Assembly (NCBI RefSeq): GCF_965363235.1
Contig: NC_134841.1
Location: forward strand, 56,627,078 to 56,691,077
Length of the DNA: 64,000 nt
DNA from: Mytilus galloprovincialis
Lineage: Eukaryota; Mollusca; Bivalvia; Mytilida; Mytilidae
Direction: 5' to 3'
Shown: positions 1-64,000 of the stretch, piece by piece
How the letters are laid out: each line of letters starts with the position of its first letter
Position numbering within the stretch: the stretch's first letter is position 1
Position numbers and translations under genes: made by a program
Notes under the pieces: model-generated
What the model was told of the DNA's origin: nothing
Databases searched by the model: none
What the model saw: only the letters and a program-made list of their open reading frames with translations

Positions 1-473
1 TTGCTGAACATTATTGCTGTTTACAGTTTATCTCTATCTATAATAATATTCAAGATAATAGCCAAAAACAGCAAAAATTCCCCAAAATTACCAGTTCAGG
101 GGCAGCAACCCAATAACGGGTTGTCGGATTCATCTGAAAATTTGAGGCCAGATAGATCTTGACCTGATAAACAATTTTAACCCATGTCAGATTTGCTCTA
201 AATGCTTTGGTTTTTGAGTTATAAGCCAAAAACTGCATTTTACCCCTATGTTCTATTTTTAGCCATGGCGGCCATCTTGGTTGGTTGGCCGGGTCACGCC
301 ACACATTTTTTAAACTAGATACCCAAATGATGATTGTGGCCAAGTTTGGTTTAATTTGGCCCAGTAGTTTCAGAGGAGAAGATTTTTGTAAAAGTTAACG
401 ATGACGACGGACGACGGACGCCAAGTGATGGGAAAAGCTCACTTGGCCCTTCGGGCCAGGTGAGCTAAAAAAC
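1..473 (+). repeat. 3' part of hairpin-ended dispersed repeat, copy 1
   Basis: This is a dispersed bivalve-type repeat that runs in from the left edge. It ends in a GACGACGGACGACGG run followed by a stem-loop (GCTCACTTGGCC, TTCG loop, GGCCAGGTGAGC) and a short A-run. The same sequence recurs, diverged, at about 1650-2140, so it is the 3' portion of the longer element described there. LINE coding sequence resumes directly after the A-run, so this copy appears to have inserted into the LINE. No transposase or reverse transcriptase is seen in it, and the class is unknown. Confidence 0.8.
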
Positions 474-1112
474 CTTCGTGGAATGATAATTTAAGTGTAT
501 TTTTTAATGATATGTGTTGTGCAGAAAAGTTATGGAAAAAAGGCAAATTGTCTCGTGTGTCTTGTGTTGAGTTAAAGTCCACTTTTTTGTCAAAATGAAG
601 GGTTTTTCGATCGTGAGGTTCAAAAAGCGAAGAGTAAGTGCTGGAACACATTGCAGCAAGAATTATTGTTGGAATCAAAAACTGATCAACAATAGTTTTC
701 GAAGAAGATTGGTAAGATAGGAATTGCTTCTGAACGCAAAACATTAATACCAATGGAAGTTGCAGATTCAAATGGTAATGTATCTTCAAATATTGATGAT
801 GTTTTGTTAAAGTGGAAATCAGACTATGCTGATCTACTAAATCAAACAGGTAACCAGGTTACTATGGATAGGAACATTCCAGTCGATCATAGTCTTGCCG
901 TTTTGACAGAAGGCGACTTTCATTTGAAGAGGTTTTTAGTGCAGTATGTAAAAGCAAAAGAGGCAAAGCCTCTGGTGTAGATAATATTCCAGCTGATGTT
1001 CTATGTAACCAGAATTGTATTATATTTTTACATAGATTGTTTAATTGGTGTTTTAAAACTGGTAAAGTCCGGGAGATGTGGAATAGTATTATTATTAATC
1101 GGATACCCAACA

Positions 1113-2140
1113 AGAGGCTCTCAAGAGCCTGAATGGCTCACCTTAATTCTTTTGGTTAAATCTCTCATCAATGATTATTTTGGCTTTTCAATTTATTTAA
1201 ATGTTTTTTGGATCGTCCTATTTTCTTCAAAAGCCAAAAAAAATAATCATTTTCTCCTATGTTCTATTTTAGCCATAGGAGCTATGTTTCTAGACATACA
1301 AGGAAATAAAATATAAAATTTATACTAGATACTCTGAAACTCATTTAGCCTAAGTTTGGCTGAAATTGATACAGCAGTTTCAAAGGAGAAGATTTTTTAA
1401 AGTAAGTCAACATGATGAACAAATTGTGAAAAAAGTCTTTAAAGGGCAATAACTCCTTAAGGGGTCAATTGACAATTTTGGTCAAATTGACTTAATTGAA
1501 GTATTTGGCCCAGTAGTTTCAGAGGAGAAGATTTTTGTAAAAGATTACTAAGATTTATGAAAAATGGTTAAAAATTGACTATAAAGGGCAATAACTCCTA
1601 AAGGGGTCAACTGACCATTTCCGTCATGTTGACTTATTTGTAAATCTTACTTTGCTGAACATTATTGCTGTTTACAGTTTATCTCTATCTATAATAATAT
1701 TCAAGATAATAACCAAAAACAGCAAAATTTCTTTAAAATTACCAATTCAGGGGCAGTAACCCAACAACAGGTTGTCTGATTCATCTGAAAATTTCAGGGC
1801 AGATAGATCTTGACCTGATAAACAATATTATCCCATGTCAGATTTGCTCTAAATGCTTTGGTTTTTGAGTTATAAGCCAAAAACTGCATTTGACCCCTAT
1901 GTTCTATTTTTAGCAATGGCGACCATGTTTGTTGATAGATCACAACTTCGGATACAATTTACAAACTAGATACCCTAAGGAACATTCAGTTAAAGTTTGA
2001 AAGTATTTGGCCCAGTAGTTTCAGAGGAGAAGATTCTTGAAATAGTTTACGACGACAGACGACGACGGACGACGGACGACGACGGACGCCAAGTGATGGC
2101 ATAAGCTCACTTGTCCCTTCGGGACAGGTGAGCTAAAAAT
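1113..2140 (+). repeat. Full-length 1,028-bp hairpin-ended repeat, copy 2
   Basis: A complete element sits in the LINE between two copies of AACA (1109-1112 and 2141-2144). Removing it joins the LINE reading frame exactly (IPN then MSDKRDP). Its 5' end is a small hairpin (AGGCTCTCAAGAGCCT) and its 3' end is a longer one (AGCTCACTTGTCCC, TTCG, GGGACAGGTGAGCT). Inside, the phrase CAGTAGTTTC...GGAGAAGATTTTT occurs three times, so part of it is internally duplicated. No coding region is seen. It is a non-autonomous element of unknown class. Confidence 0.75.
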
Positions 2141-2393
2141 AACATGTCAGATAAAAGAGACCCCTTAAATTATAGGGATACTGCTTTAGCCCCAGCTTCA
2201 TATAAATTATATTGTAACATAATAAACTTAGTCTCAATGGGTTGAAGATAATAAGTCCTTAGTTGATGATCAAAATAGGTTCCAGAAGGGAAGAAGTACC
2301 ATAGATCAAATATCTTCTCTTAAAATGTACTAGTTTAGTCGATGTTCGTAAAAAACTACGAAAATCCACCTTTTGTGCATTTATATATTTTAA

Positions 2394-3168
2394 GAAGGTG
2401 TCAGTATTCACCTCAGAAACTTACAAAACCTTTGAATTAAGAAGGGATATAATTATGATACTGTTGTCAAGTCATTAAAGATTGCATATTTTGGCGTTAA
2501 TATTGAGTCACTGATAAGGTCTTTGCATCGGAACTAAACACATTTATTCTAAAAACAGTTGTTGGCATGACACGGGTTATGTTCTTCTCATATATGTTAT
2601 GATGGTATGATACTAAACCCCTAACGGGAAGGATTGTTCCTGATGTTCATATGATGAAATCATAATCTTTCAGTCAGTTTAATTGAAGTCTGGAGCTGGC
2701 ATGTCAGTTAACTGCTAGTAGTCTGTTGTTATTTATGTATTATTGTCATTTTCTTTATTTTCTTTAGTTACATCTTCTGACATCAGACTCGGACTTCTCT
2801 TGAACTGAATTTTAATGTGCGTATTGTTATGCGTTTACTTTTCTACATTGGTTAGAGGTATAGGGGGAGGGTTGAGATCTCACAAACATGTTTAACCCCG
2901 CCGCATTTTTGCGCCTGTCCCAAGTCAGGAGCCTCTGGCCTTTGTTAGTCTTGTATTATTTTAATTTTAGTTTCTTGTGTACAATTTGGAAATTAGTATG
3001 GCGTTCATTATCACTGGACTAGTATATATTTGTTTAGGGGCCAGCTGAAGGACGCCTCTGGGTGCGGGAATTTCTCGCTACATTGAAGACCTGTTGGTGA
3101 CCCTCTGCTGTTGTTTTTTATTTGGTTGGGTTGTTGTCTCTTTGACACATTCCCCATTTCCATTCTCA
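2394..3168 (+). mobile_element. 775-bp retroelement 3' fragment inserted in the LINE
   Basis: Non-coding sequence interrupts the RT domain between flanking ATTTTAA copies (2387-2393 and 3169-3175), a plausible 7-bp target duplication, although the motif is AT-rich. It ends with the GTTGTCTCTTTGACACATTCCCC signature. Related sequence occurs in reverse at 42157-42300. Similar 3' sequence lies beside an RT coding fragment at 38911-40025, so I infer a 5'-truncated 3' region of that kind of retrotransposon. Confidence 0.65.
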
Positions 3169-3175
3169 ATTTTAA

Positions 3176-4324
3176 TTGTATAATAAGATTAATAGTACAT
3201 TGTTATGGGAAAAACTCACATCTCTGGGGGTTGATGTAAAAATGTGTATGGCTATTAAGTCCCTTTATAATGGGGTCAGGTGCTCGATCAGAGTCAATAG
3301 CTTCAACACAGATTGGTTTACTGTGAACTGTGGTTTAAAACAAGGTTGTCCACTTTCTCCTTTATTATTTAACATTTTCATAAATGAATTGGCTGTATAC
3401 TTAACATCTTTTGATTTTGGTGTTGACATTGGGGGAGAAAAAGTATGTATTTTATTGTATGCTGATGATATCGTACTGTTAGCAAATACTGAGAATGAGT
3501 TACAAAACCTCTTAGATGAGTTATATCATTGGTGTACTGACAATAAAATGACTATTAATTCATGTAAGAGTAATGTTACCCATTTCAGACAGACCTCATT
3601 TGAACAATCAAGTCCTGTCTTTAAAAGTGGGGATATGAATTTTGCTACTAGCAGCGAATATGCTTATCTGGGCCTTGTTTTAAATGAGTTTCTAGACTTT
3701 AGTATTACTGCAAAAGCAGTTGCTAGGTCAGCAAACAGAGCTCTAGGTCTGGTCATAGCTAAGTGTAAAGCTATTGGTGGCATTTCATATGACGTCTATA
3801 AAAAACTATTTGATTCACTTGTAAGTCCCATTGTTGAATATGGTGCCGCGATTTGGGGCTGCAAGAATTTCTCATTTATTAATGCGATTCAGATGAGAGC
3901 TTGTAGATTCTTCCTTGGTGTTGGTAAATATACACCTAATCCAGCTATTATGGGAGACATGGGGTGGATTCAATGGAAAGTAATTGCAAGACACTGGCAC
4001 AGATTAGTAAATATGGAGCCAGATCGTATTAACAGGAAAATATTTATATGGGCAGATGAGCTCAGTCTGAAACATAGAATTGTACAAAATTGGAATTTCA
4101 TTGTTAAAAAACATTTCACGAAACTTGAATTGGTTGACTTTTGTAATAAAAACACTTATATTAATAAAGATATGTTTATTGATACAGTCATGTCAAGAAT
4201 GTTTGATAATTATATTGGAGAATGGAATTTAAGTATTGTTAGTTCATCCTCTTCCAGACGGGAAAATGGGCATAATAAATTGAGAACCTATAATATTTTT
4301 AAGCAGGATATATTATGTTGTTGA
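3176..4324 (+). pseudogene. LINE reverse transcriptase core (inactive fragment)
   Basis: This open stretch of about 382 codons encodes the second half of a LINE reverse transcriptase and the following connection region. Visible landmarks are NCGLKQGCPLSPLLFNIFIN near residue 53, the catalytic box LLYADDIVLLA near residue 93, and the thumb-like region (EYAYLGLVLN, SPIVEYGAAIWG). The RT N-terminal motifs lie upstream, beyond the 775-bp insertion, and there is no ATG: the frame opens at a TTG. It closes at TGA after LCC. The homologous C-terminus continues in another frame, so a frameshift near 4310-4330 separates them. It acts in target-primed reverse transcription in intact relatives; this copy cannot. 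Confidence 0.88.
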
Positions 4325-4329
4325 AAACT

Positions 4330-4688
4330 ACTGCAAACTGTTAATGCCTTTTTGTAAAAGAAGCGCCTTTGCAAAATTTAGATGTGGGGTGGCTCCTATT
4401 AGACTGGAAACTGGGAGGTATGAAAATTTGCGGCTGGAAGAGAGATGTTGTTTTAAATGTTTTAATACTGTCGAAGATGAATATCATGTTATTTTACATT
4501 GTCCTGTTTATAATGATTTTAGACAAGTTCTTTTTACTGAGTCTCTTAAACTTGATGAACATTTTAATAGTTTTACAGATTGTCAGAAAATGGTATTTTT
4601 ATTTTCGAATCAAGATATTATAAGACTTTGTGCCAAAACCTGTAATTTTATTTTTAAAAGGCGCCGAGAAGTTTTATATTGTAAATAA
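4330..4688 (+). pseudogene. LINE C-terminal Cys/His region (frameshifted)
   Basis: This is the direct continuation of the reverse transcriptase in a shifted frame: MPFCKRSAFAKFRCGVAPIR and then a zinc-knuckle-like CFKCFNTVEDEYHVILHCPVY pattern (C-x2-C...H-x4-C) typical of LINE C-termini. It ends at TAA (4686-4688). A 3' UTR of about 200 bp with AATAAA follows. A homologous segment (CVENEYHFLLVCPVYRSIR) is present in the second LINE at 36437-36700 on the other strand. Confidence 0.8.
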
Positions 4689-4890
4689 TAATTGAATACT
4701 TTTGTTGTTTAATTTTATCATGCAGGTTTAATATTTATTATGTACATACAGTGTATACATATTGTTTTAGTTGATTATCGTCTCTCATAAATCTGTACAG
4801 ATTGCCTTATGTATACAAAATGTATCTTTTATAAATGTATTGTGTAATTTTATACATAAGGTGAGACGTAAATAAAATATTGAATTGAAT

Positions 4891-5389
4891 ATTCTTTAAT
4901 GTTTTTCACCTATTCAAGTACTAGCAAAATAAATGATTTAATTTTATTGTTGCTTTAAATATACAATGCTAATGATCCAGGGACAAATCATGTTGCTAAA
5001 TTTATCAGAACCAACATCTGTCAGTATGTGTTAATAGGATGACTGGTCATGTCAGGTGATGACCTTGTACTGATTCTAGGATAATGACATGAAATTCACT
5101 TGTTTAAGCATCATACCTCTATATTCTTTTAAAAAAAGATCAATTTTTTTAATTAAGTATTTATTACCCCCACTTATTTCAACACCCTAGGTAGGCACAG
5201 TGAAATTTTTATGGTGAACAGTAAAATTTGATTACAAAATCTGTTAAATGAAACCTTGAATTTTACTTGAAAAAATACTCCCACTGCTGAGGAAATTTGC
5301 TTAAAAAGTATAAGTTCATTATGTAAAGCCATTTTGATAGCATTTTTTCAAACAAAGTAGAATTAACAGCTGAATCATTGCACCAAAGG
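4891..5389. other. Gene-free stretch
   Basis: AT-rich sequence between the LINE tail and the TIR element. I see no coding frame, splice-site pair or recognisable repeat. Confidence 0.6.
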
Positions 5390-5504
5390 CACTTAAAAGG
5401 AATCCGGGTCCGTTCGAGCCCAATCACGTTCGCCCCCTTTCACTTTCGCACCCTACACGTTCTCACCCAATTCTTATTTTTTTGTGCTAATAATTTGTAA
5501 TCGA

Positions 5505-5915
5505 GTGTATTGCTATACATAGATTTTTTTTTCATTGTTTTTAAATAAAGTGAGATTCTGACAACCAGTATTTTATTTTTGTGTGGAATAATTCTTCAAG
5601 TAATCATGTTTTGGTTAGTGTGTTGTCATAAATAATTTGTTTCATGGTTTTTAGTAAATAAAGTGCTTTTCTGACGACGTTTTTTTTTGGCGTTGAATAA
5701 ATGGTAAGCATGGTAAGTGTATTGCTATAATTATGTTTTTTTCATTGATTCTAAATAAAGTGAGATTCTGACATTTCTTTATGTGTTGTAAAATATTTAT
5801 CATGTTTTGGTTAGTGTATTGCTATAAATATTTCATTTTTATTGTTTGAAAGGAATTGGGACAACGGTTTTTTTATGTGGTAAATAATTTGTAATCATGT
5901 TTTGTGTAGTGTCAG
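5505..5915. repeat. Degenerate tandem repeat inside the TIR element
   Basis: Four to five imperfect units of about 95-115 bp share the words GTGTATTGCTATA...CATTGTTT...AAATAAAGTGAGATTCTGAC. A further unit lies near the other end of the element (about 7610-7690), which fits a subterminal repeat structure. Confidence 0.6.
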
Positions 5916-6867
5916 TGTTTTCCCTAGGCTATTCATGCATAGCGGTACCGCTACGCATAAAATTTCGGCCGCCATGCTTTTATCATACCCGCTATGCATC
6001 CCGCTATGTGTGAAATTTTTATCATCTTATAATATGAAGTGACAATAGACAAACTCTACAGGTGTTTCAAACTCACTGGACTGATAATTGATCATAATTA
6101 GATGCAACGCTCTGATTTTACAACCACGTTGATTAGATAGAACAACATTCAAGACTTCGATTGCATAATAGAAATCGGGAGTTCAAATTGTTTTAATGAT
6201 AAATATTATAGCCTGATACAGCTTCCAAATATTCTTCCGTGAAAAAATAAAAAGTAAACCTTTTACAGTATAAATTTTACGTTTTGAAATCATAAGTCTG
6301 ACATCGAAATATTTATATCAAACGCAGTTGATTAGTTGTAACAGATAATACACATCATTGGGTTGAAACATGATGTAGCTTTGACCTCTGTAGCAGAGTT
6401 CAAAAAATTTATGGGTCACTGAATATTCACAATTCAGATCGTTTTTGTTTTGATGTCAAAAATTATTTTATTTTTCAAACTGATCTTTCAAACTAGTTTT
6501 AATCCAGAAGAAAGTAAAAACATTACTTGACTGTACCTTAAGTTGAATATCTATATCCAAATTAAATTAATTTCAAGCTGTAATCCATGATCACAAATTG
6601 AATGCTATGTTTACAATTGTTGAAAGCCATGTGCTTTTTGGCGGGAAAATTTCTGGAAACCCCTTATTAACAGGAAACAGTTACATTTTTTGTTATTTAT
6701 AGACAGTAGGAATTTCATTTTGGAAATCATTTTGATTAACTGCTAAGATTTATTCATGAAAAATTAAAAATTTCTTGGGGTGAAACTGATAATACTTTTT
6801 TTTATTAAAACAATTTACATCTAGGGGTATGGAAAGGGGGGCTGGTTTTTTTTTTTTTTTTTCAATA

Positions 6868-7153
6868 AGGGAGCTACCATTTGATTTTTATGGGGGGGCT
6901 AGGATGAAATTTGAAAAAAATAGGCAGGACAGGAGTTTTGAGTAAAAAAAAAGGCAGGATGAGACACTTGCAAAAAAAAAAAGTCAGGACGACAATTTAG
7001 GTAAAAAAAAAGTCAGGATAAACTAAAAATAAAAAGGCAGGACCGAACAGAGTGAAAAATAAAAAGGCAGGACATAGATTACAGCTAAACAAAAATGCAG
7101 GACAAAATTTTTCATCCTAGCCCCCCCCCATAAAAATCAAATGGTAGCTCCCT
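6868..7153. mobile_element. 286-bp MITE with 40-bp terminal inverted repeats
   Basis: The left arm begins AGGGAGCTACCATTTGATTT and the right arm is its inverse complement (ending GGTAGCTCCCT). AATA occurs on both flanks (6864-6867 and 7154-7157) as a 4-bp target duplication. The interior consists of A-runs spaced by GGCAGGAC words repeated about eight times. It is nested in the larger TIR element. Confidence 0.78.
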
Positions 7154-7933
7154 AATATTACAAATATATAAAGTTCACCAGTCTGAAAATACATGGTTAA
7201 ATGGATTTTAATTCTGAAAAACTCATGTTTATTTAATTCCTTTATTATTTCCATCATAATCAGAAACAAGCTACATGTATAAGGTATTTCAAACATATAT
7301 TTTTGGCTTTTATATAAGAACATTCAAGACTATTAATATGTATGTACCTGTAGTAAAAACAAACCTGGTAGAGCCTAAAAAAATTCTACAGGTCCCTTGA
7401 AAAAACTTTTGGATCCTTAGGCTGGCCTTGAGAGAAAATGTTAAGTATTGTTCCTGACTGTATTGCAGATTTATGTGAAGTTTTTAAACTGACATGCACA
7501 ATTCATTTCACTAGTGTAATAAAAATAATTCTACAAAACAATGCCACGCTCTACGTTGCAAATTCATCTTAGAGGCCCACCATGCATCAAGAATTTTCTA
7601 GGGAAGACACTGAGTGTATTGCTATAATTATTTCCTTTTTAATTGTTTCTAAATATAAAATGAGATTCTGACAACATTTTTTGTATGTGTTGAATACATC
7701 TTATATATCAGTTGCGACCCAGGGCATTTATATTCATATTAAAAGAGTTTGGAGGTAGACTATCTATGAGGGTGAAAAAAAACATAAACATCATGCATAT
7801 ATATCAACAATAATTCCACTAAAATTCGAATAAAAATTGGGCGCGAACGTGTAGGGTGCGAACTGACTTCGGGGGCGAACATGTGAGGTGTGAACGTGTA
7901 TTGGGTGTGAACGGACCTGATACCACTTAAAAG

Positions 7934-8270
7934 AAGCAAAAGGTTCATTTCTTTTTTAATAATTTTACTGATAATAAGATATAATCGTAACCTGTATGTT
8001 TAAAATTTTGGTAAAACTACAAAATCACAGAATTTCAAATTTGCTTCTTTATAAGTGATTTTATAAAAATTTGCTCAACAAGAGAAATTGTCTAAATACA
8101 TGATTTACCCACTCCCCCCACTCAAAGTTAATGATCTTCTCTTATTGCATCATCAAAATATTGCATCACCGCCGAACGAATAACCATAAACAATTCAATA
8201 AAATTCAATAAATAAATATTGACCAACAGCCTTTTAAAACCCTTTAAATATTTGTTATCAACTTTGGAAA
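7934..8270. other. Gene-free stretch
   Basis: AT-rich sequence left of the SORL1-like exon. If that gene is intact, this is part of its first intron. No second exon could be recognised here or further left. Confidence 0.5.
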
Positions 8271-8643
8271 TTTTCCATTCAACGATACGACTTCATGTAA
8301 CAAGGTGTGTTTTGTTGTTTTGTTTGGAAAAGTACTTTTAAGTTATAAAAAAGACACGTGTTTTACCTATATAGCTACACATAATACACATTCATAAAAA
8401 TATAAATCTTACCTTGCCATTTTCTCCAGACCAGTGTACAACAGCTTGAGAGTGGAGTTTGTCGGGAATTCTGAATACACTCGATGACAACAACGAGTTA
8501 TGTTTTACATTAGATTCTGTGGGAACTGAGCCAACGTCCGATACATCTCGTCTTTTTCTATCGAAAACCTGATTAAGATTGTAATCGTTTAAGTAAACGA
8601 TGACTGTCTGCTTATGCCTCTGCGATTCCCTGCTGAAAATTTT
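8271..8643. repeat. 373-bp segment duplicated in inverted orientation at 23078-23450
   Basis: The exon from its GAAAATTTTC palindrome onward, its donor site and about 140 bp of the following intron are present again, nearly identical and inverted, at 23078-23450. Both copies are 373 bp. Confidence 0.85.
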
Positions 8644-8721
8644 CCCCTGACATGTATGTAAGCAAATATTTAACAAAACATGTAGTACTGTAAAATACAC
8701 GAGTGTGTTTTGGTCGGCCAT
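8413..8721 (-). CDS. SORL1: First coding exon of a SORL1-like VPS10 sorting receptor
   Basis: The exon encodes 103 residues and ends at a strong donor (GGCAAG|GTAAGA, donor at 8412 reading left). The chosen start gives MADQNTLVYFTVLHVLL, a typical signal peptide of about 25 residues; an earlier in-frame ATG at 8772 adds 17 residues and spoils the leader. Then come a propeptide-like region, a furin-type site (DRKRRD) and SVFRIPDKLHSQAVVHWSGE. The order signal peptide, basic cleavage site and VVHW(S/A)GE matches my recollection of the N-terminus of SORL1, an endosome-Golgi sorting receptor. The rest of the gene would lie to the left, out of reach or unrecognised. Another VPS10 receptor is possible. 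No RNA evidence is available. Confidence 0.55.
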
Positions 8722-10060
8722 TCTTTCTATGTTGTAGTAATCCGCGTTGAAGGTCTGATTGGATATATGCAAATCGTGTTTACAACACGTGATTAGATTG
8801 CATCATCACCACGTTCATTCATAAAAATCAGTACCACTTGAATGTAGAAAACACGTAACAGAATGGTTTACGGAAAAGTGATTAAAGAAAATATGCAAAT
8901 AATACAGAATAGAGAATAATGGTCTACTATCATTATAAAAAAAATAAGACAGGTAAAAATTCTAGTTTGAATTGTTTTACATTTTCTTTTTAAATTAAAA
9001 TTTTTCATTTAAATAAGACGTCTAATTATTTGGACTAACATGATAGATCATGATATAACATGAGACTATACGTACTCACTGTACAACACAACCAATTAAA
9101 AAAACTAATATGCAAAGTAGAAATAATAAAAAATTATGAAAAAAAAAATCATCAGGGCTGAAAAATTAAAATTTCCGCTATAGGATTTGATATCTATTTG
9201 CTGGGCATTCAAGTTTTGCTTCCACGTTTGTTTTCCAAAGTGACAGATTACGTCAAAACACGCCCTTTTTCCCGTAAAAACCAAATGACTCGCGGAATTT
9301 ATATCAATAGGTACTAAAAGTAACTAAAACAATACAAAGACTAACATCAGTCAATTCAGACAATTCATCATACAATATTTACAATATTCAAACAACAATG
9401 AACACACATTTAACCGGTTTATTCATGTGTGGCAGTTAGGATTATTATGTTATTATTATTTCCCTTACAAGTTTAAGTACAGTTCTTGCTAAGGACCATG
9501 CAAATTTAAAAAATTATGATACAAGATGTTCTGTAATTTTATTATATGTATACATTTTTTTGAAGAAGAAATATAAAAAATAATATATTTAAAATTGTAC
9601 TGCAATAAAAATGCACAACAACTACTTTTTACATGAGATTTCTTCATGGTATTTCAGCCATTTTCCCATAGGATTGTACAGTGAAACTTGAACTTAAATA
9701 TTGCAGTTGATGGACAACCATATAATTCATATTTTAGTTTAATACATCTAAAATTGATCATTTTCATAATTTATGAAGAGAAAACCGTGTGATAATGTCT
9801 AAAAGTTCTTTTTTGTAAATGACCGTTTTGAAATTTGAATTTCCCTCCAAACAAACTTCCTACAGTTACCTCCCTTTATCAAAAACGAAAATCAAACACC
9901 AATTTCTTATCTAAACTGATTTTCAGAACTATTTTCTAGACTAATCAGTCATGATAATGTATTTAATGATAAAGCCAAAGAATTTTTTAAAGTATTGGAC
10001 CTGACAACAAATATGTAGCAGGTAAATGTTGTTTGGTTAGAGATTATTTGTTTACATTAG
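8722..10060. promoter_or_regulatory. Divergent intergenic region between two gene starts
   Basis: About 1.35 kb separates the start of the leftward SORL1-like exon from the rightward C2H2 gene. Both genes presumably have their promoters here. No TATA box at a convincing distance and no repeat element could be defended. The role is inferred from position only. Confidence 0.35.
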
Positions 10061-10065
10061 CAATC

Positions 10066-10080
10066 ATGGCGGCAATTTAG
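10066..10080 (+). other. Five-codon upstream ORF
   Basis: ATG GCG GCA ATT TAG lies 27 bp upstream of the first coding ATG of the C2H2 gene, in a good initiation context (ATCATGG). If it is in the mature leader it could reduce translation of the main frame. The transcript start is not known. Confidence 0.35.
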
Positions 10081-10107
10081 AAAATCAACAAGCTGACAGC
10101 AGAAGAT

Positions 10108-10504
10108 ATGTTTCCCCGTTGTAATGTCGGGATATTTGTAAAAACTCAGTGTGGAACTTCCTCTCATTACCAAAATGAGTTGTCCCTTGTAAAACTATTT
10201 GATTGTAATCGGGATATATCAGGTCATTTGCATTCCCTGAGACTACCAACTGGCCAAAATCAGACAAAATGTGACACCCAAACAGAGGGTCAGCTGATTT
10301 CAAGAAGGGCAGGTGTATTTGATTATAATAGAAATCTAAGCATATGTCCGAAACATAGGTATGATTTGGGGATCTATTGGAGGCCCAGAACAACTTGCCA
10401 GTTCCAAGGTCATGTTGGGAAGGGAAAACCAGTTCGAACAGTAACAAGTCCTATGAGTTATGGAATATGGTGTACACAGACACAGCTTGTGCATGCAGGA
10501 TCAG
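10108..10504 (+). CDS. Exon 1 of an uncharacterised Cys/His-rich C2H2 gene
   Basis: The ATG is the first after an in-frame stop at 10078. The exon gives 132 codons plus one base and ends at TCAG|GTATGA. Putative metal ligands appear as ICPKHR, TCQFQGH and, across the junction with exon 2, ICRKC, separated by the motif LGIYWRP. I recognise this arrangement from uncharacterised proteins common in marine invertebrates, but no function is known to me. Four further exons follow at 12319, 13787, 16384 and 17638. Intron 1 contains a CGCCCC-rich repeat. The opposite strand also has a long open frame here, but it lacks splice support. Confidence 0.62.
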
Positions 10505-12318
10505 GTATGAAATTTGGTAAAGTGCTAGTTCAAACATGAGACATCCAGGTGGACATAAATTTGGGGGTTGAGGGTCCCACAAAATAAAACTGTCAGGTTT
10601 ACAATTAACAGATTAATACCGTATGTTTACATTTTATCAGATACATGTATTTTATGGAAGCAGGACAAATCGCCCCACTGGCAAATCGCCCCAACCCTAA
10701 TCGCCCCACTTTTTCACCAACTCGCCCCACTTTAAATAAACACGCCCGAAACTGATTTACCAAATCACCCCAGTTTTTAAATAATCGCCCCACATGTGAA
10801 ATGGGATAAATCATGTTTAATATTACTTCTGCCAACTCGCCCCACTTAATGGAAAACGGTAATATCTTGATTAGTATATAATTTTCATGTCTGCCAACTC
10901 GCCCTACTTTAATGAAAACTATCTACACAGAATACAAACAAAGTTAACCGAAAATTTATTTAATTCGGTTACTATTATTGATATACTGAAATTATAATTC
11001 TAAATATAACTTTTGTATTGTTGGAGAATAACAGTATTCTTGTAAGCTTAGTTATTTGCAATTGAAAAGAAACCTGTTAATTGTATCATAATCATTGATA
11101 ATGCAATATAAATAAATGTATTTTATTTATTTTTATTTGATGACCAAACCTGAAGTCTAATCCTTGATTTGCAATTTTTCATGTCATTTTTTTTGAAAAA
11201 GTCAGTCTGATGATTTATGAATGTTTTGTTCATCAAACTTGTTTAAAAAATGTTATTCAAGAATCCTTAGGATCCTCTAGAGCGTTTTATGCAATAAAAA
11301 GGAGATATACATGTATATATGCCGGACTTGATTGGGAATTTTGAAAAAGGGAGTTTTATTATCATTTTATCTTTTTTTCTGACATGTCTGAGTCTCCCCC
11401 TTCTACCATGGACATATTGTCTGCCATCTCATGTGTGAATCTATACATGTGGATGTTTCCTACCTAAATTAATGTTAGGAGTTTGGTTGAGGTACAATTG
11501 ACAACTCAAAATTGGCACATGCCCATCCCCATAAATTGGGGTATGATGTTAAATTTATCGTTTCATATTTTCTCAAAACAGACTTACAAGATACATGTAG
11601 CATGATGAAAATTTCCTTGTTATATTACTAAAATGTTGTTCTCAAGTCAAGTGAAATTTGTTTATAAGTACATTTTACATGAACGTTGTGTACATACAGA
11701 AAACAATAAACACCAATTCTGATGTGATTTTAAAACAGACATACAAAAAAATCTCCAACAAGAATAAAAAGTTGGATAGTATTCGTTTAATTGTATGTAT
11801 ACACACTCCTTATACATGTAATAATATAACTCACGTCTTCAATTTTTTTTATAATGGAATGAATGGCAAAGTAAGGAAATATTTGTATGATGTGTTCCTG
11901 AGGTTAATATTATGTACTAAAACAAAAGAAATATTTTCGTTACTGTGTCAGGTGTAAATCAACCATGCCTGCTTGGTTAGTACGTACATGTTCATGTATA
12001 TACGCTGTACCGATAATATACCATTATTATATTGTTGAACATGAAAACAAAGAGTTTTAGCATGGAGTTATTCACACACATACACAATGATACACTTTTA
12101 ATGTTTTGCACTTTAAAAAGCTCATACAACATAACAACAAGCGCACTAAAAGTATAGCAGTTTTGCAATAATTCTATACATACAATGTATATACACATGG
12201 AATAAGAAGCTCATCATTTTTTTTTATTGGGTGAACATTATTTAATAACTTTTTATTGCCTATTAATTTAGATTCATGTACATGTCAATGCTATTCACAA
12301 TTTAAATTTGCTTTTCAG
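10505..12318 (+). other. Intron 1 of the C2H2 gene
   Basis: GT-AG intron of 1,814 bp, with donor GTATGA and acceptor TTTGCTTTTCAG. Apart from the CGCCCC repeat at about 10660-10930 it is plain AT-rich sequence with no recognisable gene. Confidence 0.5.
10660..10930. repeat. Cluster of ATCGCCCCACTTT-like words
   Basis: About nine imperfect copies of (A/C)TCGCCCCACTTT or a shortened form are spread over 270 bp, in one orientation. It is probably a transposon end or a short degenerate satellite within intron 1. No matching inverted end was found nearby. Confidence 0.6.
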
Positions 12319-12419
12319 GAATATGCAGAAAATGTATAGATGTTTTCAAGGAGGTTGTACCAGACATTACTGTATACCAGACAGGTTTAAACAGTATCAC
12401 AGATAGTAATGATAGTGAG
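12319..12419 (+). CDS. Exon 2 of the C2H2 gene
   Basis: A 101-nt exon between GCTTTTCAG and GAG|GTAACC. Joined to exon 1 the frame continues without a break as ...HAGSG-ICRKCIDVFKEVVPDITVYQT..., and the junction completes a C-x2-C pair. It ends on a codon boundary, matching the phase of exon 3. Confidence 0.6.
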
Positions 12420-13786
12420 GTAACCAAAATACTAACCTCAAAGTCTTTTTGTGCTCAGATTTATTGTATCATCATTCTGACATGTAACCTGAGTATAAAA
12501 CTTATAAAAAAAGACACATTTTTTTATTTCCTTCATGTCCTTTAACTTTAGTAAGCATGTTTAAATTATAAATATGAGCTACGGCCTAAATTGACCCTAA
12601 ATTATTTAACTCTTTCTTGGCTTAAGACCCTTTTATACTTATATGGTATACTATTTGTATTTTTTTTTCCATTGAAAGTACATTCAATACACATATAAGA
12701 ATTAAAATTTATACAAAGTTTAAATTGCTGAAAAATATTACATCTTCATGTTAAAGTACATGTACTCTTTCATTGGAAAACCTTCATTTTTTTGGCACCG
12801 ACTCATATAAATATGACCTTTGAATAATTGTGATAAGTCTGATAAATCAAATGAGTATTCTATTGCTTTGAATACATGATATGTTATATATTTAGGCATT
12901 TAAAAAGTATTTTTTTGCAATATTTTAATTTTTTAAGCCTCAAATGTTGATAGTTGAAATTTTTCTATTTGAAAATAGAATTTATGATATTGTCTTTAAT
13001 AAACATCCTAATGCCATGAAACTTTATAAGCAGTCTCATAATTTATTAAGGCTTTGGTCATAACAAATTTTATTAAGATTTGACAGCTTTTTCTATCCTA
13101 TTAGGTCTGAATACACAGTTATTGTCCTTTGATTTTTGTTGTTCACTAATATATTCCTAAGTGTGGACAGGGTGTTACTTGCCATTTTTTTTTATACCCC
13201 TTCCAAATGTATGTCTTTGTTTTATGCCCCAAATAGCAAGTAGGGGAATTGATACTATGAAAAAAAATGTAATTGTAAAGTAAAGTAGTGATTTTGTCCA
13301 GCAGAAAAGGTTAAAAGTTAGCACTTTGGAAGCTTGTCAAAAGATGTCAAGACCCTCTCACACAAAATTATCCATATTTTGAGTTAGAGCCAATAAAGTT
13401 TTCCATAATTTTGATATGTTTTGTCCCAAAAGTAGTAAAACACACTGTAAAAATATTATTGAGAAAGAGCAGGTTGGATTTTTTAGTTTTCTTTTATGGT
13501 CCTAAAGAATTGCAAATAACTGTGTACTCGGACCATGTACATGTATATTTATGTGATACTGTATTGAAATTCTGTACAATACAATATTTTTTTAAAACTC
13601 ATTTCAAATTGGTCCTTAATGAAAATTTTAACCTGAATTAGTCTATATGTCCTTGTTACTGTAATTAATTATTATATTCTAGATACATACATGTGTATAT
13701 CATTGTATATGCCATTTTCTTTTTAAGGCAAATTTAAAACAATTGAAATTTTTTACAATGATTCTATGCTTAATGTATATTTATAG

Positions 13787-13894
13787 AAAGAAGAGGCAGC
13801 TGAAGAACATAGTTTTAACTTTACCAGTGACAGTTCCGACAATTTTTACAATTTGAGACAGAGAACAAATATATCATATCACAATGAGTTGGAT
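13787..13894 (+). CDS. Exon 3 of the C2H2 gene
   Basis: 108 nt between TATTTATAG and the strong donor GAT|GTGAGT. It encodes an acidic, Ser/Asn-rich linker (KEEAAEEHSFNFTSDSSDNF...). Only this frame is open. It ends on a codon boundary while exon 4 needs one preceding base, so either an exon is missing between them or a weaker donor at 13932 (TTTG|GTTAAT), which fits the phase, is used. Confidence 0.5.
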
Positions 13895-14111
13895 GTGAGT
13901 GAAACTTTTTTTCAAGAAAATTATAAATTTGGTTAATAGATAATGTGAACTCTGACTGATCTAAACAAATTGTCAATTAGCATGAATAGTAATTACGTCC
14001 ATCTGTAACATAAACAGGTCACATCGACCTACAGGTATATTGCCCACATAAATGACTTTGGTTAAGGTCCATATCTCAGCAACTACAACATGTACAAGTC
14101 ATAGAGGAATA

Positions 14112-14312
14112 ATCTTGGGACTGTGGTAGGATTGCAAATGAAACTACTCTCTACAAAAGACCAAAATGACACAGAAATTAACATCTATAGGTAACCGTAC
14201 TGCCTTAAACACCGTATTGCCTTTAACAATGAGCAAAACCCATACACCACAGTCAGCTATAAAAGGCCATGAAAAGACAATGTAAAACAGTTCAAACGAG
14301 AAAACTAACATG
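14112..14312 (-). mobile_element. Retroelement 3'-end fragment in intron 3
   Basis: Diverged from the segment at 38925-39105: the two share ACAAAAGACCAAAATGACACAG, a central AATGAGCAAA-CCCATAC block and AAACGAGAAAACTAAC. By that comparison it is a 5'-truncated retroelement end on the - strand. Confidence 0.65.
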
Positions 14313-14539
14313 TAGGTTAAGGTTAATAACAGTCAAGGCATTAGCCATTGTTTTTTTTATTCATATTTAATAAGCATACATGTATCAAAATTAAAAAAAA
14401 CAACTATGACCTAGATTTACTGAGATTATGAATAACTGATTTCTTCTATATTAAAGAATTACTGAATGTACACCATTAAATAAGTCTGCCATACAAAGTT
14501 TGGATACTTATTGTTTTTGCTCAGTTTTTTTTTTTTTAA

Positions 14540-14572
14540 TATTCTTCTTCTTCCTCTTCTTCTTCTTCCGCC
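14540..14572. repeat. CTT microsatellite
   Basis: Short interrupted run of TTC/CTT triplets within intron 3. Confidence 0.8.
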
Positions 14573-14856
14573 ACTTTAAAAATAAAGTTGTCCCCAGCAG
14601 TTCTCCAAAACCGCTTGTCAGATTTACTTAGTATTTCATAAAATGTTAGACTATTATAAAGAGGTATTGGGGGGGGGGGTTGATAAAGAAGGGAGGGGTT
14701 TACTATAGAACCCTACGGGATTTTATTATTTTTATTTTCAAATGACTATAACATGAAAACTGTAAGTGATAGACACACCTAGTCTTCAGAAACGATCACA
14801 GGACAGGTCCCCACCCCCTTCAATTTTAGAATATACTATGTATTATCTTGTAAACG

Positions 14857-15510
14857 GTAGAGATCCCCACCCCTAAACCATATATATTCGTGTATGGGAC
14901 AATAAAACAATTTAAATGAAATAATGGAATAAAAGGGAAGTACCTGTTTGAAAAATTGTCAACAGTCGAGATCCCCACCCATAAACCATATACATTCATG
15001 TATGGGACAATAAAACAATTTAAATAAAAAAGAAGGGAAGTACCTGAGGGTCACCCCCACCCCTCTTGTTTATAAAAATTTGTAAACAGTCGAGATCCCC
15101 ACCCCTAAACCATATATATTCGTGTATGGGACAATAAAACAAATTAAATGAAATAAAAGGGAAGTACCTGGGGGGTCACCCCCAACCCTCATGTTTGATA
15201 AATTGTAAACAGTCGAGATCCCCACCCCTAAACCATATATATTTGTGTATGGGACAATAAAACAAATTAAATGAAATGAAAGGGAAGTACCTGGGGGGTC
15301 ACACCCAACCCTCATGTTTGATAAATTGTAAATGGTCAAGATCCCTATAATTTATTTTTTCTTGAATGGGACAACAAAACAAATCAAATGAAATATAGGT
15401 TAAGTCCATGGGGGTCACCCCACCCCCTCAATAAATGGTCAAGATTCCCATCCCTAAACCATATATATTCTTGTATAGGACAATAAAGCAAATCAAAGGA
15501 ATGGGAATAG
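14857..15510. repeat. Tandem repeat of about 105-125 bp, six units
   Basis: The phrase (C)GAGATCCCCACCCCTAAACC, followed by ATATATTC-TGTATGGGACAATAAAACAA and a GGGGTCACCCCCAACCCTCATG block, recurs at about 14860, 14965, 15088, 15211, 15334 and 15438. The units are clearly diverged. A leftward open frame crosses two of them, but it is only a by-product of the repeat. Confidence 0.85.
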
Positions 15511-16383
15511 CGAATTATGGGAGCTTTGTTTGGGAGACTTCATAACAGCATCCTGTTACAATTACTTCTTGTTTTATTTCCTTTCAACAGGCAAACCTCT
15601 TTGATTTCATTTAAAAATGCAGAACAAAAAAAAATTGAGTTCGTTATCTCCCCTTCCTACAAATATATTGCAATTTTACAAATTATTTTACTGAATATGA
15701 TGTTTTTATTCATATACTGTGTGATTCTTATGAATATAGAATACATTTTGAAAGAAAAACTATATAAAAGCTTAGTTTGGACATTTTTATAGCAATTACA
15801 AATAAAACAGTTCACCTTTAGTATGGTAATAGCTATATATACCTATACAGATTGATAAACTAATTTAAAAAATAACATCAACACAGTGGAGTTAAAGTCT
15901 TATAGGATTGTAAGTATGATTTATTTTATCACCTTGCACTTTCACATTTTGACTGAACAATTTGTTCAAATTTCTGACCAGTTGAACAATTTGGTTTAAT
16001 AAAACAAATTGCAATTTGGTCAAAATTTTGAATGAATTGCAATTGTTGGATAGCAACACTATCAGTCAAGTCACTGTAACAGTGAAATTATCCTGCATCT
16101 ACATGATGACCTTGAGCTGCTCAGATTTTTCTTATAGACTCCTGGTATCCCATTCCTCACATTCATTTGTGTAAAGAGGGGGATATGACCTTTATTGGGA
16201 CTCCGGGATCATACAATTTCTAGTTCAAAGTATACATAAATGCTACATCACAGACACACAAGGTGATAGCAATTTCAGTGATATACAAAATAATCAGCCC
16301 AAACAATTTCTTGTACCACACTCCTTAAACTAAATTACAGACTTTTTATAGTGCAATATATTTGATCTTGTCATTATTTTCAG

Positions 16384-16718
16384 ATATTTTCATCCAAAGA
16401 TATGATTATAGTGAGGCACAGTCTGGGAAATCGTATTGTGACAGCAAAATCGCGCACATGCGACGAAAGATGAGGATGTATGTCGCATCAGGTGGAAACA
16501 TACAAAACCCTGTAGATATGAGAGATGCGATTCTAAGTGGAAAAGGGGTAGTAGGGTGCAGAGTAGCAGTTGCTGAAATAAATACAGAAAAACAGCAGAT
16601 TTTTAGCCATAAATGGAAAGGGGTCCAAAATATAACGAACTTGGGGTTCATGGCAGAGAAAGTTATAATTTGGAAAGCCTATGGTATTGGCAATGGAAAT
16701 TCTATTCCTATGTCAGAG
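16384..16718 (+). CDS. Exon 4 of the C2H2 gene
   Basis: 335 nt between TTATTTTCAG and TCAGAG|GTATTA. It encodes (D)IFIQRYDYSEAQSGKSYCD, then a basic stretch (HMRRKMRMYVASGG), a VVGCRVAVAEI segment and WKAYGIGNG. YDYSEAQSGK-x2-CD with following basic residues is a block I associate with a widespread uncharacterised invertebrate family that may be transposon-derived. That link is inference. The end is in phase with exon 5. Confidence 0.6.
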
Positions 16719-17637
16719 GTATTATATCTTTCATTACATTATTGTCTTACCATTTTAGGCAGTTATATAGAAGTCATCAAGCCCCTTTATATTGATTTTA
16801 TAAACACAACTTCAATTACACCTGTGGGGGATAAAATTTGTTTATAATAACCATAGAAACATGTCTATTTGAAATTTTTGAGGTCTGAAATAAATTTCTT
16901 GTGTACCCTGAAAAATTTCCCTACCAGAAATATTTTATTGCATAATCTTGTTTTGAATTATTTTTTTCATTATGAAAATTAAGAACTTTCAAATTGTTGG
17001 ATTTATATACCCATCATAAACAGATATAATTGTCATCCTATTAAAATATGTAAATGTCTGAATTGGTAACAGCACACATTTTGTTTAAATGTTGGTCAAG
17101 ATGGAGTACATTAGATGGAATGCTATAGGGGAGCAGGGACATCTTGATTGCATTAACACATTCTGTCTTTATTTGTATTTTTCTGATTTTCAGCTTATTA
17201 TATATATATCAAAAACTGTAATACATAAAAAATGAATTTAATTTTTAAGTTATTCAAAAACTTGTGCTGTGTCAAATTTACCAGGATCTATTAGTATTCT
17301 AAACTATGATATAGTGTCTATACTTGTTCATGGTTCAGTATTACAGCTGTGATCCACAGAGCATTACATTTTGTTTTTCGTAAAGATTCTCACTAGAATA
17401 TTAAGAAAAACATTGTGACATATATATGTCAGCTTCATTATGATGTCACTTACAAAAAGAATTCAGTTTCAGGCAGAAATTCTCTAATGTATCACAACTT
17501 TTCCTATATACTCAAGATAATTTTTGACTTGACCTTTTTAACTCCCAATATTCTATTTATTTTCAATTAATTGTATTTATACTACATATTGCGGAATTCT
17601 CAGAAAAAATTGCATTGAAATGTCTCTTTCTTTTCAG

Positions 17638-18411
17638 GTTAAAAAAATGTCTTGTGATCAAGAAGAAACAGCTTTGATAATCACACATGATTTTAATGAT
17701 ATTATACAAACAGGCAGTGTTACCTTACCAAAGAAAAGAGCCAACCCAGTCCAATCAGAAGACAACGTAGAATTAGAACAGGAAGCCACAAGAACTGAGG
17801 ACTTAGAAAATTTATCTAACTCAAGTTCTTCAGTTTTTAATTGCTCTGAAATCGGCTGCACGAAACAATACCAATTCTTCTCCAAACTACAAAATCATAT
17901 AGAGTTTGGTCGTCATGTTTACAAATTGGAAAGAAAATCAACGTATGATGACATCAAATTAAAATGGGCAGATGTTTGTAAAGATGTTGATATCAGACTG
18001 AGAAATTTAGAAAAAGTCCAAGAATCATTAAATGAGATAAATGAACACCAAGTAGATTGTGGATGGGCTCTTAGAAAAGGGAAAAAAGTTATTAGGCACT
18101 CAAAAGCTGTGAAAGATTATCTTTTACATCTTTTCACCATTGGACAAACTACAGGGAAAAAAATTTGTCCATCTGAAGCAGCCTTGTTGATTAGAAATAG
18201 TTTGGATGAGGAAGGAAGAAAAATGTTTCAACCAGAAGAATACCTCCTTACATCACAGGTGGCCTCATACTTTTCTAGACTGGCTTTATTATCCAGGCAG
18301 AATCAGCTTTCCAGAAGAGAACAGGACAATTTGAATGATGAAGACTTGGCTGCTGTGTTGTCATCCATTGAGGAAAATGAAGTTCGCCAAAACATTCTTC
18401 AAACACATTGA
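17638..18411 (+). CDS. Terminal exon of the C2H2 gene (zinc finger and conserved tail)
   Basis: This 258-codon exon starts after TCTTTCTTTTCAG and ends at TGA. Residues 1-70 are acidic and Ser-rich. A C2H2 finger follows (C-x4-C-x12-H-x5-H: CSEIGC ... QNHIEFGRH), then a helical region (DDIKLKWADVCKDVDIRLRN) and a conserved tail: DCGWALRKGKK, IGQTTGKKICPSEAALLIRN, and QVASYFSRLALLSR. The tail pattern (W-A-L-x-basic, TGKK, VASYFSRL) recurs in uncharacterised proteins of molluscs and cnidarians in my memory. Probably nuclear and nucleic-acid binding. A host gene and a domesticated or resident mobile-element protein are both possible. Confidence 0.68.
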   Translation, partial: VKKMSCDQEETALIITHDFNDIIQTGSVTLPKKRANPVQSEDNVELEQEATRTEDLENLSNSSSSVFNCSEIGCTKQYQFFSKLQNHIEFGRHVYKLERKSTYDDIKLKWADVCKDVDIRLRNLEKVQESLNEINEHQVDCGWALRKGKKVIRHSKAVKDYLLHLFTIGQTTGKKICPSEAALLIRNSLDEEGRKMFQPEEYLLTSQVASYFSRLALLSRQNQLSRREQDNLNDEDLAAVLSSIEENEVRQNILQTH

Positions 18412-18593
18412 CACATTTCTTATTTTAATGTATTTTTATATAGGTTGTATGGACTTTTGTTATGGGGGGGGGGGGGTTTATACTGAACAAAAACATGAAA
18501 AGGGTTTAAAAATCGGTCATTATCCCTTTTGAATGAAGTTTGGGAGAAGATTTTATAGTTGTCTTTTGTCCATCCCAATTATGCATGGTTCTC

Positions 18594-18599
18594 AATAAA
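18594..18599 (+). terminator. Candidate polyadenylation signal of the C2H2 gene
   Basis: AATAAA about 180 bp after the stop codon, followed by further AATAAA-like words. Position only. Confidence 0.45.
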
Positions 18600-18619
18600 G
18601 ATAAAATAAAAATAAATCC

Positions 18620-20450
18620 CCTCTGAAACTATGTAACAGAATTTCATGAAACTTTGACAGTAATAAGAACACAATAAAGATATTTCAAATCCCTGAATTT
18701 TGTTCGGGTTTAAGTTTTTTGAAAATTCCATAAATCTTCAACTGAAACAATTTGTCAGATCAAATCCTGAAACTCTGCTCAACTCCTAAAACAACTCGGG
18801 AGAATTTCATGAAACTTAGTAGTTATTTAGGACACAGCTGTGCATATTATCAGAAAATTTTGATCCCATGAAATTCTTTGAAGATATATAGCTCTTTAAA
18901 AGTAAAAAAAGATATTCCACATGCAGTTTGACAGAGCAACTTCTTTCAAGCCATAGAACAGATTTTGCAAAATTTGATGATTTGTTACAAAAATTATGTA
19001 TATTGAATTAGCTTTCTGTGACTTATTGCATAAGTAGGTTTTTTTTGTCCAAATGAAACAATTGAATAGTGGAAAAGTTGCATTTCTACACAAGAAAGCA
19101 TTCTGAAGACAACTTTTTCCCCAGTAAAGCTAGTAATTACAATGTATAGAAATAGATATAAATTCATAAATTTGGGACCATTTAAGGAATTGTCTTATAA
19201 GAAATTAAAAATAATTTACTTCAACACAAACATATATAAGTATATTATTAGTGTGCTCATTTCTAAGTAAAGACATTAAAATTTGGCGGGAAATTAGATT
19301 TATCTGGATTTTCATTGCCATTGTATTGATAATTTCAGTCTTTCCATAGAGGTTGAAAATCTAACTAGAGTTGTGTTATTTGGTAAATGCTTTATTAAGA
19401 TATATAAATTTAACTGAGAAATTTTGAAATTAATGTAAAAAAAATTCTGGTTTAGTGATCGATATAACCAAAGGGTTTCCAAAATTTCCAACCAAAAATT
19501 TATCAGCAGCATCCTTAAATGTTATTAAAAGTGGGAAACATGATATATAATAACCTTCTTAGCATTGTCTGATCACTACTATTTTCATATTTGATTGTTC
19601 ATGATGTATAGTGTAATGAAAACAATCACAGTTAACCTCTTCAGAGGAATTGTAATTTTGATATTTTTTCTGAAATATTGATTTTTTATGCACAAAATAA
19701 ATTATTTCATGATAGAAGTCACACGGTTTTCGTTATTTTTTATTACAAACCAATATATGAACTGTATAAAATTCAAAGGTTTGTAGATGTACTGGCTCCA
19801 TCAATTTTTTTTTAAGACTTTGAAGTTCGGTGAATTTCATGAAAATATAGCCAAATGGCTTTTTGAAAATCAACAGATATTAAAATCACCAAAGAGATAT
19901 AAAGGCAAATCTTTAGATATCCTCTCTTCACTTGAATTTCATTCTTTTAAGTTGTTAAATGATATTATATCCTAAATCAGATTAATATTTGAGATATAAA
20001 TTGATTTTTTTATGTTTAAAAAGTGATGAAAAACAAGATTTTTCAATGAAAAACGGCAATTTTTGGATTTATGGTTTAAACACCGTTACCATGGCAACGA
20101 TTTATTTGCAGATTTTTTTTTAATGATAAATCATAATTTTACACTTAAATAGATATGAAAACCACATTTCTTTCTAAATATTAAAATTTAACTATATCAC
20201 CATTTGCTTGATTCTTAGGAAGACCTGTACTTAAAACAATAAACAGTGACGAACCTCAAATTTTTTAAAGTGTCTATTTTTTCAATAACTAGCTAATTAA
20301 CAAATTAACACTTTAGATTAATCCTTTCATCGAACTAATTGGTTATGGATTACCTGGATACCTGGAGGTGTCACAATGATTTTATATTTGCTCCTATGAC
20401 ATAGTAACATGATAGACATATTGTACACTGAAACGAGTCGAGGAGTCAAT
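18620..20450. other. Gene-free stretch
   Basis: AT-rich sequence with no coding frame that has both splice support and protein-like composition, and no repeat recognised. Confidence 0.5.
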
Positions 20451-20854
20451 TCTTTAATCATTGAGGGCCATACATATCGGAAGATAAGTGTCCTGAAACA
20501 CATTTTACTAATGTACCATAAAATCGTGTACAGCCAGAGTCACCACGGATTCTATTGTCAAAACACAGAACGAGCATAAGGTTCCATGTGGTAGATGTCC
20601 GAAAGACAGCGGGTACAGTCAATGTAAAGTCTGGAGATGTATCTTGTAGGACTTCTTCCACTACCCGTGGTGAGCAGGGGACAACAGTTATATACAAGTT
20701 ATGATTGATAATTCATTAAATTTGTACAAGTGGCTAACTGAGGAGGTCTATAATGATAAAAGAAAAAGAACATGACTTGGATTGAGAGTTCATTCATTGG
20801 CACTCATACCACTTCTTCTAATATCTATTCACCTGTAATTTACCTGTAAAAAAA

Positions 20855-20905
20855 AATCGGCGCAAATGAAATGCAGATCGGCGCAAATGCAAAACGCCGA
20901 CAATG
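20855..20905. repeat. GGCGCAAATG iterons
   Basis: Two direct copies of ATCGGCGCAAATG, then an altered form, just upstream of the small two-exon gene. They resemble the TTTGGCGCAAATGATAC words of the elements at 36702-37464 and 37785-38512. Confidence 0.5.
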
Positions 20906-20971
20906 ATAGAATACGGATCAATGCGTATCACCTGTATACATGTAATTAAATTGTCAAAACATCTCGTCAAT

Positions 20972-21473
20972 ATGAAGAAGTTGACTTCTTATTTTGAAAG
21001 GTAAATACAAATTATTCTTGTATTTTTAAGTGAAATTTCCATATATAATTGCATTGTCCAACTAACGGAATCTCGGTGTTATGTACATTTTGAAAAAACA
21101 ATCATTATGAATGAATTAAATTAAATTTGTTTATCTATCTCTTTGAGCCCCACCCCCCTCCCTTCCCCCTTTTCTCCTCCCTTTTCCTTCCTAAAAACTT
21201 TAAATGTAAACTTTAAGCACGACTGACTGACCTACTATATATTTTAGGTCGTCAAGCTGCCCTTGTCCCTCAAGCTGCCCTAGTCCCAAACGCAAGTTGG
21301 AGCAAGATGACAATATTCAGCCTAGAAAGAGGTCTAGAAAACGTCACAATTCAAATCTAGTTGAAGTTTGTGATCGTCGAGGGAGCTCATCTGAGGAGTC
21401 TATTTTGGATACAATTGTTAAACCTTCATGTTCACACGCTCATCCATTGCAAGGAAACACCCGCGACGCATGA
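20972..21473 (+). CDS. Two-exon gene for a small basic protein
   Basis: Exon 1 (20972-21000) encodes MKKLTSYFE plus two bases and ends at GAAAG|GTAAAT. Exon 2 (21248-21473) follows TATATTTTAG and stays open to TGA, giving 84 residues. The exon phases match. The product has a Cys/Ser/Pro stretch (SSSCPCPSSCPSPK), a bipartite nuclear-localisation-like block (KRKL-EQDDNIQ-PRKRSRKR) and an acidic/Ser segment. The opening L-T-S-Y-F faintly resembles the N-termini of hAT-type transposases, so it could be a truncated transposase. The polyadenylation candidate is AATAAA near 21715. I do not recognise a family. The support is matched phases, splice sites and composition. Confidence 0.5.
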
Positions 21474-21719
21474 TGTTGATTAAAAGGAAGGATGCCAAGT
21501 AAATACGATATCAGTCATAGCTATATGCGGAATTGTTCAAATTGACGTTTTAAACGACCTTGTCTTTTTTATAACTTTATTCCGGACTTTACAGACCTTG
21601 CACGGACATGTGATTTGGTTTTAAATTTATTTTATCATAATTCTTTTGTTATTGAGGTCAATTTATTTTGTTAAAATACATTTTATTTGTTCATGTTTTC
21701 TAAAAACTTACCAAAATAA

Positions 21720-22847
21720 ATACAAAACTTTAACATTTTATAATGATACATATTATTAAAGTTATTACGAACAATATTTATATAGGACTAAGGTTTTAAA
21801 TTTGTTTTGTAATGTAGCTTCTTTGTGTCTATGTAGTTTCACGGGGAAATAACTCTTAACTTTAAACCTTTCGCACCAACGGTTACTTGCAACGGTTCCT
21901 TGAAAGCATAATCGAGTGCACACAATATTGTTTCCTATGAATACAAGAAATAACCACATGAAATTAGTCCCAAATTACAGCTAAAAATTATTAAAACAGT
22001 TCTGCATATGATTCCTAAAACATTCGTTGATATTAAGTGTATACATCAATAATTTCCAAAAGTTAAATGACGGCTCCCACTTTGTACTACGGTTGGTACG
22101 GTAGCAAATCGGGAAACCTCTGCTAAAAGAACTCTGACAATGTTCGATCAGGTCTTCATTTTATACAATTAATTATTTGATGGCATTTCCGAAGATCATA
22201 TAATAAAAATAAAACGACATTTGAGAAATAACCGGGTCGAAAAGAAGAATGTGTTCTGTATGTTCTGGACGAAATGTCCCTGGTGGCAGGAAAAGGCTGC
22301 ATGAAAAATGTATATGCATGTGTGCTCTCTGTCGTAAAATTGTTCATAAACCATGCAGTAAATATAAGAAACACGACAGACGATGTAACACCGACGAATT
22401 AAATATTTTTCTTGAGTAATGTTTATATGAATCCTAAATTTTGTATTCCAAGCTCATATAATGAAGTTGTTCACCAAAAATAATGACAAACTTTCTTTAA
22501 TTTATAAGTAGTGACAAATTAATTTGCATTATCTCTTTTCGTATTGACTCGGGAGTACAATGTATATGATCTTTAGACAGGTTACCTTCTTTATAGTAGG
22601 GAATTTCTGGTATTAATTCAAGTGAGGGCAACTAAAAGAAGTAAAGTCAAACTTAAAATCGGTGCACTTATTTTGTAATGTTTCATGGAACACATAAAAT
22701 AGTTACCCCTCCCTCAAAAAAAAAAAATATTTTACCTTATCTTATTGCTATTATTAGAACCGGGACCAGAATATCTTCTTATATATTGTCTTCATGTCTT
22801 CATAGGCAAATGAGGCAAATGCCTCATGCTGGAAATTTTAACAACAA
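21720..22847. other. Gene-free stretch
   Basis: No supported gene. Short open frames on both strands lack splice sites or protein-like composition. A simple A-run lies near 22718. Confidence 0.5.
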
Positions 22848-23051
22848 AAAAAAAAAAGACGGAAAGAAAAAGATTGTCTTCATATCAAATTGTTTTCACG
22901 GAAAGTGTCGTGCAAGAAGCAAGTTCTCTTCACTCCCTGATGTCGCCCCTGCATTTTTTTCGTGATCCATGTTTCTATTTTACTTTTGGTTTTCGGAGTT
23001 GATGGTCGTTTGTACTTCTGTGTCTCGGGTTTCACGGTCTTTTGTTCTTTG
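22848..23051. repeat. 200-bp direct repeat, left copy
   Basis: From the A-run before GACGGAAAGAAAAAGATTG to TTTTGTTCTTT this segment is repeated almost perfectly at 23449-23650. The inverted SORL1-like exon copy lies between the two. Confidence 0.88.
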
Positions 23052-23089
23052 TTTTTTGTCTTTTGTTTTTTTGTTCTGAAAATTTTCAG

Positions 23090-23309
23090 CAGGGAATCGC
23101 AGAGGCATAAGCAGACAGTCATCGTTTACTTAAACGATTACAATCTTAATCAGGTTTTCGATAGAAAAAGACGAGATGTATCGGACGTTGGCTCAGTTCC
23201 CACAGAATCTAATGTAAAACATAACTCGTTGTTGTCATCGAGTGTATTCAGAATTCCCGACAAACTCCACTCTCAAGCTGTTGTACACTGGTCTGGAGAA
23301 AATGGCAAG
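23090..23309 (+). pseudogene. Inverted duplicate of the SORL1-like exon
   Basis: Identical in the part I compared to the exon at 8413-8643 but on the opposite strand. It begins inside the exon, so the start codon and signal peptide are missing. It keeps the furin-type site, the VVHWSGE motif and the donor (GGCAAG|GTAAGA). The new upstream sequence is a long T-rich tract ending TTTTCAG|CAGGG, so the copy now looks like an internal 220-nt exon. An open frame reaches further upstream through a hydrophobic stretch, but its first codon is GTG and it has no ATG. Probably a non-functional duplicate; recruitment as an exon of another transcript is possible. Confidence 0.7.
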
Positions 23310-23448
23310 GTAAGATTTATATTTTTATGAATGTGTATTATGTGTAGCTATATAGGTAAAACACGTGTCTTTTTTATAACTTAAAAGTACTTTTCCAAAC
23401 AAAACAACAAAACACACCTTGTTACATGAAGTCGTATCGTTGAATGGA

Positions 23449-23650
23449 AAAAAAAAAGACGGAAAGAAAAAGATTGTCTTCATATCAAATTGTTTTCACG
23501 GAAAGTGTCGTGCAAGAAGCAAGTTCTCTTCACTCCCTGATGTCGCCCCTGCATTTTTTTCGTGATCCATGTTTCTATTTTACTTTTGGTTTTCGGAGTT
23601 GATGGTCGTTGGTACTTCTGTGTCTCGGGTTTCACGGTCTTTTGTTCTTT
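23449..23650. repeat. 200-bp direct repeat, right copy
   Basis: Right partner of 22848-23051. The two differ by very few bases, so the event was recent or gene conversion keeps them alike. Confidence 0.88.
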
Positions 23651-23832
23651 TATTTTCCTACTTTATGGCTATAGTCTGAGTGTTGATTTTCATTTCTAAA
23701 CGTGCGCAATGTTGCATGTCCACCAATGTCCAGATATTGTGCGATGCTACTGGACACAGAAAAAAATGTCTTTTCTGCATCGATAATAGAACTTGATATC
23801 AAAGAATACAAAACTGCCTTTTTTGTATATTT

Positions 23833-24140
23833 AACCACAGGCCTTGGGCATATGATACAGATATATTTTTCTCTCGTTGATTTAAGATATTCAATTTTCT
23901 ATATTAATAATGCATATATATCACTTTTGTGCATGTCACACCTAGTTTCGAGTGATCTAAACGACTCAGAGAAAATACCCAATTTTTCTTAGTATGGATT
24001 GTAAAATTGGGTATTTTCTCTGAGACATGCACAAAAGTGATACATATGTATTATAAATATAGAAAATTGACTATTTTGATCAACAACAACAAAAAAATAA
24101 AAATATATATGTATCATATACCCAAGCACCTGTGGACAAA
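23833..24140. repeat. Imperfect palindrome of about 310 bp
   Basis: The left arm (ACCACAGG..TTGGGCATATGATACA, ATTCAATTTTCTATATT, ATCACTTTTGTGCATGTC, CAGAGAAAATACCCAATTTT) is mirrored by the right arm (AAAATTGGGTATTTTCTCTG, ACATGCACAAAAGTGAT, AATATAGAAAATTGA, TGTATCATATACCCAA..CCTGTGG). The left arm carries an extra 30 bases. A foldback element is likely. Confidence 0.8.
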
Positions 24141-24804
24141 ACTACATAGCTGACATGGTATAAATTAAGTAAAACCACCGATTTCCCGGTACCAAATCAT
24201 TTGAAAAAAAAACAACAACAATGTATTGCCATATGACCTTTAACATTGAAGGGTTAAACTTGCATTAAGTCGTGTTCAGACAGAAAATAAAGGAATATGG
24301 GGTAAACATACACGGGAACTTATCGCACACAAAGTCAATGTATAGAAAAAATACAAATGATCAATGGTCAAAATTTTTATTCCTGTTCTTCATCTGAGGG
24401 TACTCAAAAATAAAAGAATCATTAATACTGTAAAAGAAAGTCAAGATGGTCCCTAGTGTTGAATCAAGCAGTACTAGTACTTAAAGTATATTAATTAATA
24501 CTGCACTGTCACTATTTTTAAATCTAGTCATAAAAAAAATCATCAAAGTCAGCACAATACAAGACAAGAGCAGACAGACAGACCCGGAATTAATGATTAT
24601 GAGAAATACGAATTTTACTTTATCCTACATATCGGTCTTTTAATATTGCCCCTAAAACCTAAAAGTCTTAAATTATAATGAATCTATGTTTTTGCATTGA
24701 GACCAGAATATTGTCGAAAAAATAGCTAAAGATTATTTGCGTTTCAATGTTAGAAAGAGTCCGTGGAACGCTCAGAATGCACGATTTTGCGTTATTTTAC
24801 TCAA

Positions 24805-24905
24805 AGCTTCTGGGGGCCTTGAGCGGCCCCCAGACACTTCGCCAAAATTTTTTTCGCCTCGCTACGCTCAGCGAATATATTTTGCCTCATTATTAAAAGA
24901 GGCTA
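24805..24905. repeat. Dispersed-repeat remnant with a GC palindrome
   Basis: It contains the palindrome CTGGGGGCC..GGCCCCCAG and the words CCTCGCTACGCTCAGCG and GGCTAGTTACGGCCCTGA, which I associate with short bivalve dispersed repeats. Boundaries are uncertain. Confidence 0.45.
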
Positions 24906-25265
24906 GTTACGGCCCTGATATGTAAGAAAATGGATTATTAGTAAAAAAAGTTTAATTTTCCCGCCACTTGCAGTTAACATCTTTTGGCGCTTTCATACCT
25001 ATACTATGACGTCGACATTTTTTGCGTTATCGTAAAGACAATCAAAAAAGATATTCAGGGCACTGAAGGGTTTTGTTTAAATTTGTTTGGCAGCGAAAGG
25101 GTTAACGGTGCTTTTTTGTGGACTTTAGCGGAACTTGCTATTGTGGACTTTAAAGGGAAATCACACTATTGTTTATACACATTGCTCTCGGTGCCGCTAT
25201 AGTGTCGTGGCCGTATTATGACGTCGCCGTTTTCGATTCCGTCGCAGTGGTTGCTAATTTCTAAA

Positions 25266-25397
25266 ATGGCGACCCGCTCGAAGGGACGTTTCACTAAAGC
25301 AGAAAAAAGCAAACCACATTTTGATTTAAGTGCAACAATGAAAATGCTACTTGAAATGGACACAATCACAATGTATGGCAACAAAAATAGCCGATAG
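25266..25397 (+). CDS. Small ORF, 43 residues
   Basis: ATG in a strong context (TAAAATGGCG) opens a 43-residue frame (MATRSKGRFTKAEKSKPHFD...) ending at TAG. The basic start resembles the N-termini of transposase-like proteins but nothing recognisable follows. Could be a truncated element, a micropeptide or chance. Confidence 0.25.
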   Translation: MATRSKGRFTKAEKSKPHFDLSATMKMLLEMDTITMYGNKNSR

Positions 25398-25427
25398 TGG
25401 TCTTGATATGGTCTTGATATGAATTAC

Positions 25428-25850
25428 CGTCCGCTCAACTCATTTTTGTATATAAAATAAAATACTTTAAGTTTACTGTAAAGTTTATATAATTTCAAAT
25501 AAAATATTTATTGATCTCGCAGATTTCTTAGTTGTATGAAAAAATATTGTAAAACAAAAGAGATATTAAAAATTTTTGTCGATCAATATAATCAACACGT
25601 AAATTGGCGAATATGAAATCCGTCCGGTCAATTTTTTTTTTGTAGAAAAACAATTTGTTTTACTATAAAGTTTAAATTTTCATATAAGATAACTATTAAT
25701 CTCGCAGATTTCTTAGTGGTATGAACAAATACTGTAAATCAAAAGAGATATTAACACGTTTTGTCGATCAGTTCAATATACGTAAAGCATACATAAAGCG
25801 AAATCCGTCCGGTCAATTGTTTTTGCTCAAAAATACTTTTTTAAACTATT
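25428..25850. repeat. Direct tandem repeat of about 190 bp, two and a half units
   Basis: The units share CTCGCAGATTTCTTAGT-GTATGAA, AAAAGAGATATTAA, TTGTCGATCA and CCGTCCGGTCAATT. The first unit is incomplete. Confidence 0.75.
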
Positions 25851-25893
25851 TTTGTTAGATTTTCATAAAAAAATAGTCTTGTATCTCTAATGC

Positions 25894-26608
25894 GGGGTTC
25901 ACACATTGCCGATTATTGCTCCCGTTTGAGATCAGACAGCGATACGACACGAAAAGTGAAAAAGTCGGATTAGTATCCTCAATTATCTGGAATGTCCTAT
26001 TATTGTCTGAACGCAGTCGTTTTAGTTCGTAACAGATTCCTACTGGTCGGGAAGGGTCCGAATAGTTTGGCAAAGCACCCCGACAGTTAGGTGCGTCCCG
26101 TAACATTCGGGGAAACTCAGCCGATTTTGTCTAGTCGGATTACAATCGTGCCTATGTCGTGACAGATTCTGCTGTATCTGATCGAATTCCTAACAATGTT
26201 CTGTGTATTCGGGACGGTGTCCTGTGGAACGGGAATGATCTGGAGAAGTCCCGACAATAACAGAATACAATACGACTGAGACCAGACAAAGCCGTTTGCA
26301 ATGCGATAGAGCGGACCGTGATAGGATTACGTTCCGACAGTACCTGATCATCCCGATTATGCCGACAGTTTTCGAACGGATAACTTCCGTCAGCGTCTGT
26401 TCACTGTCTTGTCACTATCTGATCTCTGTCTGATTACATTCGGTAGAATCGGGACGCAGTCGTGACAGACTCGGTCGAATTTTACCTGGCGAAAGATACA
26501 AATCGAATTTCCATCCACGATTCACAGGATCTTGATCAGACTTTTGACAAATTTTAATCGGGAATGGTCCTGTCAAGGACGTCAGTAAAAATCGTGAATG
26601 TGTGACCC
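25894..26608. mobile_element. CpG-rich 715-bp element with inverted ends
   Basis: The left end GGGGTTCACACATTGCCGATT is imperfectly complementary to the right end AATCGTGAATGTGTGACCC. The interior is unlike the surroundings: rich in CG and in words such as TCGTGACAG, GTCGGATT and CGGGAC in both orientations. No target duplication was recognised and there is no coding region. Confidence 0.55.
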
Positions 26609-26619
26609 AAGCTTAAGGT

Positions 26620-27950
26620 ATTCAAATATTAAAATAATCTATCAAGTAACAAGAAAGTTCCGGTGCATGAATATCCTGTCACAATACGGGCAAACGTCCT
26701 GTCATTAGTGTATAACCCAGCTGTTGGCAGCGTATCGTCGCGATGCGGTATGTGGGATTCAGCGTATATTTTCCGGAAAAAAATAACAATATATTATTAC
26801 CAAGAGAAACAGCATGTAAGCGTACAGCTTCCAGAACTTGTAGTTTTCAGTCCAGCATAGGGACGTAAACAAGAACAAGGAGTTTCTGTCGACTGTAAGT
26901 TTTCTCATATCACATGCAACGTCATTACTGTATAGTCTTCTATACTACATGTATAAACAATTCATCAAAACTTAATTTCACATTTATATTTATCCGGTTC
27001 AGCCTGTCGGGTTATACAAAACCGGGTCAAAATTCATCAGTCAATATGTTCTAGTTCTGAATATGTATTTAACTTGCCACTGGCCGTTAATGTGTGAAGT
27101 GTTTGAAATATTATTTATTTCACATGCGACGACATAAATTATCCAAGTGTCATCCATCTTTCCTAAAATATTCCTTTGGTATCTTACGTCTCTCTTTCCC
27201 TCTATTTTTTCTTTATCTTTTGGGGAGGTGGAGCACAAATACATGAACACGAGTTATTTGTAGAGTAAGAAATATCAAACGCTATTTAAGAATAACGCCA
27301 TTTAAAAATCACTGTAAGAAGCATACAAAATTTTACATCGGTTGCTTGCTGTCGAAATCAATGAAAATTTAGCACCGTATTATAAAATAAATCATACTCA
27401 ATATTTCTTTAATGCTTTGTAAAGGCTTACATAATTTAAGCACCAAAAAAAATTATATGTTGTTGTATTTCTTCAAACTGTAGCTACATGCAGCAAACTG
27501 TACGACCAGCAGATTAAAACATACATGTACGACCGCTAGACGTCATAGCAATATGGGAATATCAAACACCTTACCTCGTTATTTGGTCCTATTGATGACC
27601 ACAACAAAAGTTCCACACTGTATATTTGGATTTACAAGTCACCGACAAGAGAAATATTTAACACACACATACATGTATTTATGTAGAGTAACATATCTTT
27701 CGGAGTGCTAAACTGTAACCATCACACCAGGGTCCGTCTTGTAAAAGAGTATTCAACTCATATAGAAAAATGTTCTTATGCTGAATCTCGTGTAATATTG
27801 CCACTGAAATATTTGCAAAAATTAAGAAAAAGACGGGGAAAAAAAACTAGTAGTTCAGATGTAGGTGCGTGTTCAGATCTCTCAATGTGATCACTTGCCT
27901 TTCAAAAAAACAGTGACATATAGAGATTGTCGGAATCCGATCATGACTGC
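26620..27950. other. Gene-free stretch
   Basis: No supported gene. A 65-residue open frame at 26663-26860 and a possible 44-nt non-coding exon at 26859-26894 (TTTTCAG ... ACT|GTAAGT) were seen but cannot be supported. Confidence 0.45.
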
Positions 27951-27960
27951 AAAGGACAAC

Positions 27961-28556
27961 AATTTTTGTCGAGCCTTCGACTTTAGTCGAAAAAGGGAGA
28001 CATAGCGATCCTACATTCTGTCGGCGTCGGCGTTCACAAATATTCACTCTGTGGTTAAAGTTTTTGAAATTTGAATAACTTTCTTAAACTATTCTGGATT
28101 TCTACCAAACTTGGACAGCAGCTTGTTTATGATCATAAGATAGTATCCAGAAGTAAATTTTGAAAAAAAGAATATCCATTTTTTCTGTATTTTACTTATA
28201 AATAGACTTAAGTTTTCTGCCAGGATACAATACATTGACTTTGTGGTTCAAGTCTTTTTTAAATTTTAATAACTTTCTTATACTATTCTGGATTTGTACC
28301 AAACATGGACTGAAGCTTGTTCATGATTAAAAGCTAGTATCTAGAAGGACATTTTGTTAAAATTTTGTACCTGTTTATCCGTATTTTACTTATAAATGAC
28401 CTTAGTTTTTCTTCCAGTTAATATTACATACAGTCTACAGTTTTTAAAACATTTATTAGATTCATAAACTATCCTTAATTTTTACCAATCTTGCAGTCCG
28501 ATATGCGGTTTAATTAGAACAAAAGAATTCGACCTCTTGTGTTTAGAAGGTAGAAA
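27961..28556. repeat. Dispersed repeat beginning GTCGAGCCTTCGAC
   Basis: It starts with a hairpin (TTCGACTTTAGTCGAA) and contains two diverged copies of a unit of about 180 bp with AACTTTCTTA-ACTATTCTGGATTT and ACCAAAC-TGGAC. It fits a repeat family known to me from bivalves. The end is approximate. Confidence 0.6.
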
Positions 28557-28559
28557 AGT

Positions 28560-29505
28560 GAAACAAACTTTGTATACGGTTGTCAAGATGTCACAAAAGT
28601 TACTTTCCGTAAAGTCATTATAAATATTTGCATTCACGATGTTTAATTTTCATATTGTACAATTGTTAACAATGCAACCTGCAAACAATCGTTTTTAAAA
28701 CGACCATAAGTCAAGCTGTTACGTCATTTAGGGGGTCTCCTTAAAAACTGCTTCTTTTTTTTGCCCGACATAGAAAAAATCTGTGGAAAATTACAAAAAT
28801 TGAGAAATGAATTGTCAATCGTTTAAGACCATTCCCAAAGTGGCACACCTAAAATTGACATTTGGACGCAATTTCAAAGTTGGATGTTATATGACGGGGT
28901 TTTGTTAATAAATTTACACATCGAACACACCCGTCCTATATATGTAACATCACATGACTTTTAAGTGATTAAAACTAATTTATTTTAAATAATATTTGCA
29001 TGTTTGACATGTTTTTTTCTTAAACAATTACATTTACACCGACAGTCATAATTTCTGTATTATTTAAAAAAGTTTTGTTCCACATTTTATTACATCTTAG
29101 TTATACAGTAACCCGGATTGGTTGATCATTGTGAAGTTGCATATATTTATATCGTTGTATTCCTTTTGTTTGTGTTAACCAATTGTCGCTCGGAATTATT
29201 TTTTATACATCATTTATTGATCTTGTAATTTAGTTTGCGTCTTATTTCTTTGGTGTCATATTTTGGCTAATATGTTTGTGTTCGATCATACAGTATAATA
29301 AGTCGGTAGTTGCCCGCGAATGGATTTTTTTTTAACTTCTTGTGACTCTTTGCGTCTTATTTGTTGATTGCAGTTGGTTTTTGTTTTGTGTCATGTGGAG
29401 ATATGGTGTGATTTTGTTTTTCTTTTGATGTGTTTGCATCTTAGATTGGGATTGCACTGAGTTATTTCATGATTTCTTTTGTGCTATATTTTCGATACAT
29501 TTTTA
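28560..29505. other. Gene-free stretch
   Basis: AT-rich sequence with no feature that can be supported. Confidence 0.5.
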
Positions 29506-29507
29506 TT

Positions 29508-29788
29508 GCCCCACCTATAGTAGAGAGGCATTATGTTTTCTGGTCTGTGCGTCCGATCGTTCGTTCGTTCGTTCGTCCCGCTTCAGGTTAAAGTTTTTGG
29601 TCAAGGTAGTTTTTGATGAAGTTGAAGTCCAATCAACTTGATCAACTTGAAACTTAGTAAATATGTTCCCTATATGATCTTTCTAATTTTAACGCCAAAT
29701 TAAATATTGACCCCAATTTCACGGTCCACTGAACATGTAAAAAAAAAGTGCGAGTGGGGCATCCGTGTACTATTGACACATTCTTGTT
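29508..29788. repeat. GCCCCACC-ended dispersed repeat
   Basis: It runs from GCCCCACCTATAGTAGAGAGG to GAGTGGGGCATCCGTGTACTA and has a CGTT microsatellite near 29558-29575. The short inverted ends (GCCCCAC and GTGGGGC) and the wording match a common bivalve repeat in my memory. Confidence 0.65.
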
Positions 29789-30333
29789 AGTCTATCTTAT
29801 AGCATCTTACAATTGGCTCACTCTATTTTTCTCATACATGCTCACTATTACAAGTCAAGTACTATAGTAGTACACCGGTGTCTTCATATTTCATGTACTA
29901 CACATGCGTATATATATTACTCGAATGTGAAACATGCAACAATACTCTACCAAAGCAAGCCAGGAAACAATCCATCAACAAGGAATTAAGTTATTCATTT
30001 AACTTTAAACGGGGTATGGTTTTCTTGTCTGAGCGCGACCATTTATTGTCCGCCTCCACCAATAAAATATTTTTTTCTTTCAAAACTTAACACTTTAAGG
30101 TTTAGGAAGATCAGAATTCATAATATTTTTTCTGGTTTTAAATTTTGCCTGACAACAATATTTTTTCGAACGAATTTTGGATCAGACGATATTTTTGTTG
30201 AATGAATCTTACCCCTCACTCTTTTTCACAATTTGAAGTTAAATTTTCGTTCCCGTATGTAAATAACCAGCACAAAGACTCATTTTTTTTTTATACATTT
30301 GAAGACTTCCATCGCACTGTTCAAACCAATATT

Positions 30334-30488
30334 CAGTGGCGGATCTAGAATTTTACATTAGGAGGGAAAAGGGGGGTGGGCTAACTGAGCTAAGGGGAGC
30401 TCGCTCCAGTCATGCTTCAGTGATTCCCTATGTTTAATCAAACATATTTTCCCGACGAAAGCCCCCCCCCCCCCCCCCAGAATCCGCC
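30334..30488. mobile_element. Short MITE with GGCGGAT ends
   Basis: The left end CAGTGGCGGATCTAGA faces the right end CCAGAATCCGCC, with a C-homopolymer of about 18 before the right end. Non-coding. Confidence 0.55.
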
Positions 30489-30499
30489 TTTTTTCTTTA

Positions 30500-32010
30500 A
30501 AACGTTGTTCTTATACATCTTCTTACCTCCATGTTATTGTCTCAAGTCTTCAGTCTTTGCACCAAACACTTACAATCAACCAAGCCGTTGCTAAGACGGT
30601 GCTTAAAAGAGCAGCGGCTTGGGTTAAAATTGTACTTACTAGACAGTTTTTGATAATCTGTTACAGTTTTGTACAAGAGTTAGTCCTTTGTTGTTTTAAT
30701 AATAAAAACGGAACTATTATGATGTTATTGGAAATATCGAGTTTGCTTGATATTGACAAATCAAAAATTCAAGTCACATGGTAATGTTTGGGATGCTTAA
30801 ACCTTTGACATATTTTGTAAGTTGAAATATGACTATACTAATTTAAAGACCTTTTTTGGGGTGTTAACATTTACGGTTGACTAGCATATTTTAGTAGAAT
30901 GTACAACCTGTTTTATTTTAAAAAAAAATGATGATTCTAAAAGATAACGAAAATTAAGCATATGTTCTTTATTCTGTTCTTGAACAGGGCTCTAATTTAA
31001 AAAAAAGAAGGGTTCAGCTGATCAAGTTCTATGAAGAAGGAGAAAGAGGAAACCAATGGCACTGCTATATCATCTCAAAAATTATATAAATTATTACCAT
31101 CAGTATTTCAAGGCTATGAAGGATGCATTCACATCTCTTCTGTTATGATCCATACGTTTGACAAATTATGTATATAAAAAAAAACAAGTTCCTTTTGTGG
31201 CATAACTTTATTCATATAGATTATTTCTCCTACATATCTTTATATATTGCTTTCTTTAGTTCAAATTGGAATCTCAGATAAGCATCTGGTACTTTAAAAC
31301 CTCTCCTCTCTGTTCTATGCCTCTGGTCGACATGTGTACTTCAGAATAATTCCTAACTGTCGAATGTATATAGCAGAACTTTCACATAACTTCTTGATAA
31401 AACTGCTGTCTATCTCCCTTTTCGACACTGCAAACATAAAAATCGAACAGGCAATTAAAGAGGGGGTTGCAACTACATGTTCCCCGTACAAACGGATCGG
31501 AACTAAGAGCTCTTTCCCGGATCTGACACTGGATTTATACATCAGATGCATCACAAAATATAAACATGTTATTTAATATACTAGAATATGAAATAAAGAA
31601 AATTTAAAATATTAATCGAAAATGTTGAATTATAATTTATGTCTACGAAACCGAAAGTTCCTACTTAATTGGCCTTGTTTTCAAATCATATCAAATGTTT
31701 TCATTGGTCTTCACATGTTAGAATAATGTAGGTTATTGCATATTCTTCAGAGCTGTATCTTCAACTAATGAATTGAAAAAGAGGGGATGGATATACGTAC
31801 TAAACATTAATTTTGTCTGTATTTTCAACATATCTAACAAACATGTGAGAAAAATTAGTTTAAGAATACAAATATCTCTCTCATTCTGTAAACAGATATT
31901 GTAGGATTGTTAAGGTATTTTGGTGTTTTTGAACCCCCCCCCCTTTTTTTTGTAATGTACACCACAAAAAACATTTAGTTAGGATAAAGAACTAATAAAC
32001 GATAGTCCTA
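30500..32010. other. Gene-free stretch
   Basis: Open frames of about 80 residues occur on both strands at 31315-31576. Neither has convincing splice sites and I cannot choose between them. Confidence 0.4.
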
Positions 32011-32014
32011 TAAT

Positions 32015-32370
32015 GTAAGGCTTCAGAGTTTCATTTCATTTACATTCAACATGTTTATCGGATTTTTTTTTAATATCAATGTTGAACCGTTATTTTTTAT
32101 CGGATTTTTTTTTAACTACCAATGTCGAACCGTTGAACCGTTCAACATTGATAGTAAACAAAAGTTCGATAAAAAACGTTGAATGTAAATGATATGAACC
32201 TCCGGTCTTATATTAGAGGACAATATATAAGACTTCTGAGATTCATATCATTTACATTCAACGGTTTTATCGGATTTTTTTTTATTACTTTGAACCGTTC
32301 AACATCAATAGTGAAAAAAAATCCGATATAAAAACGTTGAATATAAGTGATATGAACCTCCGAAGTCTTA
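32015..32370. mobile_element. Two hairpin MITEs in tandem
   Basis: Each unit is nearly a palindrome: TAAG-CTTC-GAG-TTCAT..CATTTACATTCAAC..TTTATCGGATTTTTTTT, then the inverse back to CTCCG..TCTTA. Unit 1 covers about 32015-32211 and unit 2 about 32227-32370, separated by 15 bases. Confidence 0.75.
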
Positions 32371-32379
32371 TGTAATAGC

Positions 32380-35235
32380 ACTACGGTAAAAAGAATAATT
32401 GAAATTCAGTTAATTGAGTGTGGGAGGCTATTTTAATCCACTTTATGAGTGTGTATTATATAATGTTACAATGTAACAAACCTATCGAACACACCGTGAA
32501 AAATAACATTATCTCCCCTGGAAATGCTTAACAACAAGATACAAAAAGCTGCTACCTTTTTTTGCCCTATATCACATGATTATGAAAACACATCACATAG
32601 ATAGGGAATACTGTGCTTGTGTACACGTTTGAATGTGTAGGTGGCACACTCAGAACGATTGTCTCCAGATTTTTTTTTAAAATTCGTTCCGGCCTTTCCG
32701 GGTTCACGTAGCAACACGTTTCTTTCCTTTCTAGCTATTCCTGATTATGAATAAATCGAAAACATGCATTTATCCCAAAGCAACAACTATTAAACAACTC
32801 ACCTATACCAATGGTGATCGTCTAATTCCTAGCTGATTCCTTTAATCGTACCTTTCTTGACGACACCCATCGTTGTAGCGTCTACCATTGGAGGTAGCGA
32901 AATTACATGATTTGACAGGAGAGCGAAATAAACAAGGGGAGCAATTTTATCGAAACGCATTCCGGACTGTTGGACAGAAGCTTCTTACAATGAAAAGATA
33001 GTATCGAGCGGAATATTCTTATTGATGTTTTCACCCTCATTTTTTTTGAGGGATTAACAGCAAAAGAAGGCGAGACACTGGGTTCCGCGGATCCCTTACG
33101 ATTTTTTTTAATAATAAGGCAGCTGATTTTCTCTTGATATCTTGGTTCTTTAAAAATAATGGCCAACATGATATATCAGAGTGCTGAAAATGACACGCAC
33201 AACTAATCAGTTATTTTCAAATTACCTATTATTAATCCGTATTGGGAAACAAAAGTAAATATACCATATTGAAACATAAATGTGATAAAAGAATATACAT
33301 TCAAAGAAAAAGAGGTGCACCAACCGAAAATAGAAACTGCAATCTTTCTCTTAATTTCATTGGATATACAATAATACAATACTAATTTATTAACATTTCA
33401 CCATCAATAATATCGGATCTCAAAATTTAAACTCTTACCAAAATTTCTCATTCTATCTCACAGTAATACTATAACTTGGAAGTTCTAAGCGGAACTCGAG
33501 CTTTGTCTAGAACTCTTAATTACTCGAGTTAATATGCGAACTCAAATTGATACTCGAACTTCAACTCAAAATCTAACTGGAACTCGAACTCATTAAAATG
33601 TCTACAAATGTTATCAACACTTCACTTGTCATCTGATAAAAAACTAGAGTTAGATAAAATATATCAACTTTTCCACAGAAACACGGAAAGATGTAACAGA
33701 ACAAGAAAAAAGAACTATTTCCGTTTATTATAAGTTAAAAGATTTATTTATTACATATCAACTGGGAACATTATATATATATGTTCCTGATATCAATATA
33801 ACGTTACGATGTGTCTTTTATTATCAATCTGTATGAGCACTGAATTATCAGAAGCATTGTATTTCTCATAACGTACCAAGGTTGCGCGAATAATTGAACG
33901 GAAATATCATATATAAGTAATACATAAAGCTTTCATACCATGGCGATGAACACTGAGCATATTATGTACAATAAACACGAAACGATGTATGGGTGATTTT
34001 TTAAGAAAATAGAAATATCGGCTCTGAAATTAATTTAAATTTGAAAGAATATGGATTTAAAATGGTGCTAAATTATAAAATAAAGGAAAATCAAATTATG
34101 GGCGACAATGTTTAAAAAAGAAATATTTGATAATCACATTCTAAGCATTCAAACCCTCATTTATAAGTGTTGACATGTTCCCCTACGACTATGTTCATTG
34201 ACTTTGGTACTAAACAAAACAAAATATGCATTTACATTTATACATTATAGTGCACAGAAAATAATTTATAAGATGTGGTTCACAAGTTTTATTCTCGCTA
34301 TTTTAAATTCATAGTACGTTTTCACAAGCAGGGAATTTAAAATATTTAAAGGAATCACTAATTCCAGAGAAATATGTCTGTTAGTTAATACATAATGTCA
34401 GTTTATATATAAAAAAAATCAACCAAATACTGTTCATTTATAATGAAGACTTCAGAATACAGTAAATGTTTGTTATTCGCCGGTTGTCATGTTCATCGTG
34501 AATGAAAAAAAAGTTAAAAATCATTCAATATGTAATTTCAAGACCTTCGAAGGAATACACCACTAAAACAAGTGCCTTGTTACACTTTACATGTAGCATA
34601 TGTTTTTCTCCTTGTTTATCCTGAAATTTGTTTGTTCAATCCAGCAGTCATTTTGTGGGGATTATCTATGATTCGTTGATTCGTGACCTACGACCAAACA
34701 AATTATCATCACAAAACTTAAATAAACCTTTATATTTGCGTTTTTTTTCTTTCTGTATTGAACATTTTGTACAGGTTTCTTCTATCCACCGAGCAAGGTC
34801 ATGATTTCTTGTGATATGACGTGTGATGTACAGCCAACTATATTAGAGTGTACTACGGCTTGGAAATATATTGGGAGACATTAGGCATTTGAGCTGGCTT
34901 TCTGCTGGGAACAGTATGTCAATATACATATATATGTATATATGTTCCTGCTTTCTGTAACTGCTAGCAAGTCAGGATTTTCATTGGTTGTCTAATGTGA
35001 TACCTTCACCGTCGTATTTTGTTATTTTTATAGATTTGAGTATAGATAGTAAGGCATAATTAACATTATTATGATGAAATAACATTGAACAGCAACTCTT
35101 TTTTAACGATTTTTTCTTGTTCAGATTGTAAAAACCTCTATAGCTTCGCTGCCCTCCTGACTCCCTGCCTCGGTATAAACAGAAGGCAAGCTACGCCACT
35201 GTCGTATGCCCTTAAGCCTATCTTTAGTTAAGTTT
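32380..35235. other. Gene-free stretch
   Basis: AT-rich sequence without a supported gene. At 33483-33600 there is a loose run of AACTCGAACTC-like words. Confidence 0.5.
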
Positions 35236-35239
35236 CAAA

Positions 35240-36015
35240 CACAAAGTAATTAAATTATACATCTCATACCAATCACGTTTATATAGAAGTCTTCATTAAC
35301 GAACAAAGGTAAGTTTTACACTCGTGATGAGTTTAATTATTAATCCATGAAAGTGTTGATCCGTGTATAACCACCGTTCAAATGTCTCTAATCGGTCAAC
35401 AGTTTCAGACGAAAGACTGTTTGACTTTCTATTTTTTTGTTTCGAGTAGTGCACATGAAAACATTCCCTCGGAAGAAAAGGACGTTGATGGTACTACTAT
35501 AACAAATAGTAAGTTAACCTAAGGAAAACATATTTATGCTGTTAAGGATGTACTTAGGTGAGGTTTTTGGAATAAGTGTCAAATATTCGGACTCCTCGGT
35601 GTTTTTCATACGATACAATGTAAAATATTTTGCCCCATAACACCTATTTATCTTTTAACATAAGACTTTATAATTCATAAAAGGTCATTAAACATAATTT
35701 AATCAGATACTTGATTTTCTTTCTTTTGATTTGAGACCCAAATAATACCAATGCAAAATTAAGGTAAAAGCCCGAGTCAGCCTTTTCCCGCTATATTTTA
35801 TAAATCAAATATCTCGAAAAGAAGCTCCATGACCTATCAATATTTTTGGCTTAGTTTGATCCTTTTCCAATACTCTTCTAGCTTAAAGTATCAATTTTGA
35901 ATTCTTGATTTATTTCATTTTACCTTAGATCACCTAAGTACATCCTTAATTAATTGTTTTAGTATAACGAAGGGGATATTTCATTGGAACTAAAGTGATT
36001 GGAAATGTGAAGAGA
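35240..36015. repeat. 776-bp segment repeated at 43507-44312, copy 1
   Basis: Same orientation and high similarity to the later copy, which carries an extra 40 bases (TTGCGTAGGGTTCACCG...). Both contain the MITE below at the same relative place, so the MITE was there before duplication. Confidence 0.85.
35542..35949. mobile_element. 408-bp MITE with TTAA flanks
   Basis: The left end TTAAGGATGTACTTAGGTGA and the right end TCACCTAAGTACATCCTTAA are exact inverse complements over 20 bases. TTAA at both outer edges suggests a piggyBac-type target, an inference from the tetranucleotide only. Confidence 0.78.
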
Positions 36016-36701
36016 ACTTATCTGAAGATGTATAACAGCAAACGAGTATCCGAGTACTCGGCCCTTCGAGTACTCTAAATGTCATCCCTAGGCTACTAGT
36101 TACCGTATCAACTAGCCTGTTGTCAGAAAAAAAGTAAAATTACAACCTGAATTGTTTTGGCGATACATATTAAAATTTTCCTTGGCTTATAATGAACCCC
36201 AATGAAAACTGTTTGAATGAATACTTTATTGCAAAAAACATATATATGCTATAGCAACGAAAAACATATTTACAACATGACAAATGATAAACAGCAGAGA
36301 TTAATACATATAAATCATTATAAGAAAGCAAATAACATTAAGTAACAATATGTGATCTGATTGACCACGCAGATTTTATGTAGTTACACATTTTTTTAAT
36401 ATGTAAATCAGACTTTAATTTAAATAGATACTGTAATTAAGTAAGGTTTGGCCAAGAACAATAGAATTCTGGCAAATATATAGGCCTAATTGATCTATAG
36501 ACAGGGCATACTAATAAAAAGTGGTATTCGTTTTCAACACACTGCATATTACAACATTTGCATAAACGTAATTCTCTAGCCATGCTAGTAAATCTTCCTG
36601 TTTCAATGTTCAGTTTTAGTGTACCACTTCGCAATTTAGTTAAAAAGTGTGGATTATAACAGCAATATAAATAATGTTCAAACCTTAATTCTAACTTTAT
36701 G

Positions 36702-37464
36702 GGAGAGATCCGTTTGCGCCAAAAACGCGTCCTTTTGCGCCACAACTTTTTTCTCAAATCATCGGCTACGTTTGCGCCACATGTTTTAAAATTAGATGGT
36801 TTCATTTGCTCCAAAAATAAATCATACGATTGCGCCAGTTAAAAGAAAATTACTTCCTTACTCCTTTATTCGGACTTGGAACCGGTAGTGTAACACGGCA
36901 CATGTTTCATTTTCTAAAACATATGTTTTTATTACTGCTGCTGCATGGGTACTTCCCAATTTAATGTATGTAGTAGCTTTTAACTTCTTTTTATTGTCCA
37001 AAAACACAAACATTGAAGGATGAAATCCATAAAATAGTTAATAAAAGTTCATAATAATAATAAAGCCCAAACGCATGGTGGGAACAAAGCTCTGTGTCAT
37101 CAACATTTGTGGCTAAAACATAAAGAGCAAAAACTTCTATTTTCTATATTGGCATATCTTTGTTAAGCAAAGCAATAAGTTTTATTCTCTCTCTGTACAT
37201 TGACTGTCTAATGCTGCTTAAGTCATTTAATTCTCTTCAGAAACTCGTCTTTATGGTGAACTATCTCCTAACATGTGATACCTTTTGAGGCAAAAATAAG
37301 AATACATATATAGTAATCATTAATATTTATGATAGATATATGTACACTCGGGTAAATTGGCGCAAATGAGTTCCGAATATTGGCGCAATTGATACATTTT
37401 GAAAATAAAATTTGGCGCAAATGATACCCCTGAAAAACAGTATTTGGCGCAAAAGGACTTCTGC
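36702..37464. mobile_element. TIR element with TTTGCGCC iterons, copy A
   Basis: AACTTT flanks it on both sides within LINE coding sequence. The left end (GGGAGAGATCCGTTTGCGCC) is imperfectly inverse to the right end (GGCGCAAAAGGACTTCTGCC). Several GCGCCA/TGGCGC words sit inside each end. The interior is non-coding and matches copy B. Confidence 0.68.
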
Positions 37465-37784
37465 CAACTTTGTATCTTATAAATAATTAAGTTTTTCGCT
37501 CTTTTCTACATAATTATGCTAACCAGCTTTGTATATACTGATCTTTAATTCTATTCTTAATTACATCAATAAATCCAATAGTATGTATTTCTGATTGTTG
37601 ATACCATATATAATTGAGACCACTATCAAATAGTAAGTAACGTACATTAGAAGCCCAGGTTTTTTTGCCATTATTGGCATCATCAAGTAACAATTTATAA
37701 ACATCATAAACAATAGGTGTTTTGTTAGTTAAGATATTCAACCAATATTTCAAAAAATTCTAAATTTTCTCATAATATACATAG

Positions 37785-38512
37785 GAAAATGGCCCAATTC
37801 TCCATATAAAAAAAAAAAAAAACAATTTGGCACAGATTTGACAACTTTTAAAATACATCGACAGAAACGATTCTGACTTAGAACCGGTAGTTTACACGGC
37901 AAATGTTTCCTTTTCTGAAACATATCTTCTTCTTACTGTTGCTGCTTGGGTATACTTCCCAAATTATTGTATGTAGTTAGTAGCTTTTAACTTCACTTTA
38001 TTGTCCAAAAAACAAAAAAAAATAGAAGGATGAAATGCATAAAACAGTTCAATGTAATTCTTGTGGAATGCTTCTGCTCCATTACTGATACGTCTTGCGG
38101 TAGATACATGTAGTTTCAGCCCATACGCATGGTGTCATCAACATATGTGACTAAAACATAATCAGCAAATGCTTCTATGTTCGTCTCTTTTGGCATATCT
38201 TGTATTTAATATTCAGCAAAGCAATAAGTTTTCTTCTCCCTCTGTATATGGACTGTCTAATGCATTTTAAGTCATTTCTCTCCAGATGCTCATCTACATG
38301 GTGAAATATCTCCGAACATATGATACTTTTTAAGCAAAAAATAAGAATAAATATATATTTATGATAGATATGTGCATGATGTGTACAGGTAAATTGGTGC
38401 AAATGAACTCCGAATATTGGCGCAATTGATACATTTGGAAAACAAAATTTGGCGCAAATGATACCATTGAAAAACAGTAATTGGCGCAAAGGGACTGCTG
38501 CCATAACTGCCC
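37785..38512. mobile_element. TIR element with TTTGCGCC iterons, copy B
   Basis: From about 37876 (GAACCGGTAG) onwards it parallels copy A, ending in GGCGCAAATGATACC, GGCGCAAAGGGACTGCTGCC. The left end is altered and not clearly defined. It lies at the point where the RT core of the LINE is missing. Confidence 0.6.
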
Positions 38513-38910
38513 CTTTCTTTACCCCCATTAAATTTTCGAACGATTTGGATAAAATACCACCTGATCTAACACACATTTTAACAGAAGAATAGACAGATTT
38601 CACAATAGTAACAAATTTGGAGCTAATTCCACTTTTAAGGAGTTCATACATAAGTATTCTTCGGTCCAGCTTGTCAAACGCGTTACGGAAATCTACGAAT
38701 GAACAGCACATATTTTGCTTTTGTTGAAGAGTATTAGTAATAATTCCATGTAATACAAATATTGCATCTATAGTAGATCGTCTGGGTGTGAAGCCAAATT
38801 GATTGTTGATGAGTTTTTCTTCTTCCTCTGACCACGACAATAAACGATTGGTTAAAATAGAAGTGTATAGTTTGGATAAAACACTAACTAAAACTATTGG
38901 TCTATATATA

Positions 38911-40025
38911 GTAAAGAAGATGTGGTATGATTGCCAATGAGACAACTATCCACAAAAGACCAAAATGACACAGACATTAACAACTATAGGTCACCGTACG
39001 GCCTTCAACAATGAGCAAAGCCCATACTGCATAGTCAGCTGTAATAGGCCCCGATAAGACAATGTAAAACAATTCAAACGAGAAAACTAACGGCCTTATT
39101 TATGTAAAAAAATGAACGAAAAACAAATATGTAACACATAAACAAACGACAACCACTGAATTACAGGCTCCTAACTTGGGACAGGCACATACATAAATAA
39201 TGTGGCGGGGTTAAACATGTTAGCGGGATCCCAACCCTCCCCCTAACCTGGGACAGTGTTATAACAGTACAACATAAGAACGAACTATAAAAATCAGTTG
39301 AAAAAGGCTTAACTCATCAGATGGACAAAAATACAAGTAGACGTGGCCGGGTACTTATACATCCCGACACAAAAAGACGCAATGAACAGATCTGAGAGTA
39401 CTCGTAGTTATCTGACAGCTAGTTCAAAGCCACTAACAACATGGATTTAGTGTAAAGACGTCATAAACAGACAGAGAAAAACATGACCTTCTGCAATGCC
39501 AAGTTACATATATCGACAGATTGTAGATCCATGAATATGTATATGTATATAACATACTAGTAATATTTAGTTAGCTTTTAATTTACTGATAACAAAATCA
39601 ATATTTATACAAATAAAAACAATATTCAATGATCTTATTACAGTGTTAAATAGGTAACCTTTTAGAATAAGTTTATTTAAAGGAGCGACAAGTTTACATG
39701 GATCATTTCTAAATTTCCGGGGAAGGTTAACAACATTTCCGTAAAAATGAGGATGTGCTATCCCGTTTGAAATAAGTTTTCTACAGGTACAACCAAACTT
39801 CAAAACCAAATCTTTATATCTATGCAAAAATTTAGTAAAGGTTTTAAGTAATTTATGGTAACGATATCCCTGGTTTAATAATTTACCAGTAATACATAGG
39901 TTGCGTTCGTTAAAATCAAAAACGTCACAACAGACACGGGCATAGCGAACAAGTTGTGAAATATAAACACCGTAAGATGGTGCCAAAGGAACATCACCAT
40001 CTAAAAATGGAAAATCTGGTCACTT
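38911..40025 (-). mobile_element. 5'-truncated retroelement with RT C-terminal fragment
   Basis: Coding at about 40020-39570 on the - strand: FPFLDGDVPLAPSYGVYISQ, LVRYARVCCDVFDFN, LLNQGYRYHKLLKTFTKFLHR, HPHFYGN. I know this block from the C-terminal part of reverse-transcriptase polyproteins common in bivalve genomes. The 3' part (to 38911) has the AATGAGCAAAGCCCATAC and GGGGTTAAACATGTTAGCGGG segments shared with other copies in this window. It starts abruptly and joins the LINE directly at 38911, so it inserted into the LINE. Confidence 0.75.
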
Positions 40026-40039
40026 AGTAAATGAAATAG

Positions 40040-40376
40040 AGAGGGTCTATATGATATATCAATGACCGCCGTGGATTAATTAGTTTACTGAGAATTGATA
40101 GTAAAAAACAAACCCACTTCATTTATAGTAATGTATGTTCATAATATACTAAACGTATGTTCATAATGAAATAAATAGAAAACAAAAAATTGGAAATTTT
40201 TGGGAAAAAAGGAGAAGGGGTTGAAAAACAATTGCCCTGTCCCTAAGTACTTATACTTTTTATTACTTTACCTGAAATTCTCCAGTCATTAATCTTTTTA
40301 CAAAAAATCATCCTACATCACTTTACATTCTTTCAACCACGCTATTGAAGCCCGCGATTTCGCGGGTGTGTTCTAG
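40040..40376 (+). mobile_element. Helitron-like 3' end, copy 1
   Basis: The segment ends in a perfect GC hairpin (CCCGCG-ATTT-CGCGGG, 40351-40366), then six bases and CTAG (40373-40376). A hairpin just before CTRR is the hallmark of Helitron 3' ends. The 5' TC end and any Rep/helicase are not visible. The start is approximate. Confidence 0.5.
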
Positions 40377-40764
40377 CATCTATCCTCCTTACTTAAAGTA
40401 TTTCAGTTTGGGTTATTTTGGAAGGAAAACGAAAATATAGGCGTCCATATATTGTTTCCTTCATCGGACTGACTTTTTGAGAAATATGAAACACTTCCAC
40501 TGCCCTTTAGACCTGTTTTGAAATCAAACATAATTTGCATAAGTACTTGAGACAGAACAATTATTTTTTGCGTTTTTCTGTATACTATGATAAAAAATAT
40601 ACTATAGATAAAGTGTATTTGCTATCTATATATATTATCAATTCCAATAGTTTTCTATCCACGGCGTTCACTGAAATATTTCTGTATACTACATACATAT
40701 ATACTATGAATAAATTGTATAAATTTGCTATAATTTACTATAATTTCCAATAGTTTACTGGGGT

Positions 40765-40933
40765 GACTTTTAATATATCAGTGACCGTTTTATATAGTAA
40801 TTATAGTATATGTATGTTCACAGTATACAGAAAAACAGAAAGAATAAAAATCGGTATTTGGAATTCTCCAGTTGTATTTTTTTTACAGTTTACATACACG
40901 CTATTTCCCCGCGATTTCGCGGGTGTGTTCTAG
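40765..40933 (+). mobile_element. Helitron-like 3' end, copy 2
   Basis: The same hairpin (40908-40923) and CTAG (40930-40933, followed by T) with related upstream words (ATATCAGTGACCG, TATGTATGTTCA, TCTCCAGT). Shorter than copy 1. Confidence 0.5.
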
Positions 40934-41157
40934 TTTATATAAAGTTAGGTAGCAATTAACAGTTAGGAAAAAATACTAAAATTTGCCCTTATGAATTTTA
41001 CCATGCTTTCTTGCAATATCAAGCTTACTGTTTGTGTCATATATGGGCATATGTATGTATCAGAATCTTCCATAGATTTTATATCCAGTACATAAAATGG
41101 TAAAATATAATTTCTTTTTGGTGTATCCATGGCAACAATCTGCATTTATTTGTTATA

Positions 41158-41741
41158 AAAGGAGTAGGTCCGGTAAGGGCCGATTTTGGCCTCAAATTTC
41201 AGGTTCATCTAACGAAATTTTTTTGACACTTTTTAAACACTAAAGTGTCTATTTCAATTGATTCGATTAGTTTATGTGAAAGATTTTAACTGATTTAGTC
41301 ATTAAAAACGCTCTGATTCAAGCTCAAATATGAAAAATCTATCAAATATGCCAAAAAACGTCACTTTTCAGATGGTTTTTGTCAAAAATGAAAGTGGCCG
41401 CATCCGTGTTCATCCTCAACCTTTATATATGTTTTCGATTATCATCAAATACAACTTACATTTCAATATTATGAATGAACACGAATGCGGCCACTTTCAT
41501 TTTAGACGAAAACCGTCTAAAAATTAACCAAAATGCTAAAATTTTGAAGATTTCAGTAATTTAGCATGACTTAATGATGCTAGAACGCGAGATTTGTGCA
41601 TTGTATTGTCAAAAACAGCTCATATTTATGTAGAAGAAGCATTTTACTTTCCAAAATATAGCTTAAAGATTACATTTTCACAATTTTCTAAAACTGCTAT
41701 ATTTTGGGGCCAAAAAGGGGTCTTACTGAACCTTCTCCTTT
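41158..41741. mobile_element. 584-bp TIR element with an inner palindrome
   Basis: The left end AAAGGAGTAGGTCCGGTAAG is inverse to the right end CTTACTGAACCTTCTCCTTT, with complementarity continuing imperfectly for about 35 bases. The centre holds a second inverted pair with arms of about 50 bases (41366-41417 and 41470-41522) containing AATGAAAGTGGCCGCAT. Non-coding. Confidence 0.72.
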
Positions 41742-42156
41742 GGCTAAAAGTAGAATTTCAATCGATTGAAGTAATAGCTTTTCTGAAACTGTGTACATAT
41801 ATCATTCAGCAAATCCAATGAAAATCATATGTCTTTCATCTCATTTTTTTGTAAAATTGCGTCAAAAACTTCGTATAAAAAGAGTGTTGGTAAACAATAC
41901 ATTAATTTCTGGACCGATGGCCGGTCTAGCTATGAAAATACGGATTGTCAAACAGAAAACAGCCCATAAAACATGTAATAAATCATCTTGATGCACTTAT
42001 AAACCATCTTTGACGGCTAAATTAGCACTCATCTGTCTAAAAATGAATTTTATTACACAATAACTTTCCTATTTGAAAAATCCAAAGGGCCAAAATGCGA
42101 AACTAAAATCCTAACTGTGTATTGCTACCTTATGCCTTTTCCATCTTGAAAACAAC

Positions 42157-42300
42157 ATAATTGAGAACGGAAATGGGGAATTTGTCAAAGAGACAACCAT
42201 CCAATAAAGAGCAGAAAACAGCCCAAGGTCACCAATGAGTCTTCAACACAAGGAGAAAATCCCGCACCCGGAGTCGTGCTGTAGCTGGCCCTAAATTTGC
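42157..42300 (-). mobile_element. Retroelement 3'-end fragment
   Basis: Diverged inverse counterpart of the end of 2394-3168 (GGAAATGGGGAAT, TGTCAAAGAGACAACC, GGTCACCAA, CCCGCACCCGGAG, AGCTGGCCC). Confidence 0.72.
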
Positions 42301-42705
42301 AATTTTCAGACCTGTGTTTCACAACACAAAGTTAAAGATCGGGTGCACAAACATAAATGAGCACGAAGACTGACTTTGTCACTTACGGGCACCTACGATG
42401 TGAAAACAAAATTATATATTTTATAAAATTATAAATTACAAATTGAGAACAAATTAGTTGTGCATCTTGCAGTACCTGAAAAATACCCACCAAGAAAAGC
42501 GTTGCATACATTTCAGTGTGAAAAATCATGCTAATTAAAAGAAAGTAAAAGACGCATTTTCCCTGGGTTTGGAGTTCGGTGCAAACAAAGGGTGGTGTGG
42601 TGAAGGGTTTTGGTATAGAGAATACACACAGTGAATTTTCAGTTCAAAAGAATGCATGAAGCTGTTAGCAAATTGATGAGTTGGACGATCAGACAAATCA
42701 ACACA

Positions 42706-43105
42706 AAAAAATGCAATTACAAACGTTTAAGCATGTAGACAGACTTGTGAACATGTTGACAGACTGATTGACATGTAGACAGTCACACAGCTTGGTAAAC
42801 AAATAGATGGACTGATAGCCGTGTCGACAGACTGTTGGACATGAAGACAGAGCTAGTTAGACATATAGACCGACTGATAGCCATGTCGACAGACTGTTGG
42901 ACATGTAGACACAGCTTGGTAGACATATGACATATAAACCGACTGATAGTCATGTCGACGGACTGTTGGACATGTAGACACAGCTCGGTAGACATATAGA
43001 TCGACTGACAGTCGATTCGACAGACTGTTGGACATGAAGACACAGCTTGTTAGATATATAGACCGATATAGCCATGTCGACAGACTGTTGGTCATGAAGA
43101 CAGAC
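42706..43105. repeat. Minisatellite, unit about 62-66 bp
   Basis: Around six units of ATAGCCATGTCGACAGACTG, TTGGACATGTAGACACAGCT, TGGTAGACATATAGACCGACTG, with the left units more degenerate. Open frames on the - strand through it (repeats of CPTVCRHDYQS) are repeat by-products. Confidence 0.85.
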
Positions 43106-43506
43106 TAGTACCTTTTATAAACATATTAAGACAAATTTATTACAAACCGCATGATAGCTTAATTGCTCTTATGTTTTTTTTTGTGTCAATTAAACAATGA
43201 ATTATTATCGACCGCCGTTTCTACAATTAACCTATCATAATATCAATTATTGTTTGTTTACGTGTTCATGAACCCAGAGACATATATTACATAATATGAA
43301 TGAACAAAATTCCAATAAAATTAAAATTATTTGCATACAAAGTCCGACAAAGAAGACTACATGTTTATCATCTGTTACTGAGGAGTCGGTATTTTTTATA
43401 TAACGGCTTGTCCATTAATTTGTAAACAACAGTATTGAACTTCAAATTATTTGTGCTTTTTCGTGTCGCTCAGTCTAACTTTTTTCTGTGTTTTTTTTTT
43501 TTGTAC

Positions 43507-44312
43507 ACAGAGTAATTAAATTATACATCTCATACCAATCACGTTTATATAGAAGTCTTGATTAACGAACAACAGTAAGTTTTACACTCGTGATGAGTTA
43601 ATTATTAATCCATGAAAGTGTTGATCCGTGTATAACCACCGTTCAAATGTCTCTAATCAGTTGCGTAGGGTTCACCGTTTCTTATTAAGAAATATGATCT
43701 GGTCAACAGTTTCAGACGAAATACTGTTTGACTTTCTAGTTTTTGTTTGAAGTAGTGCACATGAAAACATTCACTCGGAAAAGAACGTTGATGGTACTTC
43801 TATAACAAATAGTAACCTAAGGAAAACATATTTATGTTGTTAAGGATAAACTTAGGTGAGGTTTTGGAATAAATGTCAAATGTTCGGACTCCTCGGTGTT
43901 TTTCATACGATACAATGTAAAATATTTTGCCCCATAACACCTATTTATCTTTTTACATAAGACTTAATAATTCATAAAATGTCATTTATCGAAATTTAAG
44001 CAGATTCTTGATTTTTTTTCTTTTGATTTGAGACCCAAATAATACCAATGCAAAATTTAGGTAAAGTCCGAGTCAGCCTTTTCCCGCCATATTTTATAAA
44101 TCAAATATCTCGAAAAGAAGCTCCATGACCTATCAATATTTTTAGCTTAGTTTGATCCTTTTCCAATACTCTTCCAGCTTAAAGTATCAATTTTGAATTC
44201 TTGATTTATTTAATTTTATCTTAGATCACCTAAGTACACCCTTAATTGTTTTTTTTTTAGTATAACGAAGGGGATATTTCATCTGAACTAAAGTGAGTGG
44301 AAATGTGAAGAG
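43507..44312. repeat. Second copy of the 776-bp segment
   Basis: Parallels 35240-36015 including the MITE (here 43840-44245, one end mutated to TTAAGGATAAACTTAGGTGA), with one 40-base insertion near 43662. Confidence 0.85.
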
Positions 44313-44394
44313 AAATATTCCTCGGTGAAAAGATTGGCTCATGCCATTTTTCCCCCCGGGGGAAAACTGGCAATAGGGGGGGGGGATGGTTATA

Positions 44395-44521
44395 TAACAC
44401 GGGTAGTTCAGTGGTTGTCGTTGGTTTGTGCCTGTCATATTTGTTTCGCGGAATTGTTTTGTTGTAAATAAGACCGTTTGTTTGCAAGTATGAATTATTT
44501 ACATTTTACATGTAGTTACCT
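44395..44521 (+). repeat. Retroelement-like sequence abutting the array
   Basis: ACACGGGTAGTTCAGTGGTTGTCGTT and the following words look like a diverged copy of the retroelement end at about 39110-39175 read in reverse. No exon with a good donor could be found here to feed the first array acceptor; GCAA|GTATGA at about 44486 is the best but has stops upstream. Confidence 0.4.
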
Positions 44522-44579
44522 TGTTTTCTGTTAAGGCCTTTGTGTAAGTCTAATGTCACCTTTTCTTTTTTTCTAGCAG

Positions 44580-44606
44580 GTCGCGACGCAGATTGAGGAA
44601 TTCCAG
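44580..44606 (+). CDS. First predicted mini-exon of the array (VATQIEEFQ)
   Basis: 27 nt between TTTTTTTCTAGCAG and GTATGT. Phase 0 gives VATQIEEFQ. The frame starting one base later is also open (SRRRLRNS), and the third is stopped by TGA. The TAG/CAG pair before it is a NAGNAG acceptor, so a 30-nt form with an extra Gln is possible. Its upstream intron has no recognised donor because the array begins within the intron. Whether it is translated is unknown. Confidence 0.5.
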
Positions 44607-44667
44607 GTATGTTTTCTGTTAAGGCCTTTGTGTATGTCTAATGTTGTCTTTTCTTTTTTTCTAGCAG
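44607..44667 (+). other. Standard 61-nt mini-intron (first complete one)
   Basis: Donor GTATGT, branch-like TCTAATG, polypyrimidine tract TTGTCTTTTCTTTTTTT, acceptor CTAGCAG. All signals of a minimal spliceosomal intron fit in 61 nt. Nearly every unit of the array repeats them. Confidence 0.75.
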
Positions 44668-44782
44668 GTCGCGACGCAGATTGAGGAATTCCAGGTATGT
44701 TTTCTGTTAAGACCTTTGTGTATGTCTAATGTTGTCTTTTCTTTTTTTCTGGCAGGGCTCGACGCAGATTGAGGAATTCCAG

Positions 44783-44870
44783 GTATGTTTTCTGTTAAGA
44801 CATTTGTGTATGTCTAATGGTTCTATTTTTTTTCCTTTAGGTCGTGTGGCCTTTTCTTTTTTATTTGCAG
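44783..44870 (+). other. Long-intron unit with an inner decoy acceptor
   Basis: This intron is 88 nt. After CTAATGG and a T tract ending CCTTTAG comes GTCGTGTGG, a relic resembling an exon start but with no donor, then a second T tract and TTTGCAG. Thirteen such units occur, at about 44820, 47910, 48640, 49720, 50450, 52665, 53395, 53860, 55115, 57680, 61665, 63095 and 63825, usually followed by a GATQIEDFQ exon. Confidence 0.8.
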
Positions 44871-44897
44871 GGCGCGACGCAGATTGAGGATTTTCAG
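44871..44897 (+). CDS. Mini-exon of the GATQIEDFQ type
   Basis: 27 nt after the long intron. GAGGATTTTCAG replaces GAGGAATTCCAG, giving E to D and a synonymous Phe codon in phase 0. Its acceptor is TTTGCAG, without the NAGNAG choice. Confidence 0.45.
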
Positions 44898-45223
44898 GTA
44901 TGTTTTCCGTTAAGACCTTTGTGTATGTCTAATGTCGCCTTTTCTTTTTTTCTAGCAGGTCGCGACGCAGATTGAGGAATTCCAGGTATGTTTTCCGTTA
45001 AGGCCTTTGTGTATGTCTAATGTCGCCTTTTCTTTTTTTCTAGTAGGTCGCGACGCAGATTGAGGAATTCCAGGTATGTTTTCTGTTAAGACCTTTGTGT
45101 ATGTCTAATGTTGTCTTTTCTTTTTTTCTAGCAGGTCGCGACACAGATTGAGGAATTCCAGGTATGTTTTCTGTTAAGACCTTTGTGTATGTCTAATGTT
45201 GTCTTTTCTTTTTTTCTGGCAAG

Positions 45224-45249
45224 GCGCGACGCAGATTGGAGATTCGCAG
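45224..45249 (+). pseudogene. Mini-exon with a shifted acceptor
   Basis: The usual GGCAG|GGCGCG has become GGCAAGGCGCG, which destroys the normal AG and moves the nearest AG one base downstream. If used, the exon is 26 nt and shifts the frame; otherwise it would be skipped. Confidence 0.6.
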
Positions 45250-45486
45250 GTATGTTTTCTGTTAAGGCCTTTGTGTATGTCTAATGTTGTCTTTTCTTTT
45301 TTTCTAGCAGGTCGCGACGCAGATTGAGGAATTCCAGGTATGTTTTCTGTTAAGACCTTTGTGTATGTCTAATGTTGTCTTTTCTTTTTTTCTAGCAGGT
45401 CGCGACGCAGATTGAGGAATTCCAGGTATGTTTTCTGTTAAGACCTTTGTGTATGTCTAATGTTGTCTTTTCTTTTTTTCTAGCAG

Positions 45487-45512
45487 GTCGCGTGCAGATT
45501 GAGGAATTCCAG
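45487..45512 (+). pseudogene. 26-nt frameshifting mini-exon
   Basis: GTCGCGTGCAG replaces GTCGCGACGCAG, one base short. Six units share this change (about 45487, 47496, 57090, 57530, 60457 and 60807), so the variant spread by duplication within the array. Inclusion moves the downstream frame by one. Confidence 0.7.
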
Positions 45513-45837
45513 GTATGTTTTCTGTTAAGACCTTTGTGTATGTCTAATGTTGTCTTTTCTTTTTTTCTAGCAGGTCGCGACGCAGATTGAGGAATTCCAG
45601 GTATGTTTTCTGTTAAGACCTTTGTGTATGTCTAATGTTGTCTTTTCTTTTTTTCTAGCAGGTCGCGACGCAGATTGAGGAATTCCAGGTATGTTTTCTG
45701 TTAAGACCTATGTGTATGTCTAATGTTGTCTTTTCTTTTTTTCTAGCAGGTCGCGACGCAGATTGAGGAATTCCAGGTATGTTTTCTGTTAAGACCTTTG
45801 TGTATGTCTAATGTTGTCTTTTCTTTTTTTCTAGCAG

Positions 45838-45864
45838 GTCGCGACGCAGATTGAGTAATTCCAG
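45838..45864 (+). pseudogene. Mini-exon with an in-frame TAA
   Basis: GAGGAA has become GAGTAA, a stop in phase 0 but not in the next frame (AGT AAT). Seven units carry it, including those at about 45950, 47250, 50960, 52010, 55710 and 60210. One further unit (about 48245) has TTATAG, also a phase-0 stop. Confidence 0.7.
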
Positions 45865-46392
45865 GTATGTTTTCTGTTAAGACCTTTGTGTATGTCTAAT
45901 GTTGTCTTTTCTTTTTTTCTAGCAGGTCGCGACGCAGATTGAGTAATTCCAGGTATGTTTTCTGTTAAGACCTTTGTGTATGTCTAATGTTGTCTTTTCT
46001 TTTTTTCTAGCAGGTCGCGACGCAGATTGAGGAATTCCAGGTATGTTTTCTGTTAAGACCTTTGTGTATGTCTAATGTTGTCTTTTCTTTTTTTCTAGCA
46101 GGTCGCCACGCAGATTGAGGAATTCCAGGTATGTTTTCTGTTAAGACCTTTGTGTATGTCTAATGTTGTCTTTTCTTTTTTTCTAGCAGGTCGCGACGCA
46201 GATTGAGGAATTCCAGGTATGTTTTCTGTTAAGACCTTTGTGTATGTCTAATGTTGTCTTTTCTTTTTTTCTAGCAGGTCGCGACGCAGATTGAGGAATT
46301 CCAGGTATGTTTTCTGTTAAGACCTTTGTGTATGTCTAATGTTGTCTTTTCTTTTTTTCTAGCAGGTCGCGACGCAGATTGAGGAATTCCAG

Positions 46393-46439
46393 GTATGTTT
46401 TCTGTATGTCTAATGTTGTCTTTTCTTTTTTTCTGGCAG
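46393..46439 (+). other. 47-nt mini-intron
   Basis: Fourteen bases between the donor and the branch-like site are missing (GTATGTTTTCTG joined to TATGTCTAATG), yet donor, CTAAT, T tract and acceptor remain. Similar units lie near 52025 and 56785. At 47 nt it is close to the lower limit for animal introns. Confidence 0.7.
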
Positions 46440-46466
46440 GGCGAGACGCAGATTGGAGATTCGCAG
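46440..46466 (+). CDS. Mini-exon of the GETQIGDSQ type
   Basis: 27 nt: GGCGAGACGCAG-ATTGGAGATTCGCAG. Relative to the main type it carries offsetting one-base insertions and deletions yet is still 27 nt and open in phase 0 (GETQIGDSQ). It is preceded by a CTGGCAG acceptor, which lacks the NAGNAG choice. Confidence 0.5.
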
Positions 46467-49400
46467 GTATGTTTTCTGTTAAGGCCTTTGTGTATGTCTA
46501 ATGTTGTCTTTTCTTTTTTTCTAGCAGGTCGCGACGCAGATTGAGGAATTCCAGGTATGTTTTCTGTTAAGACCTTTGTGTATGTCTAATGTTGTCTTTT
46601 CTTTTTTTCTAGCAGGTCGCGACGCAGATTGAGGAATTCCAGGTATGTTTTCTGTTAAGACCATTGTGTATGTCTAATGTTGTCTTTTCTTTTTTTCTGG
46701 CAGGGCGCGACGCAGATTGGAGATTCGCAGGTATGTTTTCTGTTAAGGCCTTTGTGTATGTCTAATGTTGTCTTTTCTTTTTTTCTGGCAGGGCGCGACG
46801 CAGACTGGAGATTCGCAGGTATGTTTTCTGTTAAGGCCTTTGTGTATGTCTAATGTTGTCTTTTCTTTTTTTCTAGCAGGTCGCGACGCAGATTGAGGAA
46901 TTCCAGGTATGTTTTCTGTTAAGACCTTTGTGTATGTCTAATGTTGTCTTTTCTTTTTTTCTAGCAGGTCGCGACGCAGATTGAGGAATTCCAGGTATGT
47001 TTTCTGTTAAGACCTTTGTGTATGTCTAATGTTGTCTTTTCTTTTTTTCTAGCAGGTCGCTACGCAGATTGAGGAATTCCAGGTATGTTTTCTGTTAAGA
47101 CCTTTGTGTATGTCTAATGTTGTCTTTTCTTTTTTTCTAGCAGGTCGCGACGCAGATTGAGGAATTCCAGGTATGTTTTCTGTTAAGACCTTTGTGTATG
47201 TCTAATGTTGTCTTTTCTTTTTTTCTAGCAGGTCGCGACGCAGATTGAGTAATTCCAGGTATGTTTTCTGTTAAGACCTTTGTGTATGTCTAATGTTGTC
47301 TTTTCTTTTTTTCTAGCAGGTCGCGACGCAGATTGAGGAATTCCAGGTATGTTTTCTGTTAAGAGCTTTGTGTATGTCTAATGTTGTCTTTTTTTTTTTC
47401 TAGCAGGTCGCGACGCAGATTGAGGAATTCCAGGCATGTTTTCTGTTAAGACCTTTGTGTATGTGTAATGTTGTCTTTTCTTTTTTTCTAGCAGGTCGCG
47501 TGCAGATTGAGGAATTCCAGGTATGTTTTCTGTTAAGGCCTTTGTGTATGTCTAATGTTGTCTTTTCTTTTTTTCTAGCAGGTCGCGACGCAGATTGAGG
47601 AATTCCAGGTATGTTTTCTGTTAAGACCTTTGTGTATGTCTAATGTTGTCTTTTCTTTTTTTCTAGCAGGTCGCGACGCAGATTGAGGAATTCCAGGTAT
47701 GTTTTCTGTTAAGACCTTTGTGTATGTCTAATGTTGTCTTTTCTTTTTTTCTAGCAGGTCGCGACGCAGATTGAGGAATTCCAGGTATGTTTTCTGTTAA
47801 GACCTTTGTGTATGTCTAATGTTGTCTTTTCTTTTTTTCTAGCAGGTCGCGACGCAGATTGAGGAATTCCAGGTATGTTTTCTGTTAAGACCTTTGTGTA
47901 TGTCTAATGGTTCTTTTTTTTTCCTTTAGGTCGTGTGGCCTTTTCTTTTTTTTTTGCAGGGCGCGACGCAGATTGAGGAATTCCAGGTATGTTTTCTGTT
48001 AAGACCTTTGTGTATGTCTAATGTTGTCTTTTCTTTTTTTCTAGCAGGTCGCGACGCAGATTGAGGAATTCCAGGTATGTTTTCTGTTAAGACCTTTGTG
48101 TATGTCTAATGTTGTCTTTTATTTTTTTCTAGCAGGTCGCGACGCAGATTAAGGAATTCCAGGTATGTTTTCTGTTAAGACCTTTGTGTATGTCTAATGT
48201 TGTCTTTTCTTTTTTTCTAGCAGGTCGCGACGCAGATTGAGGAATTATAGGTATGTTTTCTGTTAAGACCTTTGTGTATGTCTAATGTTGTCTTTTCTTT
48301 TTTTCTAGCAGGACGCGACGCAGATTGAGGAATTCCAGGTATGTTTTCTGTTAAGACCTTTGTGTATGTCTAATGTTGTCTTTTCTTTTTTTCTAGCAGG
48401 TCGCGACGCAGATTGAGGAATTCCAGGTATGTTTTCTGTTAAGACCTTTGTGTATGTCTAATGTTGTCTTTTCTTTTTTTCTAGCAGGTCGCGACGCAGA
48501 TTGAGGAATTCCAGGTATGTTTTCTGTTAAGACCTTTGTGTATGTCTAATGTTGTCTTTTCTTTTTTTCTAGCAGGTCGCGACGCAGATTGAGGAATTCC
48601 AGGTATGTTTTCTGTTAAGACCTTTGTGTATGTCTAATGGTTCTTTTTTTTTCCTTTAGGTCGTGTGGCCTTTTCTTTTTTTTTTGCAGGGCGCGACGCA
48701 GATTGAGGATTTTCAGGTATGTTTTCTGTTAAGACCTTTGTGTATGTCTAATGTCGCCTTTTCTTTTTTTCTAGCAGGTTGCGACGCAGATTGAGGAATT
48801 CCAGGTATGTTTTCTGTTAAGACCTTTGTGTATGTCTAATGTTGTCTTTTCTTTTTTTCTGGCAGGGCGCGACGCAGATTGGAGATTCGCAGGTATGTTT
48901 TCTGTTAAGGCCTTTGTGTATGTCTAATGTTGTCTTTTCTTTTTTTCTAGCAGGTCGCGACGCAGATTGAGGAATTCCAGGTATGTTTTCTGTTAAGACC
49001 TTTGTGTATGTCTAATGTTGTCTTTTCTTTTTTTCTAGCAGGTCGCGACGCAGATTGAGGAATTCCAGGTATGTTTTCTGTTAAGACCTTTGTGTATGTC
49101 TAATGTTGTCTTTTCTTTTTTTCTAGCAGGTCGCTACGCAGATTGAGGAATTCCAGGTATGTTTTCTGTTAAGACCTTTGTGTATGTCTAATGTTGTCTT
49201 TTCTTTTTTTCTAGCAGGGCGAGACGCAGATTGAGGAATTCCAGGTATGTTTTCTGTTAAAGCCTTTGTGTATGTCTAATGTTGTCTTTTCTTTTTTTCT
49301 AGCAGGTCGCGACGCAGATTGAGGAATTCCAGGTATGTTTTCTGTTAAGACCTTTGTGTATGTCTAATGTTGTCTTTTCTTTTTTTCTAGCAGGTCGCGA

Positions 49401-52400
49401 CGCAGATTGAGGAATTCCAGGTATGTTTTCTGTTAAGACCTTTGTGTATGTCTAATGTTGTCTTTTCTTTTTTTCTAGCAGGTCGCGACGCAGATTGAGG
49501 AATTCCAGGTATGTTTTCTGTTAAGACCTTTGTGTATGTCTAATGTTGTCTTTTCTTTTTTTCTAGCAGGTCGCGACGCAGATTGAGGAATTCCAGGTAT
49601 GTTTTCTGTTAAGACCTTTGTGTATGTCTAATGTTGTCTTTTCTTTTTTTCTAGCAGGTCGCGACGCAGATTGAGGAATTCCAGGTATGTTTTCTGTTAA
49701 GACCTTTGTGTATGTCTAATGGTTCTTTTTTTTTCCTTTAGGTCGTGTGGCCTTTTCTTTTTTTTTTGCAGGGCGCGACGCAGATTGAGGATTTTCAGGT
49801 ATGTTTTCTGTTAAGACCTTTGTGTATGTCTAATGTCGCCTTTTCTTTTTTTCTAGCAGGTCGCGACGCAGATTGAGGAATTCCAGGTATGTTTTCTGTT
49901 AAGACCTTTGTGTATGTCTAATGTTGTCTTTTCTTTTTTTCTGGCAGGGCGCGACGCAGATTGGAGATTCGCAGGTATGTTTTCTGTTAAGGCCTTTGTG
50001 TATGTCTAATGTCGCCTTTTCTTTTTTTCTAGCAGGTCGCGACGCAGATTGAGGAATTCCAGGTATGTTTTCTGTTAAGACCTTTGTGTATGTCTAATGT
50101 TGTCTTTTCTTTTTTTCTAGCAGGTCGCGACGCAGATTGAGGAATTCCAGGTATGTTTTCTGTTAAGACCTTTGTGTATGTCTAATGTTGTCTTTTCTTT
50201 TTTTCTGGCAGGGCGAGACGCAGATTGGAGATTCGCAGGTATGTTTTCTGTTAAGGCCTTTGTGTATGTCTAATGTTGTCTTTTCTTTTTTTCTAGCAGG
50301 TCGCGACGCAGATTGAGGAATTCCAGGTATGTTTTCTGTTAAGACCTTTGTGTATGTCTAATGTTGTCTTTTCTTTTTTTCTAGCAGGTCGCGACGCAGA
50401 TTGAGGAATTCCAGGTATGTTTTCTGTTAAGACCTTTGTGTATGTCTAATGGTTCTTTTTTTTTCCTTTAGGTCGTGTGGCCTTTTCTTTTTTTTTTGCA
50501 GGGCGCGACGCAGATTGAGGATTTTCAGGTATGTTTTCTGTTAAGACCTTTGTGTATGTCTAATGTCGCCTTTTCTTTTTTTCTAGCAGGTCGCGACGCA
50601 GATTGAGGAATTCCAGGTATGTTTTCTGTTAAGACCTTTGTGTATGTCTAATGTTGTCTTTTCTTTTTTTCTGGCAGGGCGAGACGCAGATTGGAGATTC
50701 GCAGGTATGTTTTCTGTTAAGACCTTTGTGTATGTCTAATGTTGTCTTTTCTTTTTTTCTGGCAGGGCGAGACGCAGATTGGAGATTCGCAGGTATGTTT
50801 TCTGTTAAGGCCTTTGTGTATGTCTAATGTTGTCTTTTCTTTTTTTCTAGCAGGTCGCGACGCAGATTGAGGAATTCCAGGTATGTTTTCTGTTAAGACC
50901 TTTGTGTATGTCTAATGTTGTCTTTTCTTTTTTTCTAGCAGGTCGCGACGCAGATTGAGTAATTCCAGGTATGTTTTCTGTTAAGACCTTTGTGTATGTC
51001 TAATGTTGTCTTTTCTTTTTTTCTAGCAGGTCGCGACGCAGATTGAGGAATTCCAGGTATGTTTTCTGTTAAGACCTTTGTGTATGTCTAATGTTGTCTT
51101 TTCTTTTTTTCTAGCAGGTCGCGACGCAGATTGAGGAATTCCAAGTATGTTTTCTGTTAAGACCTTTGTGTATGTCTAATGTTGTCTTTTCTTTTTTTCT
51201 AGCAGGTCGCGACGCAGATTGAGGAATTCCAGGTATGTTTTCTGTTAAGACCTTTGTGTATGTCTAATGTTGTCTTTTCTTTTTTTCTAGCAGGTCGCGA
51301 CGCAGATTGAGGAATTCCAGGTATGTTTTCTGTTAAGACCTTTGTGTATGTCTAATGTTGTCTTTTCTTTTTTTCTAGCAGGTCGCGACGCAGATTGAGG
51401 AATTCCAGGTATGTTTTCTGTTAAGACCTTTGTGTATGTCTAATGTTGTCTTTTCTTTTTTTCTAGCAGGTCGCGACGCAGATTGAGGAATTCCAGGTAT
51501 GTTTTCTGTTAAGACCTTTGTGTATGTCTAATGTTGTCTTTTCTTTTTTTCTAGCAGGTCGCGACGCAGATTGAGGAATTCCAGGTATGTTTTCTGTTAA
51601 GACCTTTGTGTATGTCTAATGTTGTCTTTTCTTTTTTTCTGGCAGGGCGAGACGCAGATTGGAGATTCGCAGGTATGTTTTCTGTTAAGGCCTTTGTGTA
51701 TGTCTAATGTTGTCTTTTCTTTTTTTCTAGCAGGTCGCGACGCAGATTGAGGAATTCCAGGTATGTTTTCTGTTAAGACCTTTGTGTATGTCTAATGTTG
51801 TCTTTTCTTTTTTTCTAGCAGGTCGCGACGCAGATTGAGGAATTCCAGGTATGTTTTCTGTTAAGACCTTTGTGTATGTCTAATGTTGTCTTTTCTTTTT
51901 TTCTAGCAGGTCGCGACGCAGATTGAGGAATTCCAGGTATGTTTTCTGTTAAGACCTTTGTGTATGTCTAATGTTGTCTTTTCTTTTTTTCTAGCAGGTC
52001 GCGACGCAGATTGAGTAATTCCAGGTATGTTTTCTGTATGTCTAATGTTGTCTTTTCTTTTTTTCTGGCAGGGCGAGACGCAGATTGGAGATTCGCAGGT
52101 ATGTTTTCTGTTAAGGCCTTTGTGTATGTCTAATGTTGTCTTTTCTTTTTTTCTAGCAGGTCGCGACGCAGATTGAGGAATTCCAGGTATGTTTTCTGTT
52201 AAGACCTTTGTGTATGTCTAATGTTGTCTTTTCTTTTTTTCTAGCAGGTCGCGACGCAGATTGAGGAATTCCAGGTATGTTTTCTGTTAAGACCATTGTG
52301 TATGTCTAATGTTGTCTTTTCTTTTTTTCTGGCAGGGCGCGACGCAGATTGGAGATTCGCAGGTATGTTTTCTGTTAAGGCCTTTGTGTATGTCTAATGT

Positions 52401-55400
52401 TGTCTTTTCTTTTTTTCTGGCAGGGCGCGACGCAGATTGGAGATTCGCAGGTATGTTTTCTGTTAAGGCCTTTGTGTATGTCTAATGTTGTCTTTTCTTT
52501 TTTTCTAGCAGGTCGCGACGCAGATTGAGGAATTCCTAGTATGTTTTCTGTTAAGACCTTTGTGTATGTCTAATGTTGTCTTTTCTTTTTTTCTAGCAGG
52601 TCGCGACGCAGATCGAGGAATTCCAGGTATGTTTTCTGTTAAGACCTTTGTGTATGTCTAATGGTTCTTTTTTTTTCCTTTAGGTCGTGTGGCCTTTTCT
52701 TTTTTTTTTGCAGGGCGCGACGCAGATTGAGGATTTTCAGGTATGTTTTCTGTTAAGACCTTTGTGTATGTCTAATGTCGCCTTTTCTTTTTTTCTAGCA
52801 GGTTGCGACGCAGATTGAGGAATTCCAGGTATGTTTTCTGTTAAGACCTTTGTGTATGTCTAATGTTGTCTTTTCTTTTTTTCTGGCAGGGCGCGACGCA
52901 GATTGGAGATTCGCAGGTATGTTTTCTGTTAAGGCCTTTGTGTATGTCTAATGTCGCCTTTTCTTTTTTTCTAGCAGGTCGCGACGCAGATTGAGGAATT
53001 CCAGGTATGTTTTCTGTTAAGACCTTTGTGTATGTCTAATGTTGTCTTTTCTTTTTTTCTAGCAGGTCGCGACGCAGATTGAGGAATTCCAGGTATGTTT
53101 TCTGTTAAGACCTTTGTGTATGTCTAATGTTGTCTTTTCTTTTTTTCTGGCAGGGCGAGACGCAGATTGGAGATTCGCAGGTATGTTTTCTGTTAAGGCC
53201 TTTGTGTATGTCTAATGTTGTCTTTTCTTTTTTTCTAGCAGGTTGCGACGCAGATTGAGGAATTCCAGGTATGTTTTCTGTTAAGACCTTTGTGTATGTC
53301 TAATGTTGTCTTTTCTTTTTTTCTAGCAGGTCGCGATGCAGATTGAGGAATTCCAGGTATGTTTTCTGTTAAGACCTTTGTGTATGTCTAATGGTTCTTT
53401 TTTTTTCCTTTAGGTCGTGTGGCCTTTTCTTTTTTTTTTGCAGGGCGCGACGCAGATTGAGGATTTTCAGGTATGTTTTCTGTTAAGACCTTTGTGTATG
53501 TCTAATGTCGCCTTTTCTTTTTTTCTAGCAGGTCGCGACGCAGATTGAGGAATTCCAGGTATGTTTTCTGTTAAGACCTTTGTGTATGTCTAATGTTGTC
53601 TTTTCTTTTTTTCTGGCAGGGCGCGACGCAGATTGGAGATTCGCAGGTATGTTTTCTGTTAAGGCCTTTGTGTATGTCTAATGTCGCCTTTTCTTTTTTT
53701 CTAGCAGGTCGCGACGCAGATTGAGGAATTCCAGGTATGTTTTCTGTTAAGACCTTTGTGTAAGTCTAATGTTGTCTTTTCTTTTTTTCTAGCAGGTCGC
53801 GACGCAGATCGAGGAATTCCAGGTATGTTTTCTGTTAAGACCTTTGTGTATGTCTAATAGTTCTTTTTTTTTCCTTTAGGTCGTGTGGCCTTTTCTTTTT
53901 TTTTGCAGGGCGCGACGCAGATTGAGGATTTTCAGGTATGTTTTCTGTTAAGACCTTTGTGTATGTCTAATGTCGCCTTTTCTTTTTTTCTAGCAGGTTG
54001 CGACGCAGATTGAGGAATTCCAGGTATGTTTTCTGTTAAGACCTTTGTGTATGTCTAATGTTGTCTTTTCTTTTTTTCTGGCAGGGCGCGACGCAGATTG
54101 GAGATTCGCAGGTATGTTTTCTGTTAAGGCCTTTGTGTATGTCTAATGTCGCCTTTTCTTTTTTTCTAGCAGGTCGCGACGCAGATTGAGGAATTCCAGG
54201 TATGTTTTCTGTTAAGACCTTTGTGTATGTCTAATGTTGTCTTTTCTTTTTTTCTAGCAGGTCGCGACGCAGATTGAGGAATTCCAGGTATGTTTTCTGT
54301 TAAGACCTTTGTGTATGTCTAATGTTGTCTTTTCTTTTTTTCTGGCAGGGCGAGACGCAGATTGGAGATTCGCAGGTATGTTTTCTGTTAAGACCTTTGT
54401 GTATGTCTAATGTTGTCTTTTCTTTTTTTCTAGCAGGTCGCGACGCAGATTGAGGAATTCCAGGTATGTTTTCTGTTAAGACCTTTGTGTATGTCTAATG
54501 TTGTCTTTTCTTTTTTTCTAGCAGGTCGCGACGCAGATTGAGGAATTCCAGGTATGTTTTCTGTTAAGACCTTTGTGTATGTCTAATGTTGTCTTTTCTT
54601 TTTTTCTAGCAGGTCGCGACGCAGATTGAGGAATTCCAGGTATGTTTTCTGTTAAGACCTTTGTGTATGTCTAATGTTGTCTTTTCTTTTTTTCTAGCAG
54701 GTCGCGACGCAGATTGAGGAATTCCAGGTATGTTTTCTGTTAAGACCTTTGTGTATGTCTAATGTTGTCTTTTCTTTTTTTCTAGCAGGTCGCGACGCAG
54801 ATTGAGGAATTCCAGGTATGTTTTCTGTTAAGACCTTTGTGTATGTCTAATGTTGTCTTTTCTTTTTTTCTGGCAGGGCGAGACGCAGATTGGAGATTCG
54901 CAGGTATGTTTTCTGTTAAGGCCTTTGTGTATGTCTAATGTTGTCTTTTCTTTTTTTCTAGCAGGTCGCGACGCAGATTGAGGAATTCCAGGTATGTTTT
55001 CTGTTAAGACCTTTGTGTATGTCTAATGTTGTCTTTTCTTTTTTTCTAGCAGGTCGCGACGCAGATTGAGGAATTCCAGGTATGTTTTCTGTTAAGACCT
55101 TTGTGTATGTCTAATGGTTCTTTTTTTTTCCTTTAGGTCGTGTGGCCTTTTCTTTTTTTTTTGCAGGGCGCGACGCAGATTGAGGATTTTCAGGTATGTT
55201 TTCTGTTAAGACCTTTGTGTATGTCTAATGTCGCCTTTTCTTTTTTTCTAGCAGGTCGCGACGCAGATTGAGGAATTCCAGGTATGTTTTCTGTTAAGAC
55301 CTTTGTGTATGTCTAATGTTGTCTTTTCTTTTTTTCTGGCAGGGCGAGACGCAGATTGGAGATTCGCAGGTATGTTTTCTGTTAAGACCTTTGTGTATGT

Positions 55401-58400
55401 CTAATGTTGTCTTTTCTTTTTTTCTGGCAGGGCGAGACGCAGATTGGAGATTCGCAGGTATGTTTTCTGTTAAGGCCTTTGTGTATGTCTAATGTTGTCT
55501 TTTCTTTTTTTCTAGCAGGTCGCGACGCAGATTGAGGAATTCCAGGTATGTTTTCTGTTAAGACCTTTGTGTATGTCTAATGTTGTCTTTTCTTTTTTTC
55601 TAGCAGGTCGCGACGCAGATTGAGGAATTCCAGGTATGTTTTCTGTTAAGACCTTTGTGTATGTCTAATGTTGTCTTTTCTTTTTTTCTAGCAGGTCGCG
55701 ACGCAGATTGAGTAATGCCAGGTATGTTTTCTGTTAAGACCTTTGTGTATGTCTAATGTTGTCTTTTCTTTTTTTCTAGCAGGTCGCGACGCAGATTGAG
55801 GAATTCCAGGTATGTTTTCTGTTAAGACCTTTGTGTATGTCTAATGTTGTCTTTTCTTTTTTTCTAGCAGGTCGCGACGCAGATTGAGGAATTCCAGGTA
55901 TGTTTTCTGTTAAGACCTTTGTGTATGTCTAATGTTGTCTTTTCTTTTTTTCTAGCAGGTCGCGACGCAGATTGAGGAATTCCAGGTATGTTTTCTGTTA
56001 AGACCTTTGTGTATGTCTAATGTTGTCTTTTCTTTTTTTCTAGCAGGTCGCGACGCAGATTGAGGAATTCCAGGTATGTTTTCTGTTAAGACCTTTGTGT
56101 ATGTCTAATGTTGTCTTTTCTTTTTTTCTAGCAGGTCGCGACGCAGATTGAGGAATTCCAGGTATGTTTTCTGTTAAGACCTTTGTGTATGTCTAATGTT
56201 GTCTTTTCTTTTTTTCTAGCAGGTCGCGACGCAGATTGAGGAATTCCAGGTATGTTTTCTGTTAAGACCTTTGTGTATGTCTAATGTTGTCTTTTCTTTT
56301 TTTCTGGCAGGTCGCGACGCAGATTGAGGAATTCCAGGTATGTTTTCTGTTAAGACCTTTGTGTATGTCTAATGTTGTCTTTTCTTTTTTTCTGGCAGGG
56401 CGAGACGCAGATTGGAGATTCGCAGGTATGTTTTCTGTTAAGGCCTTTGTGTATGTCTAATGTTGTCTTTTCTTTTTTTCTAGCAGGTCGCGACGCAGAT
56501 TGAGGAATTCCAGGTATGTTTTCTGTTAAGACCTTTGTGTATGTCTAATGTTGTCTTTTCTTTTTTTCTAGCAGGTCGCGACGCAGATTGAGGAATTCCA
56601 GGTATGTTTTCTGTTAAGACCTTTGTGTATGTCTAATGTTGTCTTTTCTTTTTTTCTAGCAGGTCGCGACGCAGATTGAGGAATTCCAGGTATGTTTTCT
56701 GTTAAGACCTTTGTGTATGTCTAATGTTGTCTTTTCTTTTTTTCTAGCAGGTCGCGACGCAGATTGAGGAATTCCAGGTATGTTTTCTGTATGTCTAATG
56801 TTGTCTTTTCTTTTTTTCTGGCAGGGCGAGACGCAGATTGGAGATTCACAGGTATGTTTTCTGTTAAGGCCTTTGTGTATGTCTAATGTTGTCTTTTCTT
56901 TTTTTCTAGCAGGTCGCGACGCAGATTGAGGAATTCCAGGTATGTTTTCTGTTAAGACCTTTGTGTATGTCTAATGTTGTCTTTTCTTTTTTTCTAGCAG
57001 GTCGCGACGCAGATTGAGGAATTCCAGGTATGTTTTCTGTTAAGACCTTTGTGTATGTCTAATGTTGTCTTTTCTTTTTTTCTAGCAGGTCGCGTGCAGA
57101 TTGAGGAATTCCAGGTATGTTTTCTGTTAAGGCCTTTGTGTATGTCTAATGTTGTCTTTTCTTTTTTTCTAGCAGGTCGCGACGCAGATTGAGGAATTCC
57201 AGGTATGTTTTCTGTTAAGACCTTTGTGTATGTCTAATGTTGTCTTTTCTTTTTTTCTAGCAGGTCGCGACGCAGATTGAGGAATTCCAGGTATGTTTTC
57301 TGTTAAGACCTTTGTGTATGTCTAATGTTGTCTTTTCTTTTTTTCTAGCAGGTCGCGACGCAGATTGAGGAATTCCAGGTATGTTTTCTGTTAAGACCTT
57401 TGTGTATGTCTAATGTTGTCTTTTCTTTTTTTCTAGCAGGTCGCGACGCAGATTGAGGAATTCCAGGTATGTTTTCTGTTAAGACCTTTGTGTATGTCTA
57501 ATGTTGTCTTTTCTTTTTTTCTAGCAGGTCGCGTGCAGATTGAGGAATTCCAGGTATGTTTTCTGTTAAGGCCTTTGTGTATGTCTAATGTTGTCTTTTC
57601 TTTTTTTCTAGCAGGTCGCGACGCAGATTGAGGAATTCCAGGTATGTTTTCTGTTAAGACCTTTGTGTATGTCTAATGGTTCTTTTTTTTTCCTTTAGGT
57701 CGTGTGGCCTTTTTTTTTTTTTTTTGCAGGGCGCGACGCAGATTGAGGATTTTCAGGTATGTTTTCTGTTAAGACCTTTGTGTATGTCTAATGTCGCCTT
57801 TTCTTTTTTTCTAGCAGGTTGCGACGCAGATTGAGGAATTCCAGGTATGTTTTCTGTTAAGACCTTTGTGTATGTCTAATGTTGTCTTTTCTTTTTTTCT
57901 GGCAGGGCGCGACGCAGATTGGAGATTCGCAGGTATGTTTTCTGTTAAGGCCTTTGTGTATGTCTAATGTCGCCTTTTCTTTTTTTCTAGCAGGTCGCGA
58001 CGCAGATTGAGGAATTCCAGGTATGTTTTCTGTTAAGACCTTTGTGTATGTCTAATGTTGTCTTTTCTTTTTTTCTAGCAGGTCGCGACGCAGATTGAGG
58101 AATTCCAGGTATGTTTTCTGTTAAGACCTTTGTGTATGTCTAATGTTGTTTTTTCTTTTTTTCTGGCAGGGCGAGACGCAGATTGGAGATTCGCAGGTAT
58201 GTTTTCTGTTAAGGCCTTTGTGTCTGTCTAATGTTGTCTTTTCTTTTTTTCTAGCAGGTCGCGACGCAGATTGAGGAATTCCAGGTATGTTTTCTGTTAA
58301 GACCTTTGTGTATGTCTAATGTTGTCTTTTCTTTTTTTCTAGCAGGTCGCGACGCAGATTGAGGAATTCCAGGTATGTTTTCTGTTAAGACCTTTGTGTA

Positions 58401-61400
58401 TGTCTAATGTTGTCTTTTCTTTTTTTCTAGCAGGTCGCGACGCAGATTGAGGAATTCCAGGTATGTTTTCTGTTAAGACCTTTGTGTATGTCTAATGTTG
58501 TCTTTTCTTTTTTTCTAGCAGGTCGCGACGCAGATTGAGGAATTCCAGGTATGTTTTCTGTTAAGACCTTTGTGTATGTCTAATGTTGTCTTTTCTTTTT
58601 TTCTAGCAGGTCGCGACGCAGATTGAGGAATTCCAGGTATGTTTTCTGTTAAGACCTTTGTGTATGTCTAATGTTGTCTTTTCTTTTTTTCTGGCAGGGC
58701 GAGACGCAGATTGGAGATTCGCAGGTATGTTTTCTGTTAAGGCCTTTGTGTATGTCTAATGTTGTCTTTTCTTTTTTTCTAGCAGGTTGCGACGCAGATT
58801 GAGGAATTCCAGGTATGTTTTCTGTTAAGACCTTTGTGTATGTCTAATGTTGTCTTTTCTTTTTTTCTAGCAGGTCGCGACGCAGATTGAGGAATTCCAG
58901 GTATGTTGTCTCTTAAGACCTTTGTGTATGTCTAATGTTGTCTTTTCTTTTTTTCTAGCAGGTCGCGACGCAGATTGAGGAATTCCAGGTATGTTTTCTG
59001 TTAAGACCATTGTGTATGTCTAATGTTGTCTTTTCTTTTTTTCTGGCAGGGCGCGACGCAGATTGGAGATTCGCAGGTATGTTTTCTGTTAAGGCCTTTG
59101 TGTATGTCTAATGTTGTCTTTTCTTTTTTTCTGGCAGGGCGCGACGCAGATTGGAGATTCGCAGGTATGTTTTCTGTTAAGGCCTTTGTGTATGTCTAAT
59201 GTTGTCTTTTCTTTTTTTCTAGCAGGTCGCGACGCAGATTGAGGAATTCCAGGTATGTTTTCTGTTAAGACCTTTGTGTATGTCTAATGTTGTCTTTTCT
59301 TTTTTTCTAGCAGGTCGCGACGCAGATTGAGGAATTCCAGGTATGTTTTCTGTTAAGACCTTTGTGTATGTCTAATGTTGTCTTTTCTTTTTTTCTAGCA
59401 GGTCGCTACGCAGATTGAGGAATTCCAGGTATGTTTTCTGTTAAGACCTTTGTGTATGTCTAATGTTGTCTTTTCTTTTTTTCTAGCAGGTCGCGACGCA
59501 GATTGAGGAATTCCAGGTATGTTTTCTGTTAAGACCTTTGTGTATGTCTAATGTTGTCTTTTCTTTTTTTCTAGCAGGTCGCGACGCAGATTGAGGAATT
59601 CCAGGTATGTTTTCTGTTAAGACCATTGTGTATGTCTAATGTTGTCTTTTCTTTTTTTCTGGCAGGGCGCGACGCAGATTGGAGATTCGCAGGTATGTTT
59701 TCTGTTAAGGCCTTTGTGTATGTCTAATGTTGTCTTTTCTTTTTTTCTGGCAGGGCGCGACGCAGATTGGAGATTCGCAGGTATGTTTTCTGTTAAGGCC
59801 TTTGTGTATGTCTAATGTTGTCTTTTCTTTTTTTCTAGCAGGTCGCGACGCAGATTGAGGAATTCCAGGTATGTTTTCTGTTAAGACCTTTGTGTATGTC
59901 TAATGTTGTCTTTTCTTTTTTTCTAGCAGGTCGCGACGCAGATTGAGGAATTCCAGGTATGTTTTCTGTTAAGACCTTTGTGTATGTCTAATGTTGTCTT
60001 TTCTTTTTTTCTAGCAGGTCGCTACGCAGATTGAGGAATTCCAGGTATGTTTTCTGTTAAGACCTTTGTGTATGTCTAATGTTGTCTTTTCTTTTTTTCT
60101 AGCAGGTCGCGACGCAGATTGAGGAATTCCAGGTATGTTTTCTGTTAAGACCTTTGTGTATGTCTAATGTTGTCTTTTCTTTTTTTCTAGCAGGTCGCGA
60201 CGCAGATTGAGTAATTCCAGGTATGTTTTCTGTTAAGACCTTTGTGTATGTCTAATGTTGTCTTTTCTTTTTTTCTAGCAGGTCGCGACGCAGATTGAGG
60301 AATTCCAGGTATGTTTTCTGTTAAGAGCTTTGTGTATGTCTAATGTTGTCTTTTTTTTTTCTAGCAGGTCGCGACGCAGATTGAGGAATTCCAGGTATGT
60401 TTTCTTTTAAGACCTTTGTGTATGTCTAATGTTGTCTTTTCTTTTTTTCTAGCAGGTCGCGTGCAGATTGAGGAATTCCAGGTATGTTTTCTGTTAAGGC
60501 CTTTGTGTATGTCTAATGTTGTCTTTTCTTTTTTTCTAGCAGGTCGCGACGCAGATTGAGGAATTCCAGGTATGTTTTCTGTTAAGACCTTTGTGTATGT
60601 CTAATGTTGTCTTTTCTTTTTTTCTAGCAGGTCGCGACGCAGATTGAGGAATTCCAGGTATGTTTTCTGTTAAGACCTTTGTGTATGTCTAATGTTGTCT
60701 TTTCTTTTTTTCTAGCAGGTCGCGACGCAGATTGAGGAATTCCAGGTATGTTTTCTGTTAAGACCTTTGTGTATGTCTAATGTTGTCTTTTCTTTTTTTC
60801 TAGCAGGTCGCGTGCAGATTGAGGAATTCCAGGTATGTTTTCTGTTAAGGCCTTTGTGTATGTCTAATGTTGTCTTTTCTTTTTTTCTAGCAGGTCGCGA
60901 CGCAGATTGAGGAATTCCAGGTATGTTTTCTGTTAAGACCTTTGTGTATGTCTAATGTTGTCTTTTCTTTTTTTCTAGCAGGTCGCGACGCAGATTGAGG
61001 AATTCCAGGTATGTTTTCTGTTAAGAACTTTGTGTATGTCTAATGTTGTCTTTTCTTTTTTTCTAGCAGGTCGCGACGCAGATTGAGGAATTCCAGGTAT
61101 GTTTTCTGTTAAGACCTTTGTGTATGTCTAATGTTGTCTTTTCTTTTTTTCTAGCAGGTCGCGACGCAGATTGAGGAATTCCAGGTATGTTTTCTGTTAA
61201 GACCTTTGTGTATGTCTAATGTTGTCTTTTCTTTTTTTCTAGCAGGTCGCGACGCAGATTGAGGAATTCCAGGTATGTTTTCTGTTAAGACCTTTGTGTA
61301 TGTCTAATGTTGTCTTTTCTTTTTTTCTAGCAGGTCGCGACGCAGATTGAGGAATTCCAGGTATGTTTTCTGTTAAGACCTTTGTGTATGTCTAATGTTG

Positions 61401-64000
61401 TCTTTTCTTTTTTTCTGGCAGGGCGAGACGCAGATTGGAGATTCGCAGGTATGTTTTCTGTTAAGGCCTTTGTGTATGTCTAATGTTGTCTTTTCTTTTT
61501 TTCTAGCAGGTTGCGACGCAGATTGAGGAATTCCAGGTATGTTTTCTGTTAAGACCTTTGTGTATGTCTAATGTTGTCTTTTCTTTTTTTCTAGCAGGTC
61601 GCGACGCAGATTGAGGAATTCCAGGTATGTTTTCTGTTAAGACCTTTGTGTATGTCTAATGGTTCTTTTTTTTTCCTTTAGGTCGTGTGGCCTTTTCTTT
61701 TTTTTTTGCAGGGCGCGACGCAGATTGAGGATTTTCAGGTATGTTTTCTGTTAAGACCTTTGTGTATGTCTAATGTCGCCTTTTCTTTTTTTCTAGCAGG
61801 TTGCGACGCAGATTGAGGAATTCCAGGTATGTTTTCTGTTAAGACCTTTGTGTATGTCTAATGTTGTCTTTTCTTTTTTTCTGGCAGGGCGCGACGCAGA
61901 TTGGAGATTCACAGGTATGTTTTCTGTTAAGGCCTTTGTGTATGTCTAATGTCTCCTTTCCTTTTTTTCTAGCAGGTCGCGACGCAGATTGAGGAATTCC
62001 AGGTATGTTTTCTGTTAAGACCTTTGTGTATGTCTAATGTTGTCTTTTCTTTTTTTCTAGCAGGTCGCGACGCAGATTGAGGAATTCCAGGTATGTTTTC
62101 TGTTAAGACCTTTGTGTATGTCTAATGTTGTTTTTTCTTTTTTTCTGGCAGGGCGAGACGCAGATTGGAGATTCGCAGGTATGTTTTCTGTTAAGGCCTT
62201 TGTGTATGTCTAATGTTGTCTTTTCTTTTTTTCTAGCAGGTCGCGACGCAGATTGAGGAATTCCAGGTATGTTTTCTGTTAAGACCTTTGTGTATGTCTA
62301 ATGTTGTCTTTTCTTTTTTTCTAGCAGGTCGCGACGCAGATTGAGGAATTCCAGGTATGTTTTCTGTTAAGACCTTTGTGTATGTCTAATGTTGTCTTTT
62401 CTTTTTTTCTAGCAGGTCGCGACGCAGATTGAGGAATTCCAGGTATGTTTTCTGTTAAGACCTTTGTGTATGTCTAATGTTGTCTTTTCTTTTTTTCTGG
62501 CAGGGCGAGACGCAGATTGGAGATTCGCAGGTATGTTTTCTGTTAAGGCCTTTGTGTATGTCTAATGTTGTCTTTTCTTTTTTTCTAGCAGGTTGCGATG
62601 CAGATTGAGGAATTCCAGGTATGTTTTCTGTTAAGACCTTTGTGTATGTCTAATGTTGTCTTTTCTTTTTTTCTAGCAGGTCGCGACACAGATTGAGGAA
62701 TTCCAGGTATGTTTTCTGTTAAGACCTTTGTGTATGTCTAATGTTGTCTTTTCTTTTTTTCTAGCAGGACGCGACGCAGATTGAGGAATTCCAGGTATGT
62801 TTTCTGTTAAGACCTTTGTGTATGTCTAATGTTGTCTTTTCTTTTTTTCTAGCAGGTCGCGACGCAGATTGAGGAATTCCAGGTATGTTTTCTGTTAAGA
62901 CCTTTGTGTATGTCTAATGTTGTCTTTTCTTTTTTTCTAGCAGGTCGCGACGCAGATTGAGGAATTCCAGGTATGTTTTCTGTTAAGACCTTTGTGTATG
63001 TCTAATGTTGTCTTTTCTTTTTTTCTAGCAGGTCGCGACGCAGATCGAGGAATTCCAGGTATGTTTTCTGTTAAGACCTTTGTGTATGTCTAATAGTTCT
63101 TTTTTTTTCCTTTAGGTCGTGTGGCCTTTTCTTTTTTTTTGCAGGGCGCGACGCAGATTGAGGATTTTCAGGTATGTTTTCTGTTAAGACCTTTGTGTAT
63201 GTCTAATGTCGCCTTTTCTTTTTTTCTAGCAGGTTGCGACGCAGATTGAGGAATTCCAGGTATGTTTTCTGTTAAGACATTTGTGTATGTCTAATGTTGT
63301 CTTTTCTTTTTTTCTGGCAGGGCGCGACGCAGATTGGAGATTCGCAGGTATGTTTTCTGTTAAGGCCTTTGTGTATGTCTAATGTCGCCTTTTCTTTTTT
63401 TCTAGCAGGTCGCGACGCAGATTGAGGAATTCCAGGTATGTTTTCTGTTAAGACCTTTGTGTATGTCTAATGTTGTCTTTTCTTTTTTTCTAGCAGGTCG
63501 CGACGCAGATTGAGGAATTCCAGGTATGTTTTCTGTTAAGACCTTTGTGTATGTCTAATGTTGTCTTTTCTTTTTTTCTGGCAGGGCGAGACGCAGATTG
63601 GAGATTCGCAGGTATGTTTTCTGTTAAGACCTTTGTGTATGTCTAATGTTGTCTTTTCTTTTTTTCTAGCAGGTCGCGACGCAGATTGAGGAATTCCAGG
63701 TATGTTTTCTGTTAAGACCTTTGTGTATGTCTAATGTTGTCTTTTCTTTTTTTCTAGCAGGTCGCGACGCAGATTGAGGAATTCCAGGTATGTTTTCTGT
63801 TAAGACCTTTGTGTATGTCTAATGGTTCTTTTTTTTTCCTTTAGGTCTTGTGGCCTTTTCTTTTTTTTTTGCAGGGCGCGACGCAGATTGAGGATTTTCA
63901 GGTATGTTTTCTGTTAAGACCTTTGTGTATGTCTAATGTCGCCTTTTCTTTTTTTCTAGCAGGTCGCGACGCAGATTGAGGAATTCCAGGTATGTTTTCT

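Follow-up and report, generated by a model that had tools for sequence, protein, structure and literature searches.

A probable, apparently chromosome-specific mussel satellite whose monomer resembles a mini-exon and mini-intron, probably born from an exon-intron unit

Schistosome micro-exon genes carry very small symmetrical exons in series; their transcripts and proteins are known, a signal peptide is ascribed to every product, and such genes appear confined to flatworms (PMC4350168). In oysters, Cg_HINE forms tandem arrays of short units that are dispersed as blocks with shared flanks (PMC7492417). Arrays in another bivalve, the mussel Mytilus galloprovincialis, resemble both. Where micro-exon genes place most of their coding in small symmetrical exons, the mussel arrays have 27-nt exon-like units in series; they differ in comprising hundreds of near-identical units, in that no signal-peptide exon was found in the flanks read, and in being known from sequence only. 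Compared with Cg_HINE, the mussel unit is a complete mini-exon and mini-intron with splice signals, it lies on one chromosome among the matches listed, and no element ends were found. Alu and other exonised transposable elements are likewise repeats with usable splice sites that are not genes themselves, but the mussel units are tandem rather than dispersed singly, and their splice competence is predicted. In a further system, a tandem unit of variable copy number, the unit reportedly holds exons and introns. Compared with that system (PMC11462820), the mussel unit is 88 bp long, is present in hundreds of copies and has no gene context that we found. A search of titles and abstract openings, weak because mostly without the subscription literature, returned no description of a comparable mussel array. 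We consider it likely that the arrays are an apparently chromosome-specific satellite whose 88-bp monomer, a mini-exon plus mini-intron, was probably born from an exon-intron unit.

The window, the whole 64,000-nucleotide stretch analysed, holds the first part of array W (44522–64000; this and the other features given here by window position are on the forward strand), a run of tandem 88-bp units with 218 donor sites. The initial annotation placed about 218 mini-exon units here, and our donor count, from 44607 to 63990, agrees. It also expected the array to continue beyond the window, which it does, not indefinitely but as far as ~88,075 (~C4:56715152). The whole array spans ~43.5 kb and contains 489 donors, the last at 88026, and 488 complete units. 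Each 88-bp unit consists of a 61-nt intron-like part (GTATGT...CAG) and a 27-nt exon-like part; unit length is 88 bp in 432/488 units and 74–115 bp in the remaining 56. The claim that every unit keeps all its splice signals holds for nearly every unit, but not strictly for all: GTATGT is present in 483/488, the branch-like TCTAAT in 485/488, and CAG at the exon end in 482/488. AG lies immediately 5′ of all 489 exons, and four of the 488 units carry a broken ATATGT donor that has itself been copied.

Exons of array W are 27 nt long in 470 cases and 26 nt in 19. The first unit is truncated on its left (44522–44579), lacks a donor and begins within the intron-like part, flush against the flank; the first 27-nt exon-like element, GTCGCGACGCAGATTGAGGAATTCCAG (44580–44606), reads VATQIEEFQ in frame 0 and SRRRLRNSR in frame 1. 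The first long unit (44783–44897, 115 bp) contains within its intron part CCTTTAG followed by GTCGTGTGG, what is left of another exon type, called B. Units of this 113–115-bp class number 22 of the 488, and 21 of the 22 contain GTCGTGTGGCC. The first 26-nt frameshift exon, GTCGCGTGCAGATTGAGGAATTCCAG (45487–45512), has 18 copies in the array.

Units within each array are close copies of one another. One identical sequence accounts for 195 of the 488 units of array W, just 70 distinct unit sequences occur, and perfect internal duplications extend up to 31 units (2,777 bp). Mean pairwise identity of the 88-bp units is 95.9% in array W, 97.4% in sister array B and 98.3% in sister array C, while the consensus of array W differs from that of arrays B and C. 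Long, head-to-tail and homogenised within each array, these sequences have the hallmarks of a satellite. The initial annotation argued that an ordinary satellite need not retain every splice signal in each of its units. Variation between units speaks against this argument: with base and CpG content controlled, splice-critical sites vary about as much as others, with 10 changes where 12.2 would be expected (P = 0.26), and exon sites show 51 where the expectation is 49.3. Critical and pyrimidine sites taken together are mildly depleted without this control (24 changes over 84 sites, compared with 42 over 99; P = 0.075) and show 24 changes against 26.2 expected with it (P = 0.32). Raw counts also make exon positions 1–9 the most variable (30 changes in 27 sites), an apparent hypervariability that we rejected since, under the same control, exons taken as a whole are no more variable than introns. 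The whole unit is preserved because the units are recent copies.

Most 27-nt exons are open in two frames, as initially annotated: among the 469 in complete units of array W, frame 0 is open in 458 and frame 1 in 465. This openness fails along the array as a whole, because 11 of its 470 27-nt exons contain a frame-0 stop (TAA exons number 9/470) and one shared 26-nt frameshift form accounts for 18 exons. When all exons of array W are joined, the three frames run for 94, 76 and 4 codons before their first stop; they contain 133, 143 and 137 stops and have longest open stretches of 709, 532 and 844 codons, respectively. The frame, whose upkeep we took as the mark of a coding array, is not kept throughout, and the proposal that the array would encode nine-residue-repeat proteins of variable length is not supported for array W. 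In array B, the exons read are 27 nt in 271/274, of which 271/271 are open in frame 0 and 268/271 in frame 1; in array C they are 27 nt in 120/121, of which 119/120 and 120/120 are open in these frames. Joined exons of the part of array B that was read run for 1,658 codons before the first frame-0 stop, with 20 stops in total. Those of array C contain no stop in 1,088 codons, a reading that depends on one 26-nt exon shifting to another frame.

These open readings could suggest a family of functional genes, each composed of hundreds of mini-exons whose splicing would yield long proteins built from nine-residue repeats (GATQIEDSQ type). Protein length would be set by exon number or alternative splicing, and array W would be a decayed or alternatively spliced member. 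At least 11 giant mini-exon genes would then lie on C4, having arisen from an ancestral gene in which 27-nt exons A and B alternated, a prospect that we find improbable. The same holds for its corollary, in which the better-kept arrays B and C would be spliced to repeat proteins, varying in length between alleles or by splicing, and array W would be degenerate. The gene-family reading itself, which we think equally improbable, draws on the full set of splice signals that almost every unit has, the 27-nt length and open frame 0 of nearly all B and C exons, the long open readings of these two arrays, the second exon type of identical length, and the at least 11 loci, ten of them with a close upstream flank in common. 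Set against it are the early stops of array W, splice sites with no detected constraint, and the lack of a coding signature in any frame among 54 one-step exon changes. In frame 0, 16 of these changes are synonymous against 17.2 expected and 2 create stops against 2.1 expected; frames 1 and 2 likewise gave no significance. Neither exon changes nor site variation revealed selection on an encoded product, at low power for weak selection. Such a neutral pattern is compatible with expression, because in a working array of hundreds of units any single one might experience hardly any selection.

Comparisons beyond the arrays also weigh against a gene family. Hand-made repeat peptides reached the cut-off of no Pfam family, coming closest with PG_1098_N (19.5 bits; cut-off 23.6). 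Nothing in the PDB was convincing: the top match, to a spindle/axial fibril protein (E = 5.8e-5), contained no single stretch that passed by itself, and the remainder were importin alpha (E = 0.36–0.45), so that we take the Pfam and PDB matches for repeat noise. Likewise, 1.38 Gb of sequence searched with up to three mismatches contained no spliced A-A retrocopy. Exon-exon joins such as TTCCAG-GTCGCGACG had been put forward as diagnostic of splicing, and this W-type join is indeed absent from the 164 kb of genomic sequence read; the B/C-type join is TTCCCAG-GGCGCGACG.

Under criteria set after the unit had been seen, the layout of donor, branch site, pyrimidine tract and acceptor turns up in 7 of 20,000 dinucleotide-shuffled versions of the 88-bp unit and in 19 of 200,000 random 88-mers. 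It is absent from the reverse complement of the unit. Its rarity in shuffles makes it unlikely that a satellite came to resemble an exon-intron unit by pure chance, as does the sharing of one layout and a 27-nt exon by types A and B, which are not independent cases because they look homologous. Still, many satellite families may exist in a mussel genome, and for this reason a frequency of ~1 in 3,000 to 1 in 10,000 per unit is not negligible; the lack of detected constraint on the unit also fits a chance resemblance. Exon type B is, like A, exactly 27 nt long, and its frame 0 is open, as might be expected if the ancestor was a genuine mini-exon. The A and B exons are identical at 17/27 positions and their introns at 35/41 (P = 0.043, uncorrected), and the greater divergence in exons could reflect past selection on them.

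Array W has at least ten sister arrays on C4, spread over 36.5–97.2 Mb in both orientations. The 88-bp unit is thus found at 11 or more loci, all on C4 among the matches listed, and a full listing of the exon-B pattern places 11/11 occurrences on C4. The family appears to be specific to this chromosome. Ten of 11 arrays have a common flank within 6 kb upstream, and a single left junction recurs in arrays B, F, G, H and I. The initial annotation had taken dispersal of the 88-bp unit over many unrelated loci as part of what would count against its reading. The unit does recur at multiple loci, but these are related rather than unrelated, because the listed ones all lie on C4 and ten share their flank.

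The shared flank has two parts. Part 2 (44313–44521) immediately precedes array W, and fragments of it recur ahead of arrays B, C, F, G, H, I and the 79.6-Mb array. The main pieces of part 1 (43505–44318) are 90–99% identical upstream of the C4 sister arrays. Other copies of part 1 occur elsewhere on C4 and on C1, C3, C8 and C10, and its middle (~43840–44247) is a dispersed repeat. At array B, the flank shared with array W continues ~860 bases further before the array begins. A partner copy of part 1 (35239–36016, 88% identical) lies ~8 kb upstream with no array behind it, and similar pairs occur at other loci. The upstream block common to arrays W and C also includes a 62-bp minisatellite (42785–43109). 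A six-frame reading of the shared flank, judged by eye, revealed no recognisable coding exon, a further point against a gene family. Of nine window ORFs compared with Pfam, two matched reverse transcriptase and the other seven matched nothing; the window contains no Rfam matches and no tRNA genes. Non-coding transcription, for example from a promoter in this flank, with introns removed to leave repeat or circular RNA, would fit the splice layout of the units and a shared flank oriented as the arrays are. With much of the flank matching dispersed repeats and no detected constraint on the splice sites, we hold this explanation to be very improbable.

Arrays W (both ends), C (both ends) and E (left) end in the intron-like part, whereas the B group on the left and arrays B, G and H on the right end in the exon-like part. 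Right ends were read for arrays W, C, B, G, H and the 79.6-Mb array, and they vary from one group to the next (W, C, B/G/H, 79.6 Mb); dispersed repeats adjoin those of W, G and H. These ends bear on a mobile element of the Helentron type that would carry the arrays as its central repeats and move them. For oysters, PMC7492417 describes elements of this kind that carry satellite-like arrays, and 11 or more loci in both orientations, ten with a common left flank, would suit one. However, shared element ends on both sides are not what the arrays display: the left flank is shared, and the right ends, as read in six arrays, vary between groups. All copies among the matches listed lie on one chromosome, and a general reading of the flanks identified no element ends. 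We therefore regard such an element as quite unlikely.

Two exon-like structures at array ends were considered and rejected. On their right, arrays G, H and B finish in what resembles a last exon, reading GASQIEDI, GTSQIEDI and GVSQIKDI in frame 0, each followed by TAA and then AATAAA. The right end of array G, common to H, B and the 57.88-Mb array, matches a dispersed repeat from exon base 16 onward, with 93–95% identical copies on many chromosomes; the stop and AATAAA therefore come from the repeat, and an apparent terminal exon that runs into a dispersed repeat argues against a gene family. Similarly, B-group arrays open with an exon-like end, GCAATTCATTTGCAG, ahead of the first donor. Rather than a gene-start exon, this looks like flank fused to the end of a type-B unit.

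A satellite derived from one exon-intron unit, which the initial annotation offered as its alternative, is favoured by the recent copies, the at least 11 loci and the absence of detected constraint. We infer descent from a real exon-intron unit because the layout is unlikely by chance. Most likely a short unit, or two related ones (A and B) as a pair, underwent tandem duplication, and the array would have grown by repeated duplication and unequal exchange. The locus, together with its upstream flank, would then have been copied elsewhere along this chromosome, with homogenisation proceeding separately in each array. Splice signals would be kept because whole units were copied, not because each was selected. 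The arrays may possibly be spliced, judging from their predicted signals.

Should the family be a satellite and nothing more, it still offers a natural library of seemingly splice-competent mini-exons with single-base differences. About 880 complete units were read in arrays W, B and C, and the arrays hold more. Such a library may help to define how the spliceosome handles dense 27-nt exons and 61-nt introns, and how arrays of this kind are tolerated if transcribed. If expressed, the arrays would represent a new route to repeat proteins, and to our knowledge no longer run of near-identical mini-exons is known.

The window occupies C4:56627078-56691077 in a genome of 1.38 Gb and 331 contigs. 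The genome carries the Myticin-prepro family, which is typical of mussels: all 17 listed matches exceed the cut-off, against none in 14 control genomes, in favor of a mussel of Mytilus type. Array W, the run of exon-intron-like units that starts at window position 44522, consists of a repeated 27-nt exon-like part (type A) followed by a 61-nt intron-like part. It has 218 donors inside the window (44607-63990), in agreement with the roughly 218 mini-exons of the initial annotation, and, as that annotation had anticipated, it runs on past the window, stopping at ∼88,075 in window numbering after 489 donors and 488 complete units. Most of these units are 88 bp long (432), and the others measure 87 bp (23), 113–115 bp (22), 74 bp (6), or 86, 89 or 96 bp (5). 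The donor GTATGT is intact in 483 of the 488 units and TCTAAT in 485, and an AG precedes all 489 exons, at 27 nt in 470 and at 26 nt in 19. By criteria fixed after the unit had been seen, such a splice layout seldom arises by chance (7 of 20,000 shuffles of the unit; 19 of 200,000 random 88-mers). The appearance of the unit suggests that it originated as a genuine exon-intron unit.

Units occur at ten further places on C4: array D (36.53 Mb), B (53.284–53.313 Mb), C (54.017–54.029 Mb), E (54.513–54.538 Mb), an array ending at 57.880 Mb, G (57.998–58.013 Mb), F (∼58.21 Mb), H (59.935–59.949 Mb), an array at 79.625–79.631 Mb, and I (∼97.24 Mb). Five arrays lie on the plus strand (W, D, C, G and the 57.88-Mb array) and six on the minus strand. 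W and C, along with most of B, are the only arrays read at length; the others are taken to be continuous from samples of 1–2 kb plus search matches (D–I) or from search matches and at most a short end (the 57.88- and 79.6-Mb arrays). The exon pattern, with up to two mismatches, occurs at 692 places in the genome (463 + 229), against none for the reversed control. Among the matches listed all are on C4, so that ‘chromosome-specific’ here means seen on C4 only. Array length may be affected by assembly error, but the differing consensus sequences of the sister arrays argue against a pure artefact.

Perfect internal duplications span up to 31 units (2,777 bp) in W, 15 in B and 11 in C, and 88-bp units are 95.9%, 97.4% and 98.3% identical within these arrays, respectively. 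From these duplications and identities, we read each array as having grown by internal duplication and exchange.

The flank directly upstream of W (43505-44521), whose middle is a dispersed repeat, has 48 matching pieces, with longer copies also on C1, C3, C8 and C10. A copy lies upstream in the same orientation, within ∼6 kb, at 10 of the 11 arrays; for the 57.880-Mb array, known from its right end only, the nearest listed upstream copy is ∼25 kb away. One left junction is common to arrays B, F, G, H and I, with flanks ∼99% (F, G, H) or 98% (I) identical to that of B, and a separate one to C and E (96%). At its right end, W adjoins a repeat present on many chromosomes, and a further 284 bp there are 98% identical to C4:36545967-36546248, ∼3 kb past the last listed array-D exon. 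Array G breaks off 15 bases into an exon and passes into another dispersed repeat; H and B end as G does in alignment, and at this point the 57.88-Mb array is 99% identical to G, whereas the 79.6-Mb array has an unlike right end. The stretch L058:218-600 and its copies, a dispersed repeat 93–95% identical on many chromosomes, truncate G, H, B and the 57.88-Mb array. Because the truncation falls at one site, these four probably descend from a single truncated copy.

At several array loci the flank element is paired, ∼8–14 kb apart, one member being ∼88–89% and the other 93–99% identical to the window copy. In the window the pair lies at 35239-36016, without an array behind it, and 43505-44318; other C4 pairs are at 53.314/53.328, 54.006/54.015, 57.986/57.995, 59.950/59.962 and 97.238/97.247 Mb. 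A 62-bp minisatellite upstream of W (42785-43109) is common to array C. The window also contains reverse transcriptase fragments (Pfam RVT_1) at 3176-4321 (+) and 38178-38945 (−), a 117–123-bp tandem repeat at 14945-15501 (∼3–5 copies across two overlapping rows), and a near-identical open frame (KIFSRESQRHKQTVIVYLNDYNLNQVFDRKRRDVSDVGSV...) at 8395-8802 (−), which has no Pfam match, and 22941-23327 (+). Beyond it, the ORF listing gives long open frames at 140261-148123 in window numbering (L016-L017) that by eye resemble an LTR retroelement.

A second 27-nt exon-like element, type B (e.g. GTCGTGTGGCCTATGGGACATTTGCAG, frame 0 VVWPMGHLQ), lies where D and E start and where B, G, H and the 79.6-Mb array end; the complete listing of its pattern has 11 places, all on C4. 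The two exon types look related, since they agree at 17 of 27 positions (P 0.0005 by shuffling). The two introns flanking the type-B exon are identical at 35 of their first 41 bases. Remnants of this exon persist inside the intron part of long units, in 21 of 22 in W and also in B, C, E, G and H; the exact remnant pattern is absent from D among the matches listed. We infer an older A-B dimer, afterwards swamped by A units.

The initial annotation described the exon as open in two frames. This holds for the W consensus (frame 0 VATQIEEFQ, frame 1 SRRRLRNSR; frame 2 contains a stop) but not for every copy, as 11 of 470 W exons have a frame-0 stop. Of 274 exons read in B, 271 are 27 nt, with frame 0 open in all 271 and frame 1 in 268; in C, 120 of 121 are 27 nt, with 119 and 120 open. 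A working mini-exon gene family is the reading that such open frames would favor. Joined in silico, the 489 W exons, which include one 26-nt form in 18 copies, give 133, 143 and 137 stops in the three frames, with the first stop after 94, 76 and 4 codons and longest open runs of 709, 532 and 844 codons. We consider a working gene family improbable.

Selection was assessed on 70 distinct 27-nt exons from nine arrays (every unit read in W, B and C; samples of D–I), excluding exons that lack an AG exactly 27 nt before the donor. These yielded 54 one-step changes; the remaining 16 forms, including the commonest, have no commoner form one step off and were uncounted. Against a null that kept base and CpG class, frame 0 showed 16 synonymous (17.2 expected), 36 replacement (34.5) and 2 stop changes (2.1); frame 1 showed 14 (10.9), 37 (37.0) and 3 (6.0, P 0.09); and frame 2 showed 22 (18.3), 29 (32.6) and 1 (1.1), with 2 stop losses (2.0). 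In the 88-bp units of W (432), B (215) and C (103), 10 kinds of change fell on 36 splice-critical sites versus 42 on 99 other intron sites (P 0.14). When base and CpG were controlled in the same three arrays, there was no significant deficit at splice-critical sites (10 versus 12.2 expected, P 0.26) or at critical plus pyrimidine sites (24 versus 26.2, P 0.32), and exon sites had 51 changes versus 49.3 expected. Judged from these counts, strong per-unit selection is unlikely, though selection may act weakly or on the whole array. A non-coding spliced RNA made from the arrays, to which the intact splice signals would be relevant, seems slightly less probable still than a gene family. These readings partly overlap, since a satellite could be transcribed as well, and their probabilities therefore need not sum to one. 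As it stands, the family quite probably behaves as a satellite.
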